A stretch of DNA of 64,000 nucleotides. Origin: Planctomycetota bacterium. GTDB taxonomy: Bacteria > Planctomycetota > Planctomycetia > Pirellulales > Pirellulaceae. Made by a program: the position numbers and the translations under genes. The stretch is taken from the NCBI GenBank assembly GCA_026692865.1, contig JAPLNI010000058.1:186001-250000 (forward strand), written 5' to 3'. Below the pieces are notes generated by a model, which saw nothing but the letters and a program-made list of their open reading frames with translations, had not been told where the DNA came from and searched no databases. Positions within the stretch are counted from its first letter, which is position 1. Each line of letters starts with the position of its first letter. Positions 1 through 64,000 of this stretch are shown here, piece after piece.

Positions 1-11
1 TCTTTTGTAGA

Positions 12-2006
12 TCATTTGCGTTTAAACATTTTGTCTAATTGATCACGGCTAAAGAAAATCGCAGTGGGACGACCATGCGGGCAGTGATGAGTATCTTGAT
101 AAATATATCGCTGCTCTAACAGCGATGAAATTTCTTGAGGAGTCAATTTATCGCCTGCCTTGATCGCAGCCTTACAAGACATCATGTTCATCATGTCGTC
201 CAGCAAGTCTCTTGGGTCTGGAGTTTTGCCAGCGACGAGCAGCGGTTCGATGACGACTCGCAACATTTCGCCCGGTGAAATGTTGGAGAGTACTGCAGGA
301 TACGCGGTCATTAAAATCGTGTCGCCGCCAAAGGGTTCGATTTCTATTCCCATTTGCGAAAGAATTTCGCGATGTTCTAGCGCAGTTGCAGCCTCCGATG
401 CAGTGAGCGTGATCGGTTCCGGAATCAACAGTCGTTGACTCTCCATGGATTTCGATAAAATTCGATCGCGAATCTGCTCGTATAACACTCGTTCATGCAG
501 CGCGTGTTGGTCGATAACCACCATTCCTGAATCGTCTTGCGTGACCAGATATCGATTGTGAATTTGAAAACCCTGGTGGCTGGAAGATGGCTGCGAGCTT
601 TCCTGGCTCGCGAGTTCGCTACCGATCGATTGTGTTTCGGGTGTTGGTGGTTGTATGTCGCTTGAATCCCACGGTGAGGTTTGTGGGGTATCGATGCGTT
701 GATGGATGTCGAGTGCGTGCTTGGATTGAAGCGAGGACGACTGGCCATCAAAGGGTCTAAACGAAGGCAATTGACCTGTGTAGCCACTTAGCGGCAAGCT
801 TTGATTCGCCACGGTTGCAGGAATCGGCGAGCCAAACGCATTGGCAAAGTTACTGAAGCTTGCTGACGAAAATCCCGAACCGCTGTTACTTGGTGGTCCC
901 AAGTTCGAAGCAGCGAAACCACCGTGGCTTCGAGAACTGCCGGCACTTACGCCTGCAAACGAGTGCTCTTCTCGAGAAGAATCTTGACTATCGTGCGAAC
1001 GAACGCGAGCAGTAAGGTCTGAGCTCAAGAATTTTTGTCTGAGCGCTTGAAGTAATCGGCGATAGATTTCACCACCATCGAGGAATCGAACTTCGCTTTT
1101 CGTTGGATGAACATTCACGTCGACTTGGTTTGATGGGATGTCCAAGTGCAAGTAACAGATTGGAAAACGCCCGACCATCAGCAATCCACGATACGCTTCA
1201 CCGAGTGCATGCTGCAAGGCGCGGTCGCGAATGTAACGTCCATTGAGAAACAAAAACTGCATGCGGTTGTTGCTTCGTGAGACCGAGGGATCGACCACGT
1301 ATCCATGAAGCCGAATTCCGGCATCGCTGGAGTCAATTGGAATCATCGCTTCAGAGATTTCGCTCCCAAAGAACGCGTGAACTCGTTCAGCCATGCGATG
1401 TGTTGCAGGCAAGTCATGCAAGGTGCGATCGTTGCTGATCAAAACCATGTGAACCTGTGGATAGGCAAGTGCGATTCGTGTGAAGGCCTCGATAGTGTGC
1501 CCCATTTCGGTCTGAGGCGACTTGAGAAATTTCCTTCGAACGGGCGTGTTGAAAAAGAGGTGTCGCACTTCGATAGTCGTACCAACGGGTGAGGCGCATG
1601 CGTATGGTCCCTCTTGCTCGCCGCCGCGAATAATAAGTTCGGCTCCGCTTTCTGAATCTTTGGTTCGGGATCGAATGGTGAGGTGTGAGATCTCAGCGAC
1701 CGAAGCAAGTGCCTCACCGCGAAAACCGAGCGTCCGAATATCAAAGAGATCATCAGCCACAACGAGCTTGCTTGTGGCGTGCGGTGCGACTGCGAGAATC
1801 AGCTCGTCATCATGAATTCCGCAGCCATCATCGGCGATACGAATAAGATCGATTCCACCGCCTTCGACCGTCAATTCGATTCGTGTTGCTCCTGCGTCGA
1901 TGCTGTTCTCAAGCATCTCTTTCACGACGCTCGCCGGCCGCTCGATAACTTCGCCGGCGGCAATTTTGTTGATGAGGCTCGTTGAAAGCACTTGAATGTT
2001 TGGCAT
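12..2006 (-). CDS. mutL: DNA mismatch repair protein MutL (endonuclease type)
   Basis: MutL links mismatch recognition by MutS to strand removal. The N-terminal third is a GHKL ATPase: the protein opens with the MutL signature INKIAAGEVIERPASVVKE, followed by ENSIDAGA, DDGCGI and GFRGEA. A Ser/Gly/Pro-rich linker (about residues 340-480) leads to the C-terminal dimerisation domain. That domain carries the metal-binding endonuclease motif DQHALHERVLYE (about residue 497) and the late CPHGRP motif, so this is a nicking MutL as in bacteria without MutH (family knowledge). The ATG at 2006 is preferred because AGGAGG lies 10 nt upstream; the in-frame TTG 9 nt earlier is too close to that site. 664 residues, a usual length. 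It is the last gene before the window edge on this strand. Confidence 0.97.
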   Translation of the reverse strand: MPNIQVLSTSLINKIAAGEVIERPASVVKEMLENSIDAGATRIELTVEGGGIDLIRIADDGCGIHDDELILAVAPHATSKLVVADDLFDIRTLGFRGEALASVAEISHLTIRSRTKDSESGAELIIRGGEQEGPYACASPVGTTIEVRHLFFNTPVRRKFLKSPQTEMGHTIEAFTRIALAYPQVHMVLISNDRTLHDLPATHRMAERVHAFFGSEISEAMIPIDSSDAGIRLHGYVVDPSVSRSNNRMQFLFLNGRYIRDRALQHALGEAYRGLLMVGRFPICYLHLDIPSNQVDVNVHPTKSEVRFLDGGEIYRRLLQALRQKFLSSDLTARVRSHDSQDSSREEHSFAGVSAGSSRSHGGFAASNLGPPSNSGSGFSSASFSNFANAFGSPIPATVANQSLPLSGYTGQLPSFRPFDGQSSSLQSKHALDIHQRIDTPQTSPWDSSDIQPPTPETQSIGSELASQESSQPSSSHQGFQIHNRYLVTQDDSGMVVIDQHALHERVLYEQIRDRILSKSMESQRLLIPEPITLTASEAATALEHREILSQMGIEIEPFGGDTILMTAYPAVLSNISPGEMLRVVIEPLLVAGKTPDPRDLLDDMMNMMSCKAAIKAGDKLTPQEISSLLEQRYIYQDTHHCPHGRPTAIFFSRDQLDKMFKRK

Positions 2007-2114
2007 TATTATCAATCCTCCTGACGTGATCCATTGGGTGCAATTCGCTTTGCACTATCGACTTTCGCTTGCGAATGTCGCCGGTCGCGACCTTCCTAAA
2101 GTTCAACAAAACAA

Positions 2115-3809
2115 TCAGCTCTCTGCCTCTTTGTACTTATCCAATTTTCTGTAGAGCGTCCGAGCACCTATCTCTAAAATCTTAGCGGCTTCTTCGCGAT
2201 TCCCGTTCGTGATTTTCAGCGTTTGTTCGATCGCCCAACGTTCGATTGTGTCCATCGACTGTCCGATCAGCTCTGGAACTTCTTTTGCGGAACGGGACGG
2301 ATGCGAGCTAGTCAATGAAGCTGACGATGACGCTGAGGACGGTGCAGCGGATGAAGATGATGATGTTTGGTTAGGTTGTGGTTCGATGACGGTCAAGGGT
2401 CCAGAAATTTTGTCGAACACAACTGTTCCATCAACAATCGCATCGTCAACGGTAGTTGATTCTATTCGGTTTTTTTCGATCAGCAGTCGAGGCTTGGGCG
2501 TATTGATGTATCCTCCCAACGAGCTGCTCAATTGCGAGTCCATTAACTCGGGTGGAAGATCGTCCAGGTCCAGCTTCCCGTCGGTATCTAGAACGATCAT
2601 CGTTTCTACGAAGTTGCGTAGCTGGCGTATGTTTCCTGGCCAATCGTAGGCATAAAACTTTCGAGTCACAGACGGAGAAAATGTTGCTAATCCTTTTCCA
2701 TGGCGTCGAATGAAGAACTTTCGAAAGTGATCCATCAATGGCACGATATCGTCGCGACGCTCACGAAGGCTTGGAAGGTGAACGGTTACCACCTTCAGTC
2801 GATAGTAGAGGTCGTTTCGGAAAGACCCATCTTCGATCATGTGTTCGAGAGGTCGATTCGTAGCAGAAATCAGACGCACATTGACCTTGATAGATTTGTT
2901 GTCGCCAACACGTGTGACGGAATGCTCTTCTAGAACACGAAGCAATTTGATTTGTGTGCTCATCGGCATGTCACCGACTTCATCTAGAAACAGCGTTCCA
3001 CCATCGGCGTATTGAAAGGCTCCTTCGCGATCAGTAACCGCGTCAGTGTAGGCACCGCGAACGTGGCCAAAGAGTTCACTCTCGACTAAGTTCTCGGAGA
3101 CGGCGCGAGTATTAATCGCGACCATTCGTTTGTTTTTTCGAGGACTATTTTGGTGGATAGCGCGGGCGACCAATTCTTTTCCGGTTCCGCTTTCGCCGGT
3201 GATCAAAACGGTTGCGTCGGTTGGAGCAATTCTTTTCAGCCGGTCGATCATGTTTTGCATGGCCGGATCGGAATAGATCAAACCTTCGAAGCCGAATTTT
3301 TCATCCAGTCGTCGCCGAAGTTCAACGTTGGTTTGCTTGAGCGCGACTGCTTGGGTTGCCTTTTCAATAATCGCCCGAAGTTGGTTCGGAGTGATCGGTT
3401 TCTCGAGGAAGCTGAAGGCCCCTTGGCGCATGGCTTCGACGGCTTTGGACACGGTAGCGTGGCCAGTCACCATGACGACTTCACAGTCTGGAAGCAACTG
3501 CTTGGCAAGATCAAGAACTTGCATGCCGTCAAAATCGTTCATCATCAGATCGGTCACGACGATGTCGTAGTTGTTCTGCTCCAACATCCGCTTCCCCTCA
3601 GGCCCGGATGTGACCAAAGTACACTGGTACCCGACTTTTTCGAGGCTTTCCGTCATCGCTTGCGCATGGGCTTGATCGTTATCGACAATCAAGATCGAGA
3701 CGTGGATTTGGTTGCCTGAATGTGCGAGATCCGTCGACATCAATGCCGTCGGCGAAGCGTCTCCGATGGAAAAATTTCTACTTTTAGCGGGTCCGGCGTG
3801 AGATTCCAT
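2115..3809 (-). CDS. NtrC-family sigma-54-dependent response regulator
   Basis: Three-part transcription regulator. The N-terminal receiver has its phospho-acceptor Asp in VVTDLMM and its Lys in LEKPI. The central AAA+ domain shows Walker A GESGTGKE, Walker B GTLFLDE and an arginine-rich sensor region. A Ser/Ala-rich linker leads to a C-terminal Fis-type helix-turn-helix (NREEAAKILEIGARTLYRKL). The loop that contacts sigma-54 reads GAYTDA instead of the usual GAFTGA, so its activation ability is worth testing. No histidine kinase is adjacent. The start is uncertain: the ATG at 3809 is listed, but an in-frame TTG at 3866 with GGAAG upstream and a later ATG just before the receiver are also possible. 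It is divergent from the chorismate mutase gene. Confidence 0.93.
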   Translation of the reverse strand: MESHAGPAKSRNFSIGDASPTALMSTDLAHSGNQIHVSILIVDNDQAHAQAMTESLEKVGYQCTLVTSGPEGKRMLEQNNYDIVVTDLMMNDFDGMQVLDLAKQLLPDCEVVMVTGHATVSKAVEAMRQGAFSFLEKPITPNQLRAIIEKATQAVALKQTNVELRRRLDEKFGFEGLIYSDPAMQNMIDRLKRIAPTDATVLITGESGTGKELVARAIHQNSPRKNKRMVAINTRAVSENLVESELFGHVRGAYTDAVTDREGAFQYADGGTLFLDEVGDMPMSTQIKLLRVLEEHSVTRVGDNKSIKVNVRLISATNRPLEHMIEDGSFRNDLYYRLKVVTVHLPSLRERRDDIVPLMDHFRKFFIRRHGKGLATFSPSVTRKFYAYDWPGNIRQLRNFVETMIVLDTDGKLDLDDLPPELMDSQLSSSLGGYINTPKPRLLIEKNRIESTTVDDAIVDGTVVFDKISGPLTVIEPQPNQTSSSSSAAPSSASSSASLTSSHPSRSAKEVPELIGQSMDTIERWAIEQTLKITNGNREEAAKILEIGARTLYRKLDKYKEAES

Positions 3810-4172
3810 AAAAACTTTGCGAGGGAAATTCGTTTTCAAGTCGGGAAGTAGATGCGAGTTACCCAAGTTTCGAGAGCTTCCAACTTAGCACTCGAAGAAA
3901 TTCGCATCTTTCATTATACTACTTTAGGTGATTATGAGGGGTCGAAGCTGATTTCGTTAGCCCCAATCGATCACCCGAGATTGCCTAGCCCAATTAAAAA
4001 CCTGTTACCGTCATTTCAACTCTGCCAATCGTTTTACGCCAACAGGTAAACTTTGAAAGTTAGCTCGTTTTTCACTTTTGAAGGTAATCTGAGTGCTATT
4101 TGATCGTTCCGGTGTCCTCATTACTGACGTGTTTTCTCCCCGAGATCTTCCTTTTCGCTTCTCGTTCCTTAC
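3810..4172. other. Intergenic region between divergent genes
   Basis: This gap separates the leftward response regulator from rightward aroH and should hold both promoters. I see no convincing -35/-10 pair or sigma-54 -24/-12 element. A 7-bp inverted repeat, ACCTGTT at 4000-4006 and AACAGGT at 4041-4047, is the only structure noted. It may be chance. Confidence 0.4.
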
Positions 4173-4601
4173 ATGACTCATACTGCATGCCGCGGAGTTC
4201 GCGGTGCAACTACTGTCGAAACTAATAGTCGGGAAGAAATCCTGCGAGCGACCCGCCAGCTTCTGGCGTTGATGATTCGTCGCAATACGATGGATTCCAA
4301 GGACGTCGGCAGTGCAATTTTCACGGTGACTAAAGACCTCGACGCGGAGTTCCCTGCACTTGCGGCTCGGCAAATGGGCTGGCTGGACGTCCCCCTACTG
4401 TGTGGTTACGAAGTTTCTGTCACGGGGTCGTTGCCGCAATGCATTCGAATTCTGCTTAACTGGAACACGGAAAAAACTCAATCCGAGATCCAGCACGTCT
4501 ACATCCACGATGCAATCAAGCTTCGTCCCGATCTTTCAAAACTGCCGCCCGTAGATTGGGACGAACTAGAAGATTGGATTCAACAGCAAGTTGCGATGTG
4601 A
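4173..4601 (+). CDS. aroH: Monofunctional chorismate mutase, AroH class
   Basis: Converts chorismate to prephenate, the branch point to phenylalanine and tyrosine. The sequence matches the Bacillus subtilis-type AroH fold along its whole length. It has N-terminal RGVRGATTVE with the substrate-binding Arg, EILRATRQLL, AIFTVTKDLDAEFPA, the PLLCGYEVSVTGSLPQCIRIL core with active-site Cys and Arg, and a final HVYIHDAIKLRPDL strand. At 142 residues it is about 15 longer than the family norm, mostly as a C-terminal tail. It stands alone, with a small membrane gene downstream. No Shine-Dalgarno sequence is evident before the ATG. Confidence 0.95.
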   Translation: MTHTACRGVRGATTVETNSREEILRATRQLLALMIRRNTMDSKDVGSAIFTVTKDLDAEFPALAARQMGWLDVPLLCGYEVSVTGSLPQCIRILLNWNTEKTQSEIQHVYIHDAIKLRPDLSKLPPVDWDELEDWIQQQVAM

Positions 4602-4692
4602 ATCCCCGAGTCAATAAAGCCAAAACCATCCAATTCCCGGTGTTTTTGAAAAGCACCAGCCCCCACTACAACCAGATTTGAATCAAATAATC

Positions 4693-5070
4693 ATGGCGAA
4701 AACAACTATTATTTTTGGTGTCCTACTCATCGGAGTAACACTCGGTGTCATCGCTTACAACGGTGGTTTCCAAAGCATTACCGTTCTGATCCCGAGTTTT
4801 ATCGGTGCAATCATTGCTATTTGTGGGCTACTGGCTCTGGACGAAAAGAAGCGAAAGCACGCCATGCACGCTGCGGTGTTGGTCGGTTTGTTGGGTGGTT
4901 TGGCTTGCATCGGTCAAGGGTCTGCACAGCTGATGAAGCTTGGCACGGACAAAGCTCCTTCGATTGATAAATTGGCTTCGGTTTGGGCCACCGGGGCTCT
5001 TTGTGTCCTATTTGTTGTTTTGTGCGTCCAGTCGTTCATCGCTGCTCGAAAACAACGCGAAGCAGCTTAG
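4693..5070 (+). CDS. Small integral membrane protein, unknown function
   Basis: I do not recognise a family. The 125-residue product is largely hydrophobic, with about four predicted membrane segments: TTIIFGVLLIGVTLGVIAY, the stretch around SFIGAIIAICGLLAL, VLVGLLGGLACIG, and ATGALCVLFVVLCVQSFIA. The basic loop DEKKRKHAMH lies between the second and third. It ends in a short basic tail (ARKQREAA). The ATG at 4693 is chosen over an in-frame TTG 15 nt upstream; neither has a clear ribosome site. It follows aroH by 91 bp and may share its transcript, which says nothing about its job. Confidence 0.72.
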   Translation: MAKTTIIFGVLLIGVTLGVIAYNGGFQSITVLIPSFIGAIIAICGLLALDEKKRKHAMHAAVLVGLLGGLACIGQGSAQLMKLGTDKAPSIDKLASVWATGALCVLFVVLCVQSFIAARKQREAA

Positions 5071-5100
5071 CGATTTGACCAATCTAAATTGCCGGAAGCT

Positions 5101-5180
5101 CGATTCGTAAGAATTCAGATCATGATTGATATATTGGTGAAACCCATGGTGTTCGGATGACTTACGACATCTGCTACGGG
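5101..5180 (+). repeat. Composite palindromic repeat, family B, copy 1
   Basis: Two short palindromic blocks about 45 bp apart: ATTCGTAAGAATTC at 5103-5116 and a degenerate GGATGACTTACGACATCTG followed by CTACGGGG at the right end. The same two blocks in the same order recur at 45259-45344, and inverted at 63275-63358. This copy is the most diverged. It lies in the gap before the secretion operon. Confidence 0.8.
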
Positions 5181-5330
5181 GTAACGATGCTTACTAAGCG
5201 GTTTTAGGCGATGCAATCGTCAAGAACTCTGTGAAATTGCGGAACTCGGGGGCTAGAACTGGGTTTTAAGTTCTACGGATCGGACTAGAGTTATAGAGTC
5301 CCTTCCAAAACCACGAACCAAGCAAAAACC

Positions 5331-8300
5331 ATGGATTCACTCACTTTTGAGGCGATTATCGCACTTTATAATTGGCTTTCTGAGCGTTTCGATCAATCAA
5401 GATTGGTTGGTCGACGTTCGATGCAGCTTTTTATTCGAAGTCGGATTTCCAGTCTGATTTCGTGCCGTTCGATGGTTTTCGGGGTTGTATTGGCAGCCCA
5501 ATCGCTGGTGGCTTGTAGCACTTTTGCGTCAGACGATCCAGAGATGTTGGGCGTTCTTCCGCTTATTTTGAAGCCTGAGATCGCTCAGCAAATGACGATC
5601 TCCCCTTCTCAGCAAGACAGAATCGCCGAAGTAATCGAAGCTCGACGCGAAGAAGCTCTCGATTTGGCATCCCAGCTACGAGCCCTCCCGCCCGCCGAAC
5701 GCCCAAACAAGATGCGAGATTTGGTCCGCGAAATTGAGAAACGTGGAGCGGCCGTTTTAAATCTTCAGCAGCGGAGTCAGATGGAAAGACTTCGGATAAG
5801 TGAGCAGGGGCTCTCCACGCTTGCTGATCCTGACGTAGCTCAAACGCTTGAGTTGAGTGCTGGTCAAGCGGAACAAGTTCAGATGATCCTTGGGCTTCGA
5901 GGTCAACTTTCGCGAGAACTCGGTGGCGAGGCTGCCGCGAATGCAGAAGTTGACCGCCGACTACGGGACCAACTCACACCGTCCCAATGGTCGACATGGC
6001 AAGCCATGGCAGGTCAGTCGGCAAAGAAGCCCACTAGCACCGCCGCCGTGGAAGCAAGCTCGCCATCGAACTCAATCGATAATCAAAAAGCCCCGCCAGC
6101 GATGGTACCCGACGGTGTTGCTCAAGCTCCAGCAGCGGCTGATAGCCAAATCGACTCTCGTGCTGCTGCCAATCTACCAACCGCGCAAGATCCGGCGACT
6201 CTGCAAAATCAAACTTCAGATCGCAATACAAAAGCTCCGAGCACTGCCGAGATGGTTTCGAAAAGTATGGAGATTCCGCTCACAATCAATTTCAAAGCGA
6301 CACCCTGGGAGCAAGTGCTTCAGTGGATCGCAGGTGAGGCCGAGTTGAGTCTCCAGGCTGACGCTTTTCCACCAGGAACTTTTACTTACCGCGATCCCTA
6401 TCGCACATATACGGTTGGTGAAGCGTTAGATGTAATGAATGGCGTGCTGCTCAGCAAAGGCTATCGGCTGGTTCGTCGTCAGCGATCGCTTATGGTAATC
6501 GACCTTGGAAACGGCGAGTCGCCCGAAGTTGTTCGAGGGCTCATTCGCGAGTTAGCTGAACTGGTTTCACCTGAGGAGCTTGATAACCGCGGCGAATATG
6601 AACTGTTGAAATGCTTGTTTGTCCTTTCACGACAGAGTCCAGAAGAAGCTCAGAAAGAGATCATGCTTCTGATTGGACCGGAGGGTTCCACTGTCCCCTT
6701 GCCTTCGGCTAGCCAGATACTCGTGACCGAAACTGCTGGTAAGCTTAAGTTGATTCGAGAGATGCTTAGCCGAGTCGAAAACCCAGATAACGTCCGTGGG
6801 TCAAAGATCGTTACGATCCCGCTCAAGTTTGTAACAGCAGAAGAAGTGTTAGCAGTTGCACGACCATTGCTTGGATTGAAGGAAGCAACAAACCAGTCCG
6901 AAGACCTCAATGTTTCGACCGATACGTTTGGCAACACCATTTATGCAACAGGCTCTCCAGATAAGCTTCAGAAGTTGTCCGACTTTGTTCTTCAAATCGA
7001 TGTGAAACCCGATGCGAGCGGACCAACTTCTGTCACGATTGAGCAACCCACACTGAAGACGCATCGAATCCTCTCTTCGGATCCGGATACTGCACTCAGC
7101 GTTCTACAAACGTTGTTGGCAGGGAGTGCGAACGTGCGAATGGCACTTGAACCCAAGACCAATAGCATTGTCGCCTCCGGTACACAAGCCGATCACAAAT
7201 TGATCATCGATACACTCGCCGAGTTAGCTGGTCAGAATAGTAGCTTCAACATTGTTCAACTGAATCGCATCGATACACAATCGGCTATCCTTACGCTTGA
7301 AAAGTTCTTCGGAAAGACCAGCAGTAAAGAGGGAGATGCAACCGGTGGACCTATTTTCTTTGGTGACTTGGCCTCACGAACCATCATGGTGAAAGGCTCA
7401 CCTCAGGAGGTCGAGCAGGTGAAAGACTTGATCAGCAAGCTCGAAGAAACAGGACCGCAGGCAGACTTGTTGGGCAAGTCAGTTCGTGTTCTTCCCATGA
7501 CAGGAAAAAACGCTGACCGAGCGCTTGAACAAATTCAATATCTTTGGGAAGCCAAGAAAAAGAAGAATCGCATCCAGATTCGGTTACCTGCTTCTGAAGC
7601 TAATAAACCGGACGAAGAAAGCATTCGTGAAGCACAACCAGAAACGCGCGAACCATCCGCTTCGATTCGCAAGGGTAAAAACCCAACCAACAGCCCATTC
7701 AACAGATTAGGTCGACTTGTCGCAACGCAGATTACAACAAGCAGCGATTTGGCAACTGCATCGTCGGAATCAGTTGGAATCAAAGCCGATGTTCAATCAA
7801 GCGAAGTTCAACCCAACGATAATAATGCACCGCTCCAGCAAGAGAACGAAAACGAAGGTGCAGACATCATGATTTTTCGCGGACCGAATGGTTTGATTGT
7901 CACAAGCGACGACCCAGAAGCACTCGAGGAGTTTGAGCAACTGGCGCGGATGGTTACCGAGCAAATGAGTTTTGGCCCAACCGAGCCAACCGTGTTTTAT
8001 CTGAAGTTTGTAAGTGCAAAGGCGGCTTCGGAACTTCTCAATAGTATCCTCTCCGGTGAGGCTTCATCATCTGGTGGCGGTGGTGGCGGATTACTTGGGA
8101 GCGTGCTTGGTGAAGTTGGTGGTGGGCTTGTTGGAAGTCTTTTGGGCGGTGGCGGCGGTGGATCTGATGTGAGCACGATCTCAGGCGGTATGGCAAGCGG
8201 CGAGATTAGCATGACTGCCGACCCGCGTTTGAATTGCTTGGTGGTTCGCGCTAATTCTGCTGATTTGGATTTGATTTCTGATCTCCTTGAAACCATTGAT

Positions 8301-9080
8301 CAAGAAGATAGCCCGACCAAAATTGAAACCAGTGGCAAAGTACGATTGATTCAAGTTGTAAACAACAGCGTCGAAGAAATCGCAGCTGTAGTAAAACAAG
8401 TCTTCGCCGATCGGATTGCTGCCGCTCCGAATGCAGGCGGCGGTGGAGGAGGCCAACAACGACAACCTAGTCCCCAGGAGTTTATGGAAGCTCTGCGCGG
8501 AGGTGGTGGTGGGCGAGGCGGTCGTGGTGGCGGTGCATCGAGCGAATTAAAGCAAGCAACCATGACCGTTGGAACCGATGTCAAGAATAACACGCTCATT
8601 ATTACGTCCTCGCAAAACCTGTACGATGAAGTAACAGAACTGGTTACAATGCTCGATCAAGCTGCACTTGAAAAAGAGGAGAAAGTGGAGGTCGTTCAAT
8701 TAGATGGAAGCGTCAACGCAACAGTCCTTCAAAACGCACTTCGCGCAACCTTCGGTGCTCAAGCGAAGTCAACAAACGTAGCCGCAACCTCATCGAACTC
8801 GTCATCACCTTCCAGCAGTGGCAATAGTTCTTCAAGCAGTAGCGGTTCTCCGTCAAGCGGTGGTGGATTTGATCCTGCAGCAGCTGCACAGAGAGCCGAA
8901 TTTTTTCGCCAATTTCAAGGCGGTGGCCCCGGTGGTTTTGGAAGAGGTGGAGGTGGAGGCCCGCCCGGTTTTGGTGGATTCGGTGGTTTTGGCAGTGGTG
9001 ATCGAGGGGGTGATCGAGGTGGCTCGGGAAGCTCCCAAGGTGGTGACGCTGGTCGAAGCCGAAGTCGTGGTGGTCGATAG
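5331..9080 (+). CDS. GspD-like secretin N-domain protein lacking a recognisable barrel
   Basis: First gene of the secretion operon, 1249 residues. After a start-proximal stretch comes a signal-peptide-like segment (about residues 45-66, ending near STFASDD). A helical charged region (70-215) and an STN/N0-like domain (about 310-390) follow. Then come at least six N1-type KH-fold repeats, recognisable as IPLKFV..A.EVL, NIVQLNRIDTQSA, FYLKFVSAKAASELL and RLIQVVNNSVEEIA, each with a following 'NTLIIxxS/G' strand. Glycine runs separate the late repeats and the protein ends in a long Gly/Ser-rich tail. No C-terminal secretin pore domain is visible. It probably forms periplasmic rings or a scaffold. 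The start could instead be the ATG at 5421, which would shorten the n-region. Confidence 0.85.
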   Translation: MDSLTFEAIIALYNWLSERFDQSRLVGRRSMQLFIRSRISSLISCRSMVFGVVLAAQSLVACSTFASDDPEMLGVLPLILKPEIAQQMTISPSQQDRIAEVIEARREEALDLASQLRALPPAERPNKMRDLVREIEKRGAAVLNLQQRSQMERLRISEQGLSTLADPDVAQTLELSAGQAEQVQMILGLRGQLSRELGGEAAANAEVDRRLRDQLTPSQWSTWQAMAGQSAKKPTSTAAVEASSPSNSIDNQKAPPAMVPDGVAQAPAAADSQIDSRAAANLPTAQDPATLQNQTSDRNTKAPSTAEMVSKSMEIPLTINFKATPWEQVLQWIAGEAELSLQADAFPPGTFTYRDPYRTYTVGEALDVMNGVLLSKGYRLVRRQRSLMVIDLGNGESPEVVRGLIRELAELVSPEELDNRGEYELLKCLFVLSRQSPEEAQKEIMLLIGPEGSTVPLPSASQILVTETAGKLKLIREMLSRVENPDNVRGSKIVTIPLKFVTAEEVLAVARPLLGLKEATNQSEDLNVSTDTFGNTIYATGSPDKLQKLSDFVLQIDVKPDASGPTSVTIEQPTLKTHRILSSDPDTALSVLQTLLAGSANVRMALEPKTNSIVASGTQADHKLIIDTLAELAGQNSSFNIVQLNRIDTQSAILTLEKFFGKTSSKEGDATGGPIFFGDLASRTIMVKGSPQEVEQVKDLISKLEETGPQADLLGKSVRVLPMTGKNADRALEQIQYLWEAKKKKNRIQIRLPASEANKPDEESIREAQPETREPSASIRKGKNPTNSPFNRLGRLVATQITTSSDLATASSESVGIKADVQSSEVQPNDNNAPLQQENENEGADIMIFRGPNGLIVTSDDPEALEEFEQLARMVTEQMSFGPTEPTVFYLKFVSAKAASELLNSILSGEASSSGGGGGGLLGSVLGEVGGGLVGSLLGGGGGGSDVSTISGGMASGEISMTADPRLNCLVVRANSADLDLISDLLETIDQEDSPTKIETSGKVRLIQVVNNSVEEIAAVVKQVFADRIAAAPNAGGGGGGQQRQPSPQEFMEALRGGGGGRGGRGGGASSELKQATMTVGTDVKNNTLIITSSQNLYDEVTELVTMLDQAALEKEEKVEVVQLDGSVNATVLQNALRATFGAQAKSTNVAATSSNSSSPSSSGNSSSSSSGSPSSGGGFDPAAAAQRAEFFRQFQGGGPGGFGRGGGGGPPGFGGFGGFGSGDRGGDRGGSGSSQGGDAGRSRSRGGR

Positions 9081-9158
9081 CTTCTCGATCGATTCTACTA
9101 ATAGATGCTGTTGGTGCTGCTGCAAAGCGACCTTTGTAAGGGTGAGATTGATAAAATC

Positions 9159-10859
9159 ATGTTGATAATCGAAGCGGGTGAGCTACTACATCGTCATGGA
9201 CTGCTCACTGAAGAGCAGGTAGCGATGGCGCGTTCAAGTGCTAACGGTGGCTCGGTAGTGGACTCGGCTATTCAGCACGGTTTTGTGACGGAGCAGAATG
9301 CGCTTCGAGTGCTCGCGGACGAGACTGGCTTGGACTACATCGACTTGCGAACCACCGAAGTGGATCTCTCGCTTCTTGAAACGTTTCCGCAAAAACTGAT
9401 TTACCGACATTCGCTTTTTCCAATTCGTCGCAATAACGGTGCGATCGTCGTTGCGACTTCGAACCCATTTGATCTTTATCCGATCGATGAGGCGTCGGCG
9501 GCAACACGCTGCCCAATGATTCCGGTCCTCGCTGAACGTGTTGAGATTGCTAAGCTGGTGAAGAAACACCTTGGCGTCGGAAGCGAGACCGTTGAAGGTT
9601 TAATGGCTTCACGCGGCGACGAAGACATTGAGTTGCTGGAAGCAATCGAAGGCGACGGTAGTGAACTTGCTGAGATGGCGCAAGAGGCGTCGGTGGTTCG
9701 GTTGGTTAATGAAATTCTTGTTGAAGCAGTCGATAGCCGCGCGTCGGACGTACACGTTGAATCGCAATCGGCAGGCCTCGTCATCCGATACCGAATCGAC
9801 GGTATTTTGCACACTCAACCGGTTCCTCCGGAGATCAACCGATTCCAAGCCGCCATCATTTCGCGTTTGAAAATCATGGCTCGGATGAACATTGCGGAAA
9901 AGCGACTTCCTCAAGACGGTCGTATCAAACTGCGAGTTCACGGACGAGAGATTGACATTCGGGTTTCAGTGATTCCGATGATCCACGGCGAAAGTCTTGT
10001 CATGCGTATCTTGGATAAAGGATCGATGAAGTTCGATTTGCGCAACCTTGGAATGGATGAGGCGACCTACAAAACCTTCAGCAGTCTTATCCGCGTCCCA
10101 CACGGCATCATCTTGGTAACCGGGCCGACGGGGTCAGGAAAAACGACAACGCTTTACAGTTCGCTTTTGGAGATCAAATCTCCTGAAAACAAGATCATCA
10201 CGACAGAAGATCCGGTCGAGTATCAGCTAGATGGAATCAACCAGATTCAAGTCCATCCCAAGATTGGATTGACGTTTGCTGCTTCGCTGAGAAGCATTCT
10301 TCGACACGATCCGGATATCGTGCTTGTCGGTGAAATTCGAGATGCTGAAACGGCTGAGAATGCGATCCAAGCTTCCCTGACCGGTCACACGGTCTTTAGT
10401 ACTCTTCACACCAACGATGCAGCTGGCGCTTTTACGCGGATCGTTGACATGGGGATCGAACCATTTTTGGTGGCCAGTACAGTTGAAGGCGTTATGGCCC
10501 AGCGATTAGTTCGTCGGCTGTGCAAACATTGCAAGGAGGCCTATCATCCAGCCCACGATGAGTTGCCCTCGGACTTTCCTTTTGAAGCACTTGGCGATGG
10601 AGTCTTATATCGAAGCGTTGGATGTCGCGAGTGTCGTGGCGTTGGATATACCGGTCGAATGGGTATCTACGAGCTGATGATTACGACTGAAGAGATTCGT
10701 CAGTTGGCACACGATCGCGTCAGTAGTTACATTATCCGACAGGCAGCTCTTCGAGGTGGAATGAAAACGCTTCGGATGGATGCATGGAGGAAGGCTTTGG
10801 AAGGCTCGTCGAGCGTTGATGAAGTGTTGCGATCGACCAAGGGAGACGCATTAGGATAG
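9159..10859 (+). CDS. gspE: Type II secretion ATPase GspE
   Basis: Cytoplasmic ATPase that powers pseudopilus assembly. The N-terminal GspE/MshEN-type domain (about 1-150) is followed by the RASDVHVE motif typical of GspE/PilB, Walker A GPTGSGKTTT, an Asp box (EDPVEYQ), Walker B DIVLVGEIRDAET and a His box (TGHTVFSTLHTN). A tetracysteine zinc site is present: CKHC and, about 40 residues later, CREC, as in GspE proteins. 566 residues from the ATG at 9159; an upstream in-frame start at 9105 would add residues without family support. gspF begins 4 bp after the stop. Confidence 0.96.
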   Translation: MLIIEAGELLHRHGLLTEEQVAMARSSANGGSVVDSAIQHGFVTEQNALRVLADETGLDYIDLRTTEVDLSLLETFPQKLIYRHSLFPIRRNNGAIVVATSNPFDLYPIDEASAATRCPMIPVLAERVEIAKLVKKHLGVGSETVEGLMASRGDEDIELLEAIEGDGSELAEMAQEASVVRLVNEILVEAVDSRASDVHVESQSAGLVIRYRIDGILHTQPVPPEINRFQAAIISRLKIMARMNIAEKRLPQDGRIKLRVHGREIDIRVSVIPMIHGESLVMRILDKGSMKFDLRNLGMDEATYKTFSSLIRVPHGIILVTGPTGSGKTTTLYSSLLEIKSPENKIITTEDPVEYQLDGINQIQVHPKIGLTFAASLRSILRHDPDIVLVGEIRDAETAENAIQASLTGHTVFSTLHTNDAAGAFTRIVDMGIEPFLVASTVEGVMAQRLVRRLCKHCKEAYHPAHDELPSDFPFEALGDGVLYRSVGCRECRGVGYTGRMGIYELMITTEEIRQLAHDRVSSYIIRQAALRGGMKTLRMDAWRKALEGSSSVDEVLRSTKGDALG

Positions 10860-10863
10860 TACG

Positions 10864-12084
10864 ATGGTAGACTTTAATTACACGGCACGTGATTCCAGCG
10901 GCAAGGTCGCCAAAGGGACAATCTCCGCAAACTCACAACGCGAAGCGGCCGTGCAACTCGGCTCGCGAATGCTCTTTCCGATCACGATCACAGCCGACGC
11001 CGAAAGCGCGAAGGCGGGTAAGGGAATGTTCAGCGGTTTCGGTGGACGAGTTAGCGGCGGAAAGATGGCGTCGTTTTACTCTCAGCTCGGCGGTTTGCTT
11101 CAAAGTGGTGTGCCGATGATTCGGGCGCTCACGGTTCTATCGCAACAAACAGGAAGCCCTGTACTGCAGGCTGCATTGGCCGATGTCAAGTCGCGTGTTG
11201 AAGAAGGTGAAACGCTGGGCGATGCTTTCGCGCGTCACCCGAAAATTTTCAATGACATGGCTTGCAACATGGTTCGCGCTGGTAGCGAAGGTGGATTCCT
11301 CGAAGACGCTCTCGAGCGTATCGCGTCGTTTGTCGAGCAGCAAGAAGAGCTTAAAGGAAAGACGGTTGGAGCACTTGCCTACCCGGTCTTCATCAGCGCG
11401 GTTGGTGGAATAGTTGTTACGGTACTATTAGTTTTCTTTGTGCCTCAGTTCGATACGCTATTCGACGCAATGCGCAAGCGTGGTTCACTACCGATGGCGA
11501 CCGAAGTGCTGCTTGCGATTAGCCGATTTGTGAAAGCCTATTGGTGGTTGATGGCAATTGCGGGAATCGGAGGTTTGGTTTTCCTCTCGCAATACTTTAA
11601 GTCTGAAGCCGGGAAGCGACGTTGGGATTTGCTTAAGATTAAGACACCACTTTTGGGGAGCGTATTCCTGAATTTGTCGGTTTCGCGATTTTGCCGAGTC
11701 TTGGGAACACTCCTTGCCAACGGTGTTCCACTTTTGAAATCACTGGACATTAGCCGTCATGCCGCCGGTAATCGAATCCTTGCTGAATCGGTTGCGCAAG
11801 CGAGCGAGGAAGTCACCGCAGGCTCGAGACTTGCAAAACCGCTGGACGCTTGTGGTCATTTCCCTAAAACGGTTGTGGAGATGATCTCCGTGGCCGAAGA
11901 ATCGAACACGCTCGATAAAGTTCTCGTACAGATATCCGAGAGTCTCGAGAAAGTTACCTTTAGAAGACTGGAAGTAGTTGTCAGGCTTTTAGAACCGGTC
12001 ATGCTACTCCTATTGGCGATGATTGTCATGTTCGTTGTGCTCGCGCTGATGGTACCAGTCCTGAACAGTTCAAGTACTTTGTAA
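10864..12084 (+). CDS. gspF: Type II secretion inner-membrane platform protein GspF
   Basis: Polytopic inner-membrane protein that couples GspE to the pseudopilus. It begins with the family's MVDFNYTARDSSGKVAKGTI pattern and contains two T2SSF repeats (about residues 70-195 and 275-395). Membrane segments lie after each repeat (VFISAVGGIVVTVLLVFFVPQF and a final MLLLLAMIVMFVVLALMVP) and around WWLMAIAGIGGLVFL. 406 residues is the standard length. It begins 4 bp after gspE, so the two are very likely translated together. Confidence 0.96.
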   Translation: MVDFNYTARDSSGKVAKGTISANSQREAAVQLGSRMLFPITITADAESAKAGKGMFSGFGGRVSGGKMASFYSQLGGLLQSGVPMIRALTVLSQQTGSPVLQAALADVKSRVEEGETLGDAFARHPKIFNDMACNMVRAGSEGGFLEDALERIASFVEQQEELKGKTVGALAYPVFISAVGGIVVTVLLVFFVPQFDTLFDAMRKRGSLPMATEVLLAISRFVKAYWWLMAIAGIGGLVFLSQYFKSEAGKRRWDLLKIKTPLLGSVFLNLSVSRFCRVLGTLLANGVPLLKSLDISRHAAGNRILAESVAQASEEVTAGSRLAKPLDACGHFPKTVVEMISVAEESNTLDKVLVQISESLEKVTFRRLEVVVRLLEPVMLLLLAMIVMFVVLALMVPVLNSSSTL

Positions 12085-12130
12085 CAAATCCAAAAGATTG
12101 TTTTACTCCCACCTCATGGAAAGAATAAAG

Positions 12131-12592
12131 ATGTATTCCCCCGCCCTTTGCAATAAATCCAAAAGCGAATCGCTTGACCGACTCATGATTAAATCCACAC
12201 GTGGTCGCACGTATCGTTCGGCGTTTACTTTGATCGAAGTTCTTTTGGTTCTTGCCATTTTGGTTGTCGTGGCAGGATTTGTGACCTTTAACGTGATTGG
12301 TGTTGCTGACGAAGCGAATAAGAAAGCGGCGAAAGTACAAATCGCTAACCTCGCAAGTTTCGTGAATACTTATCGGCTTACTGTTGGCTCGTTTCCGTCC
12401 ACCCTTGATGCACTTTATACGCAACCGAGCGATCTCCAAGATGTTTCCAAGTGGACTCAACTGAGTGCGAAACCGATTCCGCCAGATCCTTGGGGTCGTG
12501 CGTACGAGTTCAAGATTGACGGTTCGAAATTTGAAATTCGTTCGGTCGGTCCCGATGGCCAATCGAACACTCCTGATGACCTTGTGAATTAG
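12131..12592 (+). CDS. gspG: Major pseudopilin GspG
   Basis: Major subunit of the secretion pseudopilus. A class III prepilin leader ends at SA, followed by FTLIEVLLVLAILVVVAGF, the hydrophobic assembly helix with the essential Glu at +5. The C-terminal globular domain has the GspG hallmarks: TYRLTVGSFPSTLDAL, PPDPWGRAYEF and the acidic Ca-binding end SVGPDGQSNTPDDL. The cleavage position is Ala rather than the more usual Gly. The start is uncertain: ATG 12131 gives a 31-residue leader, whereas ATG 12185 gives a classical 13-residue leader. Confidence 0.94.
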   Translation: MYSPALCNKSKSESLDRLMIKSTRGRTYRSAFTLIEVLLVLAILVVVAGFVTFNVIGVADEANKKAAKVQIANLASFVNTYRLTVGSFPSTLDALYTQPSDLQDVSKWTQLSAKPIPPDPWGRAYEFKIDGSKFEIRSVGPDGQSNTPDDLVN

Positions 12593-12640
12593 CGAGACGC
12601 TTCAAGCCAAGAAACCTTTCAGTCCAAGTCTTCCCCAACT

Positions 12641-13282
12641 ATGGTTTCTAAAACCTCACGCCCCGCGTTTACCCTGATAGAGCTGTTACTAGTTCTATCG
12701 ATTTTGGTAGCCGCGTTGGCGGTGGTGGCACCCAATATTGAAGGCATGCTTACCGCACGAGCAGTTCAAACTGGGGTAGAAGCGGTGCGTGTAGAACTTC
12801 AGAAGGCTCGCATCGAAGCCATTCGGACGGGCCAAATTCAGGCGTTTCGTTGCCAAGTAGGATCAAAAGAATACGCCGTGGAGTCTTGGCTATCGGCAAG
12901 CGACGAAACGGAAGCAAGCGTTGGCGCAACGATTATCTCCCAAACCGGTCAAGCGTTGGAAACGAGCGCCGGAGCGACTGGGGTTTCAGCGTCGATTGAT
13001 GATACTCCGGTCGGTCAAAAATCGCTGGACGGAAATGTGGTGTTTGCAGACCTCCAAATTGCCTCGGACCGAAGATCTATCGCTGAGCAAACCGGTTCGG
13101 ACCCGTTAGCGTTGGCTGCAAGCGGTGCGCCTCAAGCGATATTGCTTTACCCGGACGGTAGCAGTTCAACGGCACATATTGTCGTGCAGGATGCAAGGGG
13201 AAGAAGAATGGCTGTGCAGTTACGAGGACTCACCGGCCAAGTCGAAGTTATAGAAATGCCCTCCGTTGCACCAGGCACTTAA
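12641..13282 (+). CDS. gspH: Minor pseudopilin GspH
   Basis: Minor pseudopilin, 213 residues. The short leader MVSKTSRPA is followed by FTLIELLLVLSILVAALAVV, with Glu at +5 and again Ala at -1. After the helix comes the GspH pattern of arginine-rich, alternating residues (ARAVQTGVEAVRVELQKARIEAIRTG). The C-terminal half is a beta-rich domain ending in LLYPDGSSSTAHIVVQD and GRRMAVQLRGLTGQVEV, as in GspH/FimT proteins. It sits between gspG (48 bp upstream) and gspI (1 bp downstream). Confidence 0.9.
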   Translation: MVSKTSRPAFTLIELLLVLSILVAALAVVAPNIEGMLTARAVQTGVEAVRVELQKARIEAIRTGQIQAFRCQVGSKEYAVESWLSASDETEASVGATIISQTGQALETSAGATGVSASIDDTPVGQKSLDGNVVFADLQIASDRRSIAEQTGSDPLALAASGAPQAILLYPDGSSSTAHIVVQDARGRRMAVQLRGLTGQVEVIEMPSVAPGT

Positions 13283-13283
13283 C

Positions 13284-13997
13284 ATGCGAAACTTCACAAC
13301 CTTTATTGCAAGATCGGACCGGCAATTCCTCGTTGTCCCTGTGTCTGGGCTGATGAAATCTGAGCCGATGGCGCTAGCCACGGGTTTTGATTTTGCTAAC
13401 GTTTGTCCGTCAGCACCCGAGGCTAGCGCCTACGGTTCAGGAAAAACGCAATTTTCATCAGCCCACCCTGTGTCTGTTACTTGCGAACATCTTACATGTC
13501 CCGTGCCGAGAATTAATCGCGCAGGTCTTTCATTGCTGGAAGTAATGCTCGCCCTTTCCATTCTTGGCGTATCGACTGCGATCCTGTCTCAAATACTTCA
13601 AATCGGTACCGATAATGGATTGCGAGCCAGACGTATCACTCAAGCTCAGATGCTTTGCGAATCGAAGATGAACGAAGTTGTTCTCGGAAGTGTTTCTACG
13701 CAGAGCACTACTTGGACTCCGATAACCGTCGGTGTTGCCAACGCAGAATGGTTTTTTCAAGTACAGACGATTGCGGCCGAACAGCCTAGTTTAATTGGCG
13801 TGGTTGTCTCGGTCTCGGATTCACAGAGTATTAGCGAAAACCGACCACCGCTCGCAAGATTAGTCCAATGGATTATTGATCCAAGCCTTGGGATGGACAG
13901 CAAGTCAACGCCCGATTCAGCAGCCACGGACACGAGTTCAGGCGGTTCTAATTCTGGTAGTACGGCTTCAGGGGCCGCTCCCGGAGGTGGCATATGA
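13284..13997 (+). CDS. gspI: Minor pseudopilin GspI with a repeat in its leader region
   Basis: Prepilin core INRAG followed by LSLLEVMLALSILGVSTAIL, then RARRITQAQMLCESKMNEVVLGS, the GspI pattern. From the ATG at 13284, one base after the gspH stop, the leader would be 81 residues, far longer than the usual 6-30. Most of it is encoded by an 81-bp dispersed palindromic repeat (13361-13441), read in frame without a stop. A GTG at 13503 would instead give a normal 8-residue leader. Abutting gspH argues for the ATG, leader length for the GTG. The C-terminus is a Ser/Gly/Thr-rich tail. Overlaps gspJ by 4 nt (ATGA). Confidence 0.86.
   Translation: MRNFTTFIARSDRQFLVVPVSGLMKSEPMALATGFDFANVCPSAPEASAYGSGKTQFSSAHPVSVTCEHLTCPVPRINRAGLSLLEVMLALSILGVSTAILSQILQIGTDNGLRARRITQAQMLCESKMNEVVLGSVSTQSTTWTPITVGVANAEWFFQVQTIAAEQPSLIGVVVSVSDSQSISENRPPLARLVQWIIDPSLGMDSKSTPDSAATDTSSGGSNSGSTASGAAPGGGI
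13361..13441 (+). repeat. Dispersed palindromic repeat, family A, copy 1 (inside gspI)
   Basis: Arms TGAGCCGATGGCGCTAGCC (13361-13379) and GGCTAGCGCCTACGGTTCA (13421-13439) form a long imperfect inverted repeat around a 41-bp spacer. The spacer's ends are also partly complementary (GGGT and ACCC). The element is 81 bp, a multiple of three, and open in the gspI frame. Related copies lie at 15201-15281 and 22015-22101, with a single arm at 62519-62537. Confidence 0.9.
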
Positions 13998-15118
13998 TAA
14001 CGCGACGACTCAACACGAAACGCTCGGGTTTAACGCTTCTTGAAGTCATTCTGGCTCTTGGATTGACGGTCGTGGTGATGTTGTTATTAGGCGGCTTGAT
14101 TGCAATCTACCAGGGGAGTCTGGATATTGGTCGCGATAACATTCGACAGGCGAGAATTGCTCGAGCCATCCTAGCGATGATTGCTGATGATCTACGTGGC
14201 GTCATTCGTAACAGTCAACAAGACGATGCTGCAAGCTTGAAGGAGTTTTTGTCGAGTACTTCATCCACACCTGCAGGTGCTTCGGGTGCTCAAGGCGCGA
14301 ATCAACCGGGCGGCGGCGCGAGCCCGACTGCTGGAGGAACTCTTGCCGGAGCAGCGGGTGCTGGCAGTTCGGATAGCACGTCGACGGGATCAGCAACCGA
14401 TACGACAGACGCGAGCATGGAAACCACGACATCGACTTTGCAGCCGGGGGTTTATGGTTCTGAATCATCCATTGAAATCGATGTTTCACGGCCTCCGCGC
14501 ATCGAAGAGTACGCGGCTGAATTGGTGAATCCGCTGTCGGGTACTTTGACAGACATTCCGAGCGACATGAAGACGGTCAGCTACTTCGTTCAGGCTCCCC
14601 AGCTGGATGGAGTTCAAGATCCTTTGGCTGGTTTGAGTGGTCCAGTTGCAACGGGAGCAGATAGTGCTGGGGCGGGTATCGCGGGTTCGGCATTGATGCA
14701 AAACGGTGGGCTTGTTCGACGTGCGATTGATCGAGGCGTTTATCGATGGGCTGCTGAAAATGGACAGATCGCTCAAGTCAACAAGACAGGACAAATCGTT
14801 GCACCGGAGATTATCGCACTCTCTTTTTCTTACTTTGACGGCCAACAATGGACAACCACTTGGGACAGCAGCGTGTCGGGAATTCCATGGGCGGTAAACA
14901 TTTCAATTTATATGCAGCATGCTAAAGCGGCTCGTGAGAATCCGGTTCCAGCCGGTGTATCGATGCTCGCACTCACTAGTGGAATCATGGCAGAATCCGG
15001 AATTGAAATGTATTCGATGATGGTAAACATTCCCGGAGCTCAATCGTTGATGACTCCTTCCGAACAGCAATCGACCACGACGACCGATGCTTCTTCGACA
15101 AGCTCGTTAGGATTTTAA
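13994..15118 (+). CDS. gspJ: Minor pseudopilin GspJ
   Basis: Minor pseudopilin, 374 residues. Leader MITRRLNTKRSG is followed by LTLLEVILALGLTVVVMLLLGGLI, with Glu at +5 and Gly at -1. It is longer than the usual ~200-residue GspJ because of a Gly/Ala/Ser/Thr-rich insertion (about residues 85-155, SSTSSTPAGASGAQG onward). The conserved late part includes GVYRW and IIALSFSYFDGQQWTTTWDSS, which matches the GspJ 'F.YwDG..W...W' pattern. The start overlaps the gspI stop (ATGA) and the stop overlaps the gspK start (TAATG). Confidence 0.9.
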   Translation: MITRRLNTKRSGLTLLEVILALGLTVVVMLLLGGLIAIYQGSLDIGRDNIRQARIARAILAMIADDLRGVIRNSQQDDAASLKEFLSSTSSTPAGASGAQGANQPGGGASPTAGGTLAGAAGAGSSDSTSTGSATDTTDASMETTTSTLQPGVYGSESSIEIDVSRPPRIEEYAAELVNPLSGTLTDIPSDMKTVSYFVQAPQLDGVQDPLAGLSGPVATGADSAGAGIAGSALMQNGGLVRRAIDRGVYRWAAENGQIAQVNKTGQIVAPEIIALSFSYFDGQQWTTTWDSSVSGIPWAVNISIYMQHAKAARENPVPAGVSMLALTSGIMAESGIEMYSMMVNIPGAQSLMTPSEQQSTTTTDASSTSSLGF

Positions 15119-17916
15119 TGATGAACACGAAGAGATCAATAAATTGCGGTGTTGTTGAGATTCATCCGCTAAATTCTGAGCGTACCACTGGAGCAAATCC
15201 TGAGCCGATGGCGCTAGCCAAGGGTTTAGACGCTGCTACAGTTTGTCAGAACGCACCCGAGGCTAGCGCCTACGGCTCAGGAAACACCACCTTTGTTTCA
15301 TGCGATTTACGGCCCTTGCTGCGTGACAACAACTACTGGAAACCGGTGCGCCAATACTGGAAAGATCGGCGTGCGATGTTGCTATTGATGGTTCTTCTTG
15401 TCGTCAGTGGAGTGTCGCTAACAGCACTTGCGTTTTCGGAATCGATGCTAGTCGGCTTTGAAGAAAGCCTTTTGATGGGGCGATCGTCGCAAGCGCGTGC
15501 GGCGGCTGATTCGGGAGTTGCCGCGGTACGAGTTTTTCTAGCCAATAGCAAATCTGCTCAGAAAGACGCCGGAGGAGCATGGAGTAATCCAACGTATTTT
15601 CAAGCGGTCAATGTGGTTCCCGATAGCGATCCGCAAGAGCTCTGCCATTTCTCCGTTGTAGCACCTAGCTTGGACGAAGACGGACGCTTCAGCAGTGTTC
15701 GATTTGGTCTGCAGAATGAATCGGCTCGTATCAACCTGAACGCATTGGTTGTGATGGATAAGGAGCTTGGGACAACTGCCGCAGCGGCCGCCGCTTTGAC
15801 TGGCAGCAGCAATCTTGGCGATCTATCTGGAGCAGGAGTTCCCAGCGATCTGTCTTCAAGCGGAAGTTCCGGATCGAGTGATTCCAGTCAAGCGAGTCTC
15901 GGGCGCCAGTTGCTGATGGGACTGGAAGGAATGACCGATGAAATCGCTGACTGCATTTTGGACTTTATCGATGAAGACGATGATGTTCGTGAGTTTGGAG
16001 CCGAGCGAGAATACTACGTTGGTTTGCAATCGCCTTACAATCCGCCCAATGGTCCACTTCACTCGGTGGACGAATTGCTCTTAGTCAAAGGCGTCACTCC
16101 CGGTTTACTCTATGGTGCAGACCAAAATCGCAACGGCGTAGTCGATGGCTTTGAACAATCACAAATAGCAACGTTGGAAGCGACCACTACGCCGACGGCT
16201 TCAGCTACGGATTTATCTTCGGGCTCGTCATCCAGTGGATCCTCTACATCGACATCGCAATTGGGTTGGGCGGCCTACTTCACAACCATCAGCCGAGAAA
16301 AAAACGTCGGGTTCGATGGTACGGCACGAGTAAACGTCAACGGAACAGACCTTGAAGCATTGCAGGAAGAACTCAACACGTCTCTCGGAAACGAGACATG
16401 GGCTTCTTATATCCTCGCTTATCGATTGCATGGAGGTACAACTGCCGATCAAGCTGCCCTCGCAGCACTCGCCGGTTCGGGAGCTCTCGGGCAGGGTGGA
16501 ACTGGCGGAGGAGGAGGTCGCCCCGGTGCGGGAGGTCAGGGACAAAACAATGGTCCCGGTGGAGGCAGAGGTGGCCCCAATGATGGCGGCAGAGGTGGAC
16601 CAAACGACGGAGGTCGCGGCGGCCCTAATGACGGTGGGCGAGGTGGACAAAATGGTGGCCCAGGTAATGGCCCCGGTAATGGTCCAGGGAATGGTCCCGA
16701 TCGTGGCCCGGGGCAAGGTCAAGGCCCCGGACAGGGTCAGGGACGAGGCGACGCGCGCGGTGGCCAAAACGACGATCAAGGTGGCGGTCGGGGGAATGGC
16801 GGGCCCGGTGGCGGGCGCGGCAATGGAGGCGGGGGAGCCAATCGTGGTGGTGGCGGTAGATCTGCGTTTTCAAATCAGGGTTCAAGCTTGATAAAATTGG
16901 TTGCCATGCAAGCACCTCGCGGTCAAGGTCAAGGTCGCGGTAACGATAACGCGGGAGGTGGACGAGGTGGTAATGGTCCTGGTGGAAACGGCCCGGGAGC
17001 GAACGGACCTGGTGGAAACGGACCTGGTGGAAACGGACCTGGTGGAAACGGCCCGGGAGCGAACGGCCCCGGAGGAAACGGACCTGGAGGAAACGGACCT
17101 GGAGGAAACGGACCTGGAGGAAATAGGCCAGGTGTTAATGGCCCCGATGGCAACAACGGCGGTCGACCAGGCCAAGGAAATGGACCTGGAAATGGTCAAG
17201 GCGGAAATGGTGGTCGACCCGGAAGTGGCCGGCCAGGCGCTGGCGGAGGTGGAGGTGCTGGCGGTGGAGGTGCTGGCGGCGGCGGTGGTGTGTCTAAGCC
17301 AGTGCCTTGGACCAGCAGTGCCCTGGAGCTTAAAAGTGGTGCTCAGCCCAAGGCGAATTTGAAGCAGGTTCTTGATCTAATCGGTTCAACTATCACCATC
17401 ACGCAAGGAAACACTTCGACGACTTACACGTCCCCTTTTGCTGATGATCCGATCGCGATGGCGATTTATCTTCCAATACTTATGGACAAATTAACAACAG
17501 TTGCTAGCCCAACGATCGCAGGTCGGATTAATATCAATGAATCGCCGCGCGAGATTCTTGCCGGTTTACCTGGGATGACTGAGGAACTTTTAGAACAAAT
17601 CATGGAAGCAAGAGCAGAGACGAGCGAAAGCGAAAACCGAAAGTTTGAAACATGGCCTATGGTCGAAGGTTTGCTCACGCTCCAACAGATGCGAACTATC
17701 CAGCCGCTCATCACGGGTGGTGGAGACATCTATCGAGCTCAGGTGGTTGGCTACTATGAACAGGGAGCGGCTTATTCGCGTATTGAAGCATGGATTGATT
17801 CATCGAACGCTCATCCAATCGTGATTTCCTATCGTCGGCTGGATCACCTTGGACGAGGCTTCGCAAATGCGACGCTCGGACAACGATCCATCGATAATCC
17901 TCTTCGTTCCAAATAG
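15118..17916 (+). CDS. gspK: Minor pseudopilin GspK with a giant low-complexity insertion
   Basis: GspK caps the pseudopilus tip. The hydrophobic prepilin segment is MLLLMVLLVVSGVSLTALAF after KDRRA. Two T2SSK helix-hairpin-helix regions are visible: SARINLNALV with GMTDEIADCILDFIDEDDD, and GRININESPREILAGLPGM. A Gly/Asn/Pro/Arg-rich stretch of roughly 270 residues (about 455-725) separates them and contains tandem repeats, giving 932 residues against about 320 usually. The start overlaps the gspJ stop as TAATG. From there the leader is 86 residues and includes an in-frame copy of repeat family A (15201-15281). A GTG at 15346 would give a 10-residue leader. Confidence 0.88.
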   Translation: MMNTKRSINCGVVEIHPLNSERTTGANPEPMALAKGLDAATVCQNAPEASAYGSGNTTFVSCDLRPLLRDNNYWKPVRQYWKDRRAMLLLMVLLVVSGVSLTALAFSESMLVGFEESLLMGRSSQARAAADSGVAAVRVFLANSKSAQKDAGGAWSNPTYFQAVNVVPDSDPQELCHFSVVAPSLDEDGRFSSVRFGLQNESARINLNALVVMDKELGTTAAAAAALTGSSNLGDLSGAGVPSDLSSSGSSGSSDSSQASLGRQLLMGLEGMTDEIADCILDFIDEDDDVREFGAEREYYVGLQSPYNPPNGPLHSVDELLLVKGVTPGLLYGADQNRNGVVDGFEQSQIATLEATTTPTASATDLSSGSSSSGSSTSTSQLGWAAYFTTISREKNVGFDGTARVNVNGTDLEALQEELNTSLGNETWASYILAYRLHGGTTADQAALAALAGSGALGQGGTGGGGGRPGAGGQGQNNGPGGGRGGPNDGGRGGPNDGGRGGPNDGGRGGQNGGPGNGPGNGPGNGPDRGPGQGQGPGQGQGRGDARGGQNDDQGGGRGNGGPGGGRGNGGGGANRGGGGRSAFSNQGSSLIKLVAMQAPRGQGQGRGNDNAGGGRGGNGPGGNGPGANGPGGNGPGGNGPGGNGPGANGPGGNGPGGNGPGGNGPGGNRPGVNGPDGNNGGRPGQGNGPGNGQGGNGGRPGSGRPGAGGGGGAGGGGAGGGGGVSKPVPWTSSALELKSGAQPKANLKQVLDLIGSTITITQGNTSTTYTSPFADDPIAMAIYLPILMDKLTTVASPTIAGRININESPREILAGLPGMTEELLEQIMEARAETSESENRKFETWPMVEGLLTLQQMRTIQPLITGGGDIYRAQVVGYYEQGAAYSRIEAWIDSSNAHPIVISYRRLDHLGRGFANATLGQRSIDNPLRSK
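15201..15281 (+). repeat. Dispersed palindromic repeat, family A, copy 2 (inside gspK)
   Basis: Same 81-bp length, arms and spacing as copy 1: TGAGCCGATGGCGCTAGCC at 15201-15219 and GGCTAGCGCCTACGGCTCA at 15261-15279. The 41-bp spacer shares GGGTTT, GTTTGTC and GCACCCGA with copy 1. It is read in the same frame as the copy in gspI, giving matching peptides EPMALA...APEASAYGSG in both leaders. Confidence 0.9.
16564..16659 (+). repeat. 24-bp tandem coding repeat in gspK
   Basis: Four tandem 24-bp units encode GGRGGPND-type octapeptides. Units differ at several third-codon positions, so the repeat is old enough to have diverged silently while keeping the peptide. Confidence 0.75.
16981..17145 (+). 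repeat. 15-bp minisatellite in gspK
   Basis: About eleven tandem 15-bp units of the type GGTGGAAACGGACCT encode GGNGP or GANGP pentapeptides. The last two units are degenerate. Several adjacent units are identical, which suggests recent slippage or unequal recombination, so copy number may vary between isolates. Confidence 0.85.
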
Positions 17917-17953
17917 AACAAGCCAAATAGAACAAGAAAGCGAGTGAATTAAG

Positions 17954-19699
17954 GTGGGGAAACTGATAGCAGCCGAATGGGACGATCGCGAGCTGAGAAT
18001 GATCTCGGTCAATACGACCGGCAAGTCATTCGTGGTGGACCAAGTTCTCGCGGCACCACTCCGCGTTCCAATTTCTACTGCGAAGTCGACTGATGAAGGC
18101 GTCGCAGAGCCAGCGACCGCTGCCCCAAGCGATAGTGAGATCTCTCTTGTCATGCGTCGGCTCGTCTCTCAAGTAGGCGGGGCGGGTTCTAAAGTCTTCC
18201 TTAACATCGCACGAAGCAAAGCAGAGCTCAGGAATTTTTCGCTTCCACAAGCATCCGTTGACGACCTGCCCGACATGGTTCGATTTGCAGCGATGCGTCA
18301 GTTCGCAAACCTCGGCGATACGTGGCCGATTGATTTCTTGGTGCTGCCTAAGACTCCGATACAAATTTCACCAGGCAATGATGCTTCCGATGCTAGTAAA
18401 TCTGCTACCGCTTCCGAAGATAGTTCGATCGAAGTGCTTGCGACTTCAGTACCGCCATCTTTGGTGGCTAGTTTAAGACGCATTTGTAGCGACGCCGGAG
18501 TCGAGTTGGCTCATCTAGGACTTCGCCCGGTTTCAACCGCTTCGTTGACGATCGCTCCGGAAAAACAAATCGTTGCACCGGATGAGACCGTATTGGTAAT
18601 CGATGTTTCGCCGGATGAAGCGGAATTGATTGTCATGGAACGCCACCAAGTAGTCTTCATCCGAACGGTCAGATTGTCTCCGTCGAGTGACGGTTCGCTT
18701 CCAAAGTTGCCTGCTGCGGAAGTCAAACGAACGTTGATCGCGGCGATGAACTCTCGAACGGGTATCACTGTTCAGAGAATCATCCTGTGGGGAAGCCATC
18801 AAGAGATGAACAGTATGGTCGCAGAGTGGGCCGGTGCTGTCTCGCTTCCTATTGAATGTATCGACCCGTTTTCGATTGTGTCTCGCAAGTCATCGAGTGA
18901 ACGAAAAGGTTCTGATAATCAACCAAGCGATGATAAAGCGGAGGTACAATCGGCCCGGTTTGCACCGCTACTTGGATTGTTGCTTCAACGACAAATCGGG
19001 GCTCCGCCGCTTCAAGTGTTGGGACTTACGATTCGCGAGGCAACTCCACAAGTAACTCCTTGGTCCCCTTTGACAATTAACTTCCTCGCACCTAGGCAGC
19101 GAACAGTGCAGCGTAAGCCGATCCGTCAGTACGCACTCGGAGCGACTGCGGCTGGATTGCTTTTGGCGGGTTCTCTCTGGTGGTACCGATCCTCGCATGC
19201 GAGTCTTGATAGCGAGATTGCCGATTTGCGATCGCAAGTATCATCGAAAGATGGACCAATGAAGCTGGCTCAAAAAAACAGTAGCGATTGGCAAAAGATA
19301 CGTAAATTCCTAGAAGGAGATATCCAGTGGTTGGATCAACTGGAGTATTTGTCTTCCAAAGCTTTACCGTCAGAACAAATGCTGATGGGTGACACGGTCC
19401 TGACAATTGAACCCGCAAGCAATCGAGGAATTGTAGGAACGCGTGTCGCATTAAGTTCGCCCGAACTGGAGCCTGTGCTTGAAGAAAAACTACGCGACGG
19501 GGAGCATCAGGTTGGAGCGAAAGGTGTTAACCGAAGCTCGGATGCGAACACCATTTATCCGTGGATCGTCGAGCCTGAATTAGTTATCAGCCCAAACAAA
19601 AGCATCGATCCAATTAATTGGAAAGCAAGTGCGTTGAACACTCCGAAGTCTACAGAAGATAACAGTCCCGCCGAAGTAGAAACCGAGGTGACCAAGTGA
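17954..19699 (+). CDS. gspL: GspL/PilM-like secretion platform protein
   Basis: Bitopic inner-membrane protein expected to bridge GspE and GspM. The N-terminal 400 residues have the actin-like GspL/PilM layout: GKLIAAEWDDRELRMI, then the pair LNIARSKAELRNFSLP and DDLPDMVRFAAMRQF, which is the PilM pattern, and DETVLVIDVSPDEAELIVME. One membrane segment (YALGATAAGLLLAGSLWWY, about residue 400) precedes a periplasmic coiled region. 581 residues, longer than typical GspL. Start codon is GTG. It begins 37 bp after gspK, and its stop overlaps the next start as GTGA. Confidence 0.85.
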   Translation: MGKLIAAEWDDRELRMISVNTTGKSFVVDQVLAAPLRVPISTAKSTDEGVAEPATAAPSDSEISLVMRRLVSQVGGAGSKVFLNIARSKAELRNFSLPQASVDDLPDMVRFAAMRQFANLGDTWPIDFLVLPKTPIQISPGNDASDASKSATASEDSSIEVLATSVPPSLVASLRRICSDAGVELAHLGLRPVSTASLTIAPEKQIVAPDETVLVIDVSPDEAELIVMERHQVVFIRTVRLSPSSDGSLPKLPAAEVKRTLIAAMNSRTGITVQRIILWGSHQEMNSMVAEWAGAVSLPIECIDPFSIVSRKSSSERKGSDNQPSDDKAEVQSARFAPLLGLLLQRQIGAPPLQVLGLTIREATPQVTPWSPLTINFLAPRQRTVQRKPIRQYALGATAAGLLLAGSLWWYRSSHASLDSEIADLRSQVSSKDGPMKLAQKNSSDWQKIRKFLEGDIQWLDQLEYLSSKALPSEQMLMGDTVLTIEPASNRGIVGTRVALSSPELEPVLEEKLRDGEHQVGAKGVNRSSDANTIYPWIVEPELVISPNKSIDPINWKASALNTPKSTEDNSPAEVETEVTK

Positions 19700-20886
19700 C
19701 ACCACGTGAAAAAGTTCTTTCTGTTGGAGTAGCTATCGCGGTCTCATTCGTAGTTGGCAACTATGGCCTACAATCGATTCGCAAAGGCATGGAAGTTAAG
19801 TCGAACGAAGTTGATCGACTTCGTAGCGAGCTCACGCGACGAGATACGGTTATCACCGATGGCTTGCTGGATCGATTGAAAATCAATCGAGTTGCTAATG
19901 GGTCTCTTCCAACGAATCGAGAGCAGGCGGCAGCCGATTATCGAAGCTGGCTGATCACTTTGATCAACGATGCGGGGTTATCCCAATCGAAACAGACTTT
20001 CATCGGTGATACCGACGAGAAAGGGGTTTATCGAAAGCTGAAGTTCTCGATCTCGGGACGCGGCACGATTGAGAATCTTACCAAGCTCTTGCATCAGTAT
20101 TACTCGAAAGACTATCTGCACCGAATCTCGCAATTGAAAATCTCATTGGTGCCTCGAGAAGCTTATCAGTTGGACATAAACCTTGTTAGCGAAGTTCTCG
20201 CAGTCGATGCCGCATCGGCGACTCAAAAGGAACCAGCCACAACATCTCATCGCGTTACAAAGTCGATCAAGCAATACGATAAAGCAATCGTAGGCCGTAA
20301 TCTTTTCTCGCCGGTCAACCATCAACCCAAGCTTGCAGAGACCGCTTCTGCTCAAGCGATCAAGGGAGAATCTATCGACTTCAAGCCAAGCGTTTCCGAT
20401 TCTGATCCCGGTCAATCCGTGCGATTTGAAATCATCGGCGAGCATCCACCCGAGATGCAAATCGATCGCGTAACAGGAGCTTTGACTTGGACTCCGCAAG
20501 CAACTGGGAATACTGATGTCATGATCCGAGCGATCGATAGTGGTTTGCCATCAACTTATGCCGATCAGAAAGTGACTATCGCCGTGAGCGATCCACCTCC
20601 ACCAGTTGCTCCACCCAAACCTGAACCGAAAATGGATGTTGCAGCCCAGTCGTTTGTGAGCGCTTTTGTAGCCGGTCGCGAAGGACCTAAAGCATGGGTG
20701 CGATCGCGAATGGACGGCAAGACGATCTACTTGAAAAAAGGAGATCAGCTATCGCTCGGTAGTGTCGAAGGGACTGTCGTTAGCGTTGGAGCTAACTATA
20801 TTGAGCTAGAGACCGAAGGGGTCAAATGGACAGTGGGTCTCGATGAGAGTCTTGCTGATGCTTATCAGCGGATGAAGACCGATTGA
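19696..20886 (+). CDS. GspM/PilO-like protein fused to an Ig-like and a GspC/PilP-like domain
   Basis: Three parts are visible. Residues 1-150 resemble GspM/PilO: a cytoplasmic stub, a membrane helix (VLSVGVAIAVSFVVGNYGL), a coiled coil and a small ferredoxin-like domain. Residues about 225-305 read like a cadherin-like/putative-Ig (He_PIG) domain: VSDSDPGQSVRFEIIG, the 'IDRVTGALTWTP' signature, VMIRAIDSG. After a proline linker, residues 320-390 match the GspC/PilP homology region (AWVRSRMDGKTIYLKKGDQL, GTVVSVGANYIELETEG). The fusion would supply GspM and GspC functions in one chain. GTG start overlapping the gspL-like stop by 4 nt. Last gene of the operon. Confidence 0.8.
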   Translation: MTPREKVLSVGVAIAVSFVVGNYGLQSIRKGMEVKSNEVDRLRSELTRRDTVITDGLLDRLKINRVANGSLPTNREQAAADYRSWLITLINDAGLSQSKQTFIGDTDEKGVYRKLKFSISGRGTIENLTKLLHQYYSKDYLHRISQLKISLVPREAYQLDINLVSEVLAVDAASATQKEPATTSHRVTKSIKQYDKAIVGRNLFSPVNHQPKLAETASAQAIKGESIDFKPSVSDSDPGQSVRFEIIGEHPPEMQIDRVTGALTWTPQATGNTDVMIRAIDSGLPSTYADQKVTIAVSDPPPPVAPPKPEPKMDVAAQSFVSAFVAGREGPKAWVRSRMDGKTIYLKKGDQLSLGSVEGTVVSVGANYIELETEGVKWTVGLDESLADAYQRMKTD

Positions 20887-21042
20887 TTGAAAACGACCCT
20901 CTCGCGAAAATGTCCCAAGTAGCAGCGTTTCTCCGAAAAACGTTGTTGACTTGCGTCTTAGTGAAAAGCACTATGTGGTTTGCTCGCGACTGCGGAGAGA
21001 CGCAGCGACAGGACGACATGCGTCTGCCGAGAGGCAGCTACC

Positions 21043-21264
21043 TTAGATCACACCGCCGTGGACGCGGAAGGGAGTCATGTGGTCAGGTTGATCGAGGAAC
21101 CAGAATCGTTCCCATTCTTGTACCAACGCACGGAGGTTTTCCGAGGTGTAAATCAGTTGCTCGGCCCGTCGTTGCGGGATTGCCGAGTAGGCTGGAATAA
21201 TGCAACCAACCATCGGCATCAAGCTACTGCAAACCAGCAACATCCAGCACAATTGTCGTCGCAT
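21043..21264 (-). CDS. Very small predicted lipoprotein
   Basis: 73 residues. A signal peptide (MRRQLCWMLLVCSSLMPMVG) ends directly before a Cys, fitting a lipobox (MVGC) for lipid attachment. The mature part has the amphipathic EQLIYTSENLRALVQEWERFWFLDQPDHMTPFRVHGG. A strong AGGAGG lies 8 nt before the ATG, which is rare in this window and supports a real gene. I believe similar short proteins occur widely in planctomycetes but cannot check here. It sits 76 bp downstream of the HU-like gene on the same strand. Function unknown. Confidence 0.82.
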   Translation of the reverse strand: MRRQLCWMLLVCSSLMPMVGCIIPAYSAIPQRRAEQLIYTSENLRALVQEWERFWFLDQPDHMTPFRVHGGVI

Positions 21265-21340
21265 AGAAAATTCCTCCTTGAATTTGGCGACCTCATCCTA
21301 AGGTCCACCTCGATCATCTACTAAACTGTAATTTCATCCG

Positions 21341-21742
21341 CTATTCTTCGTCAGGAAGTGCTTGATCCAGTTCTCCGGAAGCTGCAGCAGCGCGAATCTT
21401 ATCCGCGATCGCCGATCCTTCCATTGACTTAACCAAGCTCTCCATCTCTTTTCCGGGCTTGAACGTCACCACAAATTTCTCTGGGACCTCCACCTGGTGG
21501 CCCGTCCGAGGGTTTCGTGCTTTCCGTGCTGCTCGTGGTCTGACCTGAAAAACTCCAAAGTTCCTCAGCTCAACCCGACCTTCGACGACCAAGGTTTCGA
21601 TTATCGAATCAAAAGTCCGTTGTACGATTCGCTTGATCTCAAGCTGCGTAAGCCCGGTTTCTTCCGAAATCGCCTTTACGATCTCCTTTTTCGTCACGAC
21701 GCTTTCTCCCGTTTGGCTAGCCGGCGAATCGCCGTAACTCAT
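21341..21742 (-). CDS. HU/IHF-family DNA-binding protein
   Basis: Nucleoid protein that bends DNA. The HU fold is clear: [35 protein letters not shown], then [33 protein letters not shown], which includes the GxF/RxGRNPxTG-like arm that enters the minor groove. The ~90-residue core has a 15-residue N-terminal extension and a 30-residue Ala/acidic tail ([18 protein letters not shown]), giving 133 residues. A GTG just before TKKE is an alternative start. Whether it acts as HU or as an IHF subunit cannot be told. Confidence 0.94.
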
Positions 21743-22014
21743 TCACTGACTTGTGTTTAGTCGAGTTTCGAGTGTAAGCCTTGCGGAATCGTGCGTCAAG
21801 GTCCCGGCAAAAAGCCAGGAATCCGGGGGCGAAAGTCATTTTGACGGTTCGAACCCAAATCCTGAATCTGCCTGACTATCTTTTTATCGGCCTCCCAAGC
21901 CTCATACTTGATTTAATCTGATTAAGCCGCAAAGTTTTACATTTTGGTAGTTGGATCGACGCTGGTAATGACAGCTAATCTTTCATCCGAGCCAAACTCT
22001 CGAGTAACCGGTCT

Positions 22015-22101
22015 TGAGCCGCCGGCGCTAGCCGCGTTGTTGGACGCTCCCGCGCAAGCGAATGGTTGGTCTTTCGAGCACGGCTAGCGCCTGAGGCTGA
22101 G
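22015..22101 (+). repeat. Dispersed palindromic repeat, family A, copy 3 (intergenic)
   Basis: Arms TGAGCCGCCGGCGCTAGCC (22015-22033) and GGCTAGCGCCTGAGGCTGA (22082-22100) with a 48-bp spacer. It lies 30 bp downstream of the scpA stop. Unlike copies 1 and 2 it is outside any coding region and has a different spacer. Confidence 0.85.
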
Positions 22102-22130
22102 TTTCTTATCAACGCTGTCGCATACGTGCC

Positions 22131-22946
22131 TTACCGCGGTCGCATTGGAAGATTCGATAGCTTTACCTGTTCGTCGCGAAGATTGTCTATTTCGGCAATG
22201 TCTAGCGATGGAGAGAAATCGGGGCCAGGCGTCAGCCACATCGGTCCGTCGGTTCCCGTTTGTTCCGCTCGAAGACCGTGATGTCGAGTCAACTCCAATG
22301 TTGCAAGGAACATCCCGACTAAAGCACTCTTATGTTGGCCCGCTTCGAACAGCGATTGTAGTTCAACTCGTTTCTTAGCTTTGACTAGCCCATGTATACG
22401 ATTCATGTAACTGTGAATTGGTGTTTCATCATAAACGATCTGAGTGGTCGGGGCCGGTTGCCGTTCGCGAAGAATTCTTCCGAACGCGCTCACCAAATCC
22501 CAAATTTCAATTCCCACTATCGTTTGTTCAACGGGGGCTTTTTGCGGCGTCGGTTGATCGATAGCACGCCTCGTATAACGAAGTTGCCAGTCGCGACCGC
22601 GTTCGTCAAGGATCCCGGCCAAGTCTCGATAGCGTCGGTAATCGATCAGTCGTTTGACAAGTTCGTCGGATGGATCTTCCAAGATCTCGGCGGCTTCTTC
22701 TTTCGAAGGCTCACTCGAGGGGAGAACGTCACGTGCCTTCATTTCGATCAGCAAGCCAATCGGCTCCAGAAAATCAGCCACCGAATCGATATCGATTTCT
22801 TGAAGGACTTCTAAGAAGTTCAGGTACTGAGCCGTTACCTTTGCCAAAGATAAATCGGTGACTTCTAATTCCTCGCGTCGCACCAAGTACAACAGCAAGT
22901 CCATCGGACCACCGAAGATACTGAGTTCAACTGCGAAATTTACCAT
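22131..22946 (-). CDS. scpA: Segregation and condensation protein ScpA
   Basis: Kleisin subunit that, with ScpB, closes the Smc ring for chromosome condensation. The N-terminus has the family pattern VNFAVELSIFGGPMDLLLYLVRREELEVTDLSLAKVTAQYL. It is followed by DSVADFLEPIGLLIEMKARDVLP and, near the C-terminus, VGMFLATLELTRHHGLRAEQ, the winged-helix end that binds the Smc head. 271 residues from the ATG at 22946, a normal length; a GTG three codons upstream is less likely. scpB is not adjacent. Confidence 0.94.
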   Translation of the reverse strand: MVNFAVELSIFGGPMDLLLYLVRREELEVTDLSLAKVTAQYLNFLEVLQEIDIDSVADFLEPIGLLIEMKARDVLPSSEPSKEEAAEILEDPSDELVKRLIDYRRYRDLAGILDERGRDWQLRYTRRAIDQPTPQKAPVEQTIVGIEIWDLVSAFGRILRERQPAPTTQIVYDETPIHSYMNRIHGLVKAKKRVELQSLFEAGQHKSALVGMFLATLELTRHHGLRAEQTGTDGPMWLTPGPDFSPSLDIAEIDNLRDEQVKLSNLPMRPR

Positions 22947-23119
22947 TAGCCACACACAACTCTTTGGAGTGCTGGGAATTGTCCCAGCTTGGGGGAAATC
23001 GATCGAGCGAAAAAGCGAAAGTTATGTTTGCACTACTGATCCCGGATTAACAATCGTTAATTGAGTCTCGAAGAGGCGACGAGACGCCGCACTCAAAATG
23101 TAATGGTCACACGTTAAAA

Positions 23120-24835
23120 TTACCGCGTTACACCGACTGAAAAGTTGAATACCTGTTTTTGATCTCCAGGAGCATATTGAACTGGTACTGCGAAGTCGAA
23201 CGCAAGTGGTGCTGGACCAAGGGCCGGCATCGCTACGCGAAATCCGAGACCAGGGGCAACGCGGAAGTTGCGCCAATTAAACTCAATATCTTGTTCGATG
23301 GTTCCGTAATCGCAAAAGGCAACCATTCGGACCATGTCGTCCGCGGTGATTGGAAACAAATACTCAAGTGAACCGATAAACTGAAATCGACCACCGACTT
23401 GGATATCGCTTTCAACCGGGCTTGCTCCACGGAATCGGAAACCTCTGAGAGTGGAAAAACCACCGGCAAAGAAGTTTTCGAAGACTGGAGTGTCTGATCC
23501 CGAGAGACCAACCCGCCAAGCGGAAGTTAGTGTCTGTCGGCCTGTTCCATCCGCTCGTTCGCGGATCAAGAAGTAGCGGCTAAAATTGACTTGTCCGCGA
23601 GGGAAATCAAACTCGCCGAATCCTTGATCGTAAATCATTTCCAGATAGTGACCTTCGGTTGGCATGAATGGGCTATCGCGAGTCGAATGAATCAGGCTAA
23701 CGCGTCCTGTGTAAAGATCGCTACTGCCTGCAGTCCGATTCAAAGCCGGGACAAGGTTGTTTCTTAAGTTTGACATGTTCACATCTTCGGCTCGCAGTTC
23801 TGTCGATAGCGAAAGATCCGGAGTGACTTCGTAGCCGAGTGCAACACGTCCGCCCAAACGCTGTTCAGTCCAATCGCGATAGAATCGAGTGAAGAAAAAG
23901 CCTCCGACCGACAGACTAAACGGCGAGTAACCGAAAAGGTTTGGCTCGGTCCAATTGATCGTATATCGCTGGACTTGATTACCTGGCACGAGTTCTAATC
24001 GGAAGTTTTGTCCACCACCACGAAACGCGCCGTTGAACATCTCGCCTGGTCTTTTAGGGAAATTGAACAAGTCAAAATTGCGCTCTTCGAGAGTAATGTT
24101 GCCCGCGACTCCCAAGTCACTATTGACCGAACCACCAAGCATAAACCTTCCCGTGTTCCCTTCTTGAACAAACACATCCACGGGAACGTCTCGGATGCGA
24201 GGACTGTAGGTTGGAGCCGACGGTTGAGCAAGAGAAATACTTGGTTCGTAGGGGAATGCTGGTTGGGTGTACGGAATAGAACCGTTGATCGAATCGGAAG
24301 GGGACTGAGATTGAGCTGGAATAAACGCTTGAGGAGGTGCTACTTGATTCTGCGGCACCATGTTTGGTTGGCCGAAAGCAACAGGCGCACCGCCTCCGTA
24401 GAGACCAGTATCGTTTGGGTAAGTATTCTGAATCGGATATCCCGAGGAAGGAACGCCCGTTCCCTGGGGATTCGATGTTGTCGACTGCGGAGAGGCAGGC
24501 GTACCAAAGACTGGCTGCGGTGCCGGAGTTGCGTAGACACTCGGAGGCGGAAACGCACCTGGAACCGAGCTAGGAACTGAATTTGGAATTTGGCCCGTAC
24601 CTGGGATAGCTCCGGGATAAGTCGGCGGGGGAAGGACGCCTTGGTTAGGAACTTGCGGTTGAGCGAACCCAAATTGCTGGGCGCGTGTTATTTGCGACAC
24701 GCTGACCAAGCACATGCACGCGAGGAAAACGCGCAGGCATGTAACTCCAACCAGCGAATGCGATCGGCGCACAGCCGGCGAGCGTTGCGTCGATGTCGGT
24801 GCATTGGCTAGCGTGCTCGATTGTTTACGATGCAT
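23120..24835 (-). CDS. Omp85/BamA-type outer-membrane barrel protein without POTRA repeats
   Basis: An exported protein: basic n-region, then LVGVTCLRVFLACMCLVSVSQITRA, followed by about 150 residues rich in Pro, Gln and Gly. From SPRIRDVPVDVFVQEGNTGR on it reads as the end of a BamA POTRA5 plus a 16-strand Omp85 barrel: GNITLEERNFDLFNFP, NWTEPNLFGYSPFSLSVGG, STRDSPFMPTEGHYLEM, the L6 motif variant LRGFRFRG (usually VRGY/F), and a late GLGFRVAMPALGPAPLAFDFAVPV strand. Four or more POTRA domains are missing and sit on the gene just upstream. It ends VTR rather than an aromatic residue. A GTG at 24877 is an alternative start. Confidence 0.9.
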   Translation of the reverse strand: MHRKQSSTLANAPTSTQRSPAVRRSHSLVGVTCLRVFLACMCLVSVSQITRAQQFGFAQPQVPNQGVLPPPTYPGAIPGTGQIPNSVPSSVPGAFPPPSVYATPAPQPVFGTPASPQSTTSNPQGTGVPSSGYPIQNTYPNDTGLYGGGAPVAFGQPNMVPQNQVAPPQAFIPAQSQSPSDSINGSIPYTQPAFPYEPSISLAQPSAPTYSPRIRDVPVDVFVQEGNTGRFMLGGSVNSDLGVAGNITLEERNFDLFNFPKRPGEMFNGAFRGGGQNFRLELVPGNQVQRYTINWTEPNLFGYSPFSLSVGGFFFTRFYRDWTEQRLGGRVALGYEVTPDLSLSTELRAEDVNMSNLRNNLVPALNRTAGSSDLYTGRVSLIHSTRDSPFMPTEGHYLEMIYDQGFGEFDFPRGQVNFSRYFLIRERADGTGRQTLTSAWRVGLSGSDTPVFENFFAGGFSTLRGFRFRGASPVESDIQVGGRFQFIGSLEYLFPITADDMVRMVAFCDYGTIEQDIEFNWRNFRVAPGLGFRVAMPALGPAPLAFDFAVPVQYAPGDQKQVFNFSVGVTR

Positions 24836-24998
24836 AGCAAGTGGGGCCGAGGAGAGTGATGGGTTACTGGATTGCACTGCGTTTGTATTCGACTAGTTAA
24901 GCGATCAGGATAAGGCTACAGCTAAATTCAATCGACTATGTCTAGGTGATTCAGTCTAGGTGATTCAGCATGGTCGAAAGCGATTTGGAGTTGTAACA

Positions 24999-26489
24999 CT
25001 ACTGTGTTCCGAAGTTATCTGACTCGTCCGGTGGCTGGACTTCAATTCTTGGAGGGCTTCCATCGGCCGCGTTGCTATTGAAAATTGTGGATGCTTGCAA
25101 TCGACGCTCGCCGTTTTCCATCTCCACCGAACTGATAATTCTTCCAGGTCGAATATTTCCCAGCCTGTTTCGCACTACGTTGCTTTTCGTGAATGCGGCG
25201 TCGCCATCGATGTGAACTCGTACGTCACTCGCACGGTACACATCGCCTTCAGCAATTGAATAAAGCACATCAACTTGATCGTTGGGAAGATACTTCAAAC
25301 GCCCAGTAATGTCAGCAAAAATGAACCCTTTTTCACCATAGACGTCGCGAATGATTCGCTCGTCGTAGTTCTTATATGCTTGGTTGAATGGCTGGTTGGA
25401 TTTGATCTTTAAAAGTCCTTCCAACTCTTGTGTTGTGTAGAACTGGTTACCCGCAATCTCAACATTTCGAATCGAGTAGCGTTTTCCTTCCGAAACCACA
25501 AAGGTCAGGTAGATCCACTTACCGCTTTCGTCATAGTCGATGCGATGATCGACTCTCGCATCAAAGTAGCCAAGCCCACGATAGTAGTTTAGAAGTCGCT
25601 CTTTATCATCGGAAATACTTTCCGGGGAGGCTTTATTAAACGCGTACGATGTGACTCCGTAGCGAGCATCACGACTCTTGATCTTCGCTTTCAGTAAGCT
25701 TTCCTCGAAAGCTACATTACCAATGAACTTAATGTCCCAAATGCGTTCGACAGGACCTTCACTGATCTTAAAAACAATGTCTCTTTGGCCAGGCGCGTTT
25801 CCTGAGACAACTTGGACATCTGCGTTGTTAAAGCCTTTATCTTGGTAGTATTCGATAAGCCGACTCGCGGCCGCATTGACTGAACTGGGACCACACGGAT
25901 CACCGACATCCAGCCCGCAATGCTTCTTCAATTGCTTATCGTCGACCGCTTGATTGCCATGAAAAAGCACACTTGTTACGGTCGGCTTCTCGCGTACGAC
26001 TAGGCGAATATGAACGCCTTCGCTAGTTTCGGTGAAGAAGGGTTCGATGCGATCAAAAAGCCCTGATCGGTATAGCTCGCCAATGTCACGATGAAATGCA
26101 TCACGATCGTAAAGGCGGTCAGCCCGTGACTGCATTAGCGAGAGAATTTTGTGTTCGGATACGGAGCGATTGCCTTCGATGATGACTGAAAGGATCAGTC
26201 GATCTGCTTTGCTATCGGCAATTTGGGGGCCGCCAGCTTCGTAGACGCGGTCGCGAAACTTCGGCTCATTAAATAGTGGTGTTCCGTCGGCTCCAGGTCC
26301 GCCGCCACCGCCACCCATCTGAGCGATAGCCGGGCTCGAGAACGCGAGCATGAGGAGTGAGCTTTTCATCAGCGATTTGATGACTATCGGATTAACGACG
26401 CGACGGTGCAAATAGAAAGACCAGGCAAGTGACCTCGCAAGAATCTTCGTATTTTGCCATCGAGTACCGTTTGAATCGCCTCGAGCCAT
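24999..26489 (-). CDS. POTRA-repeat protein, N-terminal half of a split BamA
   Basis: Signal peptide near MKSSLLMLAFSSPAIAQ, then a Gly-rich stretch and five POTRA-like repeats beginning at about LILSVIIEGNRSVSEH, VTSVLFHGNQAVDDKQL, IWDIKFIGNVAFEESLL, SIRNVEIAGNQFYTTQEL and ASDVRVHIDGDAAFTKSN. Each is followed by a Y(Y/K)xxxGFxxA-type helix as in BamA. The protein stops just after the fifth repeat's IFNSNAADGSPPRIEVQPP, with no barrel. The barrel is on the next gene 163 bp downstream. ATG 26489 is chosen for its GGGAG at 7 nt; ATG 26369 would give a shorter signal peptide. Together the pair could do the work of BamA. Confidence 0.9.
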   Translation of the reverse strand: MARGDSNGTRWQNTKILARSLAWSFYLHRRVVNPIVIKSLMKSSLLMLAFSSPAIAQMGGGGGGPGADGTPLFNEPKFRDRVYEAGGPQIADSKADRLILSVIIEGNRSVSEHKILSLMQSRADRLYDRDAFHRDIGELYRSGLFDRIEPFFTETSEGVHIRLVVREKPTVTSVLFHGNQAVDDKQLKKHCGLDVGDPCGPSSVNAAASRLIEYYQDKGFNNADVQVVSGNAPGQRDIVFKISEGPVERIWDIKFIGNVAFEESLLKAKIKSRDARYGVTSYAFNKASPESISDDKERLLNYYRGLGYFDARVDHRIDYDESGKWIYLTFVVSEGKRYSIRNVEIAGNQFYTTQELEGLLKIKSNQPFNQAYKNYDERIIRDVYGEKGFIFADITGRLKYLPNDQVDVLYSIAEGDVYRASDVRVHIDGDAAFTKSNVVRNRLGNIRPGRIISSVEMENGERRLQASTIFNSNAADGSPPRIEVQPPDESDNFGTQ

Positions 26490-26663
26490 GTAAAAACTCC
26501 CAGAAAAAAATCGGTCGCGGTCCATCCACGCCATTCCGCCATCAGGGATTAACAAAAACAAGTTGTCGCAGACAATAGCAAAGCACCGTATTGGCCAAAC
26601 ATCTATACTGCTGCATTGTTATATTTGCCCCTAACTTACCCAGACTATTTAGACCCGTAGCTT

Positions 26664-27446
26664 ATGAAAATCTTGTTAGCCAACGATGACGGAATCTTTG
26701 CCCCTGGCATCATCGCGATGGCTCGCTCACTTGCTCGATTGGGGACTGTTTACGTAGTAGCCCCAGCTACGGAGCAGAGTGGCGTTGGACATGCGATTAC
26801 TTACTTGACGCCGCTTACCTGCAAAAAGATTTTTGACGACCAAGACAAATTTCGTGGTTGGGCAGTCGACGGATCTCCCGCTGATAGTGTCAAGCTGGGG
26901 ATTCTGGAGCTTGTGCCAAAACCCGTCGACTTGGTTGTAAGTGGCATCAATAGCGGGCTGAACGCTGGTATTAACGTCTTGTATTCAGGGACTGTCGCGG
27001 CAGCAATCGAGGGAGCATTTTTTGGGATACCCAGTGTTGCTGTTTCGCTGGAACACGACATTCATGCTGACTTTGGAACAGCAGCCGAACTTGCAACAGG
27101 AATTATCGAGCACCTCATCAGCAAGAAAGCCTCCGATACGCCGACGAATTCCGAGTTGTTTAACTTGAACATTCCAACAGCAGCAACGCGACTGGTGAAG
27201 TCAGGCGGACGACCTCAAGTCCACGTTGTCCCGCTGGGCGTTCGTCGATACGGCGATCAATATGAAAAGCGTCAAGATCCAAAAGGCCGTGACTACTATT
27301 GGTCCTTCAGCGAGCCTATGGAACCATCGGACGACGAGACCGACATGAACGCACTCGCAGCAGGTCACGTCACAATCACGCCTCTCCAGTTCGACCTCAC
27401 AAAGCGTGATCGCATTGAATCGCTCGCAAAAGCGTTTCGAAATTAA
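26664..27446 (+). CDS. surE: 5'/3'-nucleotidase SurE
   Basis: Metal-dependent phosphatase of nucleoside monophosphates, usually linked to stationary-phase survival. The N-terminal MKILLANDDG gives metal ligands Asp8 and Asp9. The metal-site Ser (EQSGVGHAIT) and Asn (VVSGINSGLNAG) follow, with VLYSGTVAAAIEGAFFGIPSVAVS typical of the family. 260 residues, standard length. It is divergent from the POTRA gene across a 174-bp gap. No partner such as pcm or nlpD is adjacent. Confidence 0.97.
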   Translation: MKILLANDDGIFAPGIIAMARSLARLGTVYVVAPATEQSGVGHAITYLTPLTCKKIFDDQDKFRGWAVDGSPADSVKLGILELVPKPVDLVVSGINSGLNAGINVLYSGTVAAAIEGAFFGIPSVAVSLEHDIHADFGTAAELATGIIEHLISKKASDTPTNSELFNLNIPTAATRLVKSGGRPQVHVVPLGVRRYGDQYEKRQDPKGRDYYWSFSEPMEPSDDETDMNALAAGHVTITPLQFDLTKRDRIESLAKAFRN

Positions 27447-27565
27447 GTCCACTGGAAAAATTGCCTTTGCGAGATCTTCTGAAGGTATTGCTTAGAGTTA
27501 TCATAAAACTAAGAATAAAATACTAAGCGAGTGTCAACCACGCATGAATCAGACAAGGGACGAGA

Positions 27566-28804
27566 ATGCATGATATTTTGCAACCTCACAGGGCGATTGA
27601 GGAATTAAAAGAACTACGTTCGCTTACCGGAGATGTTGACGGTGCGCAGCGAGTGGCTTTTACTCCGGTCTGGGAGCAGGCTCGAGCGTGGCTTCGCGAC
27701 AAACTGAGCGAGCTTCCAGTCGATATCGATCAAGATGAAGCAGGGAATCTTTGGGTAACTTTGCATGGAGAATCCGAACAAGCTATCTTGATCGGTAGCC
27801 ACATTGACTCGGTTCCAAATGGAGGTTGGTTGGATGGCTGTTTAGGTGTTTTAGCAGGGCTAGAAGTGATTCGACGAATCGCTGCGGAAGGTAAGCCACG
27901 CTTCACGATCAAACTGGTCGATTGGTGCGATGAAGAGGGAGCGAGATTTGGTCGAAGCCTATTTGGGTCGAGTGCCGTATCTGGTGCTCTGGACATTGAT
28001 AGTGTTCGTAACCTCACCGATCGAAATGGAGATCGCTTAGAAGAAGTGGTTAAGCGATGCGGAATCGATTTGTCCAATATCAATGCTGCTCAAACTCGCA
28101 TTCATAACACATCCGCATATGTCGAACTCCACATCGAACAAGGGCCTGTGCTCGAGGGAATGAACCTCGCGATGGGGGCAGTCCAGGGTACATACGGTGT
28201 CGAACGCCATACGATCATTTTCACTGGACAGGCGGCACACTCGGGTTCGACACCTATGGCTTATCGACGTGATGCACTTTCCGGAGTCTCACGATTGCAT
28301 TTGGCGATAAGAGAGATCGCAGTCAAGCATGGTGGTGTATGCACTGTCGGAATTGTCAAAGCGAAGCCGGGGATCGTTACCGCGGTGGTAGGTGAAGCAG
28401 AAATGACACTCGACCAAAGACATCTCAGTGCTGATTCCTTAGCCGATATGTATCAAGAGGCAAAGGAAGCAAGTTATGCGATAGCCAAAGAGGAAAAGAT
28501 TGAAGTTGCTTGGAAAACTCTCTGGCAGATTCAACCGTTTCCCTTTCACCCAGATCTCATTGAAATGGCTGATCAAGCAATCGTTGAAATCTGCGGCAGA
28601 TCCCATCGTATGCCTTCAGGACCACTGCATGACGCGGCTGAAGTGTGCCGAACGGGAGTCCCAACCGTCATGCTCTTCGTTCAAAGTTTGTACGGGATAT
28701 CCCATAACAAGATCGAAGACACTCGAGCAGAGCATTTAGTCGCGTCGGTTCAAGTTCTAGATCGATTGGTAGATAAGGTTATGAATTGGCTTGGAAAAGT
28801 TTAA
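27566..28804 (+). CDS. M20-family amidase (hydantoinase/carbamoylase type)
   Basis: Zinc-dependent amidohydrolase related to allantoate amidohydrolase, N-carbamoyl-L-amino-acid hydrolase and beta-ureidopropionase. Metal-site motifs are present: GSHIDSVPNGGWLDGCLG (His and bridging Asp), DEEGARFG (Glu pair), YVELHIEQGPVLE (His) and the late SGPLHDAAEV (His). The dimerisation lid domain begins near GQAAHSGSTPM. 412 residues is the normal length. Substrate cannot be assigned because no purine, pyrimidine or hydantoin genes are nearby. Confidence 0.9.
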   Translation: MHDILQPHRAIEELKELRSLTGDVDGAQRVAFTPVWEQARAWLRDKLSELPVDIDQDEAGNLWVTLHGESEQAILIGSHIDSVPNGGWLDGCLGVLAGLEVIRRIAAEGKPRFTIKLVDWCDEEGARFGRSLFGSSAVSGALDIDSVRNLTDRNGDRLEEVVKRCGIDLSNINAAQTRIHNTSAYVELHIEQGPVLEGMNLAMGAVQGTYGVERHTIIFTGQAAHSGSTPMAYRRDALSGVSRLHLAIREIAVKHGGVCTVGIVKAKPGIVTAVVGEAEMTLDQRHLSADSLADMYQEAKEASYAIAKEEKIEVAWKTLWQIQPFPFHPDLIEMADQAIVEICGRSHRMPSGPLHDAAEVCRTGVPTVMLFVQSLYGISHNKIEDTRAEHLVASVQVLDRLVDKVMNWLGKV

Positions 28805-28815
28805 GCCCTTTTAGT

Positions 28816-28833
28816 GCTGCGACTTGTCGCAGC
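28816..28833. terminator. Hairpin downstream of the amidase gene
   Basis: GCTGCGAC and GTCGCAGC form a perfect 8-bp inverted repeat around TT, 12 bp after the amidase stop, followed by CTTTCGGGG. There is no long T run, so intrinsic termination is only possible. It lies between two convergent genes. Confidence 0.45.
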
Positions 28834-28970
28834 TTTCGGGGTGAAGATGAGACTGAAGAGAAGATTAACTTTGCTGATCCTATACGACTCTAACGTTCGG
28901 CCTAATCAAGTGGTACATAACTTGATTTGCGTTGAATGTTTTGATTGAAGATCTATAGATAGGTCTTAAA

Positions 28971-28988
28971 GCGGTGACTAGTCACCGC
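28971..28988. terminator. Perfect 18-bp palindrome downstream of the RNase gene
   Basis: GCGGTGACTAGTCACCGC is its own reverse complement and ends 36 bp from the stop of the leftward RNase gene. Just left, 28948-28967 is a second near-perfect inverted repeat (AAGATCTAT / ATAGGTCTT). Position suggests a transcript 3' end or protein-binding site. It could also be a dispersed repeat whose other copies are outside the window. Confidence 0.45.
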
Positions 28989-29023
28989 AGTCCAAAGGGT
29001 TTGTTTCGATTTGCAAATCGATT

Positions 29024-30712
29024 CTACGAAACGTTGATTGGAATCAAGCTATTGTCTTTGTCGCGACACTCAAGTTCGCAATGCTCTGGATAGAGCGCAT
29101 CGCTGCCGAGAATCAATAAGCTGACACCGGTTAGCTCTTCCATCTGGATTAGCTCACGACGTTTCTTATTATTGAGGTAGGCGGCGACGTTCTCGTGAAC
29201 GCGAACGGATACTTTGTTGACTTGCGGAATTTCGCATGCGAGCATTATCAGTCGCGATACCTCCAGCGACATACTTTCAGGTGTCTTCACAAGTGCGCGT
29301 CCTTTGCAGCACGGGCAGTCCTCGTAGACGCTCTTCTTGAAGCTTGGTCGGATCCGTTGGCGAGTCATTTCGATCAGTCCAAATGGGCTGGTTCGTAAAA
29401 TCTTTGTCTTGGCGCGATCGCGTCGCATCGCATCGGCGAGCGTCTTTTCGACTTTCCGGCGATGGCTGTCTTTATGCATGTCAATAAAGTCATTCACGAT
29501 CACTCCGCCGAGATCTCGCAAACGAAGTTGACGCGCAATTTCTTTGGCTGCGTGAACGTTCATTTGGAATGCGTTTTCTTCGGCCGAGCTATCTCCGCGG
29601 AAGTTACCGCTGTTAACGTCGATGGCGACCAACGCTTCGGTTTGATCAATGACAATCGAACCGCCGGTGCGAAGTGGAACAACTCGTTGATGAATACGAG
29701 CGATTTCTTGTTCGAGCTTGTACTTGTGGAACAATGGTTCGCGTCCATCGTAATGTTCGAGACGATCGACAAAGCGAGGCATCACCATTTCCAAGAACTC
29801 TTTAGCGCGAGTGTGAGCTTCCTCTTGGTCGACGATGATTCGATCAATATCTTCGGTGAAAGTATCGCGTATCGTTCGAATGAGCATGTCGCTCTCTTCG
29901 TAGATGTCACATGGTGCAGCATTCTTCTCGATACGCTTAACAATGACTTTCCAAAGCCTAAGCAAGTAAGTCACATCGCGGGCGAGTTCTTTCTTGCTGC
30001 GTTCTTGGCCGGCAGTTCGAACAATGAATCCGACGCCTTTGGGTGGATTCAGTTCAAGCATCGCGCGGCGAAGTCTTCGACGAGCATCGTCGTCTTCGAT
30101 TTTTCGCGACACACCGACTCGTCCAAGCGCCGGCATCAAAACCAAGTAGCGTCCGGGGATGGATATGTATGTCGAAAGCGTTGGGCCCTTGGTTCCGATT
30201 CCCTCTTTGATGACTTGGATCAGAACTTCATCGCCGCGCTTGAAGACTTCTTGAATTGGTGGCTTGAAGCGAGGGCGGCCGCTTTTCAGTTGTCCTTTGC
30301 CATGCCCGCGTCCTCGCCCTTCATCACGTACACCTGGTTTTTTATTGCGAGGCGAATCGCTATCGTCATCTTGGTCGTCGCCGTTTCCTTCGCTCTCTTC
30401 GTCATCGTTGGAGTCGTCATCAAGGTCGTTGCGGGAATCGTCCATGATGTCGGCGGGATCGTATCCACCTTGTCGAAAGTATTGTGGTTCGACGTCACTG
30501 ATATGGAGGAATCCGTTTCGTCCGACGCCAAAGTCGACGAACGCGGCTTGGATACTAGGCTCGATATTGACGATTTTGCCTTTGTAAATGTTACCGACCC
30601 AGTTGTTTTGGCTGGATCGTTCGGTGTAGAGTTCCTCGAGCTGTCCATCCTCCAGTAGCGCGATCCGACATTCTTCGGATTGCGATACGTTGATTAGCAT
30701 TTCCTTCTTCAT
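29024..30712 (-). CDS. rng: RNase E/G family endoribonuclease
   Basis: Endonuclease for mRNA decay and rRNA processing. It begins MKKEMLINVSQSEECRIALLEDGQLEELY and has an N-terminal S1 domain (GNIYKGKIVNIEPSIQAAFVDFG). That domain is interrupted at about residues 80-150 by an Asp/Glu-rich then Arg/Gly-rich insertion. The catalytic core follows: LVAIDVNSGNF and GGVIVNDFIDM carry the metal-binding Asp residues, RTSPFGLIEMTRQR is the RNase E/G signature, and CPCCKG is the zinc-link pair. It lacks a long C-terminal scaffold (562 residues), so it is closer to RNase G in size. Last gene of the hpf-ptsN-ptsH-ptsI unit, 47 bp after ptsI. Confidence 0.95.
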   Translation of the reverse strand: MKKEMLINVSQSEECRIALLEDGQLEELYTERSSQNNWVGNIYKGKIVNIEPSIQAAFVDFGVGRNGFLHISDVEPQYFRQGGYDPADIMDDSRNDLDDDSNDDEESEGNGDDQDDDSDSPRNKKPGVRDEGRGRGHGKGQLKSGRPRFKPPIQEVFKRGDEVLIQVIKEGIGTKGPTLSTYISIPGRYLVLMPALGRVGVSRKIEDDDARRRLRRAMLELNPPKGVGFIVRTAGQERSKKELARDVTYLLRLWKVIVKRIEKNAAPCDIYEESDMLIRTIRDTFTEDIDRIIVDQEEAHTRAKEFLEMVMPRFVDRLEHYDGREPLFHKYKLEQEIARIHQRVVPLRTGGSIVIDQTEALVAIDVNSGNFRGDSSAEENAFQMNVHAAKEIARQLRLRDLGGVIVNDFIDMHKDSHRRKVEKTLADAMRRDRAKTKILRTSPFGLIEMTRQRIRPSFKKSVYEDCPCCKGRALVKTPESMSLEVSRLIMLACEIPQVNKVSVRVHENVAAYLNNKKRRELIQMEELTGVSLLILGSDALYPEHCELECRDKDNSLIPINVS

Positions 30713-30759
30713 GATACGTAAAAATTGTCCTTGTTAATTGTTTTGGAGTTGTGCGTAGC

Positions 30760-32508
30760 TTAGGCCTGGAGAACCATCTCGGGGACTAAACCGGCAAGTT
30801 GATTTTGGAGGAACGCATCGACTTCTTTGGCTGTATCCAGACGCATTGCTCGCCACGCCATCGCTTGGCATTGACCGATGGTGACGGAGCGAATTGCTTT
30901 CTTGAGGACAGGGATCGCAGAAGGGGCGACGCTGAGTACACGAATGCCCATGCCTACTAGGAGTAGTGCGAGGGCAGGGTGGTTACTCATTTCTCCACAG
31001 ACACTGGTTGAAACTTGATGCTGAGTTGCAATTTCCCAAGTTTTTTGAATAAGTCGGAGAACCGCTGGATCGCACGCTTGGTAGAGGTCGGCAACTGCTT
31101 CATTGCCACGGTCTACGGCGAGCGCGTATTGAGTCAAATCGTTTGTACCAATACTTACGAAGTCGACTTCTTCAATGAATCGATCGAGCATGACGACGGC
31201 CGCTGGGACTTCGACCATCATGCCGATTGGAATGTCGTTTCGCACGACATGACCTTCTTCACGAAGGTCCTCTGCAACACTTCTGAGGAGAAATCGCGCG
31301 GTACGCAGTTCATCCAAAGTTGTGATCATAGGAAACATGATCCGAATGTCTCCTTCCGAGGCAGCTCTTAGCATCGCTCGGATTTGCGTTCGAAACAGAG
31401 CTGGATTACGTAGCGAGAGTCGGATACTTCGCAATCCCAGGAATGGATTATTCTCCTGATGAGCATAGGGAGTCATCCCCATTTTGTCTGCTCCGAGATC
31501 GAGCGTCCGCATCACGACTGGCTTTCCACCCATGTCACGGACGACTTGAACATATGCTTGAAAATGGTCCTCTTCACTTGGGTCAGCTTCGCTTCCAAGA
31601 TAGAGAAATTCGGTTCGATAGAGTCCTACTCCATCAGCCCCGCGATCCAAGCAAGATTGGCCTTCGGTGGGGAATTCAATGTTCGCCATTAACTCCACAC
31701 GAATGCCGTCACTGGTGCACGCGGGAAGGTCACGAAGTTCGGTTAATTCACGAGCAATCGACTGGCGATGTTCGCGGCGAGCCAAGTAACGTTCACGCGT
31801 ATCGTCATCTGGGTTGATGATAACTCGACCCAGATGACCATCCACAATGATCGAATCATCCGCTCGCAAAAGATGCAAAAACGGTCCGATTCCAACCACG
31901 GCGGGAATCTCAAGCCCTCGTGCAACGATCGCCGTGTGACCGCCAGGGCCTCCGGTTTCGGTACACAAGCCAAGTACTCTTCGCGGATCAAGAACCGCGG
32001 TTTCGCCGGGAGTCAGATCATGACTGGCGATGATTGCGGGGTTGGTAATCTCCCGCAAAGTTTGTGTTGGTACACCGGTTAGTCCTTCCAGGAGAAGCCG
32101 TTCGATGTCGCGAATATCGGCGGCTCGTTCTGCAAGAAAACTGGAGCCAGCGCGACGAAAAGCTGCTGCGTAGCCATTTAAAACTTCGCTCACTGCAAAC
32201 TCAGCCGAATAGCTCTGCTTTTGGATCAATTGCTCGAGTTCCTCGTGCAATCGTCGGTCAAGTAGCATTTGAAGCTGAGCAGCAAAAATCCCGCCCAACC
32301 GCGCTCCGAGTTTGTCGGCTGTTTTTTGAGCCGAGGCTTCTAACTTTGTCGCTGCAGACTCGATTGCCGCTTTTAGACGAAGCCATTCTTGGTCCGCATC
32401 GACGGTAGCAGCGCGGCTCCGCGAGATTTGATAACCTTCGCGGTCAAAGACCAGAGCTTGCCCGATCGCAACTCCCGGAGATACCGCAATGCCCTGCAAT
32501 TCCAGCAT
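30760..32508 (-). CDS. ptsI: Phosphoenolpyruvate-protein phosphotransferase (enzyme I)
   Basis: Transfers phosphate from PEP to HPr. N-terminal GIAVSPGVAIG, the helical HPr-binding domain (about 40-150), phospho-His domain, then the PEP-binding barrel with GVGLYRTEFLYL, FLGLRSIRLSL, the signature FVSIGTNDLTQYALAVDRGN and the catalytic Cys in SVCGEMSNHP. The active His is His191, but the surrounding motif reads GGPGGHTAIVAR in place of the usual GGRTSHTAI(M/I)AR. 582 residues, normal length. It is 50 bp after ptsH. No sugar-specific EIIB/EIIC genes are near, pointing to a regulatory PTS. Confidence 0.95.
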   Translation of the reverse strand: MLELQGIAVSPGVAIGQALVFDREGYQISRSRAATVDADQEWLRLKAAIESAATKLEASAQKTADKLGARLGGIFAAQLQMLLDRRLHEELEQLIQKQSYSAEFAVSEVLNGYAAAFRRAGSSFLAERAADIRDIERLLLEGLTGVPTQTLREITNPAIIASHDLTPGETAVLDPRRVLGLCTETGGPGGHTAIVARGLEIPAVVGIGPFLHLLRADDSIIVDGHLGRVIINPDDDTRERYLARREHRQSIARELTELRDLPACTSDGIRVELMANIEFPTEGQSCLDRGADGVGLYRTEFLYLGSEADPSEEDHFQAYVQVVRDMGGKPVVMRTLDLGADKMGMTPYAHQENNPFLGLRSIRLSLRNPALFRTQIRAMLRAASEGDIRIMFPMITTLDELRTARFLLRSVAEDLREEGHVVRNDIPIGMMVEVPAAVVMLDRFIEEVDFVSIGTNDLTQYALAVDRGNEAVADLYQACDPAVLRLIQKTWEIATQHQVSTSVCGEMSNHPALALLLVGMGIRVLSVAPSAIPVLKKAIRSVTIGQCQAMAWRAMRLDTAKEVDAFLQNQLAGLVPEMVLQA

Positions 32509-32558
32509 GCTGGTTTTCGATTACTTTAAGCAAGGGGTTAGCGGAAAGGGGAAACAAC

Positions 32559-32843
32559 CTACTCCGTGGGTTCGTCAAATCCACGTTGAAATAAGTCGAC
32601 GATAGTTTCGATTGCCGAATCAGCATCCGGACCTTCAGCGCGCAAGTCAAGTTGACTACCTTGGATCGCGCCGAGCGTGAGTATGCCAAGGATACTTTTG
32701 CAATCGACAGACTGACCTTCGCGGATGATGGTTACGTTGCTGGAAAATTTAGCAGCCGCTGTAACCAACAGATTCGCAGGTCGCATGTGCAAGCCTTGCG
32801 GGTTGCTGACGACCACGGTCGCTGTTGATAAAAATTGGCTCAT
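32559..32843 (-). CDS. ptsH: Phosphocarrier protein HPr
   Basis: Phosphocarrier between enzyme I and EIIA. The active-site motif NPQGLHMRPA puts the phospho-His at residue 19 from the ATG at 32843. DCKSILGILTLGA holds Ser50, the position equivalent to the regulatory Ser46 of Gram-positive HPr, and the next patch is LGILTLGAIQGSQLDLRAEG. 94 residues. A TTG seven codons upstream gives a longer frame but no family match. It lies between ptsN and ptsI. No HPr kinase gene is in the window. Confidence 0.95.
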   Translation of the reverse strand: MSQFLSTATVVVSNPQGLHMRPANLLVTAAAKFSSNVTIIREGQSVDCKSILGILTLGAIQGSQLDLRAEGPDADSAIETIVDLFQRGFDEPTE

Positions 32844-32896
32844 GATCGAATTTCCAGGCTCCAAGGCTGTGAAGGCGAAGGAGAAGGATTGGAATT

Positions 32897-33373
32897 TTAG
32901 GAACCAAAATGATTGTCATCAGCTTCTTTCAGGAGCTGAGTGATATCTTCGCCCGTCTTGGACTGCTTTAAAAAACGGCAGAAGGTGTCGTTCCTTAGTT
33001 GACGCGAAATGTTTTCGAGTGCTCGAAGATGATCACCAGGACGATCTGGAGGAGATACGAGCAAGAAAAATAATTCAGCTTTGTGTCCATCGAGACTATC
33101 AAAGTCGATACCTTCTTGGCTGACACCTACCGTGCCAACTAATTTACCTACTCCGACGTGTTTGGTATGCGGAACGGCGACGCCCCGACCAATCCCAGTA
33201 CTTCCCAGTTCTTCCCGTTTCATGATTGCACGAATAATATCGTCGCGATCACTCGCTTGAACATTTCCAGAAGATACGAGCGCGTCGACTAATTCGCCGA
33301 TCACACTCTCTTTGGTGGTAGAGCCCAAAACAGGAAGCAGGGCTTGGGTAGCTATAAAATCAGAGAACTTCAT
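32897..33373 (-). CDS. ptsN: PTS EIIA component, PtsN/fructose type
   Basis: Phospho-acceptor domain of the nitrogen-related PTS. The PTS_EIIA_2 signature is clear: IIRAIMKREELGSTGIGRGVAVPHTKH with phospho-His69, then GVSQEGIDFDSLDGHKAELFFLLVSPPDRPGDHLRALENISRQL. 158 residues, the single-domain PtsN size. Order hpf-ptsN-ptsH-ptsI with short gaps indicates one operon. Hpf next to PtsN is a common arrangement downstream of rpoN in other bacteria, but rpoN is not here. Confidence 0.95.
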   Translation of the reverse strand: MKFSDFIATQALLPVLGSTTKESVIGELVDALVSSGNVQASDRDDIIRAIMKREELGSTGIGRGVAVPHTKHVGVGKLVGTVGVSQEGIDFDSLDGHKAELFFLLVSPPDRPGDHLRALENISRQLRNDTFCRFLKQSKTGEDITQLLKEADDNHFGS

Positions 33374-33404
33374 TGATTAACCAAAAAATAAAACGATCGA
33401 ACGA

Positions 33405-33737
33405 TCACTCTTGGACTTCACTAGAGTGTTTGAGGCCGACACCCTTGTGTTCGGTCACCTTGTCTTTATGCTTTCGAACTTGCTGTTCCACCTTGTGGAT
33501 TGCAGCATCTAACGCCGCCAAGACGGTTGGAGCAGTTGCCGTGGAGACAAAGTCTTCGGTCCCTTCAGCGGAGACGTTCACTTCGACATGTGGCTTGTCT
33601 GCGTGCTCCATGTCTACAACGACTGCTATGGAATTGATTCTGTCGTAAAACTTACGGACTTTTTCTGCCTTCTCGGTGATCAGCAATTGATCTTCTTGTT
33701 TTAGGTGGCCGTGACGGGCTGATACGTTGACTTGCAC
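33405..33737 (-). CDS. hpf: Ribosome hibernation-promoting factor, short form
   Basis: Binds the decoding region of idle ribosomes. Sequence VQVNVSARHGHLKQEDQLLITEKAEKVRKFYDRINSIAVVVDME matches the Sigma-54 modulation/S30EA N-terminal domain, with HVEVNVSAEG and DAAIHKVEQQVRKHKDKVTEHKG completing it. The start is the GTG at 33737: GGAG lies 8 nt upstream, and this gives a 110-residue protein of the normal short-form length. The frame runs upstream to 33887 but that part looks non-coding. First gene of the ptsN-ptsH-ptsI-RNase unit. Confidence 0.93.
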   Translation of the reverse strand: MQVNVSARHGHLKQEDQLLITEKAEKVRKFYDRINSIAVVVDMEHADKPHVEVNVSAEGTEDFVSTATAPTVLAALDAAIHKVEQQVRKHKDKVTEHKGVGLKHSSEVQE

Positions 33738-34191
33738 AGAAAAACTCCGCTGTAGACGGGAATCGATGTTAGCGTTGGGCGAGATTGTAGTGTAGCAACC
33801 AATTTGCCACAAATCCCTTAACGGGGAAACTAGGTGCGAATTGTCCCAAAGATATTTTTGCCCTTCTGGTCGTATTGGCTGGCACAATTATCTGATTACC
33901 CAAGAGGGCGTGCGAATGACAGTAATTTTGCGATCAGCGTTCAAAAATGGAATCTAATCCGGTTATCCTGAATGTTCCTCTGCCGAGAGACCGTGGGGTC
34001 TGTGCCGTCAGTAGCGACCGATAAACAGGTTGAGTAGGCGAAAAATTGGACTTGGTATTTGGCTATACTGAGGTGCAGGTCGGCCGTTTCGGCTGTTCTG
34101 GTTAGCTAAACTTGTTAAGTTGCAAAGAATAATACGCCTTAATGTTACATTTTCTTACTGTTGGACCGTCGCTTCGGCGCTCTACTAGCAC
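33738..34191. other. Divergent intergenic region, hpf / acyl-AMP ligase fusion
   Basis: This 454-bp gap should hold the hpf-pts promoter (leftward) and that of the large fused enzyme (rightward). A TATACT at about 34063-34068 is a -10 candidate for the rightward gene, but no -35 lies at a normal distance. A small hairpin, AGACC/GGTCT, sits near 33985. No repeat-family copy is present. Confidence 0.35.
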
Positions 34192-37100
34192 ATGAATGCC
34201 AACGTTCTTGACAATCGTCATCGCCCGCTCGACTTGAGTTTGGTGAATCCCAAGTTCTTTCCTCGAACGCACTTGGTGGATAGCCTGCGGCACTGGGCAA
34301 ACGTCCAGCCAACTTCGCCTGCGTTTTGGTTCACCGATGGTGAAACGGACCAGGACGAAACGCTTAGCTATGCTGAACTGGATCATGCTGCGCGAGCCTT
34401 GGCGGTTGAGATTTTGAAAGTCGCCAACCCTGGTGATCGCGGAATCTTGATGTATCCACCTGGGCTGGATTTCATCATTGGATTCTTCGGGTGCCTCTAC
34501 GCAGGTTGCACCGCCGTACCTGCTTTTCCGCCACGACGCAACCGAAAAGGGTCGCGTATCCAAGGCATCGCACAAGACTGCGCGGCGAAGTTTGGTTTGA
34601 CTATCGAAACCACTGCCACACAAATCATGAAGGATGACGCGACTCGAGAAGACATGTCGACGATGAAGTTGATCTCGAGTGATCGGGTTGATCGATCGAT
34701 GGCAATTCAGTTTTCGCCCGTCAGCATCGACGTTGAAGATGTCGCCGTATTGCAATACACATCCGGATCTACTGGCACGCCCAAAGGAGTTGTCCTGACG
34801 CACGAGTGCATCATGCGAAACTGCGAGATGATTGCGTTCTTGTTCGGTCAAGTACACGATGAGGTTGGTGCTAGCTGGTTACCTACCTATCACGACATGG
34901 GCTTAGTAGGCGGAATTTTGAGTCCAGTATTCCTCGGCTTGCCACTCGCTTTGATGAGCCCAATGTCATTCCTGCAACGCCCCGTACGGTGGCTACGAGC
35001 CATCACCAAGTACAACGTAACCATGTCCGGCGGGCCAAATTTTGCTTATCAGCTTTGTGTTGATAAAGTTACTGAAGAGGAAATGAAGGGGCTCGATCTA
35101 AGCAAATGGCGAGTCGCTTTCAATGGCGCTGAACCGGTACGAGCCAGCACTCTCGAAGCCTTCAGTCGCAAATTCGAGCAAGTTGGATTTCGGCATACGT
35201 CGCACCTTCCAACCTACGGAATGGCAGAAACCACTTTGATCGTGACGGCGGGTCCTCACGCAGACATGCCAGTGATAAGGCACTATGACGGTCGGCATCT
35301 TGCTGCTCGAGTTGTTCTCCCGGTTGAACGGAATACGCCCGACTCGAGAGCTCTGGTTGGTTGCGGTCAGATGTCTCCCAATGAGCGAGTTGAAATCGTC
35401 GATACGGAAACTTCTGCAATCTTGCCAGATGATCAGATCGGTGAGATTTGGATTCAAAGTCCAAGCGCTGGAACGGGCTATTGGGAAAAACCAGATATTA
35501 CCGAAAAGACATTCAACGCGATGACTGCCGACGGTCAAGGACCTTTCTTGCGAACTGGCGATCTTGGCTTCTTCGAAGATGGCCAACTTTTCGTCGCCGG
35601 GCGTGTCAAGGATCTCATTATTGTTCGCGGTGTGAATCGCTATCCTCAAGACATTGAACAGACCGTCGAAGAGTGTCACGAGTCGATTCAATCATCAGCT
35701 GCTGCAGCTTTTTCCGATGATATCGACGGTCGTGAGCGGCTGATCATTGCCTTGGAAGTGCAGCGATCCCTGGAAGAAGATTGGGAACCAGTAATTCAAG
35801 CGATTCGAAAATCGGTCACGCAAGTCCATGAGTTGCCACCCGATGCGGTCATCCTTGTGCGAAGCGGATCGCTCCCGAAAACCTCCAGCGGCAAGATCCA
35901 GCGTCACGCTTGTCTTCAAGGTTTCAAAGACGACACGCTCCGTGTAATCGCCAAATGGGTTAGCTGGGAAGACGACCTTCCACCGACGGCTCCTATGATC
36001 GCAGCGGCCACTGTCGATCAATTGGCCGGACGGCCTTCCAAAGGCTCCGCGCGACCAACTGCCGTCATCGCTAAAAAGACGCGTGACCCGGATGTCGATG
36101 TTGTTGAGATTGTAAAACGTGCCGTCAAAGCGGTCGCTCAAGAACGAGCAAAACTGCTTGACCTGGACACGAACATCGTTGTCGATTTGGGGCTAGATAG
36201 TTTGGAACGACTTCAGATCGCGCACTCGCTCGAGAACGCTTTCGGAGGACGAATCCCCGAAGAGACTCTTCAAGAAATCGAAACGATCCGCGAAATTGCA
36301 GAAGCCTTAGAAAGTCTTTTTGGCAAAGATCGAGTCATCTCGGATCTCGCGCCGGAACAAGACGATGCACCGAAGGCTCCTCGTACGATTACGCCTGACG
36401 AATACCAGTTTGACCAACTACCAGAGTATCGTCGGCTCAAGCAAACGATGATGCAGTTCGATATGACGGGTGTACCGAATCCTTATTTTTCTGTCCATCA
36501 AGGTCTAACTCGCGATACTACAACGATCGATGGCAAGGAATACATCAGCTTTGCAAGTTACAACTACCTAGGCATGAGCGGTGATCCCGAAGTAAGCCAA
36601 GCAGTCATTGATGCAGTAGCCAAATACGGTACTAGCGTCTCTGCGTCGCGATTAGTAAGTGGAGAGAAAGATCTTCACCGCGAGCTTGAGAAAGGAATCG
36701 CTGAGTGGATTGGCGTCGATGACTCTATAGTCCTAGTCGGTGGGCACTCGACCAACGAAACGATTATCGGCCATATCGTAGATTCTCCCGACCTGATCCT
36801 CCACGATTCGTTGTCGCACAATAGTATCGTACAGGGAGCCATGTTGTCCGGTGCAAGAAGACGCCCATTCGCGCACAACGACTGGGAAGCTCTCGATGAA
36901 GCTCTCACAGAACAACGCTCGAACTACCGACGGGTTCTTGTGATCATCGAAGGCGTTTACAGCATGGACGGAGATTATCCAAATCTTCCTAAGTTCATCG
37001 AGATCGTGAAAAAGCATCAGTGCTGGTTGATGGTGGATGAGGCTCACAGTATCGGAACGATGGGGGCGACCGGTCGCGGTATTGGCGAACATTTTGGTGT

Positions 37101-37632
37101 CGATCCACATGATGTCGATATCTGGATGGGTACACTCAGCAAGTCATTTGGATCTTGCGGCGGATACATTGCGGGTAGGAAATCGTTGATTGAATATCTC
37201 AAGTACACAACGCCCGGGTTCGTATTCAGCGTTGGGTTGTCACCTCCAAATACTGCCGCTGCAATTGCGTCGCTGAATGTATTGAAGCAAAATCCCGAAC
37301 GTGTGACTCGACTGAAAGAAGCGTCACGCCTCTTTTTGACCGAAGCCAAGAAGCACGGTTTGAACACCGGCAGCAGTGGTGACACGGCAGTTGTGCCTGT
37401 GATCACCGGAAATTCGCTGCACGCATTGCAGTTGTCGCGTCGAATGTTTGAATCGGGAGTCAACGTCCAGCCTATTCTCTATCCTGCAGTGGAAGAGTCG
37501 GCGACAAGGCTTCGGTTCTTTATCAACTCGACTCACACGAACCAACAGATTTTGTTTGCCGTCGATAAAGTTGCTCAGCATCTTAAAAAGATTGCACCCG
37601 AGTACTTTAAATCGACAAACAAAAAAGACTGA
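34192..37632 (+). CDS. Fused fatty acyl-AMP ligase, acyl carrier domain and alpha-oxoamine synthase
   Basis: One 1146-residue chain with three enzymatic parts. Residues 1-600: adenylating enzyme of the FAAL type, with YTSGSTGTPKGVVLTH, ASWLPTYHDMGLVGGIL, the FAAL pattern RWLRAITKYNVTMSGGPNFAY, and RTGDLGFFEDGQLFVAGRVKD. Residues about 640-730: acyl carrier domain with phosphopantetheine Ser670 in DLGLDSLERL. Residues about 750-1135: PLP-dependent alpha-oxoamine synthase (KBL/BioF/serine palmitoyltransferase fold) with SYNYLGMSGDPEV, VDEAHSIGTMGATGRG and Schiff-base Lys984 in GTLSKSFGSCGG. Inferred chemistry: activate a fatty acid, load it on the carrier, condense with an amino acid to release CO2 and an amino-ketone, as in sphingoid-base synthesis. 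Amino acid unknown. Confidence 0.92.
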   Translation: MNANVLDNRHRPLDLSLVNPKFFPRTHLVDSLRHWANVQPTSPAFWFTDGETDQDETLSYAELDHAARALAVEILKVANPGDRGILMYPPGLDFIIGFFGCLYAGCTAVPAFPPRRNRKGSRIQGIAQDCAAKFGLTIETTATQIMKDDATREDMSTMKLISSDRVDRSMAIQFSPVSIDVEDVAVLQYTSGSTGTPKGVVLTHECIMRNCEMIAFLFGQVHDEVGASWLPTYHDMGLVGGILSPVFLGLPLALMSPMSFLQRPVRWLRAITKYNVTMSGGPNFAYQLCVDKVTEEEMKGLDLSKWRVAFNGAEPVRASTLEAFSRKFEQVGFRHTSHLPTYGMAETTLIVTAGPHADMPVIRHYDGRHLAARVVLPVERNTPDSRALVGCGQMSPNERVEIVDTETSAILPDDQIGEIWIQSPSAGTGYWEKPDITEKTFNAMTADGQGPFLRTGDLGFFEDGQLFVAGRVKDLIIVRGVNRYPQDIEQTVEECHESIQSSAAAAFSDDIDGRERLIIALEVQRSLEEDWEPVIQAIRKSVTQVHELPPDAVILVRSGSLPKTSSGKIQRHACLQGFKDDTLRVIAKWVSWEDDLPPTAPMIAAATVDQLAGRPSKGSARPTAVIAKKTRDPDVDVVEIVKRAVKAVAQERAKLLDLDTNIVVDLGLDSLERLQIAHSLENAFGGRIPEETLQEIETIREIAEALESLFGKDRVISDLAPEQDDAPKAPRTITPDEYQFDQLPEYRRLKQTMMQFDMTGVPNPYFSVHQGLTRDTTTIDGKEYISFASYNYLGMSGDPEVSQAVIDAVAKYGTSVSASRLVSGEKDLHRELEKGIAEWIGVDDSIVLVGGHSTNETIIGHIVDSPDLILHDSLSHNSIVQGAMLSGARRRPFAHNDWEALDEALTEQRSNYRRVLVIIEGVYSMDGDYPNLPKFIEIVKKHQCWLMVDEAHSIGTMGATGRGIGEHFGVDPHDVDIWMGTLSKSFGSCGGYIAGRKSLIEYLKYTTPGFVFSVGLSPPNTAAAIASLNVLKQNPERVTRLKEASRLFLTEAKKHGLNTGSSGDTAVVPVITGNSLHALQLSRRMFESGVNVQPILYPAVEESATRLRFFINSTHTNQQILFAVDKVAQHLKKIAPEYFKSTNKKD

Positions 37633-37662
37633 AAGTTTCTTGCGGTTCGCGAACGTTTCTAA

Positions 37663-40179
37663 CTACTGAAATCGAACGGTGTCGGTGATTTTGAGTCGTG
37701 CGGCACGTTCGGCTGGGATCATGGACGCGAGAAGTATCAGCAACATTTCGCCGACGAAGGCCATCGCCGTTAGTTGCGGACGCAAGGTGAATGTGATTGG
37801 CCTGCCAACAGTCGGTCCGTTAGATAAAGAGAGCAAATATGCGATCAGGAGACCGGCAAAGACGGCTGGCAATAGCGCGATAATTCCCATCAACAGAGCT
37901 TGGCTAAAGATCATCTTGCGAACTTGCCCACGAGCCATAGCGATTGTTCGGAGCATTCCAATCTCATAGGTTTGCTCGAGGATATTCATCGTCAGGGTAT
38001 TTACTAAGCCAAACGCGGCTACAATCGAGCAAAGAGCCAAGACCGCCCAAAGCCCTTGCACGACGTTAGCAACTTTCTCCTCGAGCATACCGAACAACTC
38101 GACTTGAGATTGGAATAGGAGACTTTCGCGTAGAGCAATCTGCTTAACTTTCGCACTTGCTATCACAATGGAATCAGGCTTGGCATCGATAATGATTGCG
38201 TCTGTCCCTTGGATGTTAAGTAACCGTTCGGCTTGAGCGCGAGTCATATAAACAGTGAGACCTGCGGCCATGTAGTCGCTGGCGATACCGGCAATGCGAA
38301 AGTCACGTGAGCCTTCCTGAGTGTTCAACGCGAGCTTATCACCAACGACAAGTTTCGCTCGTTCGGCAAGGACCGAACCGATAACTACATCGCCCTTGTG
38401 AACATCCGCATTAATTGTTTTCGAGTCGCCCAACTTGAGGTCAAAATACTTTCTTGTTGCCGAATTGAATTCACGAGCAACGATCACTACCGCGAAGTCG
38501 CCGCTGTAGGAGTTGACGAAACGGAGCGACTCAACCGAATCGACTTCAGGGATCTTTTTGAACTCTTCCACAAGGCCTTCGGGCATGTCTGCGGATTGCC
38601 CGGTTGCCATACTTGGCATTGCAGCACGAACGAAGAAGTCTCCTTGCAAAGCGTTCTCGTACCAGGACTTTACGTCTTCGATGTTATCCAGGATCGAGCT
38701 TGCTAAGCCAAGTCCGGTGCTGAGTGCGATAAACAAAATACCGATCGTCAGCGAAGACCTGCCGCGGTTTCGCAGGAGTTGACGTTCGGCGAGTCGTGCT
38801 TCGATACCAACGATAGGGCTAATAATCAAGATGATCCATTTGGTGAAAAATGGTAAGACAGTTGGGAGAGCAACAATTCCACCAAGAAGAAAAAGAACCG
38901 TACCAGGAATGGCAAAGTCAATATGCCACCACTGTTGAATGCAACCGATCAAAGTCATTAAACCTAGCGAAGACAACACGATGCCAGCATAAGCAAGAAA
39001 GATATTACTGGGTTCAAGTTCACCCAAAGATACAGTTCGCATCGCTTCCGAAGGAGACAGTCGAGATGCACGCCGCGCCGGAAGCACAGCCCCGGCGATT
39101 GCGACTCCGACTCCGCAAAGCCCACCAAGAATATAAGGTAGCCAATTGAATGTGTTGCTCGCGATTGGAATGTCCAGTAACGCTCCACTCGCAGAGGATA
39201 GTTGGCGAGCACCCCAAAACCCGAGTGCCCATCCCAATAGAGTTCCAATAACTCCAAGTACCAACCCTTCTAGAACAATGACGTTAACGATCTGTCGTCG
39301 AGTAGTTCCAAGAGCTCGAAGAATCCCAAACTGCTTCCTTCTTTCACCAACATTCATTTGAAAAGTGTTGTAGATAATGAAGATGGCAATCATTAGAGAA
39401 AACGCCGATGCCAATCGTAAACCTTGGTCGGTAGCGATCGATGCTTCGCGACCAAACTCATTTCTCGAAGTAGGCTCCCGAACTTGAAGTCCTTGCGGAA
39501 GAAGAGCCGCAATTTTCTCGCGAATAGTTTCCGTTGACTGCTTATCATCAATCACGACCTGGACCAAGTCCGATCTCTTTTCAGCTTTGAACCATCTCTG
39601 CGCGACAGGAAACGGAACAATAATCAGGCCTCCTTGCATCGCGGCAGACCCAGACGTGGGCTCGATCAAACCAGTCACGTTAGCAATACGAATACCAGTG
39701 TTTGTCATGAGCTTTATCGGTTGTTCGTTCTTAAGACCGAGCGAATTTGCAAAGCTGTAATCGATCAAGGCTTGGTCGTTGGCAGATAAGGCACTACCTT
39801 CGCGAATACGATACTCGCGAATCGACGAATCTATAGTGGGATCAACACCCAAAATCTGTACGCGGACACGCTGGTCGTTTTTGTCGAAGAGAACTCCAAA
39901 ACGCCGGATAATCGGTGTTGCAACTTTTACACCAGCAATCTCAGCGATCTCACGAACAATCGTCGTTTCAAATGGTGCGTTCCCAACCGATGTTACTTCC
40001 AGGGAAGCGTTACCGGTGACCGCTTGAAGCATTGACTTCTGTGTCGCGCGCGAGTCCTCGATCGACAGTTGCACAGCTACTATTGCAGCGACGCCGATGA
40101 CGATGCTGGTTAGGGTAAGAAGCGTTCGCAGCGGTCGGCTACAGAATCCTTTCCATGAAACTCTCCAAAGAACCATCAT
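37663..40179 (-). CDS. ABC transporter permease with two FtsX domains
   Basis: Membrane part of an exporter of the LolC/E-MacB kind (type VII fold). One N-terminal membrane helix (TLLTLTSIVIGVAAIVAVQL) is followed by a periplasmic MacB_PCD-like domain (about 35-250). The first FtsX domain (about 270-385) has IIYNTFQMNVGERRKQFGILRALGTTRRQI. Two more helices follow, then a second periplasmic domain (about 500-700) and a second FtsX domain (about 720-835, EQTYEIGMLRTIAMARGQVRKMIFSQA). About ten membrane segments in 838 residues. It begins 1 bp after the stop of its ATPase gene, so the two form one transporter. Cargo unknown; lipoprotein release is one option. Confidence 0.92.
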   Translation of the reverse strand: MMVLWRVSWKGFCSRPLRTLLTLTSIVIGVAAIVAVQLSIEDSRATQKSMLQAVTGNASLEVTSVGNAPFETTIVREIAEIAGVKVATPIIRRFGVLFDKNDQRVRVQILGVDPTIDSSIREYRIREGSALSANDQALIDYSFANSLGLKNEQPIKLMTNTGIRIANVTGLIEPTSGSAAMQGGLIIVPFPVAQRWFKAEKRSDLVQVVIDDKQSTETIREKIAALLPQGLQVREPTSRNEFGREASIATDQGLRLASAFSLMIAIFIIYNTFQMNVGERRKQFGILRALGTTRRQIVNVIVLEGLVLGVIGTLLGWALGFWGARQLSSASGALLDIPIASNTFNWLPYILGGLCGVGVAIAGAVLPARRASRLSPSEAMRTVSLGELEPSNIFLAYAGIVLSSLGLMTLIGCIQQWWHIDFAIPGTVLFLLGGIVALPTVLPFFTKWIILIISPIVGIEARLAERQLLRNRGRSSLTIGILFIALSTGLGLASSILDNIEDVKSWYENALQGDFFVRAAMPSMATGQSADMPEGLVEEFKKIPEVDSVESLRFVNSYSGDFAVVIVAREFNSATRKYFDLKLGDSKTINADVHKGDVVIGSVLAERAKLVVGDKLALNTQEGSRDFRIAGIASDYMAAGLTVYMTRAQAERLLNIQGTDAIIIDAKPDSIVIASAKVKQIALRESLLFQSQVELFGMLEEKVANVVQGLWAVLALCSIVAAFGLVNTLTMNILEQTYEIGMLRTIAMARGQVRKMIFSQALLMGIIALLPAVFAGLLIAYLLSLSNGPTVGRPITFTLRPQLTAMAFVGEMLLILLASMIPAERAARLKITDTVRFQ

Positions 40180-40914
40180 CTATTGGGACGCTCCCAGGCT
40201 TGGTGCTCCCTGATGGGTTCCGTCCGAAGCGAATTGGCGTCGATCGCTTTCAATCACTCCGTCACGAAAGCTGATCAATCGGGACGCGGATTCTGCGACA
40301 TGAGCATCATGGGTGACCATAACGATTGTTTGTGATTGTTCACGGACTAACTGTTTCAATAGTTCAGTCACACGAGCACCTTGACGCGAGTCCAAGTTCC
40401 CGGTCGGCTCGTCGGCCAAAATAATCGCTGGTTTCGTCACGAGAGCACGCGCGATTGCTACCCGCTGCTGCTCGCCACCGGAAAGTTTTGCGGGAATGTG
40501 ATCGGCCCTTCGAAGCATTTCCACGCGGTCCAGGGAACCTTTCGCACGTTCGAAGGCCTCGTACCTTGCAATGCCGTCCAGCTCTAGCGGTAGGGCTACA
40601 TTCTCAATAGCCGAAAGGGTTTGCATGAGGTTGAAAGACTGGAAAATGAAACCAATCCGCCGACGTCGAAGCAGCGTGCGCTGGTCATCATCTAAGCTGG
40701 CAAGGCTAACACCTTCGAGCAGAACGTCGCCACTGCTCGGTGATTCGATGCCGCCAAGAATGGAAAGTAATGTGCTCTTTCCAGAACCGCTTGGCCCCAT
40801 GATCGCAACAAATTCACCAGCATGAATGCTGAGGTCCACGCCGCGCAAAACCTGAACCTGAATCTCCGAGTCCCCGAAATTCTTGGTGAGTTGCCGAGTT
40901 TCGATGAGAGCCAT
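40180..40914 (-). CDS. ABC transporter ATPase, LolD/MacB type
   Basis: Nucleotide-binding subunit for the adjacent permease. Walker [11 protein letters not shown]-loop [23 protein letters not shown] (the LolD/MacB pattern), signature [15 protein letters not shown], Walker [15 protein letters not shown] and switch His in VTHDAHVA are all intact. 244 residues. The gene stops directly before the permease start on the same strand. The short C-terminal extension after the switch region is unconserved-looking. Confidence 0.95.
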
Positions 40915-41054
40915 GCAAACAGGTCACGAGCAAGAGGTAGAAGATCGCGGAGCGTTTGGGCCGAAAAGGCAAAACGTCCTGCCGAGTCAGAACATCTTAG
41001 TCGATGGAATGGTCTTTGGGCAGCCGAGGAAACGCCCTAGAAAAACATCCCCTC

Positions 41055-41080
41055 CGGCAAATCCCAAGCAAGATTTGCCG
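41055..41080. terminator. Hairpin between cheX and the ABC ATPase gene
   Basis: CGGCAAATC and GATTTGCCG are perfect 9-bp arms around an 8-nt loop. It lies downstream of cheX and upstream of the ABC ATPase, both leftward. No T run follows on either strand, so termination is only a possibility. Confidence 0.4.
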
Positions 41081-41216
41081 AGCCACCTACATCTTAATCC
41101 TAATCGCACTCGGTGGAATAGATTGATTCGATTGTAATAATCGACCGATGCAAACTACCAAAAGCAGGTCGAAACGCGATTTTGAAGTTTCTGTCTCTCG
41201 CCTTTTCAAGCAGGTC

Positions 41217-41732
41217 TTACTTCTGGCCGTTAGGAAGTCGAAAGCCAATTTCAACAGTGAATGGTCCTGCATCACACATGAAATGAAGGATTTCGACGTG
41301 GGCTGATGGCTGAAAGGAGACTCGGTGACCAATTCCCGAAACGACTGCTGGGAGCCCAAGCTCGATTCCGCTGATGCCGAGTCGATCTTTGGACGAACCA
41401 CCTATCATATTGGTAAGCTCTCCCACAAGATCGACTATGTCGTCTGTAATTTCGGTTGGTCTTGCACCCAAAAAGGATTCGGCTGCCGAGTAGGTCATCT
41501 CGGCAGCACAGCTAACAACCAAAGTCCCACGTAAACTGCCCGAAAAACCGATCAGCCCGCTGACGTCATACTTGGACAAGAATCCACGACTTTGCGTTTG
41601 GTCGGCTAGGATAATATCCCAACCTAGCATTGTCGAAAAGACCTTCTTGGTGCAGCTTGCAAAGGTCCCTAAGAAGGGGTGCACAATGCTATTACTCGAT
41701 TTGATTGGATCAGCGGCAACTGCAATCGTCAT
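41217..41732 (-). CDS. cheX: CheX-type CheY-phosphate phosphatase
   Basis: CheX/CheC-family protein. The active-site helix ELTNMIGGSSKDRL has the Glu and Asn that attack phospho-CheY, and the preceding segment GLIGFSGSLRGTLVVSCAAEMTYSAAESFLG is the typical CheX beta-sheet pattern. The late GIGHRVSFQPSAHVEILHFMCDAGPFTVEIGF closes the fold. 171 residues. It follows the cheY gene by 48 bp on the same strand, so the pair probably sets and resets one phosphorylation signal. No cheA, cheW or receptor gene is in the window. Confidence 0.9.
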   Translation of the reverse strand: MTIAVAADPIKSSNSIVHPFLGTFASCTKKVFSTMLGWDIILADQTQSRGFLSKYDVSGLIGFSGSLRGTLVVSCAAEMTYSAAESFLGARPTEITDDIVDLVGELTNMIGGSSKDRLGISGIELGLPAVVSGIGHRVSFQPSAHVEILHFMCDAGPFTVEIGFRLPNGQK

Positions 41733-41780
41733 GATTAGAAACCTAGCAAGACATTCAACAAGGCGGGACGCAAAACAGAT

Positions 41781-42140
41781 TTATACGGCCACGAACTTAT
41801 CGAGCTTCGCTCGCAAATCATCCGAATCAAATGGCTTGGTAAGGTAATCACTAACGCCAGCTTGGATTGCAGCGATTACTTGGCTTTTCTGAGCTTCTGT
41901 CGTAACCATAATGATTGGAATCTCAGAACCGATTGCTCGAACCTCGGTCACGACTTCCAACCCGCTTTTCTCAGGCATGTTCCAATCAGTCAGAATCATG
42001 TCAACAGGGTTCGCTTTGAAAGCGTCAATTGCTTCTTGGCCGTTCGCTGCTTCAATGGTGTCAGTGACGCCAACCGAGTTCAATGCACGAATAATGATTT
42101 TTCGCATCACGCCGGAATCGTCGGCAACTAAAACTTTCAC
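41781..42140 (-). CDS. cheY: CheY-like single-domain response regulator
   Basis: A lone receiver domain of 119 residues. The acidic pair is Asp7/Asp8 (LVADDSGVMRK), the phospho-acceptor is Asp52 (MILTDWNMPEKSG), the switch Thr is in IIMVTTEAQ and the Lys in YLTKPF. The NMPxxSGLE and TTEA sequences are closest to chemotaxis CheY. No output domain. It is followed by cheX. Confidence 0.95.
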   Translation of the reverse strand: MKVLVADDSGVMRKIIIRALNSVGVTDTIEAANGQEAIDAFKANPVDMILTDWNMPEKSGLEVVTEVRAIGSEIPIIMVTTEAQKSQVIAAIQAGVSDYLTKPFDSDDLRAKLDKFVAV

Positions 42141-42493
42141 GTGTGTGGATCTCCATGATTGAGGACTGAGAGAAGTTAGCGACGCTAGGCCGCAGGGTCG
42201 ATCAAGTGTTGGTTAATCCAATGAAGAGTCAAAAGAACTGAGAGAAAAAACCCCCGATTCGCTAAAGTTTCGCAAACCAAGCTTCGTTTGCTCATGCAGT
42301 GAGGTTTAAACGAAGCCGCATCTTCGTCAAAGCCGCTACAAACAGATATTGAAGCGGAGGCAACCACAAACCGTGATTGGAGTTTCGTTACTGTTCAACG
42401 AAATCAGTGTCCACTAGAAGTCCAACTCAGCGTGCGTTTAGGTAATCCGTTTGTTTGGTTCGCATCCAGATGATGTAAGGACATCAAATACGC
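42141..42493. other. Intergenic region with a 9-bp-arm hairpin
   Basis: This 353-bp gap lies between the SPFH gene (upstream) and cheY (downstream), both leftward. Perfect inverted repeat GCTTCGTTT (42281-42289) and AAACGAAGC (42308-42316) with an 18-nt loop may be the SPFH terminator or a cheY regulatory site. Nothing else was recognised. Confidence 0.4.
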
Positions 42494-43711
42494 TTACATA
42501 TCGTCTTTGCCGCCAGAAATTTGATCTTCGATTTGATCCGCTTGGAAGGCGATCGCACTAATGCAACGTGATAGCTCCATAGACTCAAGTGTTTCCGTAA
42601 GAAGATTGGCTTGTATGACTAGTAGGTCGCTTCCATCGGGGCGCGTTTGAAGTGCAAATGCTCCGTACAAAAGCATTTTGTTGCTTCGAAGTAATGCCAT
42701 TGCATTCGATGGACTAACGATGCCACAACCCGACCAAATCTGGGTGATTGGATAGCCAGAATCGTCACGTTGTGAAAAACTGACGTGTACTTGCTGCCTA
42801 CGAAGCGAACCAACCTTGACAGTCAGAATGAAGTCCTCGCCGATCTTTTGCACTTCAGATCCCGACTTGGCGGCTACCTGCATCAAAGTGTCTTTTGGTG
42901 ATCTCTCACCACGTGGAATTGGTACTGAAGATGTGTCGAAACCCAAAGTCGAAGGTTTTTCTGACGGAGCTTTCGCAGACTGATCTTTCGCTTGTTGATC
43001 TATGTTGTATTCACGAAGATTACCAATCGATGCCATTCCAGCTCGGGAATCAATTACTCGTTGAACTTCTTCTGGCGGACTGATGCTGTTGATTAGCAGT
43101 TGCGTAAGCTCGAGTCCAAGTTGCGTAAATTGATCGCCGAGTTTCACACGAGCGACAGCTGAGAGTTGACTCATCTTCGCGGGCATGTCGAGTAACGGTA
43201 TGTTCGAGGTAGCCAGGACTTCGCTGATCCCACTGACAATATTGTCACGAAGGAAGTCGATAATCTCAACGGTAGTTAACTTGCCCTGCGTTCCAACGAG
43301 GGTGTTAATCAAAAGTGACGCGTCCACAACACGATACGAGAATTTTCCGAAGCCGCGTAATCGAACAACACCAAAATCGGGATCGCGAACCATGATCGGC
43401 TGCCGCGTTCCCCAGCGTTGGTCCATAAACGTTTGCATCCCGACAAAATAAACTTGAGCCTGAAACGGCGACCGTTCAAATGGTGCAGAGAGGATTCTTC
43501 CAATCAACGGCAAGTTACCGGTTGTTAGAGTGTGTTTCCCCGGTCCAAACTGATCCATCGCCCGTCCATCGCGATAAAAGACGGCGGCCTGATTTTGTTG
43601 AACGACTAGCTGTGCCCCGTACTGTATCGCAGCAGATCCCGACTCAGGCACCCTTGCGACGACTGACTGATTTGAAGAATCAAAGTAATCGATGATTTCC
43701 GTTCGAAACAT
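42494..43711 (-). CDS. SPFH-domain protein (YdjI/virion-core-like)
   Basis: N-terminal half resembles the YdjI branch of the SPFH/band-7 superfamily: QYGAQLVVQQNQAAVFYRDGRAMDQFGPGKHTLTTGNLPLIG, then VYFVGMQTFMDQRWGTRQPIMVRDPDFGVVRLRGFGKFSYRVVD and a helical stretch ending in INSISPPEEVQRVIDSRAGMASIGNL. The C-terminal 130 residues form a separate alpha/beta domain (DFILTVKVGSLRRQQVHVSFSQRDDSGYPITQIWSGCG onward) that looks like a YbjN/secretion-chaperone-type fold; this is only a resemblance. 405 residues. Membrane scaffold or stress role is typical of the family. It lies between cheY and the histidine kinase gene. Confidence 0.82.
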   Translation of the reverse strand: MFRTEIIDYFDSSNQSVVARVPESGSAAIQYGAQLVVQQNQAAVFYRDGRAMDQFGPGKHTLTTGNLPLIGRILSAPFERSPFQAQVYFVGMQTFMDQRWGTRQPIMVRDPDFGVVRLRGFGKFSYRVVDASLLINTLVGTQGKLTTVEIIDFLRDNIVSGISEVLATSNIPLLDMPAKMSQLSAVARVKLGDQFTQLGLELTQLLINSISPPEEVQRVIDSRAGMASIGNLREYNIDQQAKDQSAKAPSEKPSTLGFDTSSVPIPRGERSPKDTLMQVAAKSGSEVQKIGEDFILTVKVGSLRRQQVHVSFSQRDDSGYPITQIWSGCGIVSPSNAMALLRSNKMLLYGAFALQTRPDGSDLLVIQANLLTETLESMELSRCISAIAFQADQIEDQISGGKDDM

Positions 43712-44084
43712 AGAGTTCTACCAACTGAAATAAATGAAGTTTCAGACTGCAAACGCCGGGAAAAGTGAGGTCGGCACAGCGAATCGTTACTATTCTAATG
43801 CCTGTAATCGATCAAATATACGCACGCGAACGAACATTAAGCTTTGCTGTTCAAGCTATCAGGAACTTTCTCTTCTTACCACCCCCATCACAAAACCAAC
43901 ATGCATGTCCTAGATCCACCACAAGATTCAATAACTCTTTTGGTAAGGTCAAGTCGTGCATCGTAAATTGCAACGATAGACTAGAATAGAGATAGATGAA
44001 GAATTATGGAATGAAGCATTTGAGCATGAATCGAAACTGCATATCAAATCCTTTGATGAGTCCTTGCACCCCAAAGCCAATGCG
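43712..44084. other. Intergenic region, divergent promoters
   Basis: Between leftward SPFH gene and rightward histidine kinase gene. AT-rich in its right half. I see no clear promoter pair, RNA or repeat-family copy. Confidence 0.35.
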
Positions 44085-45179
44085 ATGACTAGCGACCAAA
44101 ACGAAGCCTTGCTGGCGGCTGTTCTAAGAACCGCAATCGATGCGATAATAACAATTGATGACCGCGGTGTCATCCAGCAAGCCAATCATGCTGTGGAGAA
44201 ACTGTTTGGCTACTCAGTAGCCGAGGTCGTTGGAAAGAACGTATCGATGTTGATGCCTGAGCCCGATCGCTCGCGGCATGTTGACTATCTAAGTCGTTAT
44301 AAGGAGACGCGTCAGGCGGCTATCATTGGAATCGGCCGCGAGGTCATGGGGCAGCGTAAAGATGGCTCGCATATCCCGGTCGATCTCGCCGTGAGTGAGG
44401 TCAACATCGGTGGTCGTACTCTTTTTGCAGGAATCCTACGCGATATGACTCAGCGGAATCGCGCCGAAGCCGAGCTAAAAGATGCGGAGCAAAAAATCAT
44501 CCAAAGCGAACGACTTGCCGCAATCGGTCAGATGATAACCGGTATTGCTCATGAAAGTCGAAACGCGCTGCAACGATCGCGAGCGTGCTTGGATATGTTG
44601 GAGTTGGACCTTGAGGCACACGACGAGCAAAAAGACTTGGTGCAACGTACCCGTTTTGCACTGATAGAACTCCAGACGCTTTATGAAGAAGTTCGAAGCT
44701 ATGCAGCTCCTATCGTTCTAGAAAAATCGATCGAAAACGTAAACGAGCTCTGCTCGGAAGTTTGGGGAAAGATTCTGGAAGAACGTGGAGCGATTCCAAT
44801 CTCCCTCGAGGTCCAAGCGATCGATCCCGCACCATGCAAACTAGATAAATATAAAATCAGCCAAGTCATCCGTAATGTTTTTGAAAATGCGATCGCGGTC
44901 TCAAAACCCGGCAACAAGATTACCGTCGTCTGTGTGAAGCCTAGGTTTCAAGGTCACGAGGCAATTCAAATCCGAATCATGGACGAAGGGCCTGGACTCG
45001 ACAGCGTACAACGCGAACGAATCTTCGAACCATTCTATACAACTAAAACCAAAGGGACTGGACTTGGGATGGCGATTTGCCAAAGGATTATCGACGCCCA
45101 TGGCGGAACGATTTCAATCGGCAACCCAGAGATTGGTGCCGAGATCGTGATCGAGATTCCATGCGGGGCTTCGCTATAA
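44085..45179 (+). CDS. PAS-domain sensor histidine kinase
   Basis: Soluble FixL-like kinase of 364 residues with no membrane segment. PAS domain at about 8-125 (AIDAIITIDDRGVIQQANHAVEKLFGYSVAEVVGKNVSMLMPEP, then MGQRKDGSHIPVDLAVSEV), dimerisation helix with phospho-His156 in GQMITGIAHESRNALQR, and a HATPase domain with IRNVFENAIAVS (N box), DEGPGLD (G1) and GTGLGMAI (G2). The ATG at 44085 is used; an in-frame TTG lies seven codons upstream. Its likely partner is the sigma-54 regulator that converges on it from 46792. Confidence 0.93.
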   Translation: MTSDQNEALLAAVLRTAIDAIITIDDRGVIQQANHAVEKLFGYSVAEVVGKNVSMLMPEPDRSRHVDYLSRYKETRQAAIIGIGREVMGQRKDGSHIPVDLAVSEVNIGGRTLFAGILRDMTQRNRAEAELKDAEQKIIQSERLAAIGQMITGIAHESRNALQRSRACLDMLELDLEAHDEQKDLVQRTRFALIELQTLYEEVRSYAAPIVLEKSIENVNELCSEVWGKILEERGAIPISLEVQAIDPAPCKLDKYKISQVIRNVFENAIAVSKPGNKITVVCVKPRFQGHEAIQIRIMDEGPGLDSVQRERIFEPFYTTKTKGTGLGMAICQRIIDAHGGTISIGNPEIGAEIVIEIPCGASL

Positions 45180-45258
45180 ATCTTCGCGATTCAAAGCGAT
45201 GTACTTTAGAGCACTCCTTCTTTACTCGTTCGCTAACCAATTAAAATTTTACGTAACT

Positions 45259-45344
45259 GAATTCGTAAGAATTCAGAAGTCGGTGTTAATGTGAATATGA
45301 ATAAAACCCGCTGTCTTCAGATGTCTAACGACATCTGCTACAGG
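45259..45344 (+). repeat. Composite palindromic repeat, family B, copy 2
   Basis: Best-preserved copy. Palindrome GAATTCGTAAGAATTC (45259-45274) is separated by about 43 bp from CAGATGTCTAACGACATCTG followed by CTAC. It fills the gap between the convergent histidine kinase and regulator genes and ends 12 bp from the regulator stop, so it could form RNA 3'-end structure for both. Confidence 0.85.
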
Positions 45345-45355
45345 GAACAAGCTTC

Positions 45356-46792
45356 TTACTTCACATCGAAGCGTTCTAAAAGTCGATAGAGGCTTCGCCT
45401 AGCAATCCCTAACGCTCGTGCCGACTTGGCTTTGTTACCATTGTTACGCTTCAAGACTTCCATCACATGCATTTGTGACAGCGAATCCAACTCTATCGAG
45501 GAGCCAATGAGATCTCGAGAATCCGGTGAGTATTGAAACTGGGCCGAGCCGGAAGAAGGTTTCGCCATGACTGATCCATTCGGCTTCTTTGAAAGATTTC
45601 GCAGGTCCGTCGGCAGGTTCTCGAAATGAATTGTTTGATCATCCGAGAGAATCTTAGCTCGTTCAAGCGCGTTGACTAGCTGGCGAACATTTCCGGGCCA
45701 TGGGGAGCTCATGAAAAGCTCCATGACTCCTGGACCTAGCTTCCATGTGTTCTTTAAGAAGTGGTCCACGAGCAGTGGGATATCCTCGGGTCGGTCGCGA
45801 AGGGGTGGCATTTGAATCGACAAAACGTTGACGCGATAAAATAGATCCTCGCGAAACCTTCCCGCAGCCACTTCGACTGAAAGATCACGATTGGTCGCTG
45901 CGATTAAACGCACCTTAACCTTGCGTTCGCGGATCGAGCCGATTCTTCGCATAGAGCCGTCTTCGAGAACTCGCAAAAGCTTGGCTTGCAACCCACCCGC
46001 GAGTTCACCGAACTCGTCGATGAATAAAGTTCCTCCGTCGGCGATCTCGAATAGTCCTGGCTTTGCATCGCTCGCCCCCGTGAATGAACCTTTCTCATAT
46101 CCGAATAGTTCGCTTTCCAAAAGAGATTCCGGTAACGCTGCACAATTGATCACGACCAGCGGACGATCTGCGCGAGGGCTTTTGGCGTGGATTGCTCGCG
46201 CGACAAGCTCCTTGCCCGTTCCGCTCTCGCCTTGGATAAGAGCCGGTTTGTCACTGGCTGCGATGCGTTCGACAAGCCGTTTGACTTCGTGAATGCTTGC
46301 GGACTGACCGATGAGATCGCTCTTGAGCGGTTGGTCGAGCGACAATTGACGACGTAGGTGCTGATTCTCTTTTTCTAGCCGGGCGGTCTGAGAAACTCGT
46401 CGAATGGTTGCATCGAGATCGGCAAGCCCGAAAGGTTTCGTCAGATAGTCGACTGCTCCAAATTTCATCGCCTCGACCGCCGATGAGATCGTCCCGTTGC
46501 CGGTGAGCATGACAATCTTGAGTTCCGGATCACTAGCAGCGAGTCGTCTTCCCAAGTCCAAACCGTTCATGCCGGGCATGTTTTGATCAAGGACGGCGAC
46601 TTGAAAATGCTGTTTCGATTGCACTGCTAGAGCCTGCTCGGCTGAAGCTGCTGCAACGACGCGATAGCCTTGTCTAAGAAAAAAGCGACAAGCTGGCTCA
46701 AGAAAATCGGCTTCGTCATCAACTAGAAGGAGATCGATCGGTTCTACCAGCGGAGTTGCAACCATCAGTTTGTGTGTTTCAGGAAGTCCCAT
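45356..46792 (-). CDS. NtrC-family sigma-54-dependent response regulator
   Basis: Receiver domain with phospho-acceptor Asp69 (VAVLDQNMPGMNG) and Lys in LTKPFG, AAA+ domain with Walker A GESGTGKE, canonical GSFTGA sigma-54 loop and Walker B GTLFIDE, and a Fis-type helix-turn-helix at the C-terminus (NNGNKAKSARALGIARRSLYRLLERF). 478 residues, the normal NtrC size. Unlike the regulator at 2115-3809, its sigma-54 contact loop is standard. It faces the PAS kinase gene tail to tail, suggesting a two-component pair. Confidence 0.95.
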   Translation of the reverse strand: MGLPETHKLMVATPLVEPIDLLLVDDEADFLEPACRFFLRQGYRVVAAASAEQALAVQSKQHFQVAVLDQNMPGMNGLDLGRRLAASDPELKIVMLTGNGTISSAVEAMKFGAVDYLTKPFGLADLDATIRRVSQTARLEKENQHLRRQLSLDQPLKSDLIGQSASIHEVKRLVERIAASDKPALIQGESGTGKELVARAIHAKSPRADRPLVVINCAALPESLLESELFGYEKGSFTGASDAKPGLFEIADGGTLFIDEFGELAGGLQAKLLRVLEDGSMRRIGSIRERKVKVRLIAATNRDLSVEVAAGRFREDLFYRVNVLSIQMPPLRDRPEDIPLLVDHFLKNTWKLGPGVMELFMSSPWPGNVRQLVNALERAKILSDDQTIHFENLPTDLRNLSKKPNGSVMAKPSSGSAQFQYSPDSRDLIGSSIELDSLSQMHVMEVLKRNNGNKAKSARALGIARRSLYRLLERFDVK

Positions 46793-47339
46793 AAGTACTA
46801 TCGCATCACTTTGTTATCACTACGATATTGTCGTCTATTTCATCCCAAACGCCAGCAGCCACGAACACATTTTCACGGAGCCAATTCTTCCGACCAGCTC
46901 GCCAGAGATTGCAAAACCAGTGCCAGAGCACGAATTAGCTTGGTTTACCCTGAAATCGATTTATTAACGTCTGGTGCACCTGATTCAAAAGTCATTGGCA
47001 CTGAGGCACAGCCTGGGACGCGAGGTTGTAGAATCCTCGCCGGGGTAGAGAATTACCGAAGAAAGCTCTAGGGTTCCTAGATCGTCCGGGAGTGGGAATA
47101 AACGCAGCTTGCGATAGGACGAGTTCGTAAAAGCCATTTTCGAAAGCGTGCGAAACAGCACGCCCCGGCACAGTCGCGGTTGTCACACTCTGTGTCTCAC
47201 AAATTGTTCGGGAGCACATGCGACAAACTGTCGACTGTGTGCTCTTTGCATTTACCCAGCGGGGCAATGCGACGGTATTTAGCCACGGAGAACCACCCAA
47301 GAAGTTCCTGCTTGAGAAACGAGCACTTCTGCAATTTCC

Positions 47340-47444
47340 TACTCGTAATCAGGCGTAAGCCGGTACTCGTACTCGATTCGACCTCAACCCGATCGAGCAC
47401 GAGTACGAGTACCATTTCATTGAGTACGAGTACGGTCTCAAGAA
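47340..47444 (+). repeat. TACTCGTACTCG-type repeat, family C, copy 1
   Basis: Contains CGTAAGCCGGTACTCGT, TACTCGTACTCGAT, GAGCACGAGTACGAGTACC and ATTTCATTGAGTACGAGTAC in order. The left blocks are complementary to the right blocks, so the element can fold into a long hairpin. A second copy is at 61295-61394, with the shared flank GCTAAGC to the right. Confidence 0.85.
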
Positions 47445-47505
47445 AAAGCTAAGCGGCCGCGTTCTCAACGCCACTCGCCCATTTATTGCAATAGAATTTT
47501 GAGGT

Positions 47506-47538
47506 TTGGTATATCCATTGCTTTTAGTACGATACCAA
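47506..47538. promoter_or_regulatory. Inverted repeat upstream of ccoNO
   Basis: TTGGTAT (47506-47512) and ATACCAA (47532-47538) are perfect 7-bp arms 19 bp apart, 43 bp before the ccoNO start. Position and symmetry would fit a regulator-binding site, but the motif does not match a site I know. Confidence 0.35.
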
Positions 47539-47580
47539 GAGATCGATCTTTTGAAGAACGTAACGCAAGTAGAAAGTTGA

Positions 47581-49929
47581 ATGCGAATGGCGACGGCGAC
47601 GACAAATCTGTCATCTAACGAAACGATGGAAACTTTTCGTTACGACGATGCGATTGTAAGGATGTTTGTGACGGCGACGGTAGTTTGGGGGCTCATCGCA
47701 ACGCTGGTTGGGCTGTTGGTTGCGGTTATTCTTGTTCTCCCTTACCTTTTCACGGGACTGGGGACCGAAGTCAACGCGGTCTTGTCCTTTGCTCGTCTAA
47801 GGCCTTTGCACACCAACGCAGCTATCTTTGCGTTCGCAGGCAACACTATCTTTGCAGCCGTTTACTATAGTACGCAGCGGCTTTGCAAATGCAGGATGTG
47901 GAGCGATCTACTCGGAAGAATGCATTTTTGGGGCTGGCAATCAATCATAATTGCCGCGGCTCTTACGATTCCTTTTGGAATCACGCAAAGCAAAGAGTAT
48001 GCCGAGCTTGAGTGGCCAATCGATATTGCGATTGCTGTAGTCTGGCTAGGATTCTTTGGAGGCAACTTCTTGATGACGCTTGTGAATCGACGTGAGCGAC
48101 ATCTCTATGTGGCTCTTTGGTTCTACATCGCAACGATTGTGACCGTCGCATTGCTTCACGTTTTCAATAACTTGGTTGTCCCAGTTGGCTTGTTCAAAAG
48201 TTATTCCATCTATGCGGGTGTTCAGGATGCTCTCATGCAGTGGTGGTACGGTCACAACGCGGTCGCGTTTTTCTTGACGACTCCGTTCCTCGGTTTGATG
48301 TATTACTTCCTTCCGAAAGCCGCAGAGCGACCAGTGTTCAGCTACAAGCTAAGCATCATTCACTTCTGGTCGTTGGTATTCATTTACATTTGGGCGGGGC
48401 CTCACCATTTGCACTACACGGCTCTTCCAGAGTGGGCTACCACCTTCGGGATGCTCTTCAGCGTGATGCTATGGATGCCATCTTGGGGTGGTATGATCAA
48501 CGGATTGTTAACGCTTCGAGGTGCATGGCATCGAGTCACCACGGACCCAGTTCTGAAATTTTTCGTGGTGGGCTTAACCTTCTACGGAATGTCAACATTC
48601 GAAGGGCCTTTGCTATCCGTCAAGAGCGTCAACGCACTTTCCCACTACACCGACTGGACGATCGCGCACGTTCACTCGGGTGCACTGGGTTGGAACGGAT
48701 TCATGGCGTTCGGGATGATCTACTGGTTGTTACCGAGGCTGTATCAGACCAAACTTTGGAGTACCAAGATGGCCGAGTGGCACTTTTGGATCGGTACCAT
48801 CGGTATCTTGCTATACATCGTTCCGATCTATGCCGCAGGCATCACACAAGGTTTGATGTGGCGAGCCCTAGATGATTACGGAAGGCTTCAATACCCAGAC
48901 TTCATCGAAACCGTTCAAACAATTGTCCCGTTTTGGTGGTTTCGTATCCTAGGTGGAAGTCTATACGTGATCGGTATGGTGACGCTGGCCATCAACACGC
49001 TAATGACTTGGACAACTCGGCCTGCTGTCTACGCCGATCCAACGTATTCGGCGCCTCGACTGCAATCAAACTATGTCGATGAATCGCTGCCACCAAGCCG
49101 GCTTGCTGGAACACCTGTCTTGGAGTTCGCAGTCAAAGCGGACAAGTTCGCAATGATGGACTGGCACCGAAGTTGGGAGCGATGGCCTGTCAAGTTCACA
49201 GTGCTGACAACGCTCGCAGTGATCATCGCGAGTGCTTTCGAGTTAGTCCCAATGTTTTTGATTCGAAGCAACATTCCAACGATTTCCAGTGTGAAGCCCT
49301 ACACGCCACTGGAGCTTGCTGGGCGCGACGTATATGTAAGCGAAGGCTGCTATAACTGCCACTCGCAAATGATACGACCTATGATCGCCGAAACACAGCG
49401 TTACGGTGAATTCAGTAAGGCTGGTGAATCAGTTTACGATCGTCCATTCCAATGGGGTTCGCGACGAATCGGTCCCGACTTGGCTCGTGAAGGCGGTAAG
49501 AATAGTAGTTTTTGGCATTGGACCCACTTTGAAAATCCTGCACGGATCTCGCCGGGCACCGTGATGCCTTCTTACGAGCACTTGCTCAAGGAACGGCTAC
49601 ATTTTGGAGAGATTGAAAAGCGGGTTCAAGCGGCTCACTTCCTGGGTGCTCCGTATGATCGCGAACTAACGGAATCCGAAGCGATGGCCCGTACTCAATC
49701 GGAAGCGATTGCCGCCGAGATCATCGCCCAGGGTGGTCCTGTTACCTACAATGGTGAGTTGATAAAGGATTCGACTGCAATTGCCTTAATCGCGTATCTG
49801 CAACGACTCGGACGTGACTTGTTCCGTGTCGACGAAGCACCGAAGCCCGCGACGGCTGAGTTGGATTTGAACGACTCGGTTGGACGCGCTGCGATGAGTG
49901 TCTCAACCCCCATGAGTGATGCTAAGTAG
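47581..49929 (+). CDS. ccoNO: cbb3-type cytochrome c oxidase, fused subunits I and II (CcoN-CcoO)
   Basis: Catalytic core of a high-affinity haem-copper oxidase. Residues 1-490 are CcoN with twelve membrane segments and all metal ligands in place: haem b His in RLRPLHTNAAIF, CuB His in WWYGHNAVAF and GPHHLHYTALPEW, and the haem pair in DWTIAHVHSGALGWNG. After a linker, one membrane helix (about 545-565) starts CcoO, whose c-haem site is GCYNCHSQMIRP, with distal Met in GTVMPSYEHLL. Separate genes in proteobacteria, one chain here. 782 residues. First gene of the oxidase operon; ATG 47581 or 47587. Confidence 0.97.
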   Translation: MRMATATTNLSSNETMETFRYDDAIVRMFVTATVVWGLIATLVGLLVAVILVLPYLFTGLGTEVNAVLSFARLRPLHTNAAIFAFAGNTIFAAVYYSTQRLCKCRMWSDLLGRMHFWGWQSIIIAAALTIPFGITQSKEYAELEWPIDIAIAVVWLGFFGGNFLMTLVNRRERHLYVALWFYIATIVTVALLHVFNNLVVPVGLFKSYSIYAGVQDALMQWWYGHNAVAFFLTTPFLGLMYYFLPKAAERPVFSYKLSIIHFWSLVFIYIWAGPHHLHYTALPEWATTFGMLFSVMLWMPSWGGMINGLLTLRGAWHRVTTDPVLKFFVVGLTFYGMSTFEGPLLSVKSVNALSHYTDWTIAHVHSGALGWNGFMAFGMIYWLLPRLYQTKLWSTKMAEWHFWIGTIGILLYIVPIYAAGITQGLMWRALDDYGRLQYPDFIETVQTIVPFWWFRILGGSLYVIGMVTLAINTLMTWTTRPAVYADPTYSAPRLQSNYVDESLPPSRLAGTPVLEFAVKADKFAMMDWHRSWERWPVKFTVLTTLAVIIASAFELVPMFLIRSNIPTISSVKPYTPLELAGRDVYVSEGCYNCHSQMIRPMIAETQRYGEFSKAGESVYDRPFQWGSRRIGPDLAREGGKNSSFWHWTHFENPARISPGTVMPSYEHLLKERLHFGEIEKRVQAAHFLGAPYDRELTESEAMARTQSEAIAAEIIAQGGPVTYNGELIKDSTAIALIAYLQRLGRDLFRVDEAPKPATAELDLNDSVGRAAMSVSTPMSDAK

Positions 49930-49957
49930 TGACACAAAGTAAGGTGCAAAACTAATC

Positions 49958-50161
49958 ATGCTAAAAGACGTAGTATCTAAACTCGATTATTCGACCTTCG
50001 ATGAGATTGCGCTGGTTATCTTCGCACTTGCCTTTGTAGCAATAATTTATGGCGCATTTCGATTGCGGTCGGAATCAACTGAGCGATTTAGCTCGATTCC
50101 CCTGAGCGATCTGGTTCAGGATCCGATCAAACGCGAAAAGCCAACCGAAGAAACTGAATAG
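49958..50161 (+). CDS. ccoQ: cbb3 oxidase small subunit CcoQ
   Basis: 67 residues with one membrane helix (IALVIFALAFVAIIYGAFRL) preceded by an acidic stretch (STFDEI) and followed by a charged tail. Size, topology and place between ccoNO and ccoP identify it as CcoQ/FixQ, which stabilises the complex. Starts 28 bp after ccoNO. Confidence 0.85.
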   Translation: MLKDVVSKLDYSTFDEIALVIFALAFVAIIYGAFRLRSESTERFSSIPLSDLVQDPIKREKPTEETE

Positions 50162-50328
50162 CCAATGCGTTGCAAATGGTACCTACCAAAATCACCTTCG
50201 CATTTGAAACTTACCTGAAAACTGATTGAATTGACCTCAGTGCTTATGCGACTGACGTCATTAATCCCGAATGTATCAAAGTAAATACGCTCCGATAAAT
50301 TCCTTCAACTCTACACAGTACACGAAGC

Positions 50329-50928
50329 ATGAACGATAAAGAATCAGTTCCAGACGAAACGATCGCACACCTTGGGCATGGCTACGATGGGATTCAAGAG
50401 TATGACAATCCGCTACCAGGTTGGTGGAAGAATGTTTTTTTGCTATCGATTGCGTTTACTCCGCTTTACTTAATGATCTTTCATGTCGGAGCACCTGGCA
50501 GATCTATCGAAGAGCAATTCCAAGCTGGCTTAGCCGAAAACACACGCCGACAGTATGCAGAGATCGGGGACTTGGATTCCAGCGAAGCGACACTTGTTAA
50601 ATATATGAACAAGCCCGAATGGGTCGGTGTAGGCGGTTCCATCTACAAAGCCAACTGCGTCTCATGTCACGGATCAGACGGCGGCGGAAATGTTGGGCCT
50701 AACCTGTGCGACGAGAACTACAAGCACATCAAACAAGTAGCCGACATCGTAAAGGTCATCAACGAAGGGGTCGCTGGTGGTGCCATGCCGGCATGGGCGA
50801 CTCGACTCGGTCATAAGAACGATATCGTTCTTGTTTCGGCATACGTTGCAAGCCTTCGAGGCAGCAAACCAGCAAAGCCTAAGGCACCAGACGGCAGCAC
50901 AATTGCTCCTTGGCCTAAACCTGAATAG
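50329..50928 (+). CDS. ccoP: cbb3 oxidase subunit CcoP, single-haem form
   Basis: c-type cytochrome subunit that passes electrons to the oxidase core. The FixP N-terminal motif is clear (HGYDGIQEYDNPLPGWWKNVF) and leads into one membrane helix (LLSIAFTPLYLMIFHVGA). Only one haem site follows, CVSCHG, with a likely distal Met in GGAMPAW. Family CcoP usually has two CXXCH sites and about 300 residues; this has 199. It is separated from ccoQ by an unusually wide 167-bp gap in which no gene was seen. Confidence 0.93.
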   Translation: MNDKESVPDETIAHLGHGYDGIQEYDNPLPGWWKNVFLLSIAFTPLYLMIFHVGAPGRSIEEQFQAGLAENTRRQYAEIGDLDSSEATLVKYMNKPEWVGVGGSIYKANCVSCHGSDGGGNVGPNLCDENYKHIKQVADIVKVINEGVAGGAMPAWATRLGHKNDIVLVSAYVASLRGSKPAKPKAPDGSTIAPWPKPE

Positions 50929-50937
50929 CACAAAATC

Positions 50938-52497
50938 ATGAAAAGCAAATTACCCATCACGGTTGTCGGTAAATCGCAATGCAGTTTGGGGTGTGGAGGT
51001 TGCTCGGCAACTTCCAATTCGGAATTCAAAAGCAACGCTCCTTCGGCGTTAGCTTCCGAAGGAACTCAAAGCGGAATCAATGGCCCAGAGATTGGTATCT
51101 ATGCAGGGACCTACTCGACGTCAACTCCGTACACGTTTTCTTCGATTCTCAAGGCTGAAGAACAAGTACTGCCGACGCTTATGGCAGACGGCAGTCGGAA
51201 GTGGCTCTCTCCGAAACTCTCGGAGGGCAAATGGTGGAATCGTCGACGCTGGGTCGCTTACGGGCTTATCGTATTCTTCGTGACGCTGCCTCACTTCCGA
51301 TTCAATGGTCGTCCGTTGGTGCTGTTAGATGTTATCAAACGCCAGTTTACGATTCTCGGTCATACTTTTTATCCCACGGATACTCCGCTTGTCGCGATCT
51401 TATTGCTGATCGCTATATTTTCGATCATGTTCGTGACGGCTGTTGGGGGGCGAATTTGGTGTGGTTGGGGATGTCCGCAAACTGTCTACTTGGAATTTCT
51501 GTTTCGTCCGATCGATCGGTTTTTTGCAGGTGTCAGTAAGCGATTACCCGGTCTTGGCGAGCCTTTGCGAATACTAACGTATATAGTTTGCAGTTTGTTT
51601 ATCGCACATACGGGGTTGAGTTACTTTGTTGGAACCGACCGGCTTGCGCATTGGGTTCGGCTGTCTCCGTTGGAGCATCCGACTGCCTTTCTTGCGATGG
51701 GTGTGGTAACTGGAGGGTTGCTTTTCGATTTCCTGTTTTTTAGAGAGCAGTTCTGTATGATCGCGTGTCCTTACGGCCGCTTTCAATCGGTCATGCTAGA
51801 TCGTCGATCGCTGATTGTGGCTTATGACAAGAATCGCGGTGAGCCTCGTGGAAAAGGAAAACGACAAGTAGAAAACAAGCTTGGTGATTGTTTAGACTGC
51901 GGTCGCTGTACGGCAGTCTGTCCAACGGGAATCGACATTCGAAATGGTCTTCAAATGGAGTGTATTCATTGCACTCAGTGCATCGATGCATGTGACGATG
52001 TCATGAAGCATGCGGGATTCGCTCCGGGCTTGGTGCGATATAGCAGTCAAGAAGAACTTGCAGGCAAAAAGTTCGGTTGGCTTCGTGCAAGGACCATTAT
52101 CTATCCAACGCTAATCGGTGTACTTTCCGTACTGTTTTTGTATGTGTTGTCAACAAAGTTCGCAATGGATGTTCGAGTGCTCCGAGCTCCCGGCGCACCC
52201 TACACGGCTATAGGTAGCAATGACATCCAAAACAACTTTCGACTACGAATCGTAAATCGTTCGCAGATTACGCAAGCTTATACCATGGAGATCAAAAAGC
52301 CAGAAAACGCTACGATCGAATGGAGTTCGGGAAAACCACTTCAGCTCGAACCAGGCGAAACAATAATTGCTCCCGTTACATTCCATTTTCATAATCGTCT
52401 GTCGGCTGGTACAGGCCATATTGCGGCTGACGTTCGTGTTGAAGATAGCAGCGGAAACCATCGCGAAGTTTATGTACAGCTCCTAGGACCAAGATGA
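50938..52497 (+). CDS. ccoG: Cytochrome oxidase assembly protein CcoG (RdxA/FixG)
   Basis: Membrane-bound iron-sulfur protein that handles copper for cbb3 assembly. It has FixG membrane helices, the CGWGCPQTVYLEF motif in the membrane, and two 4Fe-4S clusters: CLDCGRCTAVCPTGIDIRNGLQMEC and CIHCTQCIDACDDVM. The C-terminal Ig-like FixG domain begins near DVRVLRAPGAPY. 519 residues. An N-terminal extension carries an extra CSLGCGGC motif not expected in the family. 9 bp after ccoP; overlaps ccoH by 4 nt. Confidence 0.95.
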   Translation: MKSKLPITVVGKSQCSLGCGGCSATSNSEFKSNAPSALASEGTQSGINGPEIGIYAGTYSTSTPYTFSSILKAEEQVLPTLMADGSRKWLSPKLSEGKWWNRRRWVAYGLIVFFVTLPHFRFNGRPLVLLDVIKRQFTILGHTFYPTDTPLVAILLLIAIFSIMFVTAVGGRIWCGWGCPQTVYLEFLFRPIDRFFAGVSKRLPGLGEPLRILTYIVCSLFIAHTGLSYFVGTDRLAHWVRLSPLEHPTAFLAMGVVTGGLLFDFLFFREQFCMIACPYGRFQSVMLDRRSLIVAYDKNRGEPRGKGKRQVENKLGDCLDCGRCTAVCPTGIDIRNGLQMECIHCTQCIDACDDVMKHAGFAPGLVRYSSQEELAGKKFGWLRARTIIYPTLIGVLSVLFLYVLSTKFAMDVRVLRAPGAPYTAIGSNDIQNNFRLRIVNRSQITQAYTMEIKKPENATIEWSSGKPLQLEPGETIIAPVTFHFHNRLSAGTGHIAADVRVEDSSGNHREVYVQLLGPR

Positions 52498-53042
52498 TTG
52501 CATCTAAAATGATTAGCGCAAACAAAGAGACCGACATTGTTTCCGAACGAAGTTCGCGACGTTTTTGGGTCTGCATGGTCCTTGCCTTTTTCAGCATGGA
52601 TATCGCCCTTGCGACGATTGCTATCACGATGGCTACCCGCGATCCCTCCTTTCGCCCCATGCCAGACTACGGCCAGAATAACGTGAGTTGGGAACATCGC
52701 CATCAAGAACGACTTGCGTCAAACAAACTCGGTTGGACGGTTGATTTATCGCCTATTGAACCCGATCGAAAAGCGATCCAGATTTTCGCAAGTGATCGCT
52801 CAGGAAAACCCGTTGTAGGCGCAACGGGTAAGCTCAGCGCATATCACTTTGCCAGAGTTACCGGGATGACTCGAGCAGATATCGTCGAAGTCGCACCAGG
52901 CGAGTATGAAGCTGCTGTGGATTGCTCGCGTGACGGGATGTGGAAGATCGAGCTAAGGCTTCAAAGCGGCGATGAGCAATTCCTGCTGGAAAATGATGTT
53001 GAGTTTTCCAAAGAAGTAGCGACACCCATTGTGAAGGCTTGA
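52494..53042 (+). CDS. ccoH: FixH/CcoH-family assembly protein
   Basis: Single N-terminal membrane helix (FWVCMVLAFFSMDIALATIAITMA) and a periplasmic beta domain with the FixH pattern: NNVSWEHRHQERLASNKLGWTVDL, then GKPVVGATGKLSAYHFAR, APGEYEAAVDCSRDGMWKIELRL. 182 residues. Needed for stable cbb3 assembly in other bacteria (family knowledge). ATGA overlap with ccoG supports translational coupling. Confidence 0.9.
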   Translation: MIASKMISANKETDIVSERSSRRFWVCMVLAFFSMDIALATIAITMATRDPSFRPMPDYGQNNVSWEHRHQERLASNKLGWTVDLSPIEPDRKAIQIFASDRSGKPVVGATGKLSAYHFARVTGMTRADIVEVAPGEYEAAVDCSRDGMWKIELRLQSGDEQFLLENDVEFSKEVATPIVKA

Positions 53043-53121
53043 AGACGCAAGCCGCATCAAGTGGACAATCTTTTGCTCGGATGTTGTTCGATCAGTAACT
53101 GAAGTTAATGAGAATTTTTTC

Positions 53122-54147
53122 ATGATTTGGCTAGAGCTATTTGTCGCCACAGTAACTGCTTCGATCGTAGGGTCGATGCACTGTGTTGGCATGTGCGGAC
53201 CGTTTACGATGATTGCAACTCACACCCCAGGAACTTTGCTTGGAGGGAAGACTTCGAGTGATCGAATCAACTCTGCGGCGAGTGGTTACAGTCCACGCTG
53301 TTTATCAAGCCTTCGATTAGTAGCTTATCATTTAGGACGATTGAGTACCTACTTGGTATTAGGAATCATCGCGGGTTTGGCCGGGACGATGATTAACCAA
53401 GCGGGAGTGACTGTAGGGTGGAGCGGTATAGCTGCGATTCTGGTCGGAATGTCGATGATCATTTTTGGATTTACACGTTTAGCCATAATGATGAGGGCAA
53501 CGCGGTCTGTAAGGCACTCGGCGAGTATGGAGAGCTGGTCGAAAAGAATTCTCGCAGTCGGTAAACGAATTCAATCGACTTCGCCGATACAAAAGGCGTT
53601 CGTTATGGGACTGATAACAACTTGGCTTCCTTGTGGTTGGTTGTATCTCTTCGCACTTGCATCGAGTAGCACTGGCAGCGTTGGTCGTGCAACTTGGATG
53701 ATGTTCGCATTTTGGATTGGGACGCTTCCGTTATTGTCGCTGGTAGCAATCGGTAGCGAATCATTACGCAATCCAAATGTGTTTTCTAATTTGGCTAAGA
53801 TTCCGTTTTTAGGAGTGCTCTTTCGAATTCCACTCCAGGCGGTGGTTGCTTCTCTGATGATTGCTTTCGGGATCTATACGATTGCATTTCGATCGCGAGT
53901 TTCACTCGACGGAATGATTTCGCCGATTAATGCGGGGGAGTTAAATCAAACAAGCATTGCTGCCTTAGGTGACGAGCCGCTTCCGTGTTGCAAGGAGCGA
54001 GTAGATAAAAGCAATAAGGCGGTTGAATCGGCAATTCAAGCGATCGATTCTGCTCCTGAACCAGACAAGACGGCTGCCCCTGAGTCGAAGGAAAGTCTTT
54101 CTCAGAATGCTGTACACCAAAACTCCAAATCGATAGGAGGAAGGTGA
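53122..54147 (+). CDS. SafE/UreH-type membrane protein of the cbb3 assembly cluster
   Basis: Polytopic protein of the sulfite exporter TauE/SafE (UreH) family that often accompanies ccoGHIS. It starts with the metal-binding-like GSMHCVGMCGPFTMI, has YHLGRLSTYLVLGIIAGLAG, and about six membrane segments including FVMGLITTWLPCGWLYLFALA and FWIGTLPLLSL. A soluble tail of about 75 residues with a CC pair (EPLPCCKERV) follows the last helix and is unusual. 341 residues. A role in copper delivery is inferred from context only. Stop overlaps ccoI start (TGATG). Confidence 0.86.
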   Translation: MIWLELFVATVTASIVGSMHCVGMCGPFTMIATHTPGTLLGGKTSSDRINSAASGYSPRCLSSLRLVAYHLGRLSTYLVLGIIAGLAGTMINQAGVTVGWSGIAAILVGMSMIIFGFTRLAIMMRATRSVRHSASMESWSKRILAVGKRIQSTSPIQKAFVMGLITTWLPCGWLYLFALASSSTGSVGRATWMMFAFWIGTLPLLSLVAIGSESLRNPNVFSNLAKIPFLGVLFRIPLQAVVASLMIAFGIYTIAFRSRVSLDGMISPINAGELNQTSIAALGDEPLPCCKERVDKSNKAVESAIQAIDSAPEPDKTAAPESKESLSQNAVHQNSKSIGGR

Positions 54148-56738
54148 TGATCGCTTTAGGGAAGAGTACCGTAAGTGAGCGTTCAGTAGAGAACCATGAT
54201 GAATTGCGAGCCTCATCTAAAACTTGTACACAGCCGAGATTGGCGTCTCATGAGGCAGTGTGCGATCATTGTGGGCTTGTATCGACATCGATTGTCTCGT
54301 CGAACGATCATGTGTTCTGCTGCCACGGTTGCATGGGTGCGTTTGCGTTGATTCATCAGATGGGGCTTGATGATTACTACGCACTTCGCGAGGGAGCAGT
54401 TAGCGTTGATGTGGCTGGTGCAGACACCATTTTCAAACAGAAAGCACCGACCCTCGCAGCGATTGAAATGCTGAAGGACTTGGAAGCGGCTGGTGTGGAT
54501 GTTCACCAGACTTCCGATGGACTTTGTGAAGTACGTTTAACGGTTGAGGGGCTTCACTGTGCGGCTTGTTCGTGGCTGATTGAGCGCATGCAACCGACAC
54601 TTCCGGGTGTTCATTCGGCTCAAGTTCGGATGAACGATCGTTCGATTCACTTGGTTTACGATCCAAAGAAAACGAACCCGTCGAAAGTTGCAAGTCGACT
54701 TGCTCCGCTTGGCTATCTGCTGCTGCCACAGCATCGTGATCGAGCAGACCAAAGTACGAATCGACATCAACAGCGTGAGCACCTGATTGCAATCGCCGTT
54801 GCTGCGTTCTTGGCGGCGAACGCAATGTGGATTGGGGTTGCGTTGTACGCAGGTGAGGCAACTGGGATGCTTATCGAACACGCGTATTTTTTCCGTTGGA
54901 TCGGAACCATTTTGGGAGTGATGGCTGCCATATTCCCTGGACGCGTTTTCTTTCGGTCTGCCATCAATGCGGTACGAACTCGCACTGCCCACGTAGATAT
55001 CCCAATTGCGATTGCCCTCGCCATGGGAATTGTGGGCTCTCTGTTCGGCACAATTTATGGGAATGGGCAAATCTACTTTGACTCATTAGCTTCTTTAGTT
55101 TTGCTTTTAAGAATTGGTCGCTACATTCAATTTCGTTCGCAGTATGTGGTGGGGCTTTCGCTAGAAAAATTGTTTCGTTGGACCAACGCGATGACGACTC
55201 GTGTCGCTGAAGACGGCTCGTTGCATACGGTTGCGGCTTCGCAATTGAAACCGAGAGACATTGTGGTTGTGCAGCCTGGCGAAACGCTTCCAAGCGATGG
55301 GCTTGTCGTGCAAGGACGCAGTCACTTGAATGTAAGTTGGCTGACTGGTGAAAGTGTACCTCAGTCGATCTCTGTTGGTGATCGAATCGTCGGTGGCACG
55401 ATGAATATCGAATCGCCAATCCAAGTCTGCATCACCGAATGCGGTAAGCAGAGCCGGCTTGGGCAACTGGAAGAAGTGATTCGCAACGCAGCAGGAGATC
55501 GAACGCCGCTGGTTCGAGCGGCAGACAAAATCGCCAAGTGGTTTGTAGTAACGGTCCTTCTGTTGGCTGTTGGTTGCTGGGTTGGTTGGTTTTGGCTGAA
55601 AGGCCCAACTACTGCGACTATGCATACGGTGTCATTGCTGACGATCGCATGCCCTTGTGCGATTGCTTTAGCAGCACCGCTGGTTATTACGATTGCGATT
55701 GGAAGAGCCGCTCGACAACAAATCTGGATTCGCGACGGCCAATGTCTGGAGCGGCTCGCCAAACCAGGTCTCATTTTGTTTGATAAAACAGGAACCCTGA
55801 CCGAGGGTAATATGAAAGTGCAGCAATGGAGTGGCTCTCCCAGTAGTATTCGCTGTGCACTCGCAGTCGAATCACAGTTAAACCACCCGATCGCAAAAGC
55901 TATTTGTGAATACGCTCGGTTACAAGTAACCGAACGATCTCAATTTGAATTGCAAAACATGGTGTCTGAAAACATTCGTTCGATAGAGGGGCTTGGTGTA
56001 TCCGCGGTGGTTAACGGAGCTGATATTTTGATTGGCTCGGAACAACTACTTCGATCGCATAACATTTATATCGCGATGGAGTGGAGTGCAATCCTTGAAC
56101 GAGTTTTACAAGATGGTATGACGCCAGTTTGGATTGCAATCGATGGAGTGATTGAGGCGATCGTGTCGGTAAGTGACTCGCTAAGGACCGACACGGTCGA
56201 ATCGCTCAAGGCCCTTCAGGCAAAAGGATGGAAGCTTGGGATTTTATCCGGAGATCGACAAGAGGTTGTCGATTACTGGCGTAGACGCATCGAAAGTAAT
56301 GGAATCATTTTCGAGAAAACGATTGGTGAAGCCAGCCCCGAGCAGAAAGTCGATACCGTTCGATTGTCGCGCGAGAATGAGAAACATACAGTCGTGTTTG
56401 TTGGCGATGGCATCAACGATGCGGCCGCTTTAGCAGTCGCCGACGTTGGGATAGCGATTCGAGGCGGGAGCGAGATTAGCCTCCGAGCAGCACCGATATA
56501 CGTCGCTAGCAACCGCCTGCGATCCATCGAGCAACTTGTCGATGCTTCCTCGTCGACGCTTCGCACGATCCAAAAGTGCTTTGGCATTTCATTGGTCTAC
56601 AATTCCATCACGATTTCTTTAGCCGTAGTAGGCCTCATCCACCCATTGATTGCCGCTATCTTCATGCCCATCAGCGGGCTTACCGTTTTGGGATTAGCAA
56701 TTGCAGGGAACTCCTTCGAAAAGAACAAGACATCATGA
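54147..56738 (+). CDS. ccoI: Copper-transporting P-type ATPase CcoI (FixI)
   Basis: Copper pump that supplies the oxidase CuB site. N-terminal Cys-rich zinc-ribbon-like segment (CDHCGLV, FCCHGCMGAF), a heavy-metal-associated domain with GLHCAACSWLIERM, eight membrane segments, the CPC ion motif in TIACPCAIALA, phosphorylation motif DKTGTLTEG, HP motif LNHPIAK and hinge GDGINDAAAL. 863 residues. ATG at 54147 is preferred: AGGAGG lies 6 nt upstream, one of the best ribosome sites in the window. Its stop overlaps the ccoS start (ATGA). Confidence 0.96.
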   Translation: MIALGKSTVSERSVENHDELRASSKTCTQPRLASHEAVCDHCGLVSTSIVSSNDHVFCCHGCMGAFALIHQMGLDDYYALREGAVSVDVAGADTIFKQKAPTLAAIEMLKDLEAAGVDVHQTSDGLCEVRLTVEGLHCAACSWLIERMQPTLPGVHSAQVRMNDRSIHLVYDPKKTNPSKVASRLAPLGYLLLPQHRDRADQSTNRHQQREHLIAIAVAAFLAANAMWIGVALYAGEATGMLIEHAYFFRWIGTILGVMAAIFPGRVFFRSAINAVRTRTAHVDIPIAIALAMGIVGSLFGTIYGNGQIYFDSLASLVLLLRIGRYIQFRSQYVVGLSLEKLFRWTNAMTTRVAEDGSLHTVAASQLKPRDIVVVQPGETLPSDGLVVQGRSHLNVSWLTGESVPQSISVGDRIVGGTMNIESPIQVCITECGKQSRLGQLEEVIRNAAGDRTPLVRAADKIAKWFVVTVLLLAVGCWVGWFWLKGPTTATMHTVSLLTIACPCAIALAAPLVITIAIGRAARQQIWIRDGQCLERLAKPGLILFDKTGTLTEGNMKVQQWSGSPSSIRCALAVESQLNHPIAKAICEYARLQVTERSQFELQNMVSENIRSIEGLGVSAVVNGADILIGSEQLLRSHNIYIAMEWSAILERVLQDGMTPVWIAIDGVIEAIVSVSDSLRTDTVESLKALQAKGWKLGILSGDRQEVVDYWRRRIESNGIIFEKTIGEASPEQKVDTVRLSRENEKHTVVFVGDGINDAAALAVADVGIAIRGGSEISLRAAPIYVASNRLRSIEQLVDASSSTLRTIQKCFGISLVYNSITISLAVVGLIHPLIAAIFMPISGLTVLGLAIAGNSFEKNKTS

Positions 56739-56902
56739 GTGTCCTTTACATCACGCTTCCGATTGCATTGTTGATGGGAGCGATCGGACTCTATGCATGT
56801 GTTCGCTGTATCGCCGCAGGGCAATACGATGATTTGGAATCACCTGCTTTGCGGATACTTCAAGATGATGTCGAAATCCAGTCTAAGAAAAGCAGCGAGT
56901 AG
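56735..56902 (+). CDS. ccoS: cbb3 oxidase maturation protein CcoS
   Basis: 55 residues: MSVLYITLPIALLMGAIGLYACVRC, one membrane helix, followed by GQYDDLESPALRIL, the CcoS signature. Starts inside the ccoI stop (ATGA overlap). A longer frame begins at 56576 but its first part lies out of frame within ccoI and has no family match. CcoS is needed for cofactor insertion in other bacteria. Confidence 0.95.
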   Translation: MSVLYITLPIALLMGAIGLYACVRCIAAGQYDDLESPALRILQDDVEIQSKKSSE

Positions 56903-56908
56903 CTTACT

Positions 56909-58246
56909 ATGTGTAGTTGCCATAGCACAAAACGCAGTCGTGAAGTTCTTTGCTTACTTCTTGTTGGTCTTTTCAGTGTCATAAGTGCTGGACGGGTCGA
57001 GGCTCAGAAGGATTCCTTCGAGGGACCGCCCGTTGACTATCTCAAGCGTGCCGTTCACGACCCCGTAGCGATCCTCGCGAAAAAACTCTCCTCTTGTGAT
57101 GCAGAGCTTCAATACGATCAGAAGCACGGCTTTTTGAAGTCGGTACTAGAAGAGCTTGATATCCCAGAGAGTTCTCAAGTGCTTGTGTTTTCTAAGACAA
57201 GTCTCCAAATACAGCGGATCTCTCCACGGCATCCAAGGGCGATTTACTTCAGCGATGACGTTTACGTTGGATGGTGTTTTCATGGCGACGTTATCGAATT
57301 AGCGTCCACCGATCCGGAGCAAGGGGCGATTTTTTATTCTCTAAAACAAAGTGAATTTGCCACCCCTAATATGCTGCGCGATCGAGGGCAGTGCCTCACC
57401 TGTCATGCATCCAGTCGTACGCAAGATGTTCCAGGGTATCTCGTACGAAGTGTTTCTCCAGACAAAGCAGGTCATCCAATTTTAGGAAGCGGTACATTTA
57501 CAACCGACCATACGAGTCCGTTTGCGAACCGTTGGGGGGGATGGTATGTGACCGGAAGTCACGGTCGGATGGAGCACATGGGGAACCAGATTTATTCAGA
57601 GGACAAGGAATCTAGCTCGCAACCATCAGGACTTAATCGCAAGTCTTTGGAAGAATACTTTGATACATCCGCTTATCTAACACCACACAGTGATCTGGTC
57701 GCGTTGATGGTGTTGGAGCATCAAACACAAATGCACAATGCAATCACAGCGGCAAGCTTTGAGACGCGGCAAGCGATGGCTCAATCCTACGATATGAACA
57801 AATTACTGGAGCGGGAAGAAGGGTTTGTAAGCGAAAGTGCCCAGCGACGAATGGAAGCCGTGGCAGACCAGCTGCTCTATCATCTATTCATGTGTGATGA
57901 ATTCCAGCTTCAGGATCCCGTTTCTGGCACCAGCGATTTTGCTCTGGATTTTGTAAAGCGAGCCAAAGTCGACTCGACAGGGAGATCGCTACGAGACTTG
58001 GATTTGCAGACGCGGCTTTTCAAATATCCTTGCAGTTACATAATCTATTCGCCATCGTTTGATCGATTGCCCGACAAGGTTTTGCAGATAGTCTTAACAA
58101 AGGCCTTAAGAATTCTTGAAGGAGAAGAAGTATCGACAAAATACTCCCATTTGAAAAAGGAGAATAGGACCGCCATTCTTGAGATCTTACTTGAAACCAA
58201 ACCATTGGTTCGCGAAGCGTATCAACAATTGACCTCTGCGAGGTGA
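56909..58246 (+). CDS. Exported protein with one c-type haem site, unknown function
   Basis: I do not recognise a family. A signal peptide (about residues 1-32, LCLLLVGLFSVISAGRVEA) is followed by DYLKRAVHDPVAILAKKL, a strand-rich part with IYFSDDVYVGWCFHGDVIELAS, and a single haem-binding CLTCH (about residue 169). Next are a Gly/His-rich GSGTFTTDHTSPFANRWGGWYVTGSHG and a long helical C-terminal half with VALMVLEHQTQMHN. The His and Met residues there could be axial ligands. 445 residues. It begins 6 bp after ccoS and so is probably part of the oxidase operon; an electron-transfer or assembly role is inferred only from that. Confidence 0.82.
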   Translation: MCSCHSTKRSREVLCLLLVGLFSVISAGRVEAQKDSFEGPPVDYLKRAVHDPVAILAKKLSSCDAELQYDQKHGFLKSVLEELDIPESSQVLVFSKTSLQIQRISPRHPRAIYFSDDVYVGWCFHGDVIELASTDPEQGAIFYSLKQSEFATPNMLRDRGQCLTCHASSRTQDVPGYLVRSVSPDKAGHPILGSGTFTTDHTSPFANRWGGWYVTGSHGRMEHMGNQIYSEDKESSSQPSGLNRKSLEEYFDTSAYLTPHSDLVALMVLEHQTQMHNAITAASFETRQAMAQSYDMNKLLEREEGFVSESAQRRMEAVADQLLYHLFMCDEFQLQDPVSGTSDFALDFVKRAKVDSTGRSLRDLDLQTRLFKYPCSYIIYSPSFDRLPDKVLQIVLTKALRILEGEEVSTKYSHLKKENRTAILEILLETKPLVREAYQQLTSAR

Positions 58247-58334
58247 AATCATTTCACATTGCATCCGTTGCGTAAGTTGCCTTCCCTGATGCTACAATAA
58301 AGTTCTTATTAGCGACATTTGATTTAGGAAACTT

Positions 58335-60290
58335 ATGGGTTGCAAAGAACATTCTCATCATTCTGGACCTCCAATCTTTGAAGCGATTGAAACGGTCGCC
58401 TGTGCATTTTTCGGGCTGCTGGGGTTTGGTCTGTCTCGATATTTGGGTGACACCGAAGGTGGAAGTCCCCCAACGCTTGCCATCGCCTCCTGGGGCATTG
58501 CGTACGTTGCTGGAGGATATAGGCCGTTTATTGAGTCGATCCACGATCTTCGTCATGGCAAGTTGAGTATCCATACATTGATGGTTGTTGCTGCCATCGG
58601 TGCTGCGATCTTAGGTGATTGGATGGAAGGGGCGATTCTGCTTTTCCTGTTCGCGCTCGCCGAGACACTCGAAACCTTTGCGACTTATCGCACGAATCAG
58701 TCGATTGAATCTTTGATCAAGCTGCGCCCTCGTCAAGCAACACGTTTGATTGCTGGGAGTGACCATGACGAGACGATTGAAGTCGAGCTTTTGAACGTGA
58801 AAGATCTCATCCGTGTAAAGCCTGGCGAAAGGTTTCCGATTGATGGGGTTGTTCAAGAAGGCGAAACATGGGTAGACGAGTCGACGTTGACCGGTGAAAG
58901 TGAACTTATCCATAAAGTAGTCGGAACGGAAGTCTTTTCCGGAACGATGAACGGTCAGGGTTCTGTAATTGTCGAAATGACAAAAGTCATCGCCGACACA
59001 ACGCTTGAACGCATCGTGCATATGGTTCACGAAGCACAGGCTCAGAAGACTCCGACACAGCGCTTTGTCGAATCATGGCAACAACCGTACGTGCTAGGCG
59101 TTTTTGTCGCTTCGCTTCTGGTGTTACTTGGAAGTCGATTAGTACACGCTACAAACTGGTACGACGCGTTTTATCATTCGATGGTTCTGCTTGTCGCTGC
59201 CTCGCCGTGCGCGGTCGTGGTCAGTTCGCCCTCGGTGATGCTCTCCGCGATTGCACTTGCAGGACGGCGTGGAGTGTTGTTCAAAGGTGCTGTCCATTTG
59301 GAATCGCTCGGTAAGGTCGAAGTTCTTGCGATGGACAAGACGGGCACGGTCACGATGGGGCGTCCCGGTGTTACAGAGGTTTGGGCTACTCGTGAACAAG
59401 ATATTCCTCGGTTGCTTGCTTTGGCAGCGGCCGTTGAAAAGCAAAGCGAGCACCCGCTAGCGATTCCTGTCATGGAAGAACTCAAGCGACGTAATATTAC
59501 AGCCATTCCCACCAATTTGCGTGGATTTGCCAGTCACACAGGCTTGGGTGTCCACGCTCAAGTCGAAGGTCTTTGGGTCGGAATTGGACGCGAAGGACTG
59601 TTCGAATCTCACGATGTTGTCTTACCGCAAGTGTTGATTGAAAATGTTCAGCGAATCCGCGATCTTGGTCAGACAGCCTTGGTAGTCGCTGGAACCAACG
59701 AAAACAATCAAGACAATATCTATGGAGTGATAGGTGTCGCCGATCTGCTCCGTCCCGAAGCGGAACGTACCATTGCGATCATCAAAGAACTTGGTATCTC
59801 AAAAGTAGTGCTTCTCACTGGTGACCATGAGCGAGTTGCAGCACCGATTGCAAAGCGACTTGGGATAGACGAGTTTCGAGCAGGACTATTGCCCGATGAC
59901 AAAGTAAATGAGATCGCTCGCTTATCGAAGAACTATCAATCGATCGCAATGATTGGAGATGGAATCAACGATGCTCCCTCATTGGCGACCGCAGATGTCG
60001 GCATTGCAATGGGAGGTGCCGGGACAGACGTTGCGATTGAGGTTGCTGATGTCGTTTTAATGCGAGACAGCTTGAATGCATTGCCACTTGCGATTTGGGT
60101 AAGTCGATTAGCGCGAAAACGTGTTCGGCAAAATATGATTTTTGCATTCGGTACCATCGCGGTACTTGTAATCGCGAGCTTCTTCGATCTTCCACTTTGG
60201 CTTGGTGTACTAGCACATGAAGGAAGCACCGTTATTGTTGTATTCAACGGGCTAAGAATACTGTGGGAAAAAACTCCGTCATTTGAGTAA
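58335..60290 (+). CDS. P1B-4-type heavy-metal P-type ATPase
   Basis: Metal efflux pump. Instead of CPC the membrane motif is SPC (AASPCAVVVSS), and the last membrane region has HEGST. SPC with HEGxT marks the P1B-4 group, which exports cobalt, zinc or ferrous iron (family knowledge). Phosphorylation motif DKTGTVTMG, HP motif SEHPLAI and GDGINDAPSL are intact. There is no N-terminal heavy-metal domain, only a short Cys/His segment (GCKEHSHHSG). 651 residues. It follows the oxidase cluster after 88 bp. A possible promoter, TTGCGT (58268) and TACAAT (58293) with 19-bp spacing, suggests separate transcription. Confidence 0.92.
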   Translation: MGCKEHSHHSGPPIFEAIETVACAFFGLLGFGLSRYLGDTEGGSPPTLAIASWGIAYVAGGYRPFIESIHDLRHGKLSIHTLMVVAAIGAAILGDWMEGAILLFLFALAETLETFATYRTNQSIESLIKLRPRQATRLIAGSDHDETIEVELLNVKDLIRVKPGERFPIDGVVQEGETWVDESTLTGESELIHKVVGTEVFSGTMNGQGSVIVEMTKVIADTTLERIVHMVHEAQAQKTPTQRFVESWQQPYVLGVFVASLLVLLGSRLVHATNWYDAFYHSMVLLVAASPCAVVVSSPSVMLSAIALAGRRGVLFKGAVHLESLGKVEVLAMDKTGTVTMGRPGVTEVWATREQDIPRLLALAAAVEKQSEHPLAIPVMEELKRRNITAIPTNLRGFASHTGLGVHAQVEGLWVGIGREGLFESHDVVLPQVLIENVQRIRDLGQTALVVAGTNENNQDNIYGVIGVADLLRPEAERTIAIIKELGISKVVLLTGDHERVAAPIAKRLGIDEFRAGLLPDDKVNEIARLSKNYQSIAMIGDGINDAPSLATADVGIAMGGAGTDVAIEVADVVLMRDSLNALPLAIWVSRLARKRVRQNMIFAFGTIAVLVIASFFDLPLWLGVLAHEGSTVIVVFNGLRILWEKTPSFE

Positions 60291-60336
60291 CTCATGAAGA
60301 TTGATGAGTAATTAGGGATTCACAAGTAGCGATTCG

Positions 60337-61055
60337 GTGTGGGTCTGGATTATTCTGTGCTTAGGAATCGCCATTCCAAACGTCGTAACAGAAGAAGTCC
60401 CCGTTAGTAGCACACAAGCATGAACGAAGAAATCGCCTACACGGTTTTCGAGCAACAATCCGAGCAAATCCCTTACGAATGCACCTACATCGTCAACAAG
60501 CCTGAGGTTCGAACTGGAACCCGTCAAGTTGTCGATTACAAGATGGAAACTCGCGAACGAACACGCAAACAAATCAAGTATGTTGATGAAACGCGAACTC
60601 GAACTCGCAAGGAATTGACCTACACGACCGAGAAGAAGAGCGAGACGTATCCTGTGATAACTTACTCAACCGAGAAGAAGACCAAGGAAATCAGCTTCAC
60701 ATTCAACGTGCCAGAGACGACGCCAACACCTGTTCAAACGACTCGTTACGAATAAGTCGCTGAAGAAGTTGTTGAAGAGTACACGGTCGCCGTTCAATTT
60801 CCTATGATGAAGGAAGTACAAGTTCAGGTCTGCAAGATGGTTCCCAAGTTGGTTTCATATACATTCAGCCCCTGCGCAACTGCCAACACTTCGACCCAAA
60901 GCGGCTCGACTCCTTGCGGATCAGGCGCGACTGAAGGAACACAAGCTGGCGGTTGCGGCTGTGCAACTTCAGCTCCGGTGGCTTTCTCGGCATGTTGCTG
61001 CGGAAACCAATCGATCGCCTCAGTTTCAAAAAAGCTGAGCCCAAAACTGGCTTAG
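60337..61055 (+). pseudogene. Broken YTV-repeat exported protein
   Basis: One reading frame covers 60420-60755 (MNEEIAYTVFEQQ..., full of Arg/Thr/Tyr repeats such as TRERTRKQIKYVDETRTRTRKELTYTTEKK). It is cut by an in-frame TAA at 60753, and the same frame goes on as VAEEVVEEYTVAVQFPMMKEVQVQVCKMVPKLVSY to 61055. The YTV pattern on both sides of the stop shows one ancestral gene. Upstream, a signal-peptide-like frame from GTG 60337 (WVWIILCLGIAIPNVV) ends in TGA overlapping the ATG at 60420, in a different frame. That suggests a frameshift as well. YTV-motif repeat proteins are a planctomycete family (recall, not checked). The C-terminus is Gly/Cys-rich. Confidence 0.75.
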
Positions 61056-61096
61056 TTTTTGATGAACAGCGTCTTTGATCAACAACAATTTGAAAC

Positions 61097-61130
61097 GCGA
61101 GTCTCAGGTCCATTGCGGCTCGCATTTTTT
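61097..61130 (+). terminator. Possible terminator after the YTV pseudogene
   Basis: GCGAG (61097-61101) and CTCGC (61119-61123) form a short stem followed by ATTTTTT. Overlapping it, CTCAGGTC (61103-61110) pairs with GACCTGAG (61144-61151). Weak 5-bp stem with a large loop. Confidence 0.4.
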
Positions 61131-61189
61131 GTTTTGATTTTGAGACCTGAGGCACGGGCGATCAAAAGGAAATATATCCGGAGCCGTAG

Positions 61190-61470
61190 GCATTAGTCCA
61201 ATTCCACCTACTTTCTGTCAAAAATGTTCGCTATTTCATCAGTCGCCTCGCGTCAGAGAGCGTCTCGCTTAGTAATCCAGTGTTTCTGCATTTTCGTACT
61301 CGTACTCAGTCGTAAGCCGGTACTCGTGCTCCTACTCGATCGGATTGCAGTCGACTCGAGTACGAGTACCATTTCATTGAGTACGAGTACGAACTAATTT
61401 AAATGCTAAGCTGGAAAGTCTCTGACGCCAGGCGGCTGATGGGTCTAACTTAGGTGGTATTAGACTAACG
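61190..61470. repeat. Nested inverted-repeat structure around family C copy 2
   Basis: The outer arms at about 61190-61271 and 61403-61470 are imperfect reverse complements: blocks GCATTAGTCCAATTCCACCTA, CATCAGTCGCC and CGTCAGAGA on the left match CACCTAAGTT, CATCAGCCGCC and CGTCAGAGA on the reversed right side. The family C repeat sits in the middle. The left arm is about 15 bp longer. No open reading frame of substance lies inside. Confidence 0.75.
61295..61394 (+). repeat. TACTCGTACTCG-type repeat, family C, copy 2
   Basis: Shares with copy 1 (47340-47444) CGTAAGCCGGTACTCGT, ACTCGAT, GAGTACGAGTACC and ATTTCATTGAGTACGAGTAC in the same order and spacing, plus left flank TTTCTGCA and right flank GCTAAGC. 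The left and right halves are mutually complementary. Confidence 0.85.
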
Positions 61471-61579
61471 CCATCGACCCAGTTTTCATCATCCCAGGCT
61501 TGTCCAGCGCACCGCAAAATGTTTGGCGTGCTAACCGTTCAAGCGTGTGCACTCGAGAAACTTGCGGGGGCTCAAAAAC

Positions 61580-61774
61580 TCAGATAAGCTGAGTTGCACC
61601 CCAGAGCAAACCGGCTACCACGAGCATGAAGACCGTGAACCAGACGGCTTGGGACATCGCCTGCTTGATAATCAAATCTGTTCGCTCGTGGCGAGTTGCT
61701 GCAAGAACTAAGGCAACAGCAACAATCAAGGGAAGATAGTACAGCAAATATTCGGGGGACATTGTTACGGACAT
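61580..61774 (-). CDS. Small two-helix membrane protein downstream of rsfS
   Basis: 64 residues with two hydrophobic helices (YYLPLIVAVALVLAAT and AVWFTVFMLVVAGLLWGATQLI) joined by a charged loop RHERTDLIIKQAMSQ. No family assigned. The ATG is 3 bp after the rsfS stop on the same strand, so it is very likely co-translated. The tight coupling and clean two-helix hairpin favour a real gene despite its size. Confidence 0.75.
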   Translation of the reverse strand: MSVTMSPEYLLYYLPLIVAVALVLAATRHERTDLIIKQAMSQAVWFTVFMLVVAGLLWGATQLI

Positions 61775-61777
61775 CGA

Positions 61778-62242
61778 TTACGACTCCGTTCTCAAAACCG
61801 CCGCTCCCGTATTTCGCAACGCATCTGTGAGATCCACTGGCGGACTGTCTGCCCAGAGTCCTTCGAGATCGTAAAACGCTCGCGTTTCTTCATCGAATAG
61901 GTGAACAATCAACCCGCCGTAATCCAACACAATCCATCGGCTTTCATCGTATCCAGAGGTGCTCAATCGTGTTTCCCCCAAGGCTTCCAATGCGTGATCG
62001 ATCTCATCGCTGATCGCGTGAATTTGTCTACGGCTGGTCCCAGTTCCGATCAAGAAATAGTCGAAAATCGAGGTTTGTCGGGAGATATCAAGAAGAATTA
62101 AATCCTGAGCCTTATTCTCCGCCGCCGCTTTTGCCGCCGCTTTTGCCAAGATTAATGTCGAAGCTAGCTGCGATTCCGAAGCGGTAGCATTGATGATCGG
62201 AATGTCTTCTAAAACGTTCGACGGACTAGGTTTCTTACTCAT
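61778..62242 (-). CDS. rsfS: Ribosomal silencing factor RsfS
   Basis: Binds protein L14 of the large ribosomal subunit and blocks subunit joining in starved cells. The RsfS/Iojap core is complete: ILAKAAAKAAAENKAQDLILLDISRQTSIFDYFLIGTGTSRRQIHAISDEI, then SGYDESRWIVLDYGGLIVHLFDEETRAFYDLEGLWAD. The 35-residue N-terminal extension is not part of the domain. 154 residues. nadD, its frequent neighbour, is not here. Confidence 0.96.
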   Translation of the reverse strand: MSKKPSPSNVLEDIPIINATASESQLASTLILAKAAAKAAAENKAQDLILLDISRQTSIFDYFLIGTGTSRRQIHAISDEIDHALEALGETRLSTSGYDESRWIVLDYGGLIVHLFDEETRAFYDLEGLWADSPPVDLTDALRNTGAAVLRTES

Positions 62243-62718
62243 TGACAGCGATTTGGCTCCAGAAATATTATCTAACTTCGCGACTGCGGGATTCGTAGTC
62301 TAACTCTTTTCCGCAAAAATGTCACCTTAAAGTCGCTCAACAACGGAGTATCGCTTCCGACACACCGAAAATCTCGACCTCTACGGCCCAAACAGACACT
62401 AAAGCGGCTGTCGAACGCCAAAGCCAGCGAATAGGCTACTCGAGAAATAATCAAAAATCGTGGGCTGGCCGTGTTCGGGCGACTAACCATCCGCCTGCGC
62501 TTGATCATCCAATTACGCGGCTAGCGCCAGTGGCTCAACTTGAAGGCTTTGAATAATCCGGGCTAGCCCGATTGTTATCCTGTGTTTGCGACTTGACCAG
62601 CAACAAAAATAAAGAGTCCTAGCCAAGCTAACGTTTTCGCAGCAAAATAGCCTCTAACGTAAGAAATTGTAACTCGAAATTCCGTCATTTTTCCAGCTCG
62701 AAAACAAAGGATATTGCG
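62243..62718. other. Intergenic region between rsfS and bcp
   Basis: 476 bp between divergent genes. It holds a single arm of repeat family A (62519-62537) and a perfect 12-bp palindrome CGGGCTAGCCCG (62559-62570). I see no gene or clear promoter pair. Confidence 0.45.
62519..62537. repeat. Solitary arm of repeat family A
   Basis: GGCTAGCGCCAGTGGCTCA matches the right arm of copies 1-3 except for the three variable central bases. No partner arm is found at normal distance. The 12-bp palindrome CGGGCTAGCCCG 21 bp to the right may be a decayed remnant. Confidence 0.6.
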
Positions 62719-63186
62719 ATGGCCGATTGGCTTGAACCTGGCACAAAAGCTCCCGCGTTCACTCTAGTGTCTGACTCCGGTGAAAAAGTGAAACTATCTC
62801 AGTTTAAAGGCAAGAGTGTCGTCCTGTACTTCTATCCCAAAGACGATACGCCAGGTTGTACAAAAGAAGCTTGCGCGTTTCGCGATGCTCAAAGCGAAAT
62901 GACCAAACTAGGAGCGGTCGTGCTTGGAGTTAGCCCTGATACGTTGGAGTCGCACGTGAAGTTTCGAGACAAATACACATTGAATTTTTCGCTCCTTGCC
63001 GACCCCGATCACGCCGTAGCCGAGCTTTATGGAGCTTGGCGTGAGAAGAATATGTACGGGAAAAAGTCGATGGGTGTACAGCGAAGCACCTACCTTATCG
63101 ACACCCAAGGCAAGATTGCAAAGGTCTGGAAGAAAGTGAGCGTCGATGGTCATGACGCGGCAGTACTCGAAGCACTCAAGCAATAA
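62719..63186 (+). CDS. bcp: Thioredoxin-dependent peroxiredoxin Bcp/PrxQ
   Basis: Reduces hydrogen and organic peroxides. Peroxidatic Cys47 is in YPKDDTPGCTKEAC and resolving Cys52 five residues on, the PrxQ pattern. GVSPDTLESHVKFRDKYTLNFSLLADPDHAVAELYG and GVQRSTYLIDTQGKI complete the fold with the catalytic Arg. 155 residues, normal length. AAAGGA lies about 10 nt before the ATG. It stands alone, with a family B repeat downstream. Confidence 0.97.
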   Translation: MADWLEPGTKAPAFTLVSDSGEKVKLSQFKGKSVVLYFYPKDDTPGCTKEACAFRDAQSEMTKLGAVVLGVSPDTLESHVKFRDKYTLNFSLLADPDHAVAELYGAWREKNMYGKKSMGVQRSTYLIDTQGKIAKVWKKVSVDGHDAAVLEALKQ

Positions 63187-63274
63187 CACATCGGCCCATA
63201 TACATTGGACGGTGCAGCTTAACCATGTTTTAAAGCTAAAGCTTCGTACAAATGAATAACGGGCGTTCGCACTC

Positions 63275-63358
63275 GTAGCAGATGTCGTAACACATCTGAA
63301 GATTTCAGACTTTGCCGTTGTCCCCACCGACTTCGGAATTCTTAAGAATTCCGCTACC
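63275..63358 (-). repeat. Composite palindromic repeat, family B, copy 3 (inverted)
   Basis: Read on the - strand it has GAATTCTTAAGAATTC, about 45 bp, then CAGATGTGTTACGACATCTG and CTAC, matching copies at 5101 and 45259. It lies between convergent bcp and NUDIX genes and ends 25 bp from the NUDIX stop. Confidence 0.85.
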
Positions 63359-63382
63359 CCTGAATTAAGCTGGGCTGAAGCA

Positions 63383-63904
63383 CTAGGCGTTCGTTCGATA
63401 TCTCATGAACCAAAGCAACGCTACTAGAGTCTTCGCGTCTTCAATTTTGCCGTCGCGAATCAGGCTATCAATCTCGCTCCACGAGTAAACTTGGTTGGCA
63501 ATTTGCTCGCCAACCTCGCGCTGCGCTTCGCCCTGAGTTAAATTGCTCGCAACATAGAAATGCATACGCTCATCCAGTATACCTGGTGACATATTGAACG
63601 AATGGACATGCTGAATCGTTGCTGCCTGATAGCCTGTCTCTTCAATCAACTCACGACCCGCGGTTACCATCGGTGGCTCGTTTGGTTCAAGCGTTCCTGC
63701 GGGCAATTCGAGTATCCAACGATCGATGGCAACGCGATAAGTGTAAATCAAGCACACGTGATCCGGATCGACAAGCGGAAGAATCACCACCGCGCCCGGA
63801 TGCCTTACCACTTGCCGATGATGTTCACTCCCATCATCCAAGTTTTGATAAACGTCTTCGACTGCGAAGCGGAGGGCTTGAAACACTTTTTTTCGTCGCG
63901 TCAT
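63383..63904 (-). CDS. NUDIX hydrolase, ADP-ribose pyrophosphatase type
   Basis: Hydrolyses a nucleoside diphosphate linked to another moiety. The NUDIX box is intact: G-x5-E-x7-REL-x-EE-x-GY in GTLEPNEPPMVTAGRELIEETGY. HPGAVVILPLVDPDHVCLIYTYRVAIDRWILELPAG before it and FNMSPGILDERMHFYVASNL after it match ADP-ribose pyrophosphatases. 173 residues. The exact substrate cannot be fixed from sequence. Its start is 96 bp from the window edge. Confidence 0.93.
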   Translation of the reverse strand: MTRRKKVFQALRFAVEDVYQNLDDGSEHHRQVVRHPGAVVILPLVDPDHVCLIYTYRVAIDRWILELPAGTLEPNEPPMVTAGRELIEETGYQAATIQHVHSFNMSPGILDERMHFYVASNLTQGEAQREVGEQIANQVYSWSEIDSLIRDGKIEDAKTLVALLWFMRYRTNA

Positions 63905-64000
63905 TATGCTGATTGCTTGCTTCTTAAATAGCTAAACGGGCACGGGTTCAAGTTGCTCTGTCGTCGACTCAAACGAACTTTCTTCAAAACTCTTAGAGTA

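Follow-up and report, generated by a model that had tools for sequence, protein, structure and literature searches.

A single-chain FAAL-ACP-alpha-oxoamine synthase, widespread in Pirellulales, as a candidate SPT-like enzyme fed by its own acyl carrier

The window, a stretch of 64,000 nucleotides from a Pirellulaceae genome (contig JAPLNI010000058.1, positions 186,001 to 250,000), contains one gene in which a FAAL domain, an acyl carrier protein (ACP) domain and an alpha-oxoamine synthase (AOS) domain are fused. A sequence-only reading had placed such a single-chain protein at 34192-37632, and exactly this interval is an open reading frame of 1146 residues with four Pfam domains: AMP-binding (residues 32-431, 1.8e-65) and the DIP2-like AMP C-terminal domain (474-587, 1.7e-14) in the N-terminal part, PP-binding (641-706, 2e-11) and Aminotran_1_2 (783-1125, 7.9e-50) in the C-terminal part. 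The features are as follows.

34192..37632, plus strand: single open reading frame of the FAAL-ACP-AOS fusion, ATG start, 1146 residues, no internal stop
34270..35958, plus strand: FAAL domain, residues 27-589 (Pfam AMP-binding and DIP2-like AMP domain; PDB matches)
35287..35364, plus strand: FAAL-specific insertion, about residues 366-391 (missing from E. coli FadD)
36112..36309, plus strand: acyl carrier protein domain, residues 641-706 (PF00550, 2e-11)
36199..36201, plus strand: codon of Ser670, predicted phosphopantetheine attachment site in LGLDSL (invariant in a 17-sequence alignment)
36412..37593, plus strand: AOS domain, residues 741-1134 (PF00155, 7.9e-50; PDB matches; trees)
37141..37143, plus strand: codon of Lys984, predicted PLP Schiff-base lysine in GTLSKS (alignment with SPT 3A2B, BioF and Kbl)
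37231..37233, plus strand: codon of Val1014, at the position of SulA Lys281, where SPT has Ala (alignment; PMC9304779)

The catalytic signatures that had been assigned to this one protein are all present, with TSGSTGTPKG at residue 190, Ser670 in LGLDSL and Lys984 in GTLSKS. The flanking genes lie on the opposite strand, with an S30AE-type protein, PTS EIIA, HPr, EI and RNase E/G on the upstream side and an FtsX/MacB-type permease and an ABC ATPase on the downstream side, which bears out the earlier statement that no pathway gene is adjacent. Promoters and terminators near the gene did not exceed their counts in shuffled sequence. An AlphaFold2 prediction from 17 sequences (mean pLDDT 65.7, pTM 0.48) was too weak for a fold search.

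The best PDB match of the FAAL domain is 7r7g, an entry named polyketide synthase (3.9e-155), followed by 3kxw (2e-121) and then by FadD-type FAALs. The roughly 26 residues (366-391) that it has in addition to E. coli FadD are common to three other FAALs and two AasR-like proteins. YGMAE and RTGDL are 113 residues apart, against 79 in E. coli FadD; the spacing is 113-124 in FAALs of Legionella, Mycolicibacterium and Planktothrix, and the two AasR-like proteins have spacings of 105 and 107. FACLs lack the FAAL-specific insertion, and FAALs reject CoA and load holo-ACP (PMC8460268); on this basis, the insertion and the FAAL-type top matches favour ACP, not CoA, as the acceptor. The genome also encodes two phosphopantetheinyl transferases that score above the Pfam cut-off. 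The proposed course from free fatty acid through acyl-AMP and acyl-ACP to a decarboxylative condensation with an amino acid agrees with the insertion, the DSL serine, the two transferases and the AOS residues.

The catalytic set of the AOS domain is intact in the alignment: the PLP lysine Lys984, the stacking His876, Asp949 and His952 at PLP, and the carboxylate-binding Arg1108. Lys984 aligns with the catalytic lysine of the three reference enzymes and is kept in 23 of 24 aligned fused homologues. LCB2a, SPTLC2 and SPT 3a2b are the best PDB matches (LCB2 and SPTLC2 at 1.8e-69 and 3.9e-65), and every listed AOS model stays below its cut-off, the SPT models among them (NF047600, 311 bits versus 640; NF047599, 263 versus 500; NF047603, 213 versus 670). 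Tyr-Asn-Tyr occurs in the window AOS, in LCB2 and in one of the four alphaproteobacterial SPT rows, the other three having Asn-Asn-Tyr like Kbl; GTLSKS is present too in L005, the genome's own AOS on the BioF/Kbl side. As far as the alignment tells, SPT is not separable from other AOS enzymes by these motifs.

Of the lipid products that had been thought possible, sulfonolipids would come from a cysteate-using, SulA-like enzyme. Like the window AOS, SulA is a PLP-dependent condensing enzyme; it belongs to the Spt arm and depends on, and prefers, acyl-ACP (PMC9304779), and a cysteate-C-fatty acyltransferase, 28eh, is among the PDB matches of the AOS domain (2.1e-48). However, Lys281, the hallmark of SulA (PMC9304779), is replaced by Val1014, with no lysine in any aligned row, and SulA is a stand-alone protein with neither FAAL nor ACP, whereas the window AOS is fused. 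Since the hallmark lysine is a valine here, the sulfonolipid option is disfavoured and a SulA-like activity very unlikely; alkyl-amine lipids are conceivable, and a sphingoid-type base made by SPT-like chemistry, which had also been listed, is the reading that we favour.

To place the AOS domain, we used four trees, of which trees 3 and 4 hold more BioF/Kbl rows than trees 1 and 2. Tree 1 covers 66 loci (no row from L117, L134 or L155; two pairs of rows with identical sequences; bootstrap not settled). Tree 3 has 44 rows, with no row from L134, L145 or L155 of its 18 extra loci and with E. coli BioF (a long row), L041 and L059 left out. Tree 4 combines trees 1 and 3 minus near-duplicates and human SPTLC2, includes E. 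coli BioF and has 69 rows (bootstrap not settled). In all four, the window AOS belongs to a clade of carrier-fed enzymes, together with ACP-AOS, PKS-AOS and capsule-locus enzymes, supported at 100/99 or better. BioF/Kbl-side rows are split from bacterial SPTs, LCB2 and carrier-fed AOSs in trees 3 (100/98) and 4 (100/93). This split is missing from tree 1, which groups bacterial SPTs with BioF/Kbl (84/73), and from tree 2, which places the carrier-fed clade nearer BioF/Kbl (63/29). AU tests on a 32-row set gave p = 0.036 for carrier-fed enzymes with BioF/Kbl and p = 0.053 for carrier-fed enzymes with bacterial SPTs minus LCB2. The window AOS lies outside the BioF/Kbl group in trees 1, 2 and 4, the trees other than the one from which E. 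coli BioF was left out.

These placements bear on the idea of a housekeeping BioF- or Kbl-type enzyme of the biotin or threonine pathway, fused by happenstance, for which the highest NCBIfam AOS score speaks (bioF model TIGR00858, 344 bits). Yet this score misses the cut-off of 426, the genome has a separate AOS, L005, that groups with BioF/Kbl (trees 1, 3 and 4), and a long-chain-type FAAL would be unexpected for pimeloyl or acetyl transfer; we regard this explanation as extremely improbable. LCB2 is sister to the carrier-fed clade in trees 1 to 4 (92/65, 96/94, 91/76 and 92/63), and its grouping with bacterial SPTs was rejected (p-AU 0.012) in a comparison whose groups were named after the tree had been seen and whose long LCB2 rows were cut to the aligned part. 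This kinship is a lead only. LCB2 is CoA-dependent and acts as a membrane-bound heterodimer with LCB1; although LCB2 and SPTLC2 are the best PDB matches of the window AOS, they have no carrier domain.

The fusion extends through most of the order. ACP-AOS matches inside frames of 1,100-1,350 residues were found in at least 110 of 146 Pirellulales genomes, which argues against a chance event, and a 98%-identical copy in another genome of the same genus argues against a frame artefact. Among the best 10 or fewer candidates scored per genome, 31 of the 146, including five of the six f13 genomes and four of genus g26, gave no ACP-AOS match, a provisional absence. In a set of 40 genomes, one match spans FAAL to AOS in at least 28, including the window's own and one with an in-frame TGA (G017). 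Both halves lie within one frame of more than 1,200 residues in G028, G034 and G039, and contig ends cut the gene in G003, G006 and G018; for G010, G023, G025, G026, G029 and G036 the fusion was not seen among the best 18 or fewer candidates, again provisionally. Absences in two other genome searches, in which the best six and the best four candidates per genome were scored, are provisional as well.

Proteins of this layout occur in Blastopirellula marina, which we take to belong to the same order as the window genome. The succession PF00501-PF00550-PF00155 in one chain corresponds to the A-CP-PLP2 layout (Table 2 of PMC3870968), under which B. marina A3ZWL3 and Microscilla marina A1ZVW4, among others, were catalogued in 2013 (Milano et al, PMC3870968). 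The order of AMP-binding domain, phosphopantetheine site and Aminotran_1_2 and the assignment to AOS agree with the window protein; the A-CP-PLP2 proteins were only catalogued and modelled there, and it is in layout that A3ZWL3 and the window protein are compared here. A limited literature search yielded no other paper treating the fused protein and no account of sphingolipids in a cultured member of the Pirellulales; by term search, a 2025 FAAL review (PMC11837247) mentions none of PLP, pyridoxal, oxoamine, aminotransferase, sphing and serine palmitoyl.

The chemistry has its counterpart in Caulobacter, where AasR acylates AcpR, not CoA, and Spt prefers acyl-AcpR (Padilla-Gomez et al, 2022, PMC9386255). 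That system resembles the route proposed here, from free fatty acid through acyl-ACP to 3-oxosphinganine without acyl-CoA, but consists of three separate proteins with an AOS of another clade, whereas the window system is one protein. Thus, the three-step chemistry was known before as separate proteins (PMC9386255), and so was the fused layout (PMC3870968). We compared five alphaproteobacterial spt-like loci, whose AasR-, AcpR- and CerR-like labels come from position and Pfam class, with the window protein by BLAST. The FAAL part matched at three of them (31-33% identity), the ACP matched at two (26-27%) and AOS matches were obtained at four (30-34%); the SPT model cut-off is passed by a single locus. 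A conserved neighbour of alphaproteobacterial spt, considered as bCerS, was rejected on its Pfam match, LptF/LptG.

Caulobacter-type loci have a CerR-like gene beside spt, whereas the window genome has no CerR-like match at E <= 1e-15; such matches occur in 10 of 40 Pirellulales genomes. With an RkpH-type SDR as query, one 279-residue SDR of the window genome matched at 36% identity over 180 residues; because SDRs are numerous, we left it without assignment as ketoreductase. In L254, an Acidobacteriota-side ACP-AOS 56% identical to the window AOS adjoins a CerR-like extended SDR, which is 35% identical to SDRs not tied to SPT versus 32% to CerR-like ones. L184, an AOS of another Pirellulaceae genome with a CerR-like reductase beside it, looked like SPT but was rejected as such, as it groups with BioF/Kbl and L005 in all four trees. 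Since L184 lies on the BioF/Kbl side, a CerR-likeness at about 30% identity is no proof of a ceramide pathway, which weakens the argument from L254 as well.

Carrier-fed AOSs also stand next to PKS genes in capsule loci (L114-L117, L255 and L256), pairs that we take to be of the rkpA/rkpG type. Their AOSs share 48-53% identity with the window AOS; those of L114-L116 belong to the same clade (trees 1 and 4), and L117, L255 and L256 are in no tree. In L255 a KS-AT-DH-ER-KR-ACP polyketide synthase would supply the acyl chain, which in the window protein would come from the FAAL. These loci hold capsule or export genes, and an aminoketone could accordingly serve as lipid anchor or carrier for surface polysaccharide, a role compatible with SPT-like chemistry. 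Large PKS-sized genes with a carrier-fed AOS lie beside surface-polysaccharide or LTA-synthase/sulfatase-family genes in S. meliloti, Pseudomonas, Caballeronia and Paraburkholderia. Two loci of the class to which a Geobacteraceae MAG belongs have a like gene pairing. The Pirellulales version, however, has a FAAL and not a PKS, and no capsule gene lies beside the window gene or among the recurrent Pirellulales neighbours, which makes this role unlikely here.

With domain order, catalytic residues, FAAL insertion, a distinct carrier-fed clade and order-wide conservation observed, the sequence data lead us to favour, by a little over even chances, a self-contained, acyl-ACP-dependent SPT-like enzyme that makes a 2-amino-3-keto long-chain base, preferably from serine. 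The FAAL would adenylate a free long-chain fatty acid and load it onto the phosphopantetheine arm of the ACP in the same chain. At the C terminus, the PLP domain would bind the amino acid, most likely serine, as external aldimine and condense it with the ACP-bound acyl chain, with loss of CO2 and release of a 2-amino-3-keto long-chain base of the 3-oxosphinganine type. We infer each of these reactions and their substrates, as well as transfer within the fused chain and dimerisation through the AOS. Later reduction and N-acylation would fall to enzymes encoded elsewhere.

The same machine might instead use alanine, glycine or another small amino acid and yield 1-deoxysphingoid bases or plain long-chain amino ketones, as membrane lipid or small secreted product. 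Amino acid specificity is, as it appears from the alignments, not readable from conserved residues, because Ser242 of the template is kept in all selected members (Milano et al, PMC3870968) and the motifs overlap; SPT itself can accept alanine (PMC11334938). PigH of a prodigiosin pathway joins a carrier-bound acyl chain to an amino acid through a fused AOS (PMC3870968), like the chemistry proposed here. RedL and PigH have an extra KS-AT or second ACP and lie in pigment gene clusters. RedL, likewise of a prodigiosin pathway, starts with an adenylating domain and an ACP, and its fused AOS condenses a carrier-bound acyl chain with an amino acid. RedL (glycine) and PigH (serine) are presumably members of the carrier-fed clade; this clade probably uses several amino acids. 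Against another amino acid stand the position of the window AOS on the SPT side in trees 3 and 4 and the SPT subunits as best PDB matches, and we consider this alternative possible though doubtful.

If the SPT-like reading is true, a dedicated pathway to sphingoid-type lipids, with one protein as its entry from free fatty acid, is present in most Pirellulales and can be probed by deleting or expressing a single gene. Mechanistic studies would also gain a compact SPT that depends on acyl-ACP, and metagenome surveys scoring "sphingolipid producers" by Spt homologues would need a separate test for fused proteins. A wider proposal is speculative and rather unlikely as a whole: carrier-fed oxoamine synthases would be a separate sphingoid-base synthase lineage and, among known bacterial enzymes, the closest relatives of the catalytic subunit of eukaryotic SPT, providing in Pirellulales a one-protein, CoA-independent entry to an order-wide undescribed class of sphingoid-type lipids and elsewhere lipid anchors for surface polysaccharides. 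The LCB2 link, if it holds under denser sampling, bears on the origin of eukaryotic SPT.

Finally, we compared neighbours within 9 kb at 50 fused-gene loci (the window and 49 others, many of them close kin and some short). No pathway neighbour is conserved across these loci, the commonest family occurring in 13 of the 50, and no operon was read. The recurrent families are a weak, below-cut-off BBP7-porin match (13 loci), a xylose-isomerase-like TIM barrel (11), a CoA-binding/DNA-binding Rex-type protein (10, close kin), presumably Rex, a family without Pfam match (9), a PQQ beta-propeller protein (8), ribosomal protein L13 (7), a tryptophan-halogenase-type protein (7) and an RF-1-domain protein (6).

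The window (C58:186001-250000) belongs to a genome of 5.55 Mb that is 99.4% complete. Its FAAL-ACP-AOS gene, a single reading frame with an ATG start and 1146 codons, joins fatty acyl-AMP ligase (FAAL), acyl carrier protein (ACP) and alpha-oxoamine synthase (AOS) parts as follows.

34192-37632, + strand: FAAL-ACP-AOS open reading frame
aa 32-431: AMP-binding domain (Pfam)
aa 474-587: DIP2-like AMP C-terminal domain (Pfam)
aa 641-706: PP-binding domain (Pfam)
aa 783-1125: Aminotran_1_2 domain (Pfam)

Ser670 of the ACP domain lies within LGLDSL and Lys984 of the AOS domain within GTLSKS; the layout and both residues had been put forward in a sequence-only reading and are correct in every detail checked (open frame, Pfam, motifs). 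In the PDB, the protein matches 7r7g (3.9e-155) and 3kxw (2e-121) best and FadD-type FAALs next. Compared with E. coli FadD, the alignment places about 26 extra residues (366-391) at the site of the FAAL-specific insertion, which is common to Legionella, Mycolicibacterium and Planktothrix FAALs and two AasR-like proteins. FAALs are described as loading holo-ACP and rejecting CoA (PMC8460268), and the genome encodes two phosphopantetheinyl transferases above the Pfam cut-off.

Judging from family knowledge, the FAAL would convert free fatty acid and ATP to acyl-AMP, the acyl group would pass to Ser670 as acyl-S-ACP, and the PLP domain would join this acyl chain to an amino acid in a decarboxylative condensation, yielding a 2-amino-3-keto long-chain base. 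Serine would be the favoured amino acid because of the AOS kinship. The strongest support for this mechanism comes from Caulobacter, in which three proteins, AasR, AcpR and Spt, carry out exactly the same chemistry (PMC9386255). Milano et al. (2013; PMC3870968) already included A-CP-PLP2 proteins in their Table 2, one from Blastopirellula marina, with product unknown, and modelled a Synechococcus member on serine palmitoyltransferase (SPT); a Black Sea study reports Spt-like proteins in 138 Planctomycetota MAGs (PMC11334938). New here are the order-wide survey, a carrier-fed AOS clade, the missing SulA signature and the kinship to capsule loci.

With the whole protein as query, a single FAAL-to-AOS match was found in 28 of 40 Pirellulales genomes (own genome included; one with an in-frame TGA); three further genomes held both halves in one frame of more than 1,200 aa, contig ends cut the fusion in three, and it was not seen in six. 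An ACP-AOS query at E ≤ 1e-120 matched 115 of 146 order genomes and found no match in 31; the match lay inside a 1,100-1,350-aa open frame, the fusion length as judged by frame length, in 110 genomes and in a shorter frame in five. Across the phylum, 117 of 244 genomes matched at E ≤ 1e-60: 12 within the order, 11 of them at ≥48% identity in a 1,100-1,250-aa frame, and 105 outside it. Among the matches listed for these 105, identity was below 40% except in two genomes, both at 50%, one with a 464-aa frame (G267) and one with a 677-aa frame carrying a partial FAAL (G175). In 149 Acidobacteriota-side genomes, with at most four candidates scored per genome, the search at E ≤ 1e-110 turned up no whole fusion; an ACP-AOS of 506 aa was present in one of these genomes (G574). 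Because of these order, phylum and Acidobacteriota-side counts, the fused gene is close to being a core gene of one order. Its closest named copy (98% identity) is in H1_MAG_00040, and further named relatives are in Pirellula, Rhodopirellula and Stieleria.

His876, Asp949, His952, Lys984 and Arg1108 of the AOS domain align with PLP and substrate residues of SPT 3A2B, and the PLP lysine is present in 23 of 24 aligned fused homologues. Among PDB entries, the domain matches plant LCB2a, human SPTLC2 and Sphingobacterium SPT best. No AOS model cut-off was reached among the best 25 of 124 listed, where bioF scored 344 bits against a cut-off of 426 and three SPT models 311 against 640, 263 against 500 and 213 against 670; local AOS motifs in the alignment do not separate the SPT from the BioF/Kbl side. 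In all four AOS trees (A-D) the window domain falls in a carrier-fed clade with FAAL-ACP-AOS, ACP-AOS, PKS-AOS (labelled by length for loci L102 and L111, by PKS model matches for L118 and L119) and rkpG-like capsule AOS, with support of 100/99 (A, 46 rows in the clade), 100/100 (B), 100/100 (C) and 100/99 (D, 37 rows in the clade). As to deeper order, tree A unites bacterial SPTs with BioF/Kbl (84/73) and tree B the carrier-fed clade with BioF/Kbl (63/29); trees C and D, with more BioF/Kbl-side rows, set these apart from bacterial SPTs, LCB2 and the carrier-fed clade (100/98 and 100/93). LCB2 is sister to the carrier-fed clade at 92/65 (A), 96/94 (B), 91/76 (C) and 92/63 (D). AU tests on a 32-row set gave p = 0.012 for LCB2 with bacterial SPT, 0.053 for the carrier-fed clade with bacterial SPT without LCB2, and 0.036 for the carrier-fed clade with BioF/Kbl. 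On these sequence comparisons, we conclude that the window AOS belongs to a clade of its own, which likely lies on the SPT side; its LCB2 kinship is a lead. The marker position of cysteate enzymes, SulA Lys281 (PMC9304779), is occupied in the alignment by Val1014, which counts against a sulfonolipid product, one of the options raised earlier and now disfavoured.

The claim that no pathway gene is adjacent held: neighbours in Pirellulales loci, window included, give no readable pathway. A ketoreductase elsewhere in the genome had also been suggested as something to look for; a CerR-like query found no match at E ≤ 1e-15 in this genome and matched 10 of 40 order genomes at that threshold. On one Acidobacteriota-side contig, a single case, an ACP-AOS with 56% identity to the window AOS lies 127 bases downstream of an extended SDR, which shares about 32% identity with three alphaproteobacterial CerR-like proteins and 35% with three planctomycete SDRs.

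Close AOS relatives of rkpG type from other phyla are encoded in surface-polysaccharide settings. The S. meliloti locus combines a 2,502-aa product annotated as SDR family with an AOS, an SDR and a capsule protein; a Pseudomonas plasmid carries PKS, AOS, GNAT, LTA-synthase-family, SDR and capsule genes; Caballeronia has LTA-synthase-family, PKS, deacetylase, AOS and export genes, and Paraburkholderia a similar set without the export genes. In a genome of the same class as a Geobacteraceae MAG (locus L255), a PKS of fatty-acid type (KS-AT-DH-ER-KR-ACP) lies near an SDR, a sulfatase-family and a Capsule_synth protein. Unlike these, a Streptomyces PKS-AOS stands beside an MMPL transporter and a Planktothrix one amid glycosyltransferases. 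The two capsule-type loci from the class of the Geobacteraceae MAG (L255:2836-18472 and L256:1817-17337; Pfam on L255 only) bring a carrier-fed AOS together with a fully reducing PKS and with SDR, sulfatase-family, formyltransferase-type and Capsule_synth proteins; their product is possibly a sphingoid-like lipid anchor for surface polysaccharide.

Variants also occur within Pirellulales. In two AOS domains (L096, L108) the alignment shows the PLP lysine replaced by T or N and the stacking histidine by D, the arginine being kept.

L096, 8167-11646, genome G002: FAAL-ACP-AOS with lysine-less AOS
L107, 8564-10072, genome G002: AOS with lysine kept
L108, 9023-10627, genome G020: ACP-AOS with lysine-less AOS

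Lysine-keeping AOS are encoded in both genomes (L107 in G002; L088 and L112 in G020), pairs that resemble eukaryotic SPT with its inactive LCB1 beside active LCB2. The lysine-less domains group at 89/84 in tree A, a grouping not recovered in tree D, and among 146 order genomes the L108 query reached 57-59% at best, in long fused frames. Two genomes encode a 2,555-2,607-aa protein ending in an AOS (L102:1546-9369, L111:2419-10086) that is 60-62% identical to the window AOS; its length, on which the label rests, is that of PKS-AOS fusions elsewhere, and similar-length frames recur in the phylum and order surveys. A second, diverged FAAL-AOS fusion of 1,102-1,109 aa (L192:7318-10626, L103:7621-10950; AOS 37-39% identical) occurs in two genomes that also carry the main fusion. 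Two proteins of 515-516 aa have AOS domains that group with the one in this diverged fusion, and one of the two (L185) adjoins a CerR-like reductase.

The window also contains a type II secretion-like gene run (5331-17916) with secretin N domain, GspE, GspF and GspK families. Elsewhere in the genome (L208:3765-9624, C25), a phosphopantetheinyl transferase lies shortly 3' of a 913-aa protein that is NRPS-adenylation-like by eye, perhaps a small natural-product cluster.
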